Shown one piece after another: positions 1-64,000 of a stretch of 64,000 nt of DNA. A program made the position numbers and the translations under genes. Position 1 is the first letter of the stretch, and the number at the start of each line of letters is the position of its first letter. This stretch comes from Cymodocea nodosa (taxonomy: Eukaryota; Streptophyta; Magnoliopsida; Alismatales; Cymodoceaceae): assembly GCA_036874045.1 (NCBI GenBank), contig JAZBRI010000004.1, positions 3,844,001 through 3,908,000 on the forward strand, written 5' to 3'. The notes below the pieces were generated by a model, which worked only from the letters and a program-made list of their open reading frames with translations, searched no databases and was not told the origin of the DNA.

Positions 1-2527
1 CATACTGACAATGTGTTAGAATTTGTTAGCACTATGTTTCAAAATTTCTATATATCTAAGGAAATCATTCACCAGATGATATGCCCTCACACCTCTCAAC
101 AAAATGGGATTGCTAAGAGAAAGCATCGTCACTTGTTGGATATTACAAAAACTCTTTTTCTTCACATGAAAGTTTCGAAGTACCTGTGGTCTGATGTTAC
201 CCTTATTATTGCATACCTTGTTAATAAGATGTCATCCTTTCCGGTAAGGGAAGAGATTCCTATTCATCGTCTTTACCCTGATAGAGAGTTATTTGGGCTT
301 ACTCCAAGAGTGTTTGGGTGCATTGCGTATGTCCATGATCTTAGCCTGAGTCTAGATAAACTTGATGCCCGTGTCATTAAATCTATGTTTATGGGATACT
401 CTAGAACCCAGAAAAGTTATAGATGTTATTATCCTCCCACGAAACATTATTACACCTCTGCTGATGTTACTTTCTTTAAGGATTAACCTTATTTTTCAAG
501 AGATATTGGTCATACTAACCCTCCTCTGCCAAGTTTGACACCTGTCAGTTAGGATGATAGCTTTTTGGTTGAGGATTCCTAGGGAGATAGTGGTGTTGAG
601 TCTTCTAGAACTACTAGTGATGACAACTTGGTTGAGAAAAGGCCACTACAAGTGTTCACATAAGGCGACGTCCCCAAGCTACTTCTTTGGCCCCTCCAAG
701 GACTTCCTCAAATGGAGATCCTCATATTTACCACTTTCACCAACCTCCTATAGATTCTGATGAACTTCCTATTGCTCTCCAAAAAGGCACTTGCATATGC
801 ACCCAACACCTCATTGCTAGCTCTATTTCCTATGACCACTTAAGTCTATCCTATTGTACTTTTACTTTAGCTGTCATGCTTGAGAATGTACCAGGGACAT
901 ACCAGGAAGCCTTACAAAGTCCAAAATGAAAGCATGTCATGGATCAAGAGATGGAAGCCTTATAGTCACGTGATACGTGGGTCTTGCCCTGCTGATGCAA
1001 ATCTTGTTTCTTGCAAGTAGGTATTCACAGTGAAATACAAACCAAATGATTCCGTAGAGAGACACAAGGCTCAATTGGTTGTAAGGGGGTTCACACAGGA
1101 ATATGGAGTTGATTATGTAGAAACTTTCTCACCAGTTGCTCGTCTTAATTCCATCAAAGTCTCATTGTCTATAGTAGTCAACCAACATTGGGAACTTCAT
1201 CAATTTAATATAAAGAACATTTTTCTCTATGGTGGCAAAAGAGGTCTACATGGCACAACCTCCTGGATATGTCACCCAATAGGGAAAACTGGTATGCCAA
1301 TTAAGGAAAGCTATCTATGGGTTGAAACAGAGTCCTCGAGCATGGATTGACAGACTGAGTGGTGTTCTGTTTGTTGGAGGTTTTAGGCGATGCACTGTTG
1401 ATCACTTTGTGTTCATTCATCATTCTAATAGAAGCTATATGATTCTTGCTATATATGTTGATGATATTTTATTTACAAGTAATGAAAGTGAAGGGATTAC
1501 TAGGACCAAGGAACATCTTGCCAAGATTTTTGAAATAAAGGATCTTGAAAGGCCTGGATATTTTCTTGATATTGAGTTTGCTTATTCTAAAAGAAAAATG
1601 ATGTTGTTCCAACGAAAATATGCCATTGATTTACTTACAGAGATAAAGAGTTTGGGTTGCAAACCTGAAGCTACACCTATCGAGTAGAACCCCCCTTTTT
1701 GGAACTTATCTTCAAAAGAATTGACAAATCTAAGTAGCTATCGGAAGTTAGTTGGGAAGTTGATTTGCCTTACTATCACTAAGCTTGATATCTCTTATAC
1801 TGTGGAACTATTGAGTCGATTCATGTACAAACCTAGACTAGTACATTGAGTAGAAGCCCAAAGAGTGCTAGCTTACATCAAGGGAACATTGGAGAAGGGT
1901 CTTCTATATCAAGCAAATAGGCACTTGAAGATCAAAGCATTTTCTAATGTTGATTTTGCAAGAGACAAAGGAGACAGAAAATCTACCTCCAGATACCTTA
2001 CTTATATAAGAGGGAATCTAGTTACATGGCAGAGCAAGAAACAAAATGTGGTGTATTGTTCAAATGCTGAAGTCAAATATAAATCTATGCGGTTCACTGG
2101 TTATGAGTTGGTATAGATCCATTCCCTTTTAGTGGAACTTGGGATGACTGTGGAAGAACTTATTGCTATGCACTATGACAATCAAGTCGCTATCTATATC
2201 GCACAATATGAAACCTTCCATGAACGTACTAAACACAGAGAGATAGATTGCCACTATATCCAAGATTTGGTAGCAAAGGGTATTATTTGCACTCCTTGTA
2301 TCCCATCTTCTAAAGAACGTGCTAACATTCTCACCAAGGCGCTATGTCGTAGGTCGTTTGAATATCTTTATAACAAGTTGGGAATGATAGATATATTCTC
2401 CAACTTGAGGTGGAGTGTTGTATTGTATTCAGGTGCATCTTTTGGTATACGGATCTATATATGGATCTTATACACTATAAATATGTAATGCAACTTTGAA
2501 TGAAAATACACAGATTTACGTTTCACA
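1..2527 (+). mobile_element. Decayed Ty1/Copia retrotransposon, pol 3' half plus LTR remnant (cut by window start)
   Basis: Reading frames on the plus strand give, in Copia order, the end of integrase (13-486, with the GIAKRKHRHLLD and VFGC...VHDLS motifs), a connector region, reverse transcriptase (about 880-1690, with the YVDD active-site box at 1454-1465), and RNase H (1865-2400, with a TKHREIDCHYI-type motif and the LTKALCR end). The frame is broken repeatedly: stops follow integrase near 484, inside the connector, after the RT at 1687 and in RNase H near 2114. The product is therefore not functional. After the last RNase H codons comes a purine-rich tract (TTGAGGTGGAG, about 2405-2415) and then a short TG...CA stretch (about 2416-2527) ending in TTTCACA, which looks like a shortened 3' LTR. 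The 5' half of the element lies outside the window. Copia identity is certain from gene order and motifs; the LTR limits are approximate. Confidence 0.9.
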
Positions 2528-2710
2528 ATAGCTACCTTCATGGTAAACAATCTAACTTTCCCTAAACATACCAAGCATATTGAAGTTGACTATCATTAAA
2601 ATCATAATATGGTGATAAAAGACTTGATTTGTACTCCATACACACACTCATCAAAACAATTTGCAGATATTTTTACTAAAGAATTGAGTGTTAGGAGTGT
2701 GATAAATAAT
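2528..2710 (+). mobile_element. Second Copia RNase H tail fragment
   Basis: Directly after the LTR-like end of the first Copia relic, one frame reads a second copy of the RNase H C-terminal signature: TKHIEVDYH near 2577, then ICTPYTHSSKQFADIFTKEL at about 2625-2685, with one internal stop after DYH. Two consecutive Copia 3' tails suggest that the first element inserted into the RNase H part of another Copia. The alternative is a local duplication, but the sequences differ enough to be separate lineages. Confidence 0.75.
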
Positions 2711-5700
2711 AGTTATTTTGTGTGTTATCATGTAAGTGGGTAAATGGATATCTACGTACACAAGATCCATTCCCACACCTATATATGGTGTTGATCAACA
2801 TATAATTATAAAATTTTATTTGTACATTTATATATTAATATTACTTCTTTAAATGTCATATTTACATATTTTGAAAAGTTTTCAAAAAGTATAACATTTC
2901 TTACAAAAATTAAGAAAGAAGGGCTATGATGAGGAATTTTGGAGAAGCAAATTATAAGTTTTGACCTTTTTGTACAAATTTCTCATGAATACAATTTAAG
3001 GAAGCATTGAGAACATGAAACCCAAAGAACTTAAGGACAAGAGTGCAAAATTCGTAACCTTAACATCTCCAAATAAAAGGGGGTCAAAATTCCCAAAGGA
3101 GGAACCTCCTACCGTAGGTTGGCCTCCACCTTCATCTTTTCTCCAATTGATATCTCCCCTCCATCTTGGTACAAAAACTCAACTTTGGTAACAACAAGGA
3201 AGAGTTTCTCACATGAGGTGAAGGTAAAGAGACATGTTCTTGAGGAAGGCAAAGAAGAGCATAGTCTAAGGGTTGTTGCATGGAATCATCTCTCAATGTT
3301 CAAGAGAAGCTTCAAGGGTGAAGCATTACCATGTCCATGATTGTAGATTTCATTTCCTCATCATGGCTAATACTAGTGGTGTGAAAATTCAAGGAAGCTT
3401 GCTTGGACGAGTAGAGCTTAAAGGAAGAAGAAAAGATCTTGAGGTGTTAGAGTGCTCAATCCAACTACAACACAAGAGTCAAGGTCAATTTTTTCTTGCA
3501 TTAGTACTCAGGTTTTTATTTCATTTCAATACAAAAATCACTTGTTTTGATTGTTTCAAGCATGTTTAATGTCAGATCTATCTTGTTTCATGCGTTTTTA
3601 TTGAAAAATATTGAGAATCTTGCATGATATTAAAAGGTTGCAATATTAGATTAAAAGTAAAAATCATGTGTGAATTTACATATGTTTGTGGCAATCATTT
3701 GATCTGTTTATGTGTGGAATTTGCCCAAATAACTTAGGAGTTCATTGTTTCTATAAATGAAGGATTTTTAGGAATTTTTACAGAATTTTTGAAGGCCATT
3801 TGAAAGGTGTAATAAACGAATTTTGGTGAAGGTGTTCTTAGAATCGTGACTTTACAAGAAGAATGTATTGGGTGTCAGAACTTTTAAGTCCAATGGAGTT
3901 TTTATGTGAAATCATAGCCATTGTCTTCATGATTGAGTCTAGTATTTTACAGGATTTTATGAAATTTTTGGATATGTTTTGATAGACAAAAATGAGTGAT
4001 TTTGTAGGAAGTGTTGCAATGCAGACTTGCCTAATTTGTATTTCGTTGATTGCAACTTGTTTCATTGTTTAAGGGGAACTTTAATCCATCTTATTGTTGT
4101 ATTTTGGTGTGACATTTTTTTTTGGTTGAAAGGATTTTAAGTGATTTCAAAAAGTTTCTAAAAGTGAAAAAAATGTAAAATTAATAAATGTAAAGATTTG
4201 ATATTGAGGGTTTTTGAGATTTGTAGTTGAATTGTGCTCTATTGGAATATTAATCTATTTTGTTGTCTTAAAAAGACTAGCCCAATTATTTAAATGAAGA
4301 TTTCAAATATTTACTTTAAGTTTCCATTATTCAAGTTTTCAGATTATCATTTAAATTAGTTTAAGTGTTTCCAAATTAAGTCACACAATCCCTATGTAAA
4401 TCGATCTGTACTTACCAATACTTGCAACAACAACATTGTACACTTGTTGTATTACTTAAAGAATTAATATTTCCGATTAGATGTACTTAATCCCTCTCAT
4501 CATTTTTAAATGTTTTGTTTTCTCAAAACATCACAATTTAAAAATGAAATATTGTAGTTATCCCATATTTTGAACACCCTCAGATCAACATGAAAAATAT
4601 CACTAATATCCTTCAAATTATATTTGTAAATATTTTCATCTAATAAATTCAATCAAATGGTTTGGATTTACAATTTGAGATCTCAAGTATTGAAAACAAA
4701 TTACAAGTACCAAGGGTGTTGGTACCTCTAAAAGTAACCAAGTTTATCTCTCTCTTTATCTACCTAGCTATCAATATATATTATGTTTATCTAATAATTT
4801 AAAAATTAGAATTGTAATTTATAAATACTTGATAACTTACAAGTTATAAGTTCAAATTTTAGGTTGCACAAATATACAAGCAAGTTACCATCTTAACATT
4901 GCATAAATATTATATATTATAATTAAACGATTACTGATTATTTCACACAAAATCTAAAATTCAATATACTATTGTTATAGTTAAAAGCACCAGAAATTAA
5001 TTTAAATTTTGTAAAGAATTAATGGATTATGGATGACATAATCACACTAACAAATCAAAAATTTTATAAATCATAACATATGTACATTATTTATCTTTAC
5101 TTGGATTCATTTACAACTAAAACTGAGAGATCAAGATTATTACAATACCATATCATGATCTTCTAGTGTCTGTATCTGAGATTATCTGTATTTAAGATTA
5201 TTTGTACCATCCACTATTCTATTGATATTGATATTGTACACAAATTCATATTTGTTTTCATTTACTATCTTGTTCTTATATGTACCCAACACAAATTTGT
5301 ATCCATTCAAATATTTGAACCATATTCATATCTAACACAAATCTGTAACTGCTACACTTATATCTGAACCATATTTGTATTTGTTTTCTAATAATACAAA
5401 TATCAAATTATCAGTGTACTATCTGCATTGGTATTTTATTTTGAAAATGGATATGGAGACCATAACACTTGCACCTATACTGTATCCATTCGTATGCATC
5501 CTCAGATAAGATAGTCACAGGATATCAATTGGACAATTTTTTTTTTTAAATGCATAGAATAAAAATTAATAACGAGAAAATCATCCAATAGTCATCTTAG
5601 GCACACCATCAATAATGCAATGGTCTCATAATTAAGGTCAAAGAAGGAAAGCAAGAGCAAGAGAAAAGATTTGTACATCTCAAAATGCAGCTACAAAGAG

Positions 5701-5893
5701 TATTCAGATATGTACAGGTATGCCATTATGCAGTATGTATTAGCAAAAAAAACGTGAATTCCTTGCAAACTTTAAATGAAATAACTGATGGAGGAAATTA
5801 CTGAAACAGTCTTCAGCTCTGACATTCTGATTGAATGAATTTTATGGTAACTAAATCATGAAAGAAATGGAACTAATACACACTGCAACTCAC
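2711..5893. other. Gene-poor AT-rich stretch with no recognised gene
   Basis: Two short overlapping open frames occur at 3119-3340 and 3273-3569 on the plus strand. They match no family I recognise and have no visible splice or domain context, so I do not call them genes; they could be retroelement leader sequence. About 5100-5480 is rich in degenerate repeats of words such as ATATTTGTATTTG and ACAAATTTGTATCC. This whole stretch lies downstream of the last visible exon of the minus-strand TIFY-CCT gene, so it may be part of a long intron. I could not find the expected GATA zinc-finger exons in it. Confidence 0.5.
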
Positions 5894-8800
5894 CTTTCAG
5901 CTACCTCTTTCCGAACAGTGTAACGGATTTTTTTGTCAAAATTCCGCTCCTTTCGTTTCTCACGAAACCTCATCAACGAAGCAACTCTCTGAGGAAAGTT
6001 TGAACGCTGTGGATAAAAGAAGAAAAATATAGAAATTTATGACAGTTAGATGGCCAATTAACTAACCTGAAACCAAGTAAAAAAGTACCTTATTGTTTTG
6101 CTGTGAAGATGATGGAACAGATGCTATGCCAGATGTTAGTTCACGTCCACCAAGTAATAGAAGAACAGCCTGAACCTATGGAGAAAGAAATAAGGCAATG
6201 AAAATGCACTTCTTAGACCAAATAGCAGAGTAAACAAAAAGCAAAATGGATACTAAACATGACAAAGAGGTTTAAGGAAAAAACATTATTAGAATATCTC
6301 AAAAATTAGTGAAAGTTAGACATAATGTTGGAAAGCATAGTGGATACATCTCTAATCCTAGTTGACTTACTTTCCTCTCAAACATCTCATTTTTCTACTT
6401 TAAAATATAAATTAATTCTATTAAATTTTAAAACCTATAGTTAAATTTCTTTATTGTTGTTGATTATTATCGCTGTTTCAAAACACAACTGGCATGGCCA
6501 TTTACACTGAAATTACACTTGTACTTTATTGGGCCATTTTGTTTTAGTTAAAAATGGTGTTTCACACAGGATCGATGTACACAGTTGGACACAACCATCT
6601 ACAGCATTTACATAAGCGTGTTTTGGTCATTACATGGTTACATGGTCATCTAATAGGTTAAAATACGATAGATCCATATACCTATGCAGTATAAGTCCAT
6701 ATATAACTTAAACCCATTCAACAAACTCATACAAAACTTTGAATGTGTCTTCACATGTCCATGAGACTGCACCACACAACTTTAGGGCACAAAACTCTCA
6801 CACAGCATGTCTTCACACCAAGACTGCAAGGCAACTCTTGCACAACATGTCATGACTGCCGCAGATGACCCCCTTGTTCCAATGTGCAGTAATGAAGACT
6901 CTTCTCCTCCTTCCAGAGATGGCAAGCTCTTCACCCTCTTCCAATAGTGAACATATCTTCTTCCTTCCCTATTCGTCTTTTTTATTTTCTTCTGGTTTTT
7001 AATTATCATACTGTTGATCCTATTTTTTGTATAAATCATAAAAAGAACAGTAGGATTGACATATTATTTATTAGGTGTAAATCTTAAAATGAGCCATAGG
7101 GTTTAGTTATAATCATGCTTCTGCTTTTTCTTTTTATTGCTGCTATTGATGATGCTTACTTACAATCATATCACTGTTATTCTATATTTGATCTTGTTGC
7201 CTTTTTTACTGTTATTGTATGTTATCATTTTGGGATTATTTTTTTGGATTGATTTTTTATATTTTGTGTGGTCACTAAATATGAGATGAAGTCTTTGTAC
7301 AGCTAGAAATTGAAGAATGTTGTTGACTATATGTTTTATGGATATGATATATGTTTATTAAATATTTATTTTAGAATTTTAAGATTCAGACCATGTTTTC
7401 GTTACACACTCATTTAAATGCCTGTGTTTTATTTACACATGAATATATGCAATCCATTCACGTCCATGTTATGTTTTTTAAAGCATTGTTTATTGTATCA
7501 ATAACCAGATTTCCACCATAGATATCTCATAAAAGTTATTGACCAAGCAAATATAAATGTACAACAACAATGATCTAGGTTACAATCTCACAAAATGGGG
7601 TTGGCCACATGAAACTTTTTCTTCTATGTATTTCTATCTACATTCAAATCTTCCGTTAAATTACATAGATTTAAATATTTTCTTACAATTTATAACCAAG
7701 TTGTTTTAGGCCTACTCCTACTTTTAATTCCTACCGCACTAATTAATTCACCTCTCCTAATTGGTACATTCCTTGATTTTCTAAAGCTATGACCAAACTA
7801 CCAAACTCAATTTTCTTTTATATTAACTTCAATCGATGTAATTCCTAATAAAATCATTTTTTTACCTGATCCCTTATAGACCAAGCGTATATGAATGTAA
7901 TCTAATTAAAATATAACATCTTTTTATCCATCTAAATAAAGTAAGAGTTGCACCAATTGAAGATAAGATATGAGAAATTTGACTTAAGTAGTATGGTTAT
8001 ATCCATAGGAGACCAAAGAATGTGTCAGTTAACTAAGGAGAATTAATTAATGTAAAAGAAATTAAAAGCACAAGAAGGCCTAAAACTACATGATCAAGAA
8101 TTTTAAGAAAATATTTAAATTTATGTATTTTAATCATATATTTAGCTATAAATAGAAATATATGAAAGAACAGGATTCATATGGTCCATCCCACAGGGTA
8201 GGATTATGACTCGAATTGTTGTTGTTGTTGTTGTATCTTTTTACCCACCTAGATTATCAACTTCGTGCTATGTATCTAACTTAATTATAACATGTCACTT
8301 ATATAGTTGTGTTTGAGATCCTGCTAATAATTAAGCATCCTTTAAAATTCAATTTGAAATATATGTGTAATTCCCTAATTAAAATGATATGTTGTATAGA
8401 ATGGGTTTTAAACAGCTATAAACTTACAAAGGAAATATCATGTTCCACCATACATATCAAGGACCACAAATCTTCATTTTGAGGAAGGCAACTAAAGCAG
8501 TTAATAACTGATGTAAGTTATCGATTTTTTCACTGTTATATTTTTCTGTTGTCTTCAACAATGCTTTTGTAATATTAATCTCTACTGTATTCATATTTTT
8601 TAATCTTTTCCAATTTATTACTACCCATTTTTATAAATACAAAGGTAGAGTTCGAAAAAACCCAAGGCAACAGCACAATACTCATTCACCTCCAAATCAA
8701 CAGTTGGGATTTTTCTAAATTGAAAAGACATCATAGCACCAAGCACCACAAAGAATTTCTGTCATTGTTGCAGATTGAACCTTAATCTAACGTGTAGCAC

Positions 8801-9756
8801 CAAAATTGTAAACTTCTTAAACAATCCTCCTAGGTTTACTTTACTGCTACTGCAAGCCGGAGAATTGTAGCAATATAGCATGGTTTTTATTTTTGCAAAG
8901 TTCACGTTTGACATGGCAATGAAATTCTGAAAAACTGAAGTGTGCCATGATCACCAGTATTCCTGTTATGTTTCTTCAATACCCTGATCACTGGTCCAGT
9001 TTATTCAATCAATTGAACATCCTTGTTTCTTAGTGTGACAATTAATTGAACCAGCTGATAATCTTTCAAGAGAAACATCTTTTCAGTTCTCACTCTCAAA
9101 ACTTTAAACAGATTTCAATTTTTTAGCATCTGTGCCCGTGGCATTAAAGTCCAATCAACTTCAAGAAGAGCCTCTTACATTACAAGGCTGCCACTCCACT
9201 CAGGGTATTGGTCGTAGTTTCTCACATCAATAGAATGATTTGCTAGGGTTCTATTTCGTGTCGATAAAGACAAGAAATTCGTTCCATTTGCAATGAAAAC
9301 CAAAAAATGCCATAGAAAGAATACCTTTTCAGGCGACACAGAATCAAACACGTACACTTCGCCCTGGAACGACAACGTCAGCTGGTTCCCCACTCCTGAA
9401 GAAACCACCACCCCCATATTACCCGTATCCTGAGGGACTTCTCCTTCGATCCCCTCACCGTCCATTACCCTATCGTGGTCATCCTCCATGCCCTCCGCCA
9501 CCGAGTTTCCGTGCACCACCAACGCATGCTCCTGTTCAGCCGCGTAGTGCTGCGCCTCGTGCGGCATCACCACCATCTGCGCCACTCCACCACTATTACC
9601 ACCGCCGTGGACGTCCTCGATCTGCCCGGGAAGGTGCATCGTCGGGTGCACAGGCTGGACGTGGTTATGATGCTCCGACGGGTACATCGCCTCGCCGCCA
9701 CCACTTCCTCCGTGCATCTCCTTCATGTCGACCGCGGAGGTAGGGTTTTCGCTCAT
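5894..9756 (-). CDS. TIFY- and CCT-domain protein, GATA/ZML-type transcription factor (3' part not found)
   Basis: Three minus-strand exons join in frame with GT/AG borders: 9756-9325, 6175-6089 and 6006-5894. The start is the ATG at 9756 ([10 protein letters not shown]...); the open frame upstream of it has no ATG. Residues 126-154 form the TIFY domain ([12 protein letters not shown], then [10 protein letters not shown] across the exon 1/2 border). Residues from about 180 form the basic CCT domain ([20 protein letters not shown]...), which is cut at the exon 3 donor after AER. Known proteins with this order continue with the end of CCT and a C-X2-C GATA zinc finger, and act in the nucleus as DNA-binding regulators. 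I could not find those exons between 1 and 5893, so they lie beyond the window or are lost. Intron 1 is 3.1 kb and holds LINE tails. The N-terminal half is rich in Gly, His and acidic residues, as is usual for this class. Confidence 0.9.
7561..7810 (-). mobile_element. RTE-type LINE 3' end (minus orientation)
   Basis: The plus strand opens with ACAACAACAA and continues with TGGGGTTGGCCACATGAA and, near 7710, TTTTAGGCCTACTCC. Read on the minus strand this is the familiar plant RTE LINE end: a decayed reverse-transcriptase tail, a HMWPT(P)-like stretch, then a (TTG)n terminus. No open frame survives. It lies in intron 1 of the TIFY-CCT gene and faces away from the second copy at 7985-8236. Confidence 0.65.
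7985..8236 (+). mobile_element. RTE-type LINE 3' end (plus orientation) with (TTG)n tail
   Basis: This is the same family as the copy at 7561-7810 but inverted. It shows AGGCCTAAAACTAC near 8076, a decayed frame reading [10 protein letters not shown] near 8170-8200, and a terminal (TTG)n run at about 8216-8235. The two copies make an imperfect inverted repeat with about 175 bp between them. It is non-coding now. Confidence 0.65.
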
Positions 9757-10393
9757 TTTCACCTCCAATTCAAACCAACGGCCTCCCAGACCGAAAGAAA
9801 ACAAGGTTTCGATGGAGAGAAATCCCGACCCGTATCGGAATTCGAGAATGACGAGCGAGTCCTGACACCCAATCCACCGCGCATGAGCACATTTAGCTGC
9901 GACGAAACCCTACATGTTCAATTCTGGCGCGACGAATCCTTTCCTCCAAGAGGAATGGCAAGGAACAAATAAATGGTGATGGAATATTTACTTCCCTTCC
10001 ATCAAATAAATATTCATTTCACTTATGCTATTACTATCATTACATTCACCACAATTAACTTATTAATCTTACTTTACAAATTAACAGGTATTTAATACAT
10101 GTTGTATTCTTTTTCGAATGAAATTTAATACTCATTTTTCTACATTTTAATTGCATGATACAGATTTCTAAATGACATACAAATTCATAACATTATTAAT
10201 CTCGCACAAAATCTACATTCATGCTCGCAAAGTCTATTCATATTTTTCTAGTTACGGATCTTGTAAATCGTATGATTAACATTTACTCTTATTCGTAGAT
10301 ATTGTGAATTACCTTATTAGTCATTATTTTTATTTTTCTTATAAATCATATAAACGACGTACGAAAACTTATCACCTTTCCATTGTATGGTTA
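9757..10393. other. 5' flank of the TIFY-CCT gene
   Basis: The first ~200 bases are moderately GC-rich and probably hold the 5' UTR and proximal promoter of the minus-strand gene. From about 9990 the sequence turns AT-rich up to the Harbinger element. Open frames on the plus strand here are antisense shadows of the TIFY-CCT first exon. I see no clear TATA box or other defined site. Confidence 0.5.
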
Positions 10394-10613
10394 GGGCGTG
10401 TTAGTACATAACGGAAAATTCTGATGGAAAGGAAAAAGAAAATTCTGACGAAAAGGAAATGGAAGATTTGAAACGTAAAGGAAAAGGAAAATTCTAAGAG
10501 GGGTTTAGTGCAGGACGGAGAATTCTGATGAAAATTCTGACAAAAGTTTATTATAACTAATATTTGAAAAATACAAATACATCTTAATTGAAAAATTACA
10601 ATACGAAATAATA

Positions 10614-12014
10614 TCATCTAGTTCTTCCATCCCACATTGCCATCATCATATCTTCTCGCATCTTATCTGCCATTTCTTTTCTTTGTTCTTGAGTCATTCG
10701 AACCTGGGCATTGCTTTCTATATGTATCTCTCCCATTGGTTGTATGTCATCAATAATATTTAACTCTTCCAACTCATCTAGCAGGTCCTCAAGTAAATAT
10801 TCCTTATCAGTCTTACGAATAAAATTATGAAGTAAAAAACATGCGATGACAATCTTTACTTGTGTTTCATATGGATATGGCATTTGACCACGTAATATTG
10901 AAAATCGATGTTTCACAACTCCAAATGTACGCTCAATGATTGTTCTTAATTGTGAATGTCTGTAGTTGAAATTTTCTACAACATTACGAGGAACTCTATC
11001 ATTAACATAATCAGATAAATGGTATCTTACACCTCGATATGGACAAATATATTTTGGTCGATTTGGATATCCAGCATCAACTAAGTAAAACTTACCTGTA
11101 TAAAAAAAATATTAGTATGGTGATGTCTTCATAACTTGTAGAAGTGGAAAACACATTTACCTAGTGGAACTTGAAAACCATTAGGTCTAGTAATTGCATC
11201 TTGGAGAATACGAGCATCAGCAGCTGATCCTTCCCAACCAGCTAAAATATATGTAAATTCCATATCAAAATTACATGCTGCCATTACATTTTGAGATAAT
11301 TCACCTTTCCTGTTCCTAAATCTTGCTGTTTCTTGTCCATAAATAGTTACTTTGATATGTGTACCATCAATAGCTCCAATACAATCCTATAAACATGCAC
11401 TTTTATTTTGATATTGACTAAAATAACATTAAAAATAAGGAAACATCAAATGTGTGAAAATGTACCTTAAAATATGGGTACACATTTGAGTCTTGACGAA
11501 TTCGACTTGGTGTTTCAGATGAAGGTCTTGCTAGAAGAACATGATTTAGTCGTAATACAGCATTCAACACTTCATTAAAGTATTTACTAACTGTCCAACT
11601 TGATTGACTAAATCGTTCTGTAGTTACTCCATACCTTTGATTTTGCCCAACTATCACAAGGAACATGGCAAACTTCTCTTCTACACTGATATTGTTGGTA
11701 TCTTTCAGCACTTCTTCCCTCCTCATTAATTCACAAAAACCCTTGAAAACACTTTGACTCATTCTATAAATCTTTCGGCAATTGTAAACTTGATGTGGTA
11801 AAGAAGGATCTAGTAATCTTCTTATATAATCTGCACATTCTTTACAATAAATACAACTTGTACTTGAAAACAAAGTTGAGGTACTTGCAATCCCTGCTAA
11901 AATATTCCAAAAAGAAAGTAAACGTCTTCGCCTTCTTCTAGCATGTTCTTCCTCTTCTTCAAATAACATCAATGTGTTATTTACTAGTTCGTCAAAATAC
12001 TCTTCAAAATTCAT
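10614..12014 (-). CDS. PIF/Harbinger transposase (DDE, ALP1/HARBI1-like), intact
   Basis: Three minus-strand exons with GT/AG borders (12014-11466, 11386-11161, 11095-10614) join in frame to 418 codons without an internal stop. The ATG at 12014 is chosen because the open frame begins two codons earlier only with a GTG. The N-terminal third has acidic and Arg-rich stretches and a helix-turn-helix-like region (ISVEEKFAMFLVIVGQNQRY...). The catalytic core follows: first Asp in AIDGTH (about residue 190), second Asp in VDAGYPNRP (about 265), and Glu in IIERTFGVVK (about 313), i.e. 47 residues between the second Asp and the Glu, as known for DDE_Tnp_4 enzymes. The C-terminus holds the IVIACFLLHNF motif and a charged tail. 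The family cuts and pastes DNA at TTA/TAA targets together with a Myb/SANT partner. The partner gene in this copy is broken, so activity would need one supplied from elsewhere. Confidence 0.94.
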
Positions 12015-12218
12015 CGTCACTTACAAAATTTCATGTCCAAACATATTACAAGGTTGTAATACAAATAAACATATTACATGAAATCATTCCACAATTAATA
12101 GAACATAATAAAATATGATAAACAAACATCAATAATAATATCATTCCACATTTCCTTGTCCAAACAAAAAATAGTTACATCATACATCTAATACAAAAAA
12201 AAAACATGTAAATCATCT

Positions 12219-13293
12219 TTAGTCTTCCATCTTTTCTAAGTGAAACTTCAACCATCCTTGTCGCATTTCTTTTGGAATTGATAGAAATATTTTACTGATT
12301 TCTTGCTTTTGGAATAATTGAGTAGCTTTATATCGATCAGTCATAGATAGATCTTCAATCTCAAATATTGAAGCAATAGCTTCATCTAAAAAAGACTCAG
12401 ACTTCCTTTGCCATGCAAACATTTCCTTCTTCCATGCAAACATTTCCTTCTTACATACAAACATCTCCTTTTGTATGTGAACCATCTCTCTCATTTGTTC
12501 ATTACGTACCTCACCATTAACAGTATCTTGTTCACACAAAGTAAGAAAAACTCGTGACGTATCTTTCAAACTTTCTGCTATCATTTGTTGAGATTCTGCA
12601 TGAGGGCGTGCTCGCTTCCCCTTTTTCCTCTGCTCCAATGGAACATGTGCACTTCCTCCTAAACTAGGAGGTATGTCAGAATTGAGGTCCATTCCATCTT
12701 GTGTAATGTCTGGAGTAAATGTATTTGGAACTTGAGTGTTTGGTACAATGTCTACTTCTTCTGCCTGTCTAGACATATTTCCACTAGCCATAGTACCTTC
12801 AAAAATGAGTTGTAATTGTTCATAAATTAAACATGGTTTTCCCTTGCAGCTTTCACACTCTGGATGTGCCTACATAAAATTATAATATATATTAAGAAAA
12901 ATTCAATACAATTGGGATAATCTTAAAGTATGTAAATAAAAATCTTACCTTAATAAACTCCTTCCATATCTCTTCATCTATATCAGTATACCCTTGTATG
13001 AAATTCCATCCCCATCCACTCTGATTTGCAATTTTTGAGTAGTTACGATAAATTTGTCTCCATGTCTTTAAGCGACTTTCCACATTCTTCTTTGTAATAC
13101 ATGCATTTCTTCTATTATTGTATTTTTCAACTACTTCATCTCAAGTGCTCCCTTTTATCTTTCCATCTTGGGTTTTTTTGTTTCCCTCATTTAATACTTC
13201 TGATAAAATATCTAAAAAGAATGCATCTGCATCAGCATTCTAAGTCATATAAGTTCGTCCTCCATTACCCCGTCCTCTATCAGAAGTACTCAT
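12219..13293 (-). pseudogene. Harbinger ORF1, Myb/SANT-like DNA-binding protein, two premature stops
   Basis: Two minus-strand exons, 13293-12949 and 12869-12219, join in frame across a 79-bp GT/AG intron. The frame starts at the ATG at 13293 and ends after ...FHLEKMED. The Myb/SANT domain covers the first exon, ending in NQSGWGWNF...IWKEFIK, and continues in exon 2 with AHPECESCKG. A Lys/Arg-rich stretch (KKGKRARP) and repeated KKEMFAWK heptads follow. The first exon carries two in-frame stops, TAG at 13242-13240 and TGA at 13143-13141. Both sit where the family has Trp (MTW, STW); a sister relic in this window still has Trp at the second site (STWNEV near 19905). Apart from these two changes the frame is open, so the loss looks recent. 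In this superfamily the ORF1 product helps import the transposase into the nucleus and bind the element ends. Confidence 0.88.
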
Positions 13294-13699
13294 TTACTAC
13301 ATAAGATCAAATATTAATTAACTGCTCCGACAGAAGATTATAAGATTTACTACTACATAATATATTTTGTCAATCTACTCAATAATTGAAAATGAAAGCA
13401 AACCAATAAATATATATTAATATTAAATAGTTAATGAATTAAATAACTTATGTCAAACAATAAATGCAAAATAATATCCTATGCCAAACAGAATTATCTT
13501 ACGAATCACATCAAGAAATGGTACATGAGGGGGTAATATCCTAATATTACTTGCATCTATTTCTATTTCATCTACATGAGGGGGTAATATCCTAATATTA
13601 TTATTTTAGTTTCAAAATTACTTGCATCTTAATTAGTTTTCAACAATAATAGGTATCAATGGTACTAAACCACTACTCCCTTAGAACTAGATTACTGGT

Positions 13700-14570
13700 T
13701 TACTGGTTTACCGAGCGTGAGCGGTGCGGTGGTAGCGGCAACGACAGATGTGCGGTGGATGCGAGCGGCAGCGGCGGATGCGCGGTGGATGCGAGCGGCA
13801 GCGGCCGATGCGGTGGCAACGATGGATGGAGCGGCAGCGACCGTGATCGACTACTGCGACAGTTGCGAGTGTCAGCGACGGCTACGAGCGGTCGCGATGG
13901 CTGTGAGCGGTAGTGACGGATGTAGGGGCAACGACCGTGAGTGACGACTGCGAGCAACAACTGCGACCGATGCCACTACCGACGCAGGTGACTGTGAGCG
14001 GCTACCGGTGCCACTACCGAGATAGTGACCATGAGCGGCTACCGCGAGCAACGACTGCGAGCGATTCCACTACCGGTGCAGGCGACTGTGAGCGACCGTG
14101 AGCGGCGTGAGCGATGACTACGAGCAACTGTGAGGGACCGTGAGCGGCGTTCGCGATGACTGCGAGCGACGCCACTACCGACACAGGAGACTGCGAGCGA
14201 CCGTGAGCGACGACACAGGCAACTATGAACGACCGTGAGAAGAAGGCGCTAGGGGGCTGCACGAGACAATCGCAGGCTAGAGGGAGCAGGGACCAGCGCG
14301 GAGAGGAGTCTAGAGCAGACACGAGACTGGGCCACTACCGGCGCAGGCGCGAGAAGGAGAGAAGCTTTCGCAGGCGGCAGCAGAGGCAAACGTCGCGAGA
14401 GGGATAGAAGCTTTCATAGGCCAGAGGGAGCAGGGACCAGCGCGGAGAGGAGTCCAGAGCAGACGCGAGACCGGGCCACTACCGACGCAGGCGTGAGAAG
14501 GAGAGAAGCTTTCGCAGGCGGCAGTGAAGGCGAACGTCGCAAGAGAAGCGAGGGTCGAGGGTTTCGCGTC
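13700..14570. repeat. GC-rich repeat block inside the Harbinger element
   Basis: This block is strongly GC-rich within an AT-rich element. It consists of degenerate short repeats built on words such as GTGAGCGGC, GCGAGCGAC and CCACTACCG, plus a longer duplication: GAGCAGGGACCAGCGCGG recurs at about 14284 and 14428 (period 144). Open frames in all directions here come from base composition, not from genes. It lies upstream of both element genes, so it could serve as promoter or subterminal binding region. Confidence 0.75.
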
Positions 14571-14739
14571 TAGAGGGAGGAGAAAATTTCTAATGGTAAA
14601 GGAAATTTTTGGATTTTATACAACGGTAAAATCCGACTTTCCTTTTCATCAAGTGTAATGCACACTAACAGCATTCTGACAGAATTCAATAATTTTCATT
14701 TCCGTCAACTGAATTCCGTCAGACACTAACCCCCCCTTA

Positions 14740-16196
14740 GAGTCCAAAAGTATCTATTTTATTTATAATAACAATATTTTTACATTAATTTGAACTTAAG
14801 AAATCATTCATTGTGAGAGTACAAATGCACAGTTCTTTTTGTGATACCCAAACGTGTTATCCCTACTTCTGGTAAATCCAGTTGCTCCCCCCTTTCAATG
14901 AGCTTTGCAGATTTCCTTGAAATATATTGTTATTAATTTTATGATACCATGGGCTGGAGAAAATATTGTTGTTTCCCAATAGAAATTTTACATTTTCAGC
15001 AAGTGTTTGATTTTAATTCTGTGAACATGTATACTATACAAGTAAAAAATCTACCTAACAAGTGAAAAATATTGCTTACCCATGACCTCATAGATACATT
15101 TATGATAAGTATTTATTATAAATGTAAAAAAAAAATTTATCATTTGTTAAATTAAATGAAGAATAATAATTACATTTATTTATTTTATAAATTATAAAAA
15201 TATTTACATAATATGAATAAAAATTACATTTATCTAATGCTTGGACTCAAATAAGTAGTGACCTAGACATTATTCATATCAAATTAGATTGTACTGAGTA
15301 AAGATGTATGCGACCTAAATACAGTCTATTAGTCAATAACATAGTTTCATGAAAGATAAAAGATCTTTTAGATGATTACATAATTTAATAAATATTATAT
15401 TACATAATTTACATTTATAATTAAAAATCTACATTTAATTTTGTGATTATCCTACTTAAATATTCATGTTCACAAAATCATCTATTCAATCATCATATAA
15501 ATATTTCAAAATAATCATTCCAAAAATTAAATGTAAATATAAATTCTGTAAGGTAATTTTGTATCAAAATTTAATTTTTATTTATATTATGTATTTTTTT
15601 AAAATAATGTATGATTCATAAAATTAGGAAATAAAATTTTAATTTTAATTTAATAAATGATTATTAATATTTTCTTTTGTATTTTAAAATAACGATTTAA
15701 ATGTAGGTCATTGCTATTATGACTTAAAGATTTTGAGTTTACGAATCTCACCAACAACATGTATTTTTTAAAATTTAAACACTACCTGTGATATTCATGA
15801 AATATGGGCCTTGATATTCACACTAATATTTTCTTTTATATTTTTGGGAAACACATATGGAGTAAGTATATATTCATTTAAATTTCGTTTAAACGTTTAC
15901 AAAAACTTCGATGAATTCTTTTGAACCAGTGAACTCACACATTTGGATCTAACTGAGCTGTTAGAAGTACCTGAGTTTTTATCTACCTATGTAGATGAGT
16001 TGTTTCATATAAATAGTACATAATGTTAATTACCTTAGAAGTGATGTAATACAAAACATGTTAAACATACATTAGAGAGCTTGCTTTGACACATGGGATG
16101 ATGTCCAATACATTTGTTATGTCAAACTTTAAAAGAAAAGAATCTCCCAAGTGATGGGAGAGTAGTTCATATTGAAGAAAATAATTTTTTAGGTAA
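14740..16196. other. AT-rich intergenic stretch, nothing recognised
   Basis: Very AT-rich sequence between two Harbinger copies. No open frame of note, no RNA gene and no clear repeat boundaries are visible. The last few hundred bases may be the unrecognisable 5' part of the next Harbinger relic. Confidence 0.5.
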
Positions 16197-18530
16197 TTGT
16201 ACAACATTCTAACCAAACGACAATTAAATATATACAGTGAATATTGAATGTCATAATTGCATAGGCACCTGAAGTAATACGTCAAACAGAATTCCCCCAT
16301 GACACACCCCAAATTATCACGAATGATGGAAAGTACATGCCCTTCAAGGATGCTATAAGAGCTTTAGATGGAACTCATATTCATTGTATCATAGACAAGA
16401 CTACACATCTTATCTGTGAGTGTGATAAAGATGGAAAACAAATAACTCAAAAATGTATCAGATATTTGTGTTTTTAGCATGAGATTTATTTTTACTTCAA
16501 TTAGATAAGAAGGCATGGTACATGAGATTATTTATACAGAAAGAAAATGGAATATTCGAAAAAGTCAAAATTTCCTAAAAACATTAGTGCACATGTTGGA
16601 AATCTAAAAAGTTAGAATTCCTTAAATGGATTGATGCATGAAGAAATGTTGGAAAAGTCAAAAAAAAAAAAGGAATAGATTGTAAAATATTACTTAAAAT
16701 AGCATGTTTGATACATCACTCTTTATTTTAAAATTTTAAAAGTAAGATAATATTAATGAAATAGAAAGTACATTTGATATATTATTTTAATTTTTAAAAT
16801 TTATTCAAAAGTACAAAGAAATCATTTCGAATATTACAATATAAATAATATCAAATTTCCAACATCAATACTTAAGCAAAAATTATAACACATTCACCAT
16901 AAAATACAATCAGTATTATTCATTTTAAATTCAATTCTCTAAAAGCAGTGATGCTCACTTAACATATCAAGGAATAGTACTAGATTCATACTTCATACTT
17001 ATGAAAATAACAAGACAATTTAAATAAAACATCAAAAGATTTGCCAAAAGTAAGGATTTAATTAAAGATAATTTGAATTCAAAACCTCCTTAAGGACCTT
17101 TGAAATTTGAAAACCTTCTATAATTTCATAAATATATAGATGTTCAAAGGAATGATGACAACAACAACGACAACAATGAATGATCACAAGCAACACTCCA
17201 AGTCAAATTTACGAAGATTTTCTTTCATTATACAAAACAAAAAGTTTTACATTTTTGCATACAACTTCAAAATTTTTAAATGAGTTGCAAATTGTTGATA
17301 CTCTATTAACTCTATACAATATCATTGTCTCATTTGTTCTTAAATATCAAAAACTACCTTATCAATTTTGAAGGTAATGAAAAAATTGTAGATTTTTTAT
17401 CATGGTGTAAAACTCTTGGTTTAGAATCTTATCAACTTTAGCATAAGATTTTTTTTTGCTTAAAAAAAGAACCCTCCAAAATCAAAAAAAAATCAACCAA
17501 ATGCAAACTTTTTCTTGATTTTACGATTTTGAGAAAACAAACTATAAAACACAACAATAACAAGATTGAACACATTAGTAACCCCAAAATGATGACATGG
17601 AAAATACATCAATAACAATATTGATACTTCATTACAAAAAACACACAAAGGAAGAAAAGGGAGCTATAAAGGAAGAAAAGTGAGTACCCTACATAAAGGA
17701 AGAGTTGAGAGCTTATATCGAATTAAAGGCATTTATTGCGAATCAAAGGCAAATGTGAATGCACAATGGAAGAATTGGGAGCTTCAAGTGTGAATGATGA
17801 GTGAGAACAACGAGTGCAAATGAAGAAAGAGGCAATTTCATTCATTTGTGTGCGAGGTTTCTAGGAGAAAGGAGTGGTAACCCTCAATTTCATTCATCTG
17901 TGTGTGATGTTTCTACGAGAAAGGGGCGATTTCAAATGTTAGGGGTCAAAAAGGATTTGGCGGAAAAGAAATATTAAGTTTTTGTATCTTTAAAAGTCTC
18001 CAACATTTCTTTTCAAAAATTTCAGTGTACACTAACATCTTTTTATCAGAATTTAAAAACTTTCTTTTCTGAAGTTTCCTTTCCATGAGGTACTAACCCC
18101 TCCTAAAGTACTTAAACATGTCCTCTTAGATGGATGACATAAATTTCCTCATCCACCACCTAAGGTTAGTTGTAATATATATATATCTAAGTCTTTGAAG
18201 TAATTCTTATTGACAATGTTACGCTTAATGTTCATTATTTCACTTACACCAAATATTATCTCATTGATTTTGGATACTCTATTGTGTAAGGATTTCTTGT
18301 ACCATATAGAATTTGAAGATACCATGTTTCAAAAGATTGTAATTCACAACCTAGAAGGGTAGGAGAAAAAAAAATTCAATTATCGTCATTAAGAAATATT
18401 ATAAAACAAACATTTGGCATTTTAAAGAAGAAATGAATCATCTTGAAAATCATGCCTCTCTTCAATTATGACATACAAATTAGGATTGTCATTACTTGTG
18501 TGGTACTCTATAATTTTATTATCGACCAGA
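16197..18530 (+). pseudogene. Decayed Harbinger transposase (ALP1 clade), split by a nested insertion
   Basis: Plus-strand frames read conserved transposase pieces with several stops. The first is APEVIRQTEFPHDTPQI near 16270, then MPFKDAIRALDGTH (first catalytic Asp) near 16340-16380 and KDGKQITQKC to about 16460. After a 1.6 kb interruption the coding resumes with KFPHPPPK near 18140-18170. A probable intron follows, then KYYLIDFGYS (second Asp) near 18230 and TFGILKK...IVITCVVLYNFI up to about 18525. The frame is lost in several places, including stops within GFLVPYRI and LKKK. It is a different and older lineage than the 10.4-14.7 kb element. Confidence 0.85.
16509..18103. mobile_element. 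Nested non-autonomous Harbinger-like element with TAA duplication
   Basis: The sequence separating the two halves of the relic transposase is flanked by TAA at 16506-16508 and 18104-18106. Its right end read inwards begins GGAGGGGTTAGTACCTCATG, very similar to the terminus of the full-length element (GGGCGTGTTAGTACATAACG). The left end begins GAAGGCATGGTACATGAG, a poorer match. It has no transposase. Inside is a short duplication: ATTTCATTCATTTGTGTG recurs at about 17836 and 17887. The right boundary and the coding resumption are convincing; the left terminus is less so. Confidence 0.7.
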
Positions 18531-19855
18531 GGTCTGAAATGGTAAATGTAGATGCAAGTGATGTTGAAATAATTTAAAATCACGTTAACAGTAGAATGGT
18601 AGATGAAATTCAAATGAGACAAATTCGAGATAATATATGATATTAGATAATGGGAAATTCAGGTTAAATGTACTTGCCATTCATGTAACCGATTGTACTT
18701 ATTTGTATTATTGTGGGGCATTGCAATGCTCAAATCAAAATTTCTCCTTGAAATCTTCATCCCAATAAATTATTGTAGAACATGAGATATTTTAAATTAC
18801 ATCGCAATGAAGCATAAATGGCATGATAATTACTGTTTTGTTATTTACATATTTTGGTTTAGCTATATGTGTGTATTTATATGGGCAATATGTTCATACG
18901 TGTGTGGACAATGAGTACATTTGTATTGAACTAGCGAACATTGTTTCATTTCTAGATCAGAAGTCAATCTTATCATTGAAGTAGAGAGCTATCAAATGAG
19001 CAATACACTTAACATTGAAAAAATTCCCAAGCAATGTAATGAGATTCTAAGAAGAAGAAAAAATAAATAAAAGGAAGCTACCGACTCTTCAGAAACTTTG
19101 ATTGATAATACAAATGAATCAAGGTTATCATCATCAATCAAAAATTACCAACATCTGTTACGTGCTGATGGTTGTGTTGGACAAGCTTTAGCGTTATGGA
19201 TTTTCGTTCATTTGAAGTTTGGAAAGCCATATATTATAATAGCGTTCAGGAGCATTCCTTGGCATGGAAAACACCACTCAAAAAGTGGCATGGTTAAACA
19301 TGAGTCTTAAGATGTCTATGAAAAGTCAAGAATGTTATAATGGTTGTTCAAGTATATTAATGTTTTGTACGTTATGGAGGATCTACAAATTTTTTGATGA
19401 AGTGAACTTATGACGTATAAGCTGCTATATGTTAATGTTTTATTGTTATAACGAAGGAGCTTCCTTGTCCGTAACATTTTTACGTCCAAACTTACCTGGA
19501 CGGCGTTCAATTTTTCATACCATGGAAATTAGGAGCATAATATTGAGGTGGATTTTTGTTAGAACATTGTCGGTGAAATGTAATGATTAGACGCATACGA
19601 AGGCAGACACATAAATTAGAAATACGGATTCTAAAATGTGCTATTATAAGCATGATTTATCATCTCTAGTTTGACTTTGAATGTTTGACATTAGGCTTTA
19701 CTATTGATCTTAATTACTTATGAGATATTTTGATTATGTAAAAAATATATCTGTATAAAAAGATAAAAAACAATGCTCATGGAAAGAAAACTATATCAAT
19801 GAAAAATTTCACATTGAGTCAAAAACATGATGAAATGATCCTAACTCTTCTTTAG
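18531..19855. other. AT-rich stretch, nothing recognised
   Basis: Short open frames at 18422-18622 (minus) and 19098-19310 (plus) have no recognisable domain. The stretch probably includes unrecognisable remains of the flanking Harbinger copies. Confidence 0.45.
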
Positions 19856-22450
19856 GATGTTATTAATCAAGGAAACACCAAAACACTCAATGGCAAGATT
19901 AGAGCGAGTACATGGAATGAAGTAATCAAAGTTTACAATATTAAAACAAACGTTGGATTAGAGAGAAAAAATATTGATAGTCATTTAAATATCTAACAGT
20001 AAATGTATAAAAATTATAGTAAAATCGTTAATCAAAGTTGATGGAAATGAGACCATGTAAATGGTCATATATCTATTCTTGATAAAATATGAGAAGAATT
20101 TGTGAATGTGAATTTAATTATTATAATGTATATATTTCTTTTTTATTTTACATGTACTTTATTTTGTATTCATTATATTTCTTCTTAATTTGTAGAGTCA
20201 TCTTGAATGTGACACCTTGAAAGGAAAGTTATATATAATATATGAGTAGTTGAAATTAATTTTTTAAATAAATATTGCTGAATGAGGAACAAGTGCAATA
20301 ACTATGGACTTCTATGAGAATGAATATGTTAATTTAAATGATGACATATCTCTATTGAGTAACTTCAATAACATCACATATCCAATATCATCTAGTGATG
20401 ATATATCAACAATACCCTCACAGAAGCTGGATTCCAAAAAGAAGCAAAAGCGAGCTCATCCTCGTGAAGTATATAATGTAATGACGTTATTAGAAAATCG
20501 TTAAAAATAAAGAATATTTTTAAGTTTGTCTCAAGAAATGAGACTCACTTAGCTAAGACATAATATAAAATGAAGAATGTGGTTGTTGTTAGGCAATAAA
20601 CATTGTTATTATTATTGAATATATTATTATGAATGATGTTATTATTGGTTAATGTTGTTGATGTTGATGATATACGAAATAATGTTTTTTATTATTGAAT
20701 GTTGTTGTATATTGAATGTTAGGTATGATGTTGACGATGTTATTTAATGTCATGTATGTTAATGATGTATTAGATATTTTTATTATGTTCTAATGTAGAT
20801 CGTTATTATCATCATTTGACGTAAATGTTATTGTCGATCTCATTTTTCTTGTAGGTTTTTTTTTTACATATTACAAATGTACACAAGTGCAAACATGAAA
20901 CTTGTCTTGTTGGCTTAAATGAATTTTTTTCTGAGTAAACAAGCAATTTCTCTAACAATATTTAAATCTAATAAATTTGTTTGTTTAATTGACTACAAAT
21001 GCATAATGTCAATTGTAAAAAGTGTGCAAAAATAGGTCGAATCTATAAAGAGTGGTTGAAATCAAATACTAGGTTGCTATAGAATAAATGCAGTATTTAC
21101 TAGTAAAACTTCTTACTCCATTAAGTTACTACTTAACTCAACAAACCAAGTTTGTTAAGTTACAGATAACTCCATAGACTATTCTCATTGAATTATAAAT
21201 AAGTTAATAAGCAATTCAATAACTTCCTCTCACTATTGTTCGTTGTATAGGAATGTGCCCATCCATTGGGTGATCCTAGAGAATGTAAACAACACACTTA
21301 CTCTCTCTGAATACTACTTATATCAAATTTAATATATTTAGCATTCAAATGAATTCAAGTAATAAACAAGCAAAATATAATTTCAAAGATTTAAACTAAT
21401 TGTTTCATAATAGAGTCATATGATTTCATACTAACTAAAATAAAATAAACAAACAATATTTAACAATTACTAACCCACAATACAAACATAGAACATAATA
21501 AACACAGTGATGTAAACATAAACATATATGTTCCTTAAGGTGGATAATTTATGATGGGAAAACTCTCTATTGAAAATGTAACTACTTCAATATGTCTACT
21601 TTAATATAGACAATTTAAGAAAATGTGACAATATTTTTAATTATAATTAGACAAAATCAGAGATATGATGTAACTATTGAGCACTTTTGTCAATCTGGTT
21701 GGACAATTAATACATACTTCAATAAAATGTTGAATGCAATATTGAAAGTAGGATATAAACTATTGGCTAAGCAAGAATCATCAACTTCAACATGGATTCA
21801 GAATGATTAGTATGTTTATCCTTATTTGAAGGTAAGTTAATGTTATATTTTAATGTCTTCTTTAGCGTTAGACACATTATTATGTATATTCTTTTTTCTT
21901 TTAGAATTGCATTAGAGCAATTGATGGTACTCATGTCAAAGCTATAATTTATAATGAAAAAGCTGCATGTTGGAGGAATAGAAAAGGTGAATTATCATAA
22001 ATGTATTAATAATATGTAATTTTGATATAAAAGTTGTTTTGTTCTTAATGAATGGAAAGTATCAACAACTAATGTTTGTAATTTTCAAGATGCACTTTCT
22101 CAATGTAATGCTTTTAAGGTTTCATCAGGTATGATACTAATAAAAATAATGGAAATACTTGTGTATAGAAGAAATTGTGGAATTAATGTTTTTAACATTA
22201 TATTCAAAACTTCTTTATAAATTACATGTAAATTTTACTTGACAGATACTGGTTTTCCTAATAGGTCAGAACTTATTATACCATTTCGAGGTATAAGATA
22301 TCACTTAAATGACTATAATGTTTATAGACTTCCAATGAATGCAATTGAAAATTTTAATTATAAGCATTCACAATTAAGGATAGTAATTGAACGTATATTT
22401 GGAATAATCAAATATTGATTCTCAATTTTACGAGGTTATATGTCATTTTA
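19856..22450 (+). pseudogene. Third Harbinger relic: Myb/SANT ORF and transposase fragments
   Basis: The plus strand shows the same two-gene order as the full-length element. A Myb/SANT piece (RASTWNEVIKVYNIKT) lies near 19900-19950, and a linked Lys-rich ORF1 segment (20304-20504, SKKKQKRAHPREVYN) follows. Transposase parts are at 21625-21835 (RQNQRYDVTIEHF...IQND, stop, YVYPYLK), 21904-21990 (NCIRAIDGTHVKA, first Asp) and 22247-22440 (DTGFPNRSELIIPFRG, then LRIVIERIFGIIK). Splice positions match those of the full-length copy (GTAAG after YPYLK, TTTTAG before NCIRAID). There are several stops and frame losses. No terminal repeats were identified. Confidence 0.85.
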
Positions 22451-23258
22451 TTTTAAAACATAAGGGAATATTGTAATTAGAATGTTTTTTAGTTCAAAAT
22501 TTTATTTGAAAAGCAAACAAAATAAATTTACTTGAAGATCTTGAAAAATAATTAGAAGGAATGTTAGATGGTAATATTTAACAAACTTTTACAGATGAAA
22601 ATGCATCTTCTACTATTGGATTAAGTCAAAATTATAGAAAATAAATTGTTGATACAATATGTATCAATATTGTGAGAGATATGTGAAAGAATAGAGATAT
22701 GTAATATGTATTTTATATTGTAAATATTGTTAAAAATGACTTTATCTTGTATTATCTATGATAAATTTTGTTATTTTCTATCTTGCAAATATTGATAAAA
22801 AATATTGAATTTAATTAATTTTTAATATTTTTTAATTTATAAACAAACATATATACTTTATCTTTTATAATTTTCTATCTTACGTACAAACACACATATT
22901 TTAAAATACATCATTTTCTATTATATACACAAATAATTTAATTTTCTACTAACTTTTTTGTTAATTTTTATCATTTTTCACGGATTCTTAGACTTCTTAA
23001 AAAAAACCTCTGAAGTATAAAAGATTGAACGTCGTAATTAGAATATTATTTAATGGAAAAACTTTGTCCATGCATCTAATGATCACCCCTTCGAAGTTAC
23101 GAATCCTGCCTGCACTCACAGATCGTCAAATCTACATATGAATTAAGCGACGAAAATCTAAATTTTATTACCGCTGCATCTGCACGTGCTTCAAATAACA
23201 CCCCGATAAGAAAACTAGAAGGGACAAGCGACAGGACGACGCCAGCACATCACTTCTT
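22451..23258. other. AT-rich 3' flank of the oxidase gene
   Basis: Mostly AT-rich and without genes. On the minus strand an AATAAA is present at 23169-23164, about 90 bases past the oxidase stop codon, and is a plausible polyadenylation signal. Confidence 0.5.
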
Positions 23259-24578
23259 CTACTCCGGCGAAGCGTACCAAGTGACCGAGTCCTCGTAATC
23301 TTTGGGATTCCCCTTGGGATTATCAACGAATCTCTCCAGCTTGAAGTGACCCATGTCCAACCCCTCCACGCCACCACCGAGCACCATCCCCGCCACCACG
23401 CTGCCCACGACCGGACCCATCTTGAAGCCGTGACCGGAGAACCCACCGACGACAACCAGGTCCTTCCCGAACTCCCTCCCGACGTAGTCGATCACGAAGT
23501 CGCCGTCCGGGGTCATCGAGTACATACACGACTGCGTCGCCACGTGCTTCTCTGTCTCCACATACTCCGGCATCACCTGCTCCAGCCACGGCCTCACCTC
23601 CCTCCGCAACAGGCCCTCGTCGGTCTCCCACTCTCTCCGGTCGGGATCGCAGGGGTGGCCGCCGTGCAACGAGATCTTGACAAGGCCCGGGAAGTCCATC
23701 GACGGCGTGCCGTAAATGTATGGCTTCCCGTAGCTCGCGAACGTCGGGAACCCGCTCTCCGGTGTGAAGAGTTTGGCATGCGGTTTCTTGATTTTCCAAT
23801 AACATATGGTGATGTGGATGGGTTCGATGGGGAGGACGATGCCGGCGACGGCTTCGACGAGTTTCTTCGTCCAGGCGCCCGCCGTCACGACGCATTTCGT
23901 TCCACGGAACGTGGAGCCGTTAGCGGTGGAGACTCGAAGGCAGTTGTGCTCCTCGTCCTTGGAAATACCTGTGGCCGAAGAGTATGATGTTGTGTCAAAC
24001 CGGCCAATTTAAGGACAAATGGGTGGATTCAAACAAGTACCTGTCACTTGGACGCGATCTTTCAAGACCGCTCCGTGTTTTGAAGCAAGGCTTTGGAACA
24101 TCGCCACGGCCTTGGTGGGCTTGATCACACCACCCAGCTCGGTGGCCACCCCGATCCAACTCTCCGGCAACGTGAAAACACTCGAGAAAGCACCGGCCAC
24201 GTCGCCTGGTGCAAGAACACGAGCCGGAACGGAGCCTGACTTGCAGTTGGCGACGACGCGCTGGAGGCTACGGCTGTCTGATGGACCGATGTCGAAGTGA
24301 GGTGTGGGGATGTGCACCCGGTAACCGGCCTCCCGTTGGGCCTGTTCCCAGAGGAGGTGGCTTTTCTGGGCCATGGACGTGTAGTAATCTTCCTCGTACG
24401 TAGCCCGGATGGTCCTGGACTCGCCGTGGGACGAGCCGAGGTGGTGGAGGAAGTCGAACTGCTCAAGGAGGAGAACGGTGCGGCCGCGCTTCGCTACTTC
24501 GTAGGCAGTGCAGCTGCCCATGATGCCGCCTCCGACCAAGACGACGTCGAACATCTCCATTCCTCCTGATTCCACCAT
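23259..24578 (-). CDS. FAD-dependent sarcosine oxidase-like / amine oxidase (DAO family)
   Basis: Two minus-strand exons, 24578-24041 and 23968-23259, join across a 72-bp GT/AG intron to 415 codons, about the size of plant sarcosine oxidase-like proteins. The N-terminus holds the FAD-binding GxGxxG (GGGIMG, residues 16-21) and the ribose-binding Glu in LLLEQF (39). GSSHGESR (48-55) follows, typical of monomeric sarcosine oxidases. Cys327 in QSCMYSMTPDGDF aligns with the Cys that carries covalent flavin in the bacterial enzyme. GFSGHGFKMGP near the C-terminus completes the FAD site. The family oxidises N-methyl or cyclic amino acids (sarcosine, pipecolate) using oxygen and releases hydrogen peroxide. 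Plant members are often peroxisomal, but this C-terminus (WYASPE) is not a clear targeting tripeptide. Exons are very GC-rich. Open frames on the opposite strand are shadows. Confidence 0.93.
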
Positions 24579-27500
24579 CTTTGCGTTCTTCTATACATCC
24601 ACCAGAAGGAAATTTTGTTAGAGAACAAATTTTAAAAAAAAACGAACGAGAGAAAACACCGATCGATATTATTACTACAAAGTCCGACGATGGTCACCGC
24701 CGGAAGCAGAGCAGTCCGAAATCCCACCGACGGTGATGAGGAAGAGGGGGAGGACGATGGGCAGGGGAGACGGGTCAGAGAATATGTTGCGGACGCTAAA
24801 CACAGCTAGATAAGCATCGCCTGTCCAATCGTGAATGCTTCCATAGCCCCACAGTGGAGATCCAACGAAGCAAAACTTGTTTTGACATCTTTGTACATAT
24901 TTTACGTTGGAAATTGAGATAACGAGAAATAATTGAAATAATAGAAAATAAAAATAGTACGATATGAAAAGACATAACGAAAAATTAAACTATTTGTGTG
25001 TACGTTAGAAACGAAGGATAATTAATTATCTGTGTAATTAAAGTTTAGAGTTTAGGCTACAGAAAATGATAAGAAATATATATATATTTAAAATTAATAA
25101 AAATTACTATCAACTTTAAAAGTAATATTTTAAATAATATAACATGTATTAATAATTTATTAAATATAGATGTAACATATAAAATAACTTATATACAATA
25201 TGTACATGTAAAATAACTTATTATCGTAAGTATAATTCATTACAAATAATTTTTAACAAAAATATTATATACTACATAATTTTTTTTCCACATAAAATAT
25301 ATAATTTATTCACGTAATACATTAGTTATTCTTTTCTTTGTTCTACATTCAATATCTTCAAGTAAATTTGTTTTCTGAAGAATAAAGTATGTGATATTTA
25401 GAAAAATCTAATATGTTGGAGTCTAGTAAGGTATACTACAAGCTTTCGTCTCCTTAGATATTTTTGGTGTATATCAGAATGTTTGAATGTATGTCTATTG
25501 AGATTCACATGTTATCAACTCCATTGATACTTTTAGAGGATTAAAAAAAAGAAGTAAATTTATTCTAATGAAATTGTAGAAAAGAAAATATATTAAAATA
25601 ATTTTTACTTATGTCGAATATGACATATATATTCATGAAATAGCAAATTGATGTTTAATCATTTTAAAGGTATGTTCTATTACATTTCTCAATTATGATT
25701 GTCTATAATTAAATTTCTCTATTACATTATTAAAAACTTAATTTTGATCAATAAATGATATCAAACATCTCAAAATAAAGAAATAAATTCTAAAATATTT
25801 GAAAAATCTGCATCTATCAAATAATATTTACATATACAATATATACGACATTTAGCACTTTATATAATTTAATATTAAATTATAAAAATTATGTAAACAA
25901 AAGTAATGCCATACAATATAAGACTTTAAGCTCATGTTATTTAGAAATAACATATTATAATATTCTAATATTTGTATTTAATCATTCCCATCCTACAATA
26001 ATGTATGTAATTTTTATATCAAAATTATAGGCTACTAATATATTTTACATTATTTTTTTTAAATCTAATATTTTATTATTCATAAATTATAACGTTAGCA
26101 TGTGTACCATCAATAATAGCAATGCAATTCTAAATAGAAAAAAGGTTACAATATCAATTTTATAAAAAATGTTATCAATGAATTAGAAGAGATAACTTAA
26201 TATAATGAATATATTACCCAATAAGATGTTTAAATCATTTTGAATTCTACTTGACATTGATGTGAAAGCTTAAATATAAATATATGATGTAATTTGATTA
26301 TAATATTTACAATCTTATTGAAGTATAATAATTGTTCAAGTAGATTGATGAAAATATTCACTTGTAACTTTATATTATTGGTTCTAACTAATACTAATAA
26401 TTTTTTTTGTCAATTTTTCTTTAATATTTATACTTCAATTAATATCACTATTCTAAGTAAGTTATAAAATTATATAAAAATATGTTAACTTATATAATAT
26501 ATTTTTCGATAATTATATAATTAGTAAAATATTAATAAATCTAACAATCTTTTAATATAATTTTATCTGATAATTTTGTTACTTGAAGAATAACATCTAT
26601 AATATAATGTGTAACTATTCTACATGCTTATACAACTAATTGTAAAAGTCTACGTTGTCTTTATCGCTATATTTTTGATCATTGCTGCGAATATTTTTTG
26701 TTATTTTCTATATAAATAATAACTAAATACACAACTAAGAGAAAAATATATAATATAATTACTATTTTAGACATTTTAACAATTTATAGTTAAATATACT
26801 AACCATTTAAACAATTAACGTAAATATACAAACAATCTATTCAATATAATTATTCGAAATTCATATAATAACCAAATAATATGTCAATTATATATGTCTA
26901 GCTATAAAATATTTAACATAGAAATAACATAATTACAATAACAGTCGTAACAGTCATGACTTAAACAAAAAATAACTTCACATTTTTTGCGTAACCGCAT
27001 TTTTTTGATGTCGACGCGTCAAGATCTCGGAGAAAGCACGAAATCATGAACGCGAGGATTCATGCATTTGTCCTTCACATTCGACTTGTATTTCGAATAT
27101 TTTCCGTAAATAAGCGCAAGTTAGAGGGTTCGATTATATGAATCTCAGTTGTCGGGAAAAAATTATTTTTAAAGATTAGACGTATTGCCCAAGTAGTATA
27201 TATTTAAATGTTTTTGTTTCAAATTAAATACGATGATACGGTCGACGCGCTTCATTTAAGACTTACAAAAATAAAATGTGACGACGTCAAGCACCACATG
27301 CTTACTATAATTGTATTTTAAAACGTTTGCATGATTGCATCTTGCTCGCTTGTGCATCGTATTTCAACCAAATAGGAATGTTTAGATTATCGTTATCGAT
27401 AAAAATTAAATAAATGATATGGTTGTCATGTCCAGTTCAAATATTTTTTTTTAAAAAGTGACATCACGTACAATCATGTAACTATTGGAATTTTGTTTTC

Positions 27501-28673
27501 TTTTTCAAAAGTGAACGTAAGGAAATTTGTCTAAAAACATTGCACCGAATCACTTTGTCCTTTGTGAAATACATTATTATATTCTGCATTGTTACTTTTG
27601 ATTATAACAGTATTTTTTTATAAATCACGCGCCTAATCTTATCAAATAATATATCAAAATTAAAATCGACTTATTATTTTAAACATTTATGGTAAAAAAT
27701 TTATAAGTATTTATAAATAAAAATAAACTTTTTTTTACAAATAAGTTGATTGAAAATTTTTTTCAGCAAGACAGAGAATGCCTGGTATATACTTCAAAAC
27801 TTTGCATTATCTATGCCTAATATAACCTCCCAAACATGATTTTTAATCTATACGATCTATTTATTGGTAGTGCATATCATTAACCTAAGGTTTATTTTCT
27901 AACCTATATACTTAAAAATAAAAATACAACCTTAATTACTTCTACTCTTTATAATGAAAGATCTGTGATAAACTTCCGATGCAAGGGTGAGAGTCAAAGC
28001 TGTTTTTCATTTTCGGAAATTGATGATCCATATATTTCGTTAGGATTTTAGATAGAAATTTAGTCCAAACAAGTGTGAAAAAGGATATTTTAAATAAACT
28101 CAAATTGATTTTATATAGTAATTTCTGGTTTATATTTTTTTAATTATAAAATAAAAAATCAAATAAATTGTATACAGTAATTAAAATATCACGAGATTTT
28201 TATTACGTTGAAATCGATCTGAAATCACGATTTTACACTTTTTTTTACTCGCGGCTTTTATTTTTTAAGTTTAAATTTCGATGGATGCGGCAAATATTAC
28301 GATTCTTAGTCTATTAAATTATTGTATCTAATTACATGAAAAATGAAAATAACAACATGATGTAATTTTTGCTTACTTTAAGTAAATATTAATCATTATC
28401 TAAATATTTTTTTTAAAAATTACTAAATTTTTGTAATAAAAATTAACTTAAATTAAGAAAAAAAATTAATAATAGGTTATATTATAAATTTATTAATTAT
28501 ATAATTATTTTTTTCAAATAATAAAATAACAGTACCTTTAGGTAAATTTTATAGAAGATACACAAATAAATTTCTGGTTTCTATGATCTTCACGCTCTCG
28601 AGCCCCGGCCATTCTCAATTTTGCTCCGGACCCTTCGGTTGATCGTCTCGGAAAGCTGCGATTTCCGAGGAAG
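24579..28673. other. AT-rich intergenic region between the oxidase and DPH3
   Basis: The first ~280 bases (to about 24860) are GC-richer and likely hold the oxidase 5' UTR and promoter. From 24900 to 28560 the sequence is extremely AT-rich with no open frame of note, apart from a decayed Harbinger fragment at 26085-26420. The last ~100 bases before 28674 are GC-richer and likely the DPH3 5' leader. Confidence 0.55.
26085..26420 (-). pseudogene. Fourth Harbinger transposase fragment
   Basis: Read on the minus strand, the stretch matches the same part of the transposase as the 21.6 kb relic. VTSEYFHQST lies near 26370, SMSSRIQND near 26260, a lost intron follows, and then NCIAIIDGTHANVIIYE (first catalytic Asp) near 26085-26135. 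Stops interrupt it at least three times. No ends are recognisable. Confidence 0.7.
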
Positions 28674-28922
28674 ATGGCGTACAATCAGGTGGAGATCGAG
28701 GACATGGAGTGGAACGAGGATCTCCAGGCCTACACCTACCCGTGCCCCTGCGGTGATCTCTTCCAGATCACCAAGGACGACCTCTCCATGGGCGAGGACA
28801 TCGCTCGCTGCCCCAGCTGTTCCCTCTACATCATCGTCACGTACGACATCGAGGACTTCGTCAACAGCGACGATAAGAAGGGGATTGGTCCCACCTCGCC
28901 GCAACCGGTTGCCGTCGCGTGA
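28674..28922 (+). CDS. DPH3: Diphthamide biosynthesis protein 3 (KTI11/DPH3, CSL zinc finger)
   Basis: This is a complete single-exon gene of 82 codons, the usual size for this small protein. It has the CSL-type zinc-binding domain with cysteines at residues 24, 26, 46 and 49 (PCPCGDLF and RCPSCSLY) and the conserved MEWNEDLQAYTYPCPCGD start. The tail PVAVA is typical of plant copies. The family donates electrons to the Dph1-Dph2 radical enzyme in diphthamide synthesis on elongation factor 2, and works with Elongator in tRNA wobble uridine modification. It acts in the cytosol and nucleus. The start is the first ATG in a GC-rich leader (GGAAGATGGCG). An AATAAA at 29076-29081 is a plausible poly(A) signal. 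The other frames over this interval are shadows. Confidence 0.96.
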   Translation: MAYNQVEIEDMEWNEDLQAYTYPCPCGDLFQITKDDLSMGEDIARCPSCSLYIIVTYDIEDFVNSDDKKGIGPTSPQPVAVA

Positions 28923-30697
28923 AGGGTGAGGGCGGACAGTTGCAGGTTAGGGTTTTGTGCGAGTTCGGATTTAGGCGATCTTATTGTTTTGGTACGAAAT
29001 TAGGATTTTCTCAGTTTCTACTAAAGATTTTGGATTTTTGTCAATTGGAACATGCCGTTTTGGATATCATACCGTAATAAATTACGTGATCATGTGCGTG
29101 CCTATGGGAATGAAATATTTCGGTTTTTTTTTTATGTACCCAGCATTGATATAACATCGACAAATTAGCGTATGTGTTTTAATCAAGAGATGCATAGGTA
29201 TGCCCTAGTAGAGAAATTGTGTTTGTGACGCACACAACATTCACCTTTTATTTTTGTAGCCGAAGATTTGTGAAGAACATAAGTTTGGTAATGTCTAAAT
29301 AATTGTGTCGTTTAAACTTGTATTGGTAAATGTACGAGTTTTTCAAGTGAGAGGTATCATCAAAACTTCAAAGGAATGCGACAATTTCTACTTTTCTACT
29401 CTCTTTCACTTGCCAAAAGTTAGTCCTAAGCCAGAGATTAGAAAAAAATGCTTGAATTCAATATTTTCAATTATTCATTGCTTTTAGTTCTAATGATCAC
29501 TGAAATGCACGCGTAATACTTAATGAAATTCCAAAAATAAAATTTGAAACTTAAAGTTGGTAAATTTAAATGTGCAATCGTAATTCAACATTTAGTTTAA
29601 AATACAATGGTTGAATGATTGAATTGATTATTGTCTATGGAAATTAGAGTAAATTAAGTCGATGGTATGTGATGATTATCGTGGTGTGCAATACTAAATC
29701 TTCAATGATTTCATTTATTTATTTTTTTGAAGGTGAGAGGAAATCAAGTCAGTATTATTTGGATTTCCAGATTGGTAGAAATCTTTTATTTGATGCAAGG
29801 GTTTTTCTTGACCATTCGTTGATGCCTGGGCTATGGGTAGGAGTCTTCTCATCATGAATTTAAATCATTTTGAATGAGAAATTAGGAAAGTGCTTAGAGG
29901 AATTTTGGAACAAATTGCTTAGCACTTGCTAACATGCATAAACTGTAGATGATTAAACATTGAAAATGTATTCCAGATAAAGCAGGTGAACAATCTGAGG
30001 TGTTACAAAAAAATTACAAATTTATAAGATTTTTACGTGCATCACCTTTCTCTCCACTTTTATTCTAAATTTGAATTTAATTGTTTGGTTTAAGAAATTA
30101 TTTACATGTAGAACTTTGTAACTGGTTCCGGAATGTACCAACCACCGTGAAAAATAAATCAACTTGGAGTATAGAATGACTTTGGTTTTACATTCAGGGA
30201 ACAGTGAGTGTGAAACTGATAATTGCCAAAAGTTTATTATCACAATGACAAAAAAAAAAATGTCAAGTGAGATGCTGTGCACGTAACTGAGACGGATATC
30301 TAATGGTAAGCCGTCATCAAGTTGTTCAACTATGCCTTTTGACATCTGGCATCCTTAGAGAAACTTTTCGGCTTATCCAGCTCCTACAAGAGCAATTGAA
30401 GTAAAGGTGTTCGTCCAAATCAATGCATAACAAGAAACCGAAGACCGTAGAATTTAGCAAAATTTTGAAATTTGAACAAAGCTTATGTTAATCATTTATG
30501 ATGTATATATGTTTTTAATTTTAATAGAATTGGTTTCACCTCCATTGACTTATTCTAACAAACATAATGCATATGGCTTTTTTTTTTCTGTTTGTTCATA
30601 TTTTCATGATGTCATTTTTTAAGGTTTTTTTTTTGAGGATTGGAATTTTACATTCTGTGAATTTTGCAATTGTAAGGTGCAAGAATGTATCTTCTAG
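28923..30697. other. Downstream flank of DPH3, nothing recognised
   Basis: The 3' UTR of DPH3 (to about 29100) is followed by AT-rich sequence with scattered small open frames (29305, 29669 on plus; 30022 on minus) that show no domain or splice context. Confidence 0.45.
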
Positions 30698-30838
30698 AAT
30701 TTGAAAATTTGGTCACTTACAGTATTTTCAGCAAGCATTGAAAGAGAATCATTAAAAGAGAAGAAAAACTCAGCACACAGATAGGGGGAGAAGTTAGCTC
30801 AAAGTCAGGGGGAGGAATCCCTTCTCGTCAGTATAGTA
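30698..30838. repeat. Inverted repeat arm at the broken Copia 3' end (left arm)
   Basis: This stretch on the plus strand reads GAATTTGAAAATTTGGTCAC through to TATAGTATTGATAAATT. It is the near-perfect reverse complement of 31316-31456, which lies just inside the element before its polypurine tract. The two arms enclose the partial 3' LTR. Confidence 0.85.
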
Positions 30839-30841
30839 TTG

Positions 30842-31195
30842 ATAAATTTTGATTTTCCTTTTTCTTTCGGATAGTTAACTCCATAACTCTTCAATCATTC
30901 AACCAACTTAATTGTCTGATATAATAGCTCTCCGAAGGCTTTGTAAAATTTGAATAGTTATCTTTCTAACTGTTTGAAAGTATTGCTGTTGTTTTATTCT
31001 TCAGATACTTGAACCTGTAATTGTCCGATTTTACTGTAACTTGAAAGTATTATCATCTGGAGCCTTCTCAATCTGTTTGTCTGCTTGGAAATTGTTCTAA
31101 CATCCTTCTGAACTAAAGCAGTGCAGACTTAACTGTGAAATACAATATATTTCCTCACATAGGTTTTGCATTATCAAAATACTCGGGTTCTAACA
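30842..31195 (-). repeat. Truncated Copia 3' LTR
   Basis: On the minus strand it starts TGTTAGAACCCGAGTATTTTG and is collinear with 36059-35710, the first ~350 bases of the 5' LTR, with scattered substitutions. It stops abruptly at the inverted repeat arm. The rest of the LTR, including the CACGTG array, is absent. Confidence 0.85.
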
Positions 31196-31315
31196 ATCTC
31201 CTCCTTTTTGATAATGACAAAAATCTTTACATTTATTTACATATATTTCACTCTCTAGTGTATTACTATACAATCAGTCACACAGAGAAAAATAAAACAG
31301 GAATTTATCAATACT

Positions 31316-31456
31316 ATACTGACAAGAAGTGATTCCTCCCCTTGACTTTGAGCTAACTTCTCCCCTTATCTGTGTGCTGAGTTTTTCTTCTCTTTTAATG
31401 ATTCTCTTTCAGTGCTTGCTGGAAATACTGTAAGTGACCAAATTTTCAAATTCTTC
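31316..31456. repeat. Inverted repeat arm at the broken Copia 3' end (right arm)
   Basis: This is the native copy: the sequence lies between the RNase H end and the polypurine tract of the minus-strand Copia. Its reverse complement recurs at 30698-30838. Confidence 0.85.
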
Positions 31457-31592
31457 TCCTCCTTTTTGTCATTATATAAAAATGTGAGGACTGTAAAACT
31501 AAGTTTCTGTAAAATTGATATTGACTGTATCCTACACAAGTAGGTTAGTAAAAAAAAAAGCTCTCGTATGGTGAGCTTGATGAAAAAAATAT

Positions 31593-32665
31593 TTAAAGAT
31601 CTTGTAAAGAACATATTCCTAAATTTCGTCTAATATGATTAAAAGTTGATTCATTTAAAGGTTTGGTGAAAATATCTGCAAGTTGATTTTCTGTTGGCAC
31701 AAACTTAAGTGAAATGTTCCATTTCTCCACATGATCTCTCAAAAAATGATGTATGATCTCGATATGCTTGGCTCTGGAATGAAATATTGTATTCTTAGAT
31801 AGACTGATTGCACTGCTGTTGTCACAAAATATGATTGAATTCTGAATTTTCAGTCTGTAATCTGCTAGAGTTTGCTTCATCCAAAGGATTTATGCACAGC
31901 ACAATCTAGCTACAATATACTCGGCTTCAGTAGTAGACAAAGCTATACAATTTTGTTTTCTATTGAACCATGAGATTAAAGAACATCCAAGTAGTTGACA
32001 AGTACCACTAATGCTTTTTTTATCAGATCTGTTGCTGCATAATATGCATTACTATAACCTGTTAAAATCAAACTACTGTCAGCTGAGTAGAATAATCCAA
32101 AATCTTTTGTTCCTTGTAGATATCTGAAAATTCTTTTGACTGATTTCAAATGTGATTCCTTTGGTGATGCTTGAAATCTAGCACATAAACATACACTGAA
32201 CATAATATCTGGCCTGCTAGCTGAAAGGTATAACAAGGATCCAATCATACCTCTATATTGCCTTTGATCTACTGCAACACTTGAATCATCTATTTCTATT
32301 TTAATGCTTGAATTCATTGGAGTATTTACGAATTTGATGTTTTCATAACCAAATTTTTTCAACATCTCTTTGCATTTTTTAACATTAAAAGAAACAGTAT
32401 AGCCTTTATCATATAATTGTCCTACACTTAACAAATTTTGTTTTAATCCATTTACATGCAAGACATTCTCAATTATACCATTTTCAGATGTAATATTTCC
32501 TATTACAGTTATTTTACACTTTTCATTATTTCCAAACTTAACAGATCTTGAACTTAAGTTTTTAACTGAGTCAAAAAAGCTTTTCTTACCTGTCATATGT
32601 TTTGAGCATCTACTGTCCACAATCCATTTAGTTGAACGTGCTTGAAACTCCTTGTCACCCTGCAA
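31593..32665 (-). pseudogene. Copia pol remnant: pre-protease start fused to RT tail, then RNase H
   Basis: The frame 32665-31976 begins with the gag-pre-integrase segment (WIVDSRCSKHMTGKK, then LLSVGQLYDKGYTVSF). Without a break it passes into the C-terminal part of reverse transcriptase (KKFGYENIKFVNTPM, YRGMIGSLLYLSASRPDIMF). Integrase and the YVDD core are therefore deleted in frame. A frame change follows at a seven-base A run (plus-strand T run 32015-32021). RNase H then continues with SISGTCQLLGC, one stop, and the frame 31880-31593 (FCDNSSAISLSKN, AKHIEIIHHFLRD, QLADIFTKPL). Product function is not expected. Confidence 0.88.
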
Positions 32666-32756
32666 ATTATACTGAAATTAAAGCTTTTGGTACCCACATC
32701 TTCTTGGGTCCAGTAGAGTTAGTCCTTAAAACATTAAATCTATTGCCTCTTGGCAG

Positions 32757-34165
32757 CTACATATGACCTGATCTTCGTTTGATGGCAAACACAGTGGTGC
32801 CATTTCTATAAGATCGAATCACTCCACCACAATAAGGTATTTCCTGTGGTGTAGCATACCCTAGGCCATATTTATTCCCATTTGATCGTTGAGATCTTAT
32901 TATTTTATTTAATCCTTTTTGTCCTTGAGTAAATTTACATATAGTATTTTTTAAATCTAATATAGTAGTTGATATATTTTTATTTTCATATTTTAATTCA
33001 CAATTATCACAACTATACTTATCTAAATTTGATTTTAGATTCTTATTTTCAACTATAGTTGATTCTAATTCAGCAAATGAATTTTCTAAGCAATGATTTA
33101 ATCTTTTAATTTCTTTCTTAAAATCTCTACACTTCACATATAAATTATCTACAGTAGATAAGAGACTGTTTATGTACAAATCATTGTGCTCATTTTCTAA
33201 ACTAGAGGAAGTAGAGTATACCTCTTGTGCTGCAAAACAAACATTTGCTGCAGCTTCTTCTTCAGAATCTGATAAACAGCTTAAAGAGCTACTGTCATCC
33301 CATGTAGCTTTGAGAGCCATCTTCTTTTTGTCCTTCAATCTCTTCTTCTTATATTCTTGATCCTCTTCTGTCTGAAATGGACAGAAGGTCTGCATGTGCC
33401 TTTGCCTTTTACATTTGAAACATGTAGGAACAGTTCTTTTAGAGTAGTTGGACTTATTCTTTTTCTTCATGAATTTCTGAAATTTCTAGCCACCAACATG
33501 ATCTCATCATCATCTGAGCTTGAAACTTCTTCTATAGATGGAAATGCTATTTCCTTTTTCTTTTCAGCTTTCTTTTCAATAGTTCCTTCTTGCTCTTTCC
33601 AGTCATTCATCTGAACTTCGTAGGACAGAAGATTGCCCAACAATTCTTCAACTGTATAGTTGTTAAAATCCTTGGAATCTTGAATAGATGTGGACTTTTG
33701 TTTCCACTCAACAGTTAAGCTCCTCAGGATCTTCTGTATCTGTTCACGTGAAGAAAACTCCTTTCCTAAGCCTTTCAGACTGTTAGTGATTTCAGTAAAT
33801 CTAGAAAATATTTCAGTTATGTTTTCATTATCATTCATTTTAAACAGTTCAAGTTTTCTTAAAAGAATACTGATTTTTGTATCCTTAACCTGGCTTGTAC
33901 CTTCATGAGTAACTTGAAGGATTTTCCAAGCCTCATGAGCAGATTTACATGCAGATACTTTATTATATTGATCAGCAGTTAGTGCACAATAAATGATATT
34001 CAACCCTCTAGCATCCAACTAGATGATTTTCTCATCCTTTTCAGACTAGTCCATAACATTACTAGTTGGAAGTGTAGTTCCAAGAACAACAATCTTCCAA
34101 TAGTTATAATTGGAGCCATCGAATAGGGGAGGTCTGTGGATGTTTTGTACCTCAGCAAATTAAGC
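32757..34165 (-). pseudogene. Copia gag (UBN2-type) with zinc knuckle, frame-broken
   Basis: The minus-strand frame 34018-33467 carries the UBN2/gag fold (ARGLNIIYCALTADQYNKV, AHEAWKILQVTHEG). Its N-terminal start (RPPLFDGSNYNYWK) is visible upstream to about 34165 but separated by stops near 34060 and 34020. A frame change near 33470 leads to 33470-32757, which holds the CCHC zinc knuckle CFKCKRQRHMQTFC and a Ser/Glu-rich and coiled-coil-like region. Gag packages the element RNA. This copy needs at least three repairs to read through, so it is inactive. Confidence 0.85.
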
Positions 34166-34219
34166 CATAAATCCTGATGGTTAAATCTTATGAAGGATTA
34201 ACCTTGCTTTGATACCAAT

Positions 34220-36059
34220 TGTTAGGATCGGTAGACTCACCAGAGGGGGGATGAATGGTGAAAGTGTGTAATTTTTAAGTTCTTTTGAATGTTGAAACAA
34301 ATGATTCAGATAGAAGTGAAATGAGATGAATTTAAACGAATGCAAAGCAATAAAAAAAGATAACACACAACAAGTTTTAGGTGGTTCACCAACTTGGTTA
34401 GTCCACCCCCAAGATTCACTTGGGCTTTACTAAGTGTTTCAACACTTACACACTTATTTTCAGGTCAAAGCAAGAACCAACAACACATAAGTTTTCAGGT
34501 AAAAACTTTAGTAAACCAACCTCTAGAGTTTTCAGGTTAAAACTTAAACCAACAACTGAATGTAGCTTTCAGATTGAAGCCACGAACCAACAGCTTGAAT
34601 CTTTCAATCAGAGTTTGGCGCACAGAGCTTTTTCTGTAGTAAGTCTTTAGAGTATGTTTCACTGTTTTCAGACTTGAGTGTATTTGAAATTGGGGTGTTG
34701 CTCACTGTATATGTTATATCTGTTGTGTCTTCTTCTCTTAAACTCCTCATATATATGCTAAAGGCATAACAATCATATTTTTCTTTCAACGGATGTATTC
34801 TGCTTTACTTGGTAAATAATCAGACCTAAAAATGTTAAGTTACCGTTCTATCTGATATTCAGTAAATAACCTTCCGAAAATTTCAGGCTTTCGGATGGTT
34901 ATAAAAATAACTTACCGAAAAGCATCCATAACTTGTCGATTCATCACTCATGTTTTGTTCTCTAAGTCACGTGAGAATTTTAAGTTGCTCACGTGTAAAG
35001 TTAAGTGTTCGGAGTCTGGTATTTAACTTACCGAAAGAGCTCCTGATTTTTAGATAGTTAACTACTGTAACTTATCGAACTTTCATTTAAGCCTCTGACA
35101 GTTGTTCCTTCAAAACTGCACGTGCATAAAAACATAACTTAAGTTTCGGATAGTTAAGCCATAACTCACCGAAATTCTCTTGAGATTTCGGATAGTTATC
35201 TTTCTAACTCTCCGAAAAATCTATCTGAACATCTGTTTGGAATTCTACACGTGGGAAAATCACTAACTTAAGTTTCGGATAGTTAAATCATAACTTACCG
35301 AAATTCTCTCAAGATTTCGGATAGTTATCTTTCTAACTCTCCGAAAACTTAAATGATCTTCTTTCTAGAATTCTGCACGTGACAATTTCAATAACTTAAG
35401 TTTTGGATAGTTAAACTGTAACTTATCGAAACTCTTCTTTGAAATTTGGATAGTTAACTAACTCTCCAATTTTTCTCTTTTAATATTTCAACTGCCGGCA
35501 TCTCCATTTTGCACGTGCGTAATAAAATAACTTAAGTTTCGGAAAGTTATGCCTGTAACTTACCGAAAAACTCGAATAGTTATCTAACTCTCCGAAAAGA
35601 AAACTCGGATAGTTATCTAACTCTCTAGTAAGTCCTTTAAGCTTACATTCTATATTTCTGCACGTGATTTATTGAATGACTTAAGTTTCGGATAGTTAGC
35701 CTTTCTAACTTTTCGATTTTCCTTTTTCTTTCGGATAGTTAACTCCATAACTCTCTGATTATTCAACCAACTTAATTGTCTGATATAATAACTCTCCGAA
35801 AGCTTTGTAAAATTCAGATAGTTATACTTTTAACTGTCCGAAAGTCTTGCTGCTGTTTTATTCTTCGGATACTTGGACCTGTAACTGTCTGATTTTACTG
35901 TAACTTGAAATTATTATCATCTGGAGTCTTTTCAATCTGTTCGTCTGCTTGGAAATTGTTTTAACAGTTTTTTGAACTAAAACAGTACAGACTTAACTGT
36001 AAAATATAATATATTTCCTCACATAGATTTTGCATTATCAAAATACTCAATTTCTAACA
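34220..36059 (-). repeat. Copia 5' LTR (about 1.84 kb)
   Basis: On the minus strand it starts TGTTAGAAATTGAG (36059) and ends CCTAACA (34220), i.e. short inverted TGTTAG/CTAACA termini, directly followed by the primer-binding site. About 34960-35700 is made of degenerate ~130-bp tandem units with repeated TTTCGGATAGTTA and AACTTACCGAAA words, most of them also holding a CACGTG. Confidence 0.88.
34968..35666. promoter_or_regulatory. Array of seven CACGTG (G-box) motifs in the Copia LTR
   Basis: CACGTG occurs at 34968, 34990, 35119, 35248, 35376, 35512 and 35661. Apart from the first pair the spacing is 129, 129, 128, 136 and 149 bases, following the tandem unit of the LTR. CACGTG is the core bound by plant bZIP and bHLH factors (G-box; with ABRE-like flanks it responds to abscisic acid or light). 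Its position in the LTR of the minus-strand element fits an enhancer role, but that is inference from the motif alone. Confidence 0.6.
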
Positions 36060-37515
36060 TCTTATACTCACAAGATGTATACTGCTTAGATAATTTAGTG
36101 TTTGTATGTATCTCAGAGATATTGTGGCTTGTCGGTTACCTTGTAGCAGATTACAGTAATCATTTCATAGTTTGTGTTCGAATTTGTTTTCCAACGTGTT
36201 CTGGCAAACAATGCTTAAGGTTCTGCGTTGGTGTACATTCACTAATTTTCTTTGCAGAATCTTTTTTACTCAGGAAATAGTTCAGATACGTCATGACTAT
36301 ATGCGTAGATTGTTTAGATATGCATTACTCACACTTGTAATTCGCGACAGAACGTCGTTCATCGCATGGCATCATCCATTTTATTTGAAGTTTTTCTTAA
36401 ATCCTAGTCCGTAAAAAAATTTGATAGGAGTGAAACGATCTCTGTCAATGAATTTGTTCGTTCGAAGGGCTATATGCGGACATCATTGTCAACACTAATT
36501 ATCTTTGATGCTATAATTTAGAACTTAGTGTAGGAAACAAAAGCATTAGATTCTCGGCTTGTATGAAACAAAAGTCTTATGAGAAGTTTTCTGATAATGA
36601 AGGTGATGGGCCTTTATGTGGAGTCGTGAGAATTACCGCAGTTGGGTTTCCTTGGAAGGTACGGGAGAAGAAATTCTTGAGATTGACTCTAAATAAAAAT
36701 ATAATTAATATCAAAAAAGCAGTCGCGAAAATTGTATGTGTTATCTTGGCAAGCGTGGACGTATGAATAATTGCATCGAATCAATTAGCAATTGAGAGAA
36801 AGAAGTTTTGGTTCAGGTCTAAACAAATATATTAGCAGTAAAAAATACATTAAAGTATTTTCATCATTAATTGTTGATGCTTTTAGTAAATGGTAATAAA
36901 GCAATGAAAAAAAAACTTTTGTCCCTTTTCCTCGCGTTTGCAAGCTAAAGAAATTTTTCTGAGAATGGTAATATTTTTATGTTTTTTTATAATTCAAATA
37001 TTAAAGGAAGTTAGGGGAATTATTACCATTGGTTGATTAAATTATTGTAGTTAGTTTAATTTGAGAAGAGAATTTTCACTTGATTTGAAAGATACACCCA
37101 TATCATTGTGATATTGAATGATTCTTATGGAAGTCATAAGGTTAATTGGATACCAATATTGATAACATTTTCGTTTGAAATTAAAATTAAATATTGCTTT
37201 ATTGAATAAATTTTATAAGGTCGGTAATTGAGTAAAAGTCAAGGAATGATCCATCAAAACTAACGATAACAACGTTATTTTCCATTTATACCCTTCGTTT
37301 AAAAAAAAACCATTAATATTAATGCATATCATCAAGAGAAGTCCAGGTTTATGTCTTTATTTAACATGCCAACTAATCATGTGTTGGGTTTCAAAAAACA
37401 ATTGACCTTATTTTGCCATGTGAAATGAGTGATCAATGATGTCAATTGTCGAAATAATGTAATGATCAATGATGATATGGAATTAGAGATGGAAATTGAG
37501 ACAAAACATCCTTGA

Positions 37516-37557
<42 letters not shown>

Positions 37558-40191
37558 TGGTTAAAGTGGGAAATAGAAGATTAAGCAGGGAGAAAGAGAC
37601 GTAGAAGAGAGTAAGAAGAAGATGATTAAAAAGATGGATAGGCTAAATAGAGAAGGTTAACGAGAGATGGGAAGTCAACGTTAGAGAGACACAAATAAAT
37701 AAAGAGATGGTATTCTTGTATGTTTTTGCAGATATTAATGTTGTACATGGAATTTTTTCAAGTGGTGATCGGATAAGTCAAACATTTCAGACGTCCCCTC
37801 TCTCTTTAAGCCATCCACTCACCTTAATCTACTCTCTCGTTGCCATCTAACCTTATTGCCTTTCTTTCCCTTATCTTTAATTACCTTCTTAAGCTCCTTC
37901 GGAACAACAGTTCCAAAGGTCTCCTCTTCTTCTATTCCTTCCTGTTCATTTAACCTAAATTTGAGTGTCTCTCTTCTTCTACTACCATTTATGTTTTAAG
38001 TTCCTTTAGAAAGATGACTCTAATGTCTGTTTTTTTACTATTTTTAAATCATTCGAATTTAATTATCTATTGTTTTTCTATCGCTGATTACACTTTAAAA
38101 TTCCCTTTAAAATACAATTTTCTTAAAATCCTTTTCTTTTTCACTATTTTAATGTGAGTGACACTATTATATAGATAGTGGTAGTAGTGGCAGTGATTAG
38201 TACTAAATTATTTCGCCAAACAATGTATTATTTTACTAATGATATATTATTTTGAAAGAAGAAGTAGAAGAAAAGAAAATATTTTTGCTCACTTTTAATT
38301 TTATATAAATTTATTTTTGACTTTTGTTGTTTTTTTTTTAAAAATTTTAAAATGCACAAATAGACCCTTAAGTTCATTTTTATTAACTTTTCTTAATTTT
38401 AATTTTTTTAAGTGAGAAAAAAAATTATTGTAGTTCTCATTTTCATGATTTTTTATTAATTTTATCAATATAAAATATTAATAACAACATTTAACAATAA
38501 ACCCAAGAAAAAACAACAAAACTAGCAGAAATAACAGGAATCATCAAATTTTTGTTTGAACGCCTGAGATTGGGAAATAGATATCTGTTTTACAGGGATC
38601 TCAAATACTCGGATTATTTTAACAACAAATCAACGACTGCTTTTTTAAAAAAAAATCAGATATTATATTTTCTATTTCAGTAGTTTATTCTACGCTAGAA
38701 AATATAAAGAAAATTTAAAGAATGCCAAAATGAATTTTCCATCGTCAGTACCGATGACTGATTACAGCAATGAACAACTAATGGTTAGTTTTTTTTTCTA
38801 AATTAGATGTCTAATTTTCTATTTCAATGACTCGTTTTGGCAACAGATTAGTAATTACCTTTTTTTAAGAAATCGTACGCCTAATTTGGTCCGATCTAAG
38901 TTGAAGATAGTTTAAAGAATGTTAGAATGAACTTCCATAACCAGTATTAATAACTTGTTTAAGCAATGGATTAGTTAATAATTACTTTTTTTAAGAAATC
39001 GAATGCCCAATTTTCTACTTCAAACGGTAGTTTTAACATCTTAGGTGTTTAACCTGCATGTTAACATACAAATTACAACCTTCATAAATTAACATAATTT
39101 ATTATACTCTAGGACATTCGTAATAATTTTATATACACCTTTAATATTATAAATGCCCAGATATTCAATTTAATGAATACTAATTTAACACAAAGGGACA
39201 TGCGTTATGGCTTTAAGGGAGAGGGGTCAGAAGTTGATATTCACTGGTGGATGGGAAGTATAACACTAGAGATTTACAAGAAAGGCGAGAGAGAATGACG
39301 CTTGGAAAATTGGGAAAAAATTGGAATGATTGAAGGGTGGAAAATTTTAAAAATGAGATCGTTTACGTAACCGGAAACGATGGAATTTTTTAAATACACA
39401 AATATCAGAAATTTAAATTTATTTTATAAGATTTTTCTTCTTCTTATTTTCTAAAGATATAAATAATACCTTAATGTCAGTTGATAACTAAGTTTGTGTA
39501 GTTATTTTTACGTTGAGATTTAAATTTAAATCGAGATTTTTTTGTCTGCATGAGAGTTATTTTTACATTTAGAAAATTTAATTTTCCTTTTTTTAATAAA
39601 TTTTAAAATTTAAATGATCAAAAATTAAATTTTATTCTATTTATTGTTTGACCTTGTACGTCTTTTACGTGAAAGATTATAATAAAAATGTCGAAAAAAG
39701 AGAAAATAAAGAAAATAGAAAGGAAGAGATAGTAGATTCTATTTAATTATTTAAAATTTTTATTAAAAATTAATTTTATTATTTATATAAATATTTAAAT
39801 TTAAATTTTCATCAAATTTTTAAACATACAGATATCTCATAAAATTTAAATTCTGAACGCACGACCCACTGCAAAACAATTGATTATCGACAAAAACGAA
39901 GATCGTACGCTAGAAATAAATAGAGAGGGGGCGATGAGTTTGAGAGTTTCTCGTATCGCCATTAGGGTGAGTGGGATGTTCCAATTGAACGGTCAGGATC
40001 TCTCGATCCGGAGAAAACGTTAAAAAAAGAAAAGATCCAGATCTCGACTGAGGTCCCCATCGTTAAATAATGGCGTCTCTTTATGTCCACCCGTGAACGT
40101 CCGACCCCTTTTTTGTCCTCCCGTTTCACTCCTCAAGCTCAATCGGTCACCTGCAAAAGTTGGTGGAAGAGGAGGAGGAGAAGGAGCAAGA
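36060..40191. other. Intergenic region upstream of DWF5
   Basis: AT-rich sequence without a recognised gene. Open frames at 36098-36414 and 36563-36766 show no family match. A (GA)n run lies at about 37521-37552. About 38590-39040 holds roughly three degenerate ~190-bp tandem copies, each including an AAAGAATG...ATGAA(T/C)TTCC stretch. The last ~250 bases become GC-richer and probably contain the DWF5 promoter and 5' UTR. Confidence 0.5.
37521..37552. repeat. (GA)n microsatellite
   Basis: An uninterrupted GA dinucleotide run of about 16 units, followed by a purine-rich GA-like tail to about 37700. Confidence 0.9.
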
Positions 40192-43100
40192 ATGGGAGAA
40201 GCGCAGACGGTGCATTCGGCCATTCTCACCTACACCTCCATGGTCTCTCTCCTGGTCCTCTGCCCTCCCTTCGTCATCCTACTGTAAGCACCGATTTTGT
40301 GTTTGTCTTCTTCTTGGTTTTCTATAGGTTGGAAGGTGGTCATGTAGATTAAGAGATTGAGTTGGTCGTTAACTAATGTAGCCGGTAGTTGATTTGCATG
40401 TGACTGATGACTTGGTTTGAAAGCGAGTTTTGCTCAGATGCTTTGTGGTTCCTGCATGTCTTTCTTCCTGATTGGAGTGGGTTTTTTTTTTTGTTTTTTT
40501 GAAATGTTCTATTGTACATGGAAATGGCATGTTGTAATCCGCTGTTAACTTCTATTGGTATTGGCTGTTTTGCATCGCAGATGGTATACAATGGTTCACG
40601 CTGATGGGTCTATTCTTCTTACGTTTGAGCACCTAAAGGATCATGGAATCCAGAGTTTAAAGAACATGTGGCCGTCACCTTCCCCTGTCGCTTGGAAAAT
40701 CATTGCATGTTTTGCTATTTTCGAGGCTTTTCTTCAACTCGCATTGCCTGGAAAGAGAGTAGAGGGTCCTGTATCCCCATCAGGAAACGTACCCGTTTAC
40801 AAGGTATTCGTTGTTTAAATATTTGAGCGATATATATCAAGGGGTAGTAAACCTGCTGCATGGTAAACAAGGTCATGCCAGGAATTCTACTGCACAATTA
40901 ACGTACTACTTGTTGGATTAAATTAATTAAGTGTTGGATTTAATTAGGCCCATTTAATTATAATTAAATATAATCCGTGATTAGTACCAAGTAAACTTAG
41001 TTAATTAGTACTAAATAATAAAGTGAAAAAACAAAGTTAAAGACATGGAGGAGAGATGGTGTCTTGTGCATGGGTGTGATGCTTTCTTTAGTCCCATATA
41101 GCTAAAGAAGAGTGTTCTCTTTGATTCATGGCCTATGAGCTCAAGGATTATTGTTCACCAACAGCTTAAGGTAGGCATGAAGTACTCAGAACACACGTGA
41201 AGGTTGGCTGAGGCTTTGGAAATGGTCTCTGATGACATGGGTTAAAAATGTGGGCTAAGTGGCCATTGTAGAGAGGTTAAAGCTGTCTATAAAAGGAAAG
41301 GGGACAGAAGTGGTAGAATAATGTTGGAAACTTATGCATCTCTCTCCTTTTGTTCTCACTCCCTCTTATTTTTAATGGTTTTATGATCTTGTGTGTTTCA
41401 ATCGGCAGTGTCTGAGGTGTGGATGGTGTGTGGTGCAAGTTTCATTATGTGCTGAAGTCATTGTGTTTGTTTTATGTTGGGAGAAAGGCAAGGACCTCCT
41501 TTTGTACCAGATAATGGGGTGTTGATTTCTCTAAGATCAATCCTACGGGATGACTTGATCAAATAAGTTTCTAACTTATTCTTTTCCTGGTTTGGTTTCA
41601 ACATCAATTTGTTTTGATGACTTCCTATGGATGTATGTTTTTGTTTTTCATTGGCATGTTAATTATTCTTGAGCATATTTTCAATATACTTAAAGAAATC
41701 ATATCAATTTAACATGTCATCGATTTCTATTTGTCCTTGGGTTGACATGGTTGGAATGCTTGAAAAGTTTTCTAGGCCACATTTTAAAAGTTGAAAACAA
41801 TGGTTGAAGATCTTGTTGACCTTTTTGGGGTTGTATCTTGCATTGATTCAGATTTTCCTATTCCAGAATGTCTGCAAATTGGTTTGTCCTACAAAACACC
41901 CAACATAGAGAGAAATTGGAGTATTCATATGATCCTTTTATCATGTCCATATAATTGTAAGCTTTTTCTAAACAAACTGGAAACATGCAAATGTGTTCAT
42001 AAACCTCAGAAAGCCAATTGGATGTTGCATATGCAGAACAAGTTTCTGCATACTAAACCTAGATTTTACTATTTTTTCCATGGGTAGATTCTATTAATTT
42101 TAAATATCTGATTTTTCAATTAAGAAATTTAAGCTATTATCTGTCCTTTGATTTAAGCCTCAATTCTCTTAGCACTATTTTTATGCACAAAAGCTCCTAT
42201 CCATGCTTATCTGTAGTCTGATCTGAAATCAGAACCTCAACATTTGGTCTGTTCTTCAGCAAGGCCAATCTACAACCCACAAACACAAATTAATTTACTC
42301 ACTTTAATCATGCCTATAATCTCAAAAATTATGATGTTATGAGAGCATTCTTAATATTATATCTAATTGCAAGTCATATGTTGTTTTAATTCTCTACGAT
42401 TGAGAATTTCAAGGACCACTAGTATCATTTTGTCATGCTATATGGTCCTCTATTTTCTATTGAGAGTCTGAAACTATATGCTGCTACAGTAGTGGTGTTG
42501 TTTAATGGTTATCAGCAACAAATCCATCTGTATTAGTCATCTGAAATTATGCAAATTCTTGATAATTTTTCTTTTTTGGAAAAAGAACTCTTCAAAATCT
42601 TCCATGCTCAATTTTACTGATATAAACTCTTGTAATAGTAGAAGTCAATAGATGTTCAAATTTGGATGTGGTTTTTGTTTCTACCTAAGTTTCTAACATA
42701 TTGCTCTTCAACTACTTTTTAATCCATGGTAATCATCCCATTTAGTAAAGCTAGACTTCCTTGATAGAACAAATTCTACATTTAGGTGCATCTTTAATGT
42801 CAAGGTGTATTTATTTTCTTAGTGATCTCCTACCATCTATTTTGGATGATTTCATTTTGACATAGTGTTCAACATTAATGAATACCACCTCTGATATCTA
42901 GGAAAAAACTTATAATATTTTTTTTGTAAATATCAGCCACAAGATGTTCTTTGTATACCATGTTATGGCATACGAAATGATCTTCCTATAAGAATGGGTC
43001 TCGAGAATTGCTATTATTTTCTGTCATTCACAAAACATTGGTATGCCATCTTTGATTCCTACAACTCGTCACTTTGGCCTCATCCTTTCTTTGTGTTTAT

Positions 43101-46100
43101 CCCTTAAATTGTCTTTACTTTTTTTTTTGGGTCATGACAATGCATTATTTTCATTATTCTTTGCACCAATCATTCAGATATCTCTATTCTGATTAGATTG
43201 GGAAAAAACAATAGTGCTATATCAAGATTGAATTTTAGTCAGGTGCTTTGGACAGGAGGATCTTGTTGTTGTTTAACCAAGTGGATCTCTCAGTTTTCTC
43301 GTAGCACCCACATGCCTCAATCTATCCAATCGAAGTAGAACAGTCTTGTTGTTTATTAATCATGTGGATACCATGTGATGAGATGCAAAGCAACCCTCCT
43401 ATAAGAGTGGCCCTTGAGAATTGCTACCATCTGTATGTTATTCACAAACATTGTTATCCATCTTTGATTACCACACCCTTTCAATTCTCTTTTCGATCCT
43501 TTCTCTTTCTAATTTTTCCCTTCATTTATCTTTACTTTGGTATGTTTTGGTTTGATAGGGCACTCTTCTCATTATTCTTCACATTATCATTAGGATATCT
43601 TTATTCTAATCAACTTGGAAGGAAGCAATGGTGGCATATCAAGATTGATTTTCAGTTGGGTGCTTTGGACATGAAGATCCTGTTGTTGATTAATCATGTG
43701 GATTTCTTGGTTTTCTTGTAGCATCTATATGTCTCGGTCCTTCCAACTGGAGTAGAACAATCCTATTGTTAATTGATCATGTAGATCCCGTGTGATAGCA
43801 TGTAGAATAATCCTCCTTTAAGAATGGGTCTTGTGAATTGTTGCTATTTCTATGTCCTTCACAAAACATTTGTATCCCATCTCTGCCTCATTCTTTCTTT
43901 GTATTTTTTCCTTAAATTGTCTTTTGCCTTTTTGGTTATGATAGTGCACTCTTCTCAATCATTCAGATATCTCTATTTTGATTAGATTGGGCAAAAGTAG
44001 TAGTGCTATATCAAGATTGAATTTTAGTCAGGTGTTTTGGACACGAGGATCTTGTTGTTGATTAATCAAATGGATCTCTTGGTTTTCTTGTAGCACCCAC
44101 AAGCCTCAATCTATCCAATTGGAGTAGAACAACCTTGTTGTTTATTAATCATGTGGATGCCATGTTTTGAGATGCAAAACAACCCTCCTATAAGAGTGGC
44201 CTTTGAGAATTGCTACCATTTGTATGCTATTCACAAACACTGTTATCCATCTTTGATTACCACACCCCTACAATTCTCTTTCCGATCCTTTCTCTTTGTA
44301 ATTTTCCCCTTCATTTATCTTTACTTTGGTATGCTTTGGTTTGATAGGGCACTTTTTTCATTATTCTTCACATTATCATTAGGATATCTTTATTCCAATC
44401 AGCTTGGAAAGAAGTAATGGTGCCATATCAAGATTGATTTTCAGTTGGGTGCTTTGGAAATGAAGATCCTGTTGTTGATTAATCATGCGGATTTCTTGTA
44501 GCATCTACATGTCTCGATCCTTCCAACTGGAGTAGAACAACCCTATTGTTTATTGATCATGTAGATCTTGTGTGATGGCATGTAGAACAATCCTCCTTTA
44601 GGAATGGGTCTTGAGAATTGTTGCTATTTCTATGTCCTTCACAAAACGTTTGTATCCCTTCTCTGCCTCATTCTTTCTTTGTATTTTTTCCTTAAATTGT
44701 CTTTACTTTGTCTTTTTGGTTATGATAGTGCACTCTTCTCATTATTCTTCACACCAATCATTCAAATATCTCTATTTTGATTAGATTGGGCAAAAGTAGT
44801 AGTGCTATATCAAGATTGAATTTTAGTCAGCTGCTTTGGACACGAGGATCCTGTTGTTGTTTAATCAAGTACATCTCTTGGTTTTCTCGTAGCACCTACA
44901 TGCCTCAATCTATCCAATTGGAGCAGAATAGTCTTGTTGTTTATTAATCATGTGGATGTCATGTGATGAGATGCAAAACAACCCTCCTATAAGAGTGGCC
45001 CTTGAGAATTGCTACTATTTGTATGTTACTCACAAACACTGTTATCCATCTTTGATTGCCACACCCTTGCAATTCTTTTCCTGATCCTTTCTCTTTGTAA
45101 TTTTCCCCTTCATTTATCTTTACTTTGGTATGTTTTGGTTTGATAGGGCACTCTTGTCATTATTCTTCACATTATCATTAGTATATCTTTATTCCAATCA
45201 GCTTGGAAATAAGCAATGGTGCCATATCAAGATTGATTTTCAGTTGGGTGCTTTGGACATGAAGATCCTGTTGTTGATTAATCATGTGGATTTCTTGGTT
45301 TTCTTGTAGCATCTACATGTCTCGATCTTTTCAACTGGAGTAAAACAACCCTATTGTTTATTGATCATGTAGATCACGTGTGATAGCATGTAGAACAATC
45401 CTCCTTTAAGAATGGGTCTTGAGAATTGTTGCTATTTCTATGTCCTTCACAAAACGTTTGTATCCCTTCTCTGCCTCATTCTTTCTTTGTATTTTTTCCT
45501 TAAATTTTCTTTACTTTGCCTTTTTGGTTATGATAGTGCACTCTTCTCAATCATTCAGATATCTATATTTTGATTAGATTGGGCAAAAGTAGTAGTGCTA
45601 TATCAAGATTGAATTTTAGTTGGGTGCTTTGGACACAAGGATCTTGTTGTTGTTTAATCAAGTGGATCTCTTGGTTTTCTCGTAGCACCCACATGCCTCA
45701 ATCTATCCAATTTGAGTAGAATAGTCTTGTTGTTTATTAATCGTGTGGATGCCATGTGATGAGATGCTAAACAACCCTTCTATAAGAGTGGCCCTTGAGA
45801 ATTGCTGCTATCTGTATGTTATTCACAAACACTGTTATCCATCTTTGATTACCACACCCCTGCAATTCTCTTTCCGATCCTTCCTTCATTTATCTTTACT
45901 TTGGTATGTTTTGGTTTGACAGGGCACTCTTCCCATTATTCTTCACATTATCATTAGGATGCCTTTATTCCTATTAGCTTGGAAAGAAGCAATGATGCCA
46001 TATCAAGATTGATTCTCAGTTGGGTGGCTTGGACATGAAGATCTTGTTGTTGATTAATCATGTGGATTTCTTGGTTTTCTTGTAGCATCTACATGTCTTG

Positions 46101-49100
46101 ATCCTTCTAACTGGAGTAGAACAACCTTATTGTTTATTGATCATTCTTTCTTTGTATTTTTTCCCTAAATTGTCTTTACTTTGTGTTTTGGGTTATGATA
46201 GTGCACTCTTCTCATTATTTTTCACACCAGTCATTCAGATATCTCTATTCTGATTAGATTGGGCAAAATCAGTAGTGCTATATCAAGATTGAATTTTAGT
46301 CAGGTGCTTTGGACATGAGGATCTTGTTGTTGTTTAATCAAGTGGATCTCTTGGTTTTCTGGTAGCACCCACAAGCCTCAATCTCTCCAATTAGAGTGGA
46401 ACAGTCTTGTTGTTTATTAATCATGTGGATGCCATGTAATGAGATGCAAAACAACCCTCCTATAAGAGTGGCCCTTGAGAATTGCTACTATCTGTATGTT
46501 ATTCACAAACACTATTATCCATCTTTGATTACCACACCCCTGTAATTCTCTTTCCGATCCTTTCTTTTTCTAATTTTCCCCTTCATTTATCTTTACTTTG
46601 GTATGTTTTGGTTTGATAAGGCACTTTTCTCATTATTCTTCACATTATCATTAGGATATCTTTATTCCAATCAACTTGGAAAGAAACAATGGTGCCATAT
46701 CAAGATTGATTTTCAATTGGGTGCTTTGGACATGAAGATCCTGTTGTTGATTAATCATATGGATTTCTTGTAGCATTTACATGTCTTGATCCTTCCAACT
46801 GGAGTAGAATAACTCTATTGTTTATTGATCTTGTAGATCCTGTGTGATGGCATGTAGAACAATCCTCCTTTAAGAATGGGTCTTGAGAATTGCTGCTATT
46901 TCTATGTCCTTCACAAAACATTTGTATCCAATCTCTGCCTCATTCTGTCTTTGTATTTTTTCCTTAAATTGTCTTTACTTTGTGTTTTGGGTTATGATAG
47001 TGCACTCTTATTATTTTTCACACCAATCATTCAGATATCTCTATTTTGATTAGATTGGGCAAAAGTAGTAGTGCTATATCAAGATTGAATTTTAGTCAGG
47101 TGCTTTGGACACGAGGATCTTGTTGTTTAATCAAGTAGATCTCTTGGTTTTCTCGTAGCACCTACATGCCTCAATCTATCCAATTGGAGCAGAATAGTCT
47201 TGTTGTTTATTAATCATGTGGATGTCATGTGATGAGATGCAAAACAACCCTCCTATAAGAGTGGCCCTTGAGAATTGCTACTATTTGTATGTTACTCACA
47301 AACACTGTTATCCATCTTTGATTACCTCACCCTTGCAATTCTTTTCCTGATCCTTTCTCTTTGTAATTTTCCCCTTCATTTATCTTTACTTTGGTATGTT
47401 TTGGTTTGATAGGGCACTCTTGTCATTATTCTTCACATTATCATTAGAATATCTTTATTCCAATTAGCTTGGAAAGAAGTGACAATGCTATATTGGGTGC
47501 TTTGGACATGAAAATGTAACATCTCCAAAGGGAGACACCATAATGGGGTTGATGATTCCAGGGAAGAAGAGGGTGAGAAAAGGAAGAAAGAAAGGAAGGA
47601 AAAGAAGAAGAAAAGAGGGAGAATGGGAAGATGATGGAAAGGAAGGTGGAAGAGAATGAATTTGCAACTTAGTTTGTTGAGGAAAAAACTAAGAAAACCA
47701 AAAGGGAGAGGATAGACTATTAGTCTGTATCAAAGATTCTTGACAAGTATTTTGGGTACAAGAGGGGAAGGTGTTAGACATCCATCCTACCTAATTGATG
47801 GTCAGCCTTTGAGTGCTTGTAGAATAGGGTTTTGGTTGAGTCCTTGACGTTCAACATGACAAAGATGCAAAATGATGCATGATAAAATAATAAACTCACA
47901 AGGATGCATGTAGGTTAAAGGTTGGGATGTTGAAATGAACTGTAAGTCTTTGTGTAGTGAACCTAGGGTTTAATGGAGCAAGAAAGAATACAAGGGGGCC
48001 TACAAGGATTCATGTAGAGACTCCAAAAAAAAGTTAAGTGTGGACTGCTAGGATTTATGCAAGTTTAAGGGTTAAAGCTATATCTGCGAGGATCTATGTA
48101 GGTGCAAGAGATTGATTGATACAATGAACTTGCAAGGATTCATCTAGGTTTTGGGTCATCTAGCAAATGACAAACAATAGTGATTCATGTTGTAGTCAAA
48201 GTGGAAACTTCATAAATGCTAACTTATTAAATGTATGTAGAATGGGCTAACTACAAGGATTCATGCAACAACCATATGGAGTTACGTTGATGGTTGGTGT
48301 TAGTGTAGGTTGTAGAGATTCACATTGCCACCTAGGGGTTCCCCTAGCTATCTAAGCTAAACATGAACCCCTCCCTTATGCTACATGGTTTCTTACGTTT
48401 AGTTATCCCTTCTCTTACTTAGGTGTTTGTAAGTGCTTCAAAGTTCCTAAAGGCAAGATGTGTTCTTGTTGGAAATAGGGGCCTTCAGTCGATCGTGAGT
48501 TTGTTGTTCGGGAAGTCTTGAAAAATTGCAAATTGCAAGAGTTTTGAGTGCTCCAAACTAAGGGGTACCAAGGGAGAGTTGGAGGGGGGGGGTTGCTCAT
48601 TGGTTCTTCTTTTTGTGGAAGGGGGGGGGTTGCTCATTGGTTCTTCTTTTCATTTTATCTTTTTTTTTTTTTTCTGCATTGACTATGGCTCCCTCTCCAA
48701 AAATCTTTTCTTGCCTTCTTTACCTTTGCTAACTTTCCTTTTTCTCTCCTTTCTATCATTGTACCTTACCTATGTTATGATAGTGTTAGGGATAAAGGTA
48801 AAACACTCCCTTTTTCTATGCTTCTAACCACACTTTTCGTTGCTGCCACTTGATGAGGTTGATTAGGGCGTTTTGGCGCTTCTTGCTTGTATGTCCATAG
48901 GTGCAAGGGTAGTTGAAGGGATACTTACGAGAATGATTAGAAAAGTGTGTCTTGGCTTGATCTTGGTTAATAAGGGTAGAATCAACATTTCATACTTTAT
49001 AAAGCCCGATTTTTGTAGAAATATTTCTTGGGCCCTGTGTTGATTTTCTAATTGCCACACGTCTTTTGAACTTTCTCTAGTGTGGTAGTGGACAAATACA

Positions 49101-52100
49101 ACTATTTTGGAAAATAAATTGCTGGGAACTCTTGAATTAAAGCATTCTAGGTGGGAATTTCAGTGTGATTTTGTTGGGTGTATGCATTCAACAAATAGGG
49201 AAGTCGAGTGAGGTTAGAACCATGGAAGGTGTTAAGTCTTAATGTCTGGTAAATCCATTTGATATCTGCAAAATGTTGAGCGCCTTGTGCTACCAAGGAC
49301 TTGGTTGGATCAAATGTGAGCTCGGTCTAAATGGAGGGGTATAAAAGTCTTAAGGATCTATCTAACAATTCCAAAAAGTCGGGTGATGACATTTGGAAAG
49401 AAGCTAGGGATGGATATCGAGAGGATTCACTTGACAAAGAAGAAAAGTTAGGTCTAGAGACCCAAAGAGGGATAAAGGGGAAATATCGGAAGGATTCATC
49501 CAACAAATCGCAATGGCAAATGGCCTGATGAAGCGGTTTGGTCTGGCTAGGTATGGGTTCAATTCAATTGAAGTAGTGAAGTCGAGAGTATTCATCTGAC
49601 AAAGTGAGAGAAGTTAGGTTAAAGAACCAAAAAAGAGATTAGGTGCCAATGCTAGAAGGATTCACCTAACAAAGGTAAAAAGTCAAGTGAGAACACCTGA
49701 AAAAAAGTTAAGGATGGATGTTGGGCGAGTTCACTCGATAAAGAAGAAAAGTTGGGTCCATAGACCTGAAGAAGGATAAAGGGGAAACATTGGAAGGATT
49801 CATCTAATAAATTGCAATCATCGGGTGAAAGGCCAAACAAAAAGGGTTTAGTCTAGCCAAGTGTGAATACAGTTCGATCGAAAGGATGAGAGTTGGGAGG
49901 ATTCACCTGACAAAAGAGAGGAGTTAGGTCAAGGGACTTGCTAAGAGGCTAAGTGCCAATGTTGAAAGGATTCAAAGGTAGGAAGTTGGGTGACTACGCT
50001 TGGGAAAGAAACTAAGGATGGATGTTGAGTGGACTTGCTCGACGACCAGGAGAAGTCAGGTCCTAAGACTTGAAGAGGAATGTTAGAAGGATTCATCCGA
50101 CAATTTTAAAGTGAAAGAGACTAAGGACAGATGTCAGGTGGACTCACTTGACAATCAGGAAAAGTTGGGTCCCAAGACCTAAAGTGGAATGATTGAGAAT
50201 AATGGAGTTAAACTAAAGGGGTTTAGTGACTTAATGCCTAAGCCGTCAAACGGGTTGGTGAATTAAAACCTAAGTCGTTAAAGGAGTCGATGAGCCATTA
50301 GCAAAAGGTTTGAAATGAAATGTTGAAAGGATTCATTTGACAATCTAGGAAAAGTTAGGTCTTTAGCCTTGTAGAGGAATGTTGGAAGGATTCATTTAAC
50401 AACCCAGGAAAAGTCAAGTGTATAGGCTCGAAGAGAAATGTTGGAAGGATTCACCCAATAATTCCAAAAGGTTGGGTGATGATCACCCAAAGAGAAAACT
50501 AAGGACGAATGTTGGGTGATTCTACCTGAAAATTGAAAGAAGTCGGGTCCTTAGGCTTGAAGATAGGTAGAGGAGTAATGTCGACTTCACCTGACAACCA
50601 AGAAAAGTTGGGTCCTTAGACTTGAAAGGAGATGGACTAAGAATGACTAATCAAAGAAAAGATTACTGGAATTAGATGTGAGGTGTCAATAAATGCCCCT
50701 CCCTAGATGATGTTGCAATGTAGGTTGCATAATCGTTATCTAGGGTAAGAAGACAGTTTGTATTCAATATCAAACAATCAAACCTTAAAACAAGTCTCTT
50801 CAAAGGATTCATTAAGGAATGATATACAGTTTAGGCTCCTACTTGTGAGCATAAGTAAGAATGTTTGTTGGGGATGAATAGGGGGCAAAGGTATCAGCGA
50901 TAGATGACATCCCCTTAAAGGATTCACTAAGGGTAAGATCTATTCCTAAAGGATTTATCAAGAAGGGATAAGTACTTTAGGTTCCTGCCCAAGAGCACAA
51001 GCAAACTTCTCTTGAAGGATTCATTGAGAAAGACTAACAATGTTGAAAATAAACTTCTCCTTAAATCATCTTTTAAGGAGGGATAGGCAGTTTAAGCTCC
51101 TACTCAGGAGCTAAGAGAACTCTTCCTAAAGGATGTATCAAGAAGAAGAGGATGATTGAAAGTAGAATCTTCTTAAAGGATTCATTAAGGAGAGAGATCT
51201 TTTTGAAGGATTCATCAATAAGGGAAGATATTGACAATAAAACTCTCGTTAAAGGTTGCATTAAAGAGAGAAACCTTCTTGAAGGATTCATCAAGAAGGG
51301 AGAATGCTGACAATAAAACTCTCCTCAAAGGATGCATTATAGAGAGAAGCCTTCTTGAAGGATTCATTAAGAAAGGTGGAGGATGCTGGAAATAAAACTC
51401 TCCTTAAAGGATGCATTAAGGAGAGAAATTTTCTTGAAGGATCCATTAAAAAGGAGGAGGATGCTGAAAATAAAACTCTTCTTAAAGGATGCATTAAGGA
51501 GAGAAGCTTTCTTGAAAGATTCATCAAGAAGGGAGGATGTTGAAAATAAAATTCTCCTTAAAGGATGCATTAAGGAGAGAAACCTTCTTAAAGAATTCAT
51601 CAAGAAGGGAGGATGTTGAAAATAAGACTCTTTAAAGGATGCATTAAGGAGAAACCTTCTTGAAGGATTTATCAAGAAGGGAGGTTGTTGTAAATAAAAC
51701 TCTCCTTAAAGGATACATTAAGGAAAGAAACCTTTTTGAAAAATGTGGAAGGCAATGCTTTGCACCATTTAGAATGTTAAATGAATGACTTGTTAACCCT
51801 TACCGTCACATGATTTTAATCACTTATAACTTTAAAGTCTTGATTAATTAAAATGTAAACGGGGGGGTGGTAACCTTATTGATAGTTGTCTAGTTGCCCC
51901 TTAGAAAAAATCTTCTTCCCATTTTTTCTTCTTACTACCTTTTCCCCTTTCTTTTTTGAATAAAGCATTTGACACAACCTGCTCTAACAGGGTTTGTCGG
52001 GTGAAATGACCCGCATGTTATAAAAGGGAATGTCAAGTTTTGAAAGTTTCCTTGCTACTCAACTTTTTTGACCAATTTTCTTCCTTTAGTCCTACTGTTG

Positions 52101-55100
52101 TTCCTTCGTCTTCCTTTGCACTTGTTCCTTTAGCTCTACAAGAGGTATGGAGTGTCAACAAAATGCACCAACTCACTAGCAGCAATGCTTTGATCAACGT
52201 AGCTTCTGGTTGACTTGCTCTCCCTTTGTGGTAGTAGCTTCGACCGAGGTCAAACAACGTCAACTTCTTTGGTTGGTTCCTAGTGACAAAGACTTTGAGG
52301 AGGAGGTGGTGGTAAGTGTCTTGAGTTTTTGACTTGTAAGGATCTTCGCCTCGAATCTAACAGTTTTGTTCGTGATAGATCCTGTCCTTCACTTGGGAGA
52401 CCATTGACAGGTTTCTGTTTGAAATTCTAGTCTTTGATTGACAAAAGTGATCACTTGGAGAGAAATGTTGAAAGGATTCACCCAATAATTTTAGAAGGTT
52501 GGGTGACGATCACTTGGAGAGAAGACTAAGGACTGATGTCAAGTAGCTTCACTCGACAATCGAGAGAAGTCGGGTCCTTAGACCCAAAGAGAGTTAGAGG
52601 AGGAATGTTGGGAAGATTCATCTGATAATCCCTGAAAGTCAAGTGACAATCACTCGAAGAGAGGCTAAGGATGGATGTTGGGTGGTTTTACTTGACAACT
52701 AAGAAAAGTTAGGCCCTTAGATTTGAAAGGAGATGGACTGGGAATGGCTAAGAAAAGAAAAGATTGCTTGAATTAGATGTGAGGTGTCAACAACAGATCT
52801 TATTGTTGATTAATCATGTGGATTTTTGAGTTTTCTTGTAGGATCTACATGTCTCGATCCTTCCAACTGGAGCAAAACAATCCTATTGTTTATTGATCAT
52901 GTCAATCCCATGTAATGCCATATAGAACAATCCTCCTTTAAGAATGGGTATTGAGAATTGCTGCCATTTCTATGCACTTCGCAAAACATTGGTATCCCAT
53001 CTCCACCTTATTCTTTCTTTGTATTTTTTCCTTAAATTGTCTCTACTTTGTCTTTTGGGTCATGATATCTCTATTCCAATTAGATTGGGAAAAAGCAGTA
53101 GTGCTATATCAAGATTGATTTTTAGTTAGGTGCTTTGGATGCATGGATCTTGTTTAATTGCATGGATCTCTCGATTCTCTATTTATCGTGCAAACTTCGT
53201 TGAAATACTTATCGCTTTCTCTTAGAGTTTTTGGGTGTATCAGTTTGGTTCATGACTTGTCTTTGGGTCTCAATAAGTTAGCTCCTTGATCCTTGAAGTG
53301 TGTTATTGTTGACTACTCTTAGACACAATGAGGATATTGTTGCATTATGTTCCTATGAGATGGCACTTGGTGTCTATTGATGTTACATTTTATGAATTTC
53401 ATTCCTACTTTGATTTAGTCAATGATCATATTAATAGTGTTCCTCTACCTTAGTTGTCCTCATTGCCTTTCACAGATGGAAATGGAAGTGGTTGTTTAGA
53501 TAAGAAAATAAAAACTTCACATCCTTTGTAGGTATATTGTTGATGTTAATGGGTACAACATCCTTTACAATCAATCATCCCTTGATCACCATTGTTAATC
53601 CTTTGCAACCATCACCTGAGCCCTTTGTGCTACTTGTTGCCCTAAAGAAGGGTACAAGTGTAAAGATATAGAGAAAAAGAATTATCATTTTTGTGGGTGG
53701 GGAGAGAGAGAAATTTATTTTTCTCACCCCTTTTTTCCTATAACTAGATTGAAAGTTTTTCCCTACCATCTTCCTACACAAGGAGGTTGACTAGGGGTGT
53801 TGTTTCAGTGACCAACAGTGTGTGGGTAAGGAGGGAGGATCAGTTTGTTGCAACCGCATGCGAGAGAGGTGCTACCATTTATCACATCATTTGCCTTTTT
53901 TGATCACTTTCCATGCAAGGTGTGCTTTGTCAAATGGAGAAGCAATTTGTGTGAGGAAAAATTATTGTGTTGCAATTGCACGTGAAGAAGATGCCACTGA
54001 CAATTGAAACCCACACGTTGAGAGGGAGCAGTCATCAATAGTGGTTATGCGTGGGAGAAGGGGAGGAAGCCAATTGAGCTTAGTGAAGAAGGGGATTTTT
54101 GGGGGAAAATTGTGATTTAGCCTTTGGTAATTTTTTCTACTAATTAGTCCAGAAGTAGTATTATTATCGATTATTGCACCTTTATCGTGGATTATTGCAT
54201 GTAATTGTAAACTATTGCATATTATTATTGATCAATGCATATTATTGTAGACTGTAGCATATTATTGTTAACTAGTGTTAAGCATGACATCATTATCAAA
54301 ATTATTTGTGATTGTTCATAATCAACATTTATTATGTTGGGATTGCATTTTGTTAGGTGTGAATGTGCATTATTATTTTATTTATTTATTAGATTTGTTA
54401 GTCATTTTATTTATTAGATTTCAATGCATTTGTGTATAAATGACTAAATAATGGGAAGACTTGTTTTATTATTGTGCATGCAGCTATTTAAATAGTGAGG
54501 AACACATTGATAGATAATTATTGTATGATTACATTTGGGGGCTAAATTGTAGTATCGTATGCGTAATTATGAAACTAGTCGACCTTTGGGCTCCATCATA
54601 GTGGTAAGTGTGACTTTTGGATCTAGTTGCAAAAGTTATATGTAGTCGTAGTTAGATATTGTAATTATTGAAATAAATAAAATAATTGTGGCATGTGACT
54701 TGTGATAATACATAACACATTCATTTGTTATTGCCTCTCTTCGATTTGCTCATTTATTTTGACTTGTTAGCTTTCCCATGTTTGGTATTGCATATTTCTG
54801 TTATTTATGAACCATTAGTATATTGCTTACTGGGGTGTGGCTCATTAGATGTGGTTATGTTTTTTTAGGTCCTTGAGAGAGTCCCCAAGCTGAGCGTGTA
54901 AGAGATAACTTCTTAGTTGGTTGCTAGGTTGTGGTGGCTGTTTTGTTGGTTCTATGCTAAGTTGTAGTATTTTGTGTTTTGTTGGTGGAATTGGAATATT
55001 GATGAAAATTGTAGATTTTACATGTTTTGAAGAATTTAATATTATTTTGTGAATTTTATTTCTAGGAGTTATTATTTGTTAAATCTCCTTTAGCAGGTAC

Positions 55101-58100
55101 ATTGCAATATTAGGGAGAGGAATTTTTTACATTTTTTTAAATTTTTCTAACATGAATTTCCTTCTTGATATTGCAGTAATTGTTATTTTCCAAATTTTTG
55201 GGTATGACAATTATTTTGGTGTCAAAGCTAAATGTTTAACTATAAGATTTAGGTCTTATAGGTTACGTGAGTGGGATAAAAATAGTAAGTGTGCAGATTG
55301 TGAAACTTATCTTGGAACTAACCTATTTATTTTTGCTTCATTGCAGGATATAGATAGAGACAAAGATGACTGCTCTATGTGGGATATACTCCTTACAATT
55401 GGAAGATGAGAATAGGAGTAGAGTTTCTCATTGCTATCACCCCCACTTTCTCTAGAGAGGAGGGGGACCTACGAGATGCCTATCAATGGTTGCATCAAAT
55501 GGAGAAATACTTCAAGATCTTTCCCTACATTGAGGAAGTGAAGGTTAGATTTGCTATCCACATATTGTAGGGGATGACCCTAGAGTTCTGGGAGATTGAG
55601 AAGAGGCTCCACAAGTAGGTGGAAGAGCTTTGGACGTAGAAGGATTTTTGAGAGATATTCTTTCAAATGTACTTTCCTCCTAATGTTAGGTTAAAGGAGT
55701 TGGATTTTGAAAGACTGCAGCAGAGGACCATGACTATGACCCAGTACAATCAAGAATTTACTCAATTGTCCATATTTTCCTTGAGACATGTGGTAGAAGA
55801 GAGCAAGAAGATATTCGAATTTTGTCAAGCATTGGATGCCCTAATTGAGTATGCGATGTCCTTGCATTAGCTAACTACTTATAAAGCAATGATGCATTTG
55901 GCCATGATGACTGAGCAAGACTTGAGGGGTAATGAGCTACAGACATAGTTTTTGCACACTTCCAGTTGATCGGGGCTACTTCTTTTGTTTCTTAAGGGTA
56001 GTCAAGTAAGAGATCTCCTAGTGTTGCACAAAAGGGTAAGAAGGCCAAACAAGATGTACCCTCCTATCCTAGATGCAGGAAGAACCATTTTGGATGTTAC
56101 AGATGGATGGAAGGTAAATGCTTTAGGTGTGAACAAGTAGGCCACAAGATTGTAGTCTGTTGGCATGCGGTAGAGTTTGATCAGAGCATTGGTGCAAGTC
56201 CTACTTGTCAACAGCATTAGTATTAGCCACAAATGTAGAGGTAGGGTGCCACTTGGTACTCTATGAGTAGTGGCAACGACATAGGGCCTAGTACACAAAC
56301 TCTTGAAGGGCATGGGTTTGATGCAGGGAAGAGTCTATGCGCTCTCTAGCCAGGAGGTAAAAGAGTTAGATATGGTGATAGATACTATTTAGGTACTATT
56401 CAAAGGAGTCTATGCTCGTTGAGACAACGGCCCTAGTCAACCTCTTTGTGCAAATTGACAAAAGAGAAAAGCTTTCAATTCATTTATAGGAAAAAGGGGG
56501 TGAGAAAAATAAATTTCTCTTCTCCCACCCACAATATAATACTCTTTTTTTTTCTCTATATCTTCACAACAAGGACCTATACACTTCGTCCTTTTTCTCA
56601 TTTTGTTTGTTATGATAATTTAAATGCCTCTTTTCACATCTTTGTCCTATTTCTTTTGTTTGAGCTCTTTCAATAGAAAGCCACTATAGATGAGGAGACA
56701 TGTGCTGTCACATTACATTGTACATGTGAATTGATGGCTTGACCTATAGATGTTAGTGTAATCACTTGTAGATGAGTATATACTATCAAGTATAAGTTTG
56801 ATGGCTTAAAAGACAAATTCTAAACTTGTTTTGTTGTTTGAGGTTTCAACCTAACATATGGTATAGACTATGTAGAGATCTCTCTAGTTTCCTACTTGAA
56901 CTCCATCAAAGCACTTATGTTTGTAGCCATAAATGAAACCTAGGAGGTTTATCAGCTTAATGTCAAAATTGTCTTTCTTTATGACAACTGGATTAAGTAG
57001 GTGTTGATGGAGCAATCTCTAGGTATGTTGCTTAGGGGGAGGATCATGTTTGCCACTTAAGGAAAACCATTTATGGATTAAAATAAAGTTCCCGAGCTTG
57101 GTTTGGGAAATTCATCAAAGTTACTGTGTAAGGTGGTTTTCAAAGATGTGTTGTTGATTACTTAGTTTTCTATTGACAGTTTTTAACTAGTAATGTTATT
57201 GTTGTTGTCTATGTTGATGATGTTTTGATTATAGGTAGTGATTCAATAGATATTTAGATGGCAAAATAATGTCTCAAAATACACTGTCACCAAGGATATG
57301 GGTAAAGTATGTTATTTTTTAGGCATTGAGTTTACTTATTTGAGGGACAGCATGACACTATCTCCAGAGAAATATACTTTAGATTTATTACAAGAAATAG
57401 TGCTTCTAGGCTGCAAGTTTGAAAGTACACCTATGAAGCAGAGTCCATCCTTTTAAGATGATTCCTTTAGTCTCCTAGGAGTCGCTGATAGATATAGGAG
57501 ACTGATTAGTAAGCTGATCTACTTTGACTATTACTAGACTCAATATCACCTATGTTATTGCCCGAGGAGAAGTAAAAAGTAGATTGTTGTATCTTGATTT
57601 AGTGTAGAAGTAAAGTATTGCTCAATGGTGCAAATAGTTTTTGAGATGACGTAGATCAAGTCCTTGTAGATGGAGTTTGGTTTTGCTATTGAGGTACCCA
57701 TGGAAATGCATTGTGATAATTAGGTTGTCATATTTATTGTTAGAATTAAAAATGAGTCAACTAACTAATATGGAGCATAACATTACTATATAATTCCTTG
57801 TAGACAATAAATCAAAAGCAACAGTGACGTACCAATCTTAGATTTGTCTTAGCAAGAGCTGCACTTAGTGATATATTCCAGCTGCTTCAACAAATTTAGT
57901 TAACGTTACCAACTTCGTAATTGGATTAAGTACCTATATTGCACAACATATTAGAGCACTAGATTATTATCTATATTATTGTTCATAACTTCATATTGCA
58001 TTGACACTATATTTTAGTGTTGCCAATTTCTTATGGGTCATACATTACAATTTTCTTTATATTTTTTCATGTAGGCGAATGGTATGGCAGCCTATGTGGT

Positions 58101-61100
58101 GACACTAATAACTTATCTTGGTCTATGGTGGTGAGAGATTTTGTCCCTTTGATGTTTTTTCAATACAACCATCTTCTCTTCTATTTGTGCATACATGCAT
58201 GATATTGGAAGACTTGTATGCTTTGTTTCTTAGTTTTATAACATGGCTACCTGTGACTCACAGCAGAAGAAAGATTTAGGTTTTCTTTCACACCTTGGTT
58301 TTCTTGGTGGTGTGATTACCATGTCAAGTGGTGGTTAGGTAATAATTCTGATCGAAGGCTCTTAGCATAGGAATGATTTTGAAACACCAAAAATAAACAG
58401 AAATATGTGAGGTGACATTTTCTTTTTTGCATATCATACTTCTGTTTATGGAATAAACAAACATCTCCCCTTTAATGTAAAGGATATTCATTTTGTATTT
58501 CATGGTAAATTCCTGATAGAAGAGGTCAGAAGGTTCAGTCTGGGCTTTATCTCCTGTTCCAGTGGCCTTGGTAATTTAATTATACCATTTGATATGCACA
58601 AAAAATAATGTTCAAAAACATTTTAGGAAATTATAATAAAATTTTCATTTGTTTAGGTCAGTTGTTTTTCCTATTTTTAATAAAATTTTACCTATTACTG
58701 CTAAAAAGCATTTTAGAAAATGTCTGTCAGGCAGTCACCAGGTTCATCATATATGTCAGACTGGCCTCTTCTGTATGCTCGATCATTTCTTGATATATGA
58801 TAGGTTTCGCAAAGTTCATTTAATGACATGTTATCTGTGCTAGGTTTGGGATAGTTAACCCTGCTATTGTGTATGACCACCTGGGCGAAATTTTTTCAGC
58901 ATTGATTGTGGGAAGCCTTTTCTTTTGCCTTTTGTTATACATGAAGGTGAGAAGCTCATTAATGTTCTATCATTTTGATTTTCCACCATCAAAATCATAT
59001 GCTTAGTTTTTTTGTAGAAACTAAATAAGTCATAACTTTTTTCTTCTTCTTAGGGTCACGTAGCACCTTCTTCCAGTGATTCTGGATCATCAGGCAATGT
59101 AATTATTGACTTCTATTGGGTAAGAAGTCGGTAAATGTCTTGCAATTATATGTGATGTTAGTATTGTTTGAAGACTTCTTGCTTGAGTAATTAAATCATT
59201 TCATGATTACGAGAGAGGAATGTCTTGTGTTTCCGTTTTCCCAGAAGGTCAGAAGGACCATGCCATTTCTGTTTTTCCATGGATGCTAAGAAAGGCATCT
59301 CTCAAGGGAGGCCAATTTATAATTTTGTTCATCAAATTGTTCCGTGACTTTAATTTTGTATTCTTTCATGTGAAAGTGAATGACATTCATGATCCATATT
59401 CAAGATTTCCCTGTGATATTTATTTCGCATTGTTTTTTCAGGGAATGGAGTTATACCCCAGAATAGGGAAAAACTTTGATATCAAGGTGTTTACCAACTG
59501 CCGATTTGGTATGATGTCTTGGGCTGTTCTAGCCTTGACTTATTGCATCAAACAGGTTAACCATTTGTAATTCTTGTTTTCTCATGTTCATCACTACATT
59601 TCTTTACTATTTGTTCACCAGTTTTGTAAATCTGGTCAGAATTTTTTCACATAATTATCTGCTTGCTAACTTGCTTTTCAGTACGAGGAAAATGGTCGTG
59701 TTGCTGATTCTATGCTTGTAAACACTGTGCTGATGCTGGTATATGTCTCCAAATTTTTTTGGTGGGAATCTGGATATTGGAGCAGCATGGATATTGCTCA
59801 TGATAGAGGTTTTCTGATTGACAATACAATTATTGTTTTTCAGTTGCTTTAAATCAATGCATTGCAATAAATGGTATTTATCTATTAATTTCAAAATAAA
59901 AACAGGCTTTGTTTGAAGCCACATTCCTAGACCATCAGGAGATGCACCCACGTATTGAAATCAGGCATTAGTGAATGGACCCAGCATTGCATTCTACCTT
60001 CTCAAGCATAACAGATACCTGATAGTCTCACTAGACCTTTTGCCCCTGAAACCTACTTAAAACTTTGCTAGTTGCTTCATCAAACTCATAAGATAATTTG
60101 GCTATCACTTTCCTTAAATGCACAAGCCTACTAGTGTTGAAATTTGTAGGTCAGTGTCATGGAGTCGTAAAGGATGAAGTTTATAGATTATAGTCAAAAT
60201 ATTGGATGCTACAATACCTATTTGAAAATCATAATTGCGTATTGTCTGTCTAATATAACGACATTTTACTAACTCAATAGGTGTATTTCCTGTAAGGAAT
60301 TAGCTTGAAGGGTTATATGGAGTCATCTATGTCTGCTTATGTAAGTTGAATATTTTAAATAGAAAAACATCTAGGTGATTGGGACAGACTAAATGCAACC
60401 TAACGAATTAAGTGATCTGCCATCTACTGCCATATATATCATACATACAATAGTATAGAAAAGTTATACATGTCTGCTGCACTTCCTTCTGTCAATTTTC
60501 TGTGTGATTTTTATTGATATGGGTCTTTTGTCCTTTTCTTTCAGCTGGATTTTATATTTGCTGGGGATGCTTGGTTTGGGTGCCATCAGTATACACTTCA
60601 CCGGGAATGTATCTTGTCAACCATCCTGTAGATTTGGGCAATCCGGTAAAACATTTGTATTTCGCAAAGAAGTGCCTAAATTTGTATACCTTGTAGATTT
60701 CTCAATTTGACAGACAAAACATTAATATTTTGTTTCAGCAATGGAGACTAGATTTATTTGGATGTTCTTAAGATTAGTTTTTTTTTTTCATCCTGACATA
60801 TCACGATTCCCAGCTTGCTCTTTCCATGCTCGCTGCTGGACTCTTGTGTGTATACATCAATTATGATTGCGACAGACAGAGACAGCAATTCCGACAAGCA
60901 TATGGGAAGTGTTTGGTCTGGGGAAGACCACCATCAAAGGTATTAAATCTATGCTTCATCTTTGATAATTTTGGGCAAGTTTTCATCCTTTTTGAGACAC
61001 CATACAATCATGTAAATTTTCATATCCAGATAATAGCATCATATGTCACCACGAAGGGAGAGATGAGAAATAGTCTACTTTTAACCTCTGGTTGGTGAGT

Positions 61101-62281
61101 TGACATGGTTAATTTTTTTTTTCTTAAAATATAACATCAGATATCGTCCACATTCCATGATCTCCAATGTATCTTTTCCGGAGGGTTTCAGGTGGGGGTT
61201 AGCCCGACACTTTCACTATGTTCCAGAAATATTAGCTGCATTCTTCTGGTCTGCACCTGCACTTTTTAATCATGTATGCCAATCTCGAACCTGCCTGCCT
61301 CCTTTGATTCCTTCATTCCATCCATGCTTACATTTCTTTGTTCTACAAATTGCATTGCAGTGTCTGCCATACTTCTATGTTTTTTTTCTGACAATACTTC
61401 TCTTCGATCGAGCAAAACGAGATGATGACCGGTGTTCATCAAAGTAAAGTTTCCCCTTTATCTCTCACTTTCAATTGCAGTTAATGTAATGTGTTGTTAA
61501 TATGAAGTATTGGTAAAAAAAATTGAAAGCATTATAGACTTCTAAAATTCCATTTTTATTTCTTAGGCTGATTATGAAAATATCTAAAACATGCTGATCG
61601 GATTGCAAAATTATACGGTGATATTAACATATGTTTCCCTGTATGTTGACACTCTATTTTCATCTTTTCAAGTTAATGGCTTCAGTATGGTGTGAGGGCT
61701 GTGCAACACATTCGTGTTTTTCTTTTCACATTTCTATCCACACTTTACGATTTCTTTGGTCACAGTTCGACAATGCTCTGGAGTTTCAGATCCGCTACAA
61801 AGTGCAATGGAAAATTCTGCTAGAAGTATTACAATTTTGATTGGTTATTCTGTCCTGTATTCTCCATCTTTTCCCACTTTGTAGCCCCAGGAAACTAGTG
61901 AAATGCTATGATGTTTGAAAATTGGTACATAGGTTTGTGTTTTTCTTTTTTGAACATTACTTTTGTTCCTGGATTCTTTTATGTCAAATATTGTACATTT
62001 ACCATACTGTTGTCATCTTCCCGGGTAGCAACGTAGAAACATTGATTCATTAGAAACTTAAAGCACTCGTTTTAAATGATTGATTGAAATAGGTTTCTCT
62101 GTATTTGGACACTGGATAGACTAACAATTTGTCAAAAGAGAAGGCGAAATCGAGAATATCGTTACTTATTCCTTAATGCATGTGGTACTGACAAATTCGA
62201 TGCATTTCTTGCAGGTATGGGAAATACTGGAACATGTACTGTGAAAAGGTCCCATACAGGATCATTCCTGGCATATTCTAG
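40192..62281 (+). CDS. DWF5: 7-dehydrocholesterol reductase / sterol delta-7 reductase (DWARF5)
   Basis: Thirteen plus-strand exons with GT/AG borders join in frame to 434 codons, close to the 432 of Arabidopsis DWF5. They are 40192-40283, 40581-40803, 58075-58130, 58844-58946, 59054-59119, 59442-59555, 59682-59808, 60545-60645, 60814-60939, 61030-61094, 61192-61273, 61361-61443 and 62215-62281. The start is the ATG at 40192 (MGEAQTVHS). Both sterol reductase signatures are present: GMELYPRIGKNFDIKVF (from residue 181) and LLLTSGWWGLARHFHYVPE (from about 352). The end YRIIPGIF is typical. The family is a multi-pass ER membrane enzyme that reduces the C7-C8 double bond with NADPH late in sterol synthesis, before brassinosteroids; loss causes dwarfism in Arabidopsis. 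No exon has a stop or frame change. Intron 2 is about 17.3 kb and full of repeats. An AATAAA lies at 62397-62402. Confidence 0.97.
40911..41603. repeat. Possible solo LTR
   Basis: The stretch begins TGTTGGATTAAATT and ends GGTTTCAACA, has a TATA-like CTATAAAAGG near 41290, and is unrelated to the adjacent repeats. No matching target duplication is visible (CTACT versus TCAAT), so this is only a candidate. Confidence 0.3.
42940..47514. repeat. Dimeric tandem array (~790-bp unit), main part
   Basis: Two related monomers alternate. Type A is marked by CATGTGGAT, GAGATGCAAAACAACCC and CTCCTATAAGAGTGGCC, near 43362, 44149, 44949, 45743, 46421 and 47214. Type B is marked by CATGTAGAT, GTAGAACAATCCTCC and AAGAATGGGTCTTG, near 43778, 44558, 45366 and 46829, with an older copy at about 42955. 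The A-to-A distances are about 787, 800, 794, 678 and 793. The short one reflects a ~120-bp loss within one B monomer near 46142. Monomers are about 410 and 380 bp. Open frames here (e.g. 43362-43721 and 44151-44417) are repeat copies, not genes. Confidence 0.88.
47515..52792. mobile_element. Non-coding LTR-type element (LARD-like) inserted in the tandem array
   Basis: The array is cleanly interrupted here. Termini are TGTAACATCTCC and GTGAGGTGTCAACA (TG...CA). The flanks GAAAA (47510-47514) and ACAGA (52793-52797) both align to the GAAGA of intact array copies, fitting a decayed 5-bp target duplication. The 3' end recurs internally at about 50430-50691, also ending in TTAGATGTGAGGTGTCAA. That indicates a 5' LTR of about 3.2 kb and a shortened 3' LTR of about 350 bp. 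The sequence is built of degenerate repeats carrying AAGGATTCA and GAAAAGTTGGGTCC words, and a 76-bp tandem at 51170-51740. No gag or pol is visible. The direction of transcription is uncertain. Confidence 0.65.
51170..51740. repeat. Tandem repeat, period 74-79 bp, about eight copies
   Basis: The word GCATTAAGGAGAG and variants recur at 51258, 51334, 51413, 51491, 51567, 51641 and 51715, each unit also holding a TTCTTGAAGGATTCATCAAG stretch. Open frames on both strands across it result from a unit length near a multiple of three. Confidence 0.9.
52793..53175. repeat. Dimeric tandem array, right end
   Basis: After the 5.3 kb insertion the array resumes at the point where it was cut (ATCTTATTGTTGATTAATCATGTGG). 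It runs through a B monomer near 52896 and part of the next unit, then meets the Copia relic near 53165. Confidence 0.85.
53659..53813. repeat. Inverted terminal arm of the Gypsy element (left)
   Basis: It begins TGTAAAGATATAGAGAAAAAG and includes TTTATTTTTCTCACCCC and GAGGTTGACTAGGG. About three quarters of its bases match the reverse complement of 56414-56568. Confidence 0.85.
55372..56210 (+). pseudogene. Gypsy gag (Retrotrans_gag plus zinc knuckle), frame-broken
   Basis: Fragments at 55379-55570 (AYQWLHQMEKYFKIFPYIEE) and 55667-55870 (MYFPPNVRLKELDFERLQQ, MTQYNQEFTQLSIF) make the Ty3/Gypsy gag core. The CCHC zinc knuckle CFRCEQVGHKIVVC lies at about 56119-56160. Stops at 55568, about 55616 and 55868 break the frame. 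Gag forms the particle that packages element RNA; this copy is inactive. Confidence 0.85.
56414..56568. repeat. Inverted terminal arm of the Gypsy element (right)
   Basis: It ends CTCTATATCTTCACA and contains GTCAACCTCTTTGTGC and GAGAAAAATAAATTTCTC. It is the inverted partner of 53659-53813, directly abutting the right-hand ACAAG. Confidence 0.85.
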
Positions 62282-64000
62282 GATATCTGTTCGTCACATA
62301 GTTGATTATCTCCCGGAGAGATGATGTTTTGTCAAGGCCATGATTGACAGCTTGTGTGACTTTTATGGCTTACAATAATTTTATGATATGCATTGGAATA
62401 AAGTTAAAACATTGCCATGAGGTGTTCCAGATTGTAAGAGAACCTTGGGCGCCAGAACGATGTTTCCCCCTGACCCCTTCCTTACCCTCCCCCCCCCGCC
62501 ATCTTTGCTGGAAAATGTTGTACAAAAATAACACGCCAATCAAAATTGGGTTTTCCAATATTGGTATGTTTTTTCCTTATCGATGAGTTTTAGTATTTTT
62601 TTTTTTTAATCTTCATTTGAGTATTGAGTTAAATAAAAGATTTGTTTGAAATGGAAATTCTAGAAAAGTACATTTTCGTAAAGAGTGCTTGTACACTTGT
62701 TGGAGAGTGCCAAAATTTGAAATTTTGGGTGTTTATATGGGTGTTAGAATTAATATGAATTGTAATATTAAAATTTGAATTTACTTACATCATGTAATTT
62801 TCTCAAACTTTCATATTGATTTTTTATATTTGAAAATAATAATTTTTACTTGGATATTAAAATTTGAATTTACTTGTATAGATGTGAGTGATATGATTGC
62901 ATGAGGAAGGCATGGTGGTTGTGCTATAATTGTTAAAATGATTTGGGTCAAACTATGACATCCTAGTTTGGTATGGTTTTAACTTCTGTGTCAGCCTAAC
63001 GCGAAGTTCAAAGTCATGGCATGCAAGTACGATTGGGCAATTTGTTATTGTTGTGGGCTCAGTCATATGAGCACAATTGGTTACAGGTACGGCCATGCCA
63101 GTTAAATTATTATCATTACCTATAAACGCAGAGTTTTACCTATTGTAGATAAAACCTGCGAGGAATTTCCCAAATATGGTGGTGCATCTTGGTAAAAACC
63201 CAAAAAATTTAAGAATTATTCTTTGCAAGATTGGTGATTATGTTAACTGCTACAGCTAGAACAGGAGCCATCCCCTGGTTCATATATTAGAATTTAGGAT
63301 TTTAATTATTTTCTTTTAGCAGCTGCGGAGCCTTTCGGTAAATTTTCCAAATGCAGTTTACGGTTTCCGATTGCGCAGAAAATTTGCAACATTCGGATGA
63401 AATTGTTTTCTTATTTGGGGAGAGAAATATAATTAACCAAAATTACTCTAGATAATTAAATTGTTTTCCCATTTGTCCAATCTTCTCCACCTATGACTTC
63501 TTCCTTATCTTTCCCAATTGACAACATTGCGTCTGCAAACAAACGTGGCCTATATTTCTTAGAATTAAGATTTAAAAAATTTACTATTAAATATTTTTAA
63601 CGCTGTTTTTTAGAAAAGATGAAAAAACAATCGCAACTTTCAAATCTTTAAGAACAAGAGAGAGAAAAGACGAGGATAAGAACCGCCAAAGTACCTGTCG
63701 ACGTTAATATTCTGCAGCGTTGTATCTCCTGACGTACTTGCTTCCTTGCACGCGATGCACGTGAGGCGACACTGACGGATGCTTCTCTTGTGAGACTGAA
63801 GAAATATCGTGGACTTTTGCCGGTACGGTATCCAAAGCACGGTACACTTTTTAAAAAAAATTTATTATTTCTTTTACGTCAGGTCCCTATCCAGTTTCGT
63901 ACGGTGGGGGGGGGGGGCGGGGGGGGGGGGTATTCTCGTCCAATGATTTTTGGAGGACATCGGACGGCACACCTTCTTCCACCAATAGCGATCGTTTCCT
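62282..64000. other. DWF5 3' UTR and downstream intergenic sequence
   Basis: The 3' UTR has AATAAA at 62397-62402. Further on the sequence is AT-rich with no recognised gene. Near 63660-63850 the base composition becomes richer in GC. On the minus strand the segment ends in a donor-like GTCGACAG/GTACTTTG, which could be a leader exon of a gene to the right or merely chance. Confidence 0.5.
63906..63930. repeat. Poly-G tract
   Basis: Twelve G, one C and twelve G in a row. Such a tract could form a G-quadruplex; the exact length may also be affected by sequencing error. Confidence 0.85.

Follow-up and report, generated by a model that had tools for sequence, protein, structure and literature searches.

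A Gypsy remnant in a Copia pol gene with inverted LTR starts at both ends and an intact 5-bp target duplication

The window examined here, a single stretch of 64 kb, contains an old plant Gypsy remnant both of whose ends are the start of the long terminal repeat (LTR), in inverted orientation, with an exact 5-bp repeat, ACAAG, immediately outside each end (Table 1). The element probably represents a cDNA that had a U3 terminus at both ends and was inserted by retrotransposon integrase into the pol gene of a Copia element, whatever the route by which that cDNA arose. The boundaries, the inverted LTR starts and the flanking duplication had all been given in a preliminary description of this DNA, and repeat searching, BLASTN and direct reading of the sequence confirmed each of them.

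Table 1. Features of the Gypsy remnant and of the Copia pol gene around it (window positions)
Feature	Position	Strand	Basis or remarks
Whole element, plant Gypsy remnant	53659-56568		Order: LTR, tRNA-Met-type primer site, gag, protease-like start, inverted U3 piece
Left target-site duplication, ACAAG	53654..53658	.	Direct reading of sequence
Left arm, LTR start (U3), TGTAAAGATATAG...	53659..53814	+	Repeat search, BLASTN, gapped alignment
Putative complete 5' LTR, TGT...ACA, ~1551 bp	53659..55209	+	Inference
Primer-binding-site-like TGGTGTCAAAGC	55217..55228	+	2/12 mismatches to initiator-tRNA-Met complement
gag remnant, interrupted by stops	55406..55945	+	Pfam Retrotrans_gag across about 55559-55837
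gag zinc knuckle CX2CX4HX4C, different frame	56119..56160	+	By reading; zf-CCHC below cut-off
Protease-like pol start, MQGRVYALSS... to in-frame DNG triplet	56321..56431	+	Reading only
Probable pol/inverted U3 junction; ACAAC compatible with both sides	56420..56432	+	Inference
Right arm, LTR start inverted; outermost base is the U3 terminus	56413..56568	-	Repeat search, BLASTN, alignment
Right target-site duplication, ACAAG	56569..56573	.	Direct reading of sequence
Host Copia pol, left part (integrase to linker region, ...VALKKGT)	53212..53658	+	
Host Copia pol, right part (TRTYTL... reverse transcriptase, RNase H part)	56569..57744	+	

An inverted-repeat search of the window recovered the arms as a pair of 156 nt, 76% complementary without gaps, and BLASTN within the window aligned 53659-53807 with 56568-56420 at 80% identity over 151 columns (E = 1.7e-29). 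In a gapped alignment, 126 of 153 gap-free columns were identical, with 19 transitions and 8 transversions. The arm regions aligned with a score of 177, whereas the best of 200 two-base-block shuffles reached 37, and chance similarity was therefore rejected. Both outer ends match the LTR start to the base (TGT(A/G)AAGATATAG), and the two arms are the sole matches to the 16-base U3 start in the 64-kb window when up to two mismatches are allowed. The right arm consists of only the first ~145-156 nt of the LTR, whereas on the left an apparently complete LTR of about 1.55 kb is present. When the element was compared with the window by BLASTN, this inverted pair and no second direct LTR appeared; other matches of the element in the window were at most 38 bases long, with E values of at least 0.16.

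A gag of the Retrotrans_gag type together with a zinc knuckle fits a Ty3/Gypsy remnant. The gag matched Pfam Retrotrans_gag (PF03732; E = 3.3e-5) with 24.5 bits against a cut-off of 24.1, which narrowly bears out the earlier label, and the knuckle was recognized by reading, its zf-CCHC match (E = 0.067, 13.8 bits) falling below the cut-off of 20.8. Neither of the two queries made from the protease pieces of the element had a Pfam match. We take MQGRVYALSS and DNG to be motifs of this region, DNG presumably resembling the protease active site. The primer site was called with what we take to be the complement of initiator tRNA-Met, which also matches two further sites inside the element with three mismatches. 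The right LTR boundary (55209) was placed by TGACA and the primer site after it, the element having no second LTR end for confirmation; the LTR end, the primer site and the protease motif are all putative, being drawn from weak matches. Nothing more of pol and nothing of a 3' LTR follows the protease-like start on its 3' side, and the absent part includes the region in which the Gypsy order, reverse transcriptase before integrase, would be read. The preliminary account, in which gag is followed by an inverted U3 with pol and the 3' LTR gone, thus holds except for this protease-like start, identified by reading. Searches for gag relatives gave 5 pattern matches in viral contigs and 23 in prokaryote genomes, neither of them a plant collection, and none was confirmed.

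The element sits within the pol gene of a Copia, and both flanks belong to that one gene. The right flank matched RVT_2 (Pfam, E = 4.2e-17) in a hand-joined reading. When the flanks were joined with ACAAG kept once, they read in frame and aligned without gaps to another Copia in the window, with 16 of 48 residues identical (E = 8e-4 in a search of this window only, composition correction off). At the protein level this join ranked first among 61 offsets by a modest margin (64, next 61), and retaining both copies of ACAAG lowered the score to 33; at the DNA level the single join scored 68 and the double join 65, while two of the 19 offsets exceeded both with 70. The empty site with one ACAAG, whose absence had been named earlier as a refutation, was recovered modestly in protein, the one level at which the joins could be told apart, and surpassed at those two offsets in DNA, the comparison being between a reconstructed join, not an actual empty allele, and a Copia in the window. 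A strict pattern for what we take to be the Copia linker motif had no match when the unjoined window was read in all six frames, and the hand-joined linker region had no Pfam match. Eight pattern matches to the Copia reverse transcriptase in viral contigs, not a plant collection, included no confirmed relative.

Because the single-ACAAG join restores the Copia frame, both U3 ends bracket one target site, as would be expected for one integrase-type insertion, a reading to which the joined sequence lends modest support. The two marks of integrase-mediated insertion, a short duplication and a one-copy empty site, were found, the latter at the protein level in the reconstructed join. A fusion by deletion of two elements in opposite orientation, separate or nested, would make the ACAAG match accidental. 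Nested and recombinant insertions are described as general in plants (PMC1950507), and 27 of the 153 aligned arm columns (17.6%) are mismatched, as would be the case for different copies. However, two random 5-mers from the window agree with a probability of 0.0018, the flanks join into one Copia frame at the site, and a second insertion would have a duplication and a target of its own; such a fusion is very unlikely, and the empty-site join disfavours two independent insertions. If the arms instead derive from a single reverse-transcription event, their differences must have come from mutation afterwards or from a second template packaged with the first.

The inverted arm could also postdate the insertion. 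A full element may have inserted at ACAAG, and a later break may have removed pol and the 3' LTR, with repair copying ~145 nt of inverted LTR start and rejoining at the terminal ACA common to both LTR ends. Because the inverted U3 start and the putative U5 end share ACA, joining by microhomology could recreate the edge exactly. Late inverted copying may also occur, since a second element, the Copia at 30696-36059, contains an inverted segment whose end lies one base away from an internal motif like a polypurine tract (PPT) and whose arms look younger than the LTRs of that Copia; for this reason that Copia is an ambiguous parallel to the Gypsy element. However, synthesis would have to halt exactly at the U3 terminus beside an intact duplication; repair would leave no recognisable U5, and further copying would bring in the left flank. 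We consider repair after insertion unlikely and weaker than an origin in the cDNA.

The preliminary description proposed that an aberrant cDNA had integrated by two U3-type ends. The insertion is supported by the single site and the duplication; we infer integrase as the inserting enzyme and, from one copy, a strand-switching error as the most likely route to the cDNA. The LTR, primer site, gag and protease-like start lie in their usual order on the left. At the junction, whose position within 56420..56432 is uncertain, the pol side and the inverted U3 side share the short sequence ACAAC. The right arm departs from inverted U3 at 3 of the 12 bases at 56420-56431, and these differences change N-N-T to D-N-G, so that it looks as if pol contributed the sequence up to D-N-G.

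In the strand-switching route, plus-strand DNA would start at the PPT and copy ~140 nt of U3. This strand would leave its template, anneal through ~5 nt (ACAAC/GTTGT) to plus-sense RNA/DNA at the start of pol, and prime or template synthesis there. The resulting minus strand would open with the U3 start and run on through protease, gag and primer site in complementary form; the ordinary second jump would complete it, supplying the full left LTR. A mirror-image route, in which a plus strand that had passed through gag jumped onto displaced U3 plus-strand DNA, would give the same product. Either way, everything 3' of the protease start would be lost, as observed, and because both attachment ends would be normal, normal insertion could follow. 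The support comes from a single copy of the element.

Instead of a strand switch, end-joining of two broken cDNA pieces might have preceded integration. This is an alternative way of arriving at a two-U3 cDNA and falls within the likelihood that we assign to the cDNA origin as a whole. The product would be the same, and the short shared ACAAC fits microhomology end-joining too, but no positive evidence points to this route, and it needs two broken molecules against one strand-switch event; we regard it as improbable. It is also conceivable that the U3-to-U3 form is itself mobile, as a many-copy foldback-type Gypsy family moved by Gypsy integrase in trans or amplified in another way. Its termini look like attachment ends and could be a substrate, which is the one point in favour. 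Only the two arms match the U3 start within the 64-kb window, and an element that has no 3' R region cannot replicate by ordinary reverse transcription; we give such a family hardly any credence. It overlaps with the two-U3 cDNA that we prefer, from which the founder copy would then derive.

It is possible, although doubtful, that PPT-primed plus strands in plant LTR retrotransposons recurrently turn round and prime or template synthesis of the other strand, so that the far end of the cDNA carries the plus-strand start in inverted form. Where that start was the true U3 terminus, as in the Gypsy element, two attachment ends and clean integration would result; where it was an internal PPT, perhaps as in the Copia at 30696-36059, one good end would be left. 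If this were true, U3-to-U3 elements would be a hidden class, since searches that demand two direct LTRs would overlook such insertions and could not report them. If our reading of the Gypsy element is right, it is a natural record of a retrotransposon integrase completing a concerted insertion with two U3 ends, and of a specific reverse-transcription error whose signature is an inverted segment that ends at the plus-strand initiation site together with an intact target duplication.

The element shares its LTR start, tRNA-Met-type primer site and gag with ordinary plant Ty3/Gypsy LTR retrotransposons, and differs from them in having neither a 3' LTR nor a U5 right end. No element with two U3 ends was described among the matches listed in a partial literature collection searched by titles and abstract beginnings. 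Autointegration of Ty1 and retroviruses, for which Garfinkel 2006 is cited as a reference, yields inverted internal cDNA segments as circles or with buried ends. These products have inverted internal segments in common with our element, but are not known to include a linear form with two free U3 termini, and autointegration was set aside for this reason.

Template switching with intact duplications has plant precedents in the work of Sabot and Schulman 2007 (PMC1950507) and, from the accessible part of its source, in mini-Tnt1 (PMC2923131). The complexes in Angela, Squiq and Opie (PMC1950507) were likewise proposed to be aberrant reverse-transcription products, inserted once with an intact 5-bp duplication. 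However, they have three direct LTRs, one of them internal, with two cores and similar outer LTRs, whereas the element here has one core, and its second end, beyond a single LTR, is an inverted partial U3. Unusual provirus ends are also described, in the accessible part of the source, for HIV with weakened integrase and for Rous sarcoma virus end mutants cited there (PMC5041404). In these aberrant integrations, integrase joined one end, and host enzymes apparently joined the other; the host duplications at aberrant ends usually far exceeded 5 bp, and other cases showed deletions or inversions. In contrast to these retroviral integrations, as that part of the source presents them, the Gypsy element is bounded by a clean 5-bp repeat.

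The Gypsy remnant at 53659-56568 begins TGTAAAGATATAG, and its other end carries a near-identical sequence in inverted orientation. Gapped alignment of the two arms left 153 gap-free columns, of which 126 were identical, and the differences comprised 19 transitions and 8 transversions. BLASTN matched the arms at E 1.7e-29, and the arm-region alignment reached 177 against a maximum of 37 in 200 shuffles of the surrounding regions. The pentamer ACAAG directly flanks the remnant on either side; the computed probability of two random window 5-mers matching is 0.0018. The preliminary description of inverted LTR starts with ACAAG on each side was correct.

The left arm probably continues as an LTR, the only one of the element, with a putative right edge in TGACA at 55209. 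Seven bases separate this TGACA from TGGTGTCAAAGC, which we take to be a primer site for initiator tRNA-Met. Downstream of the gag remnant and zinc knuckle lies MQGRVYALSS, which resembles the start of a protease and had no Pfam match, and the transition into the inverted U3 piece falls at 56420-56432. Because its frames are interrupted by stops (25 in 406 codons in one frame of 55202-56420), the element is dead.

Features of the window, including the Gypsy remnant and the Copia element at 30696-36059
Feature	Position	Strand	Remarks
Copia pol fragment (integrase, RT, RNase H)	1-2488		relative for the empty-site comparison
DDE_Tnp_4-type transposon remnant	10614-12869	minus	At2g29880_C-like part at 24.4 bits, under cut-off 26
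Diverged inverted match	10783-11654 and 21643-22541		65%
Likely FAD-dependent oxidoreductase (DAO) gene	23259-24590	minus	two adjacent open frames
Copia 3' LTR, truncated	30843-31195	minus
PPT-like 12-mer, first copy	31198-31209		beside Copia 3' LTR start
PPT-like 12-mer, second copy	31456-31467		beside copied stretch 31302-31454
Copia primer site	34217	minus	1/12 mismatch
Copia 5' LTR start	36059	minus
Repeat-unit array	42952-47493		spacing of close copies ~780-830 bp; identity over long matches about 70-94%
76-bp tandem unit	51114-51740		about 8 copies
Fragment related to the repeat-unit array	52795-53154		adjoins host Copia
Inverted arms of Gypsy remnant	53659-53814 and 56413-56568	opposite orientation	repeat search
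Primer-site-like TGGTGTCAAAGC	55217-55228		2/12 mismatches to the initiator-tRNA-Met primer site
gag remnant	55406-55945		Retrotrans_gag E 3.3e-5, 24.5 bits (cut-off 24.1)
Zinc knuckle	56119-56160		different frame from gag remnant; under Pfam cut-off
Protease-like start MQGRVYALSS	from 56321		3' of zinc knuckle

Both flanks are parts of a single Copia pol. Pieces of the left flank match another Copia of the window (1-2488), one at positions 295-426 (E 9.8e-11) and one at 427-561 (E 0.002). Alignments of the right flank, where a hand-joined reading gave an RVT_2 match (E 4.2e-17), fall between 988 and 2206 of that Copia and span its reverse transcriptase and RNase H part. When the flanks were joined with a single ACAAG they read ...LVALKKGTRTYTLRPFSHF..., which aligned without gaps to 741-884 of the 1-2488 Copia (16 of 48 identical, E 8e-4 in a window-only search with composition correction off). 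A strict pattern for a Copia linker motif had no match in the six frames of the window read without joining. Of the 61 offsets from -30 to +30, the join with one ACAAG scored highest (64, next 61, and 33 with both copies kept), so the site most likely held one ACAAG before insertion, and the two U3 starts are most likely the two edges of one insertion. The DNA-level version of the comparison did not separate this join from the others, 2 of 19 offsets scoring above it. Fusion of two separate insertions would need a chance match for both the duplication and the Copia frame.

Exact LTR starts at both edges, together with the 5-bp duplication, point to an integrase that carried out a concerted insertion with two U3 ends, and the earlier reading of an aberrant cDNA inserted in this way is probably right. 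The simplest source of that cDNA would be a single strand switch, in which plus-strand DNA primed at the PPT had copied about 140 nt of U3 and then landed on the start of pol; the remaining steps (second jump, full left LTR) would follow the normal pathway. These steps, inferred from one copy, would account for the complete left LTR, for a right arm that is partial yet exact at its outer end, and for the missing 3' LTR and rest of pol. The junction has ACAAC common to pol and inverted U3; at 56420-56431 the right arm differs from inverted U3 at three bases that yield D-N-G in the protease frame, which suggests that pol sequence extends to about 56431. Post-insertion repair could yield the same form by rejoining at the terminal ACA that the U3 edge shares with the inferred U5 end, but we rate it lower because it would have to halt exactly at the U3 edge. 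A mobile foldback family would be a further rival, and a two-U3 molecule of this kind could also arise by end-joining of cDNA pieces; both overlap in their odds with the favoured insertion of a two-U3 cDNA, so the odds do not sum to one.

The Copia at 30696-36059 is an ambiguous second case, offered as a lead only. Its truncated 3' LTR joins 30696-30848, an inverted copy of its own internal 31302-31454, at the element's end. A PPT-like 12-mer occurs twice on the one strand of the window searched, and because its second copy lies one base from the copied stretch, the inverted segment ends close to the point at which plus-strand synthesis from the second PPT would begin. The spacing differs between the copies (two bases to the start of the 3' LTR versus one to the copied stretch), and the copied stretch contains further purine-rich runs. 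Differences number 6 in 153 sites between the arms (96% identical) and 38 in 353 between the LTRs (89% identical; Fisher p 0.010), which counts against a common origin of the inverted segment with the LTRs, as does the lack of a convincing target duplication at the flanks (left ...TATCTTCT, right TCTTATAC). Sirevirus Copia elements are known to carry several PPTs close to the 3' LTR (PMC2829016).

No U3-to-U3 element was found in the literature searched, whose coverage leaves out most subscription journals, so the absence of precedent is weak evidence of novelty; passages of PMC9258317 likewise hold nothing on such elements. The 'inverted LTR' of PMC8786324, a Gypsy LTR inverted within a gene, is a different thing from an inverted U3 end. 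Sabot and Schulman 2007 (PMC1950507) took an intact duplication as one insertion, the same reasoning as here, for direct three-LTR complexes. In HIV, by contrast with our 5-bp duplication, aberrant ends are apparently joined by host enzymes and host duplications are usually much longer than 5 bp (PMC5041404). Mini-Tnt1 gives evidence of template switching in a plant element (PMC2923131). The Gypsy remnant, one old copy, probably belongs with aberrant retrotransposon cDNAs, a known kind.
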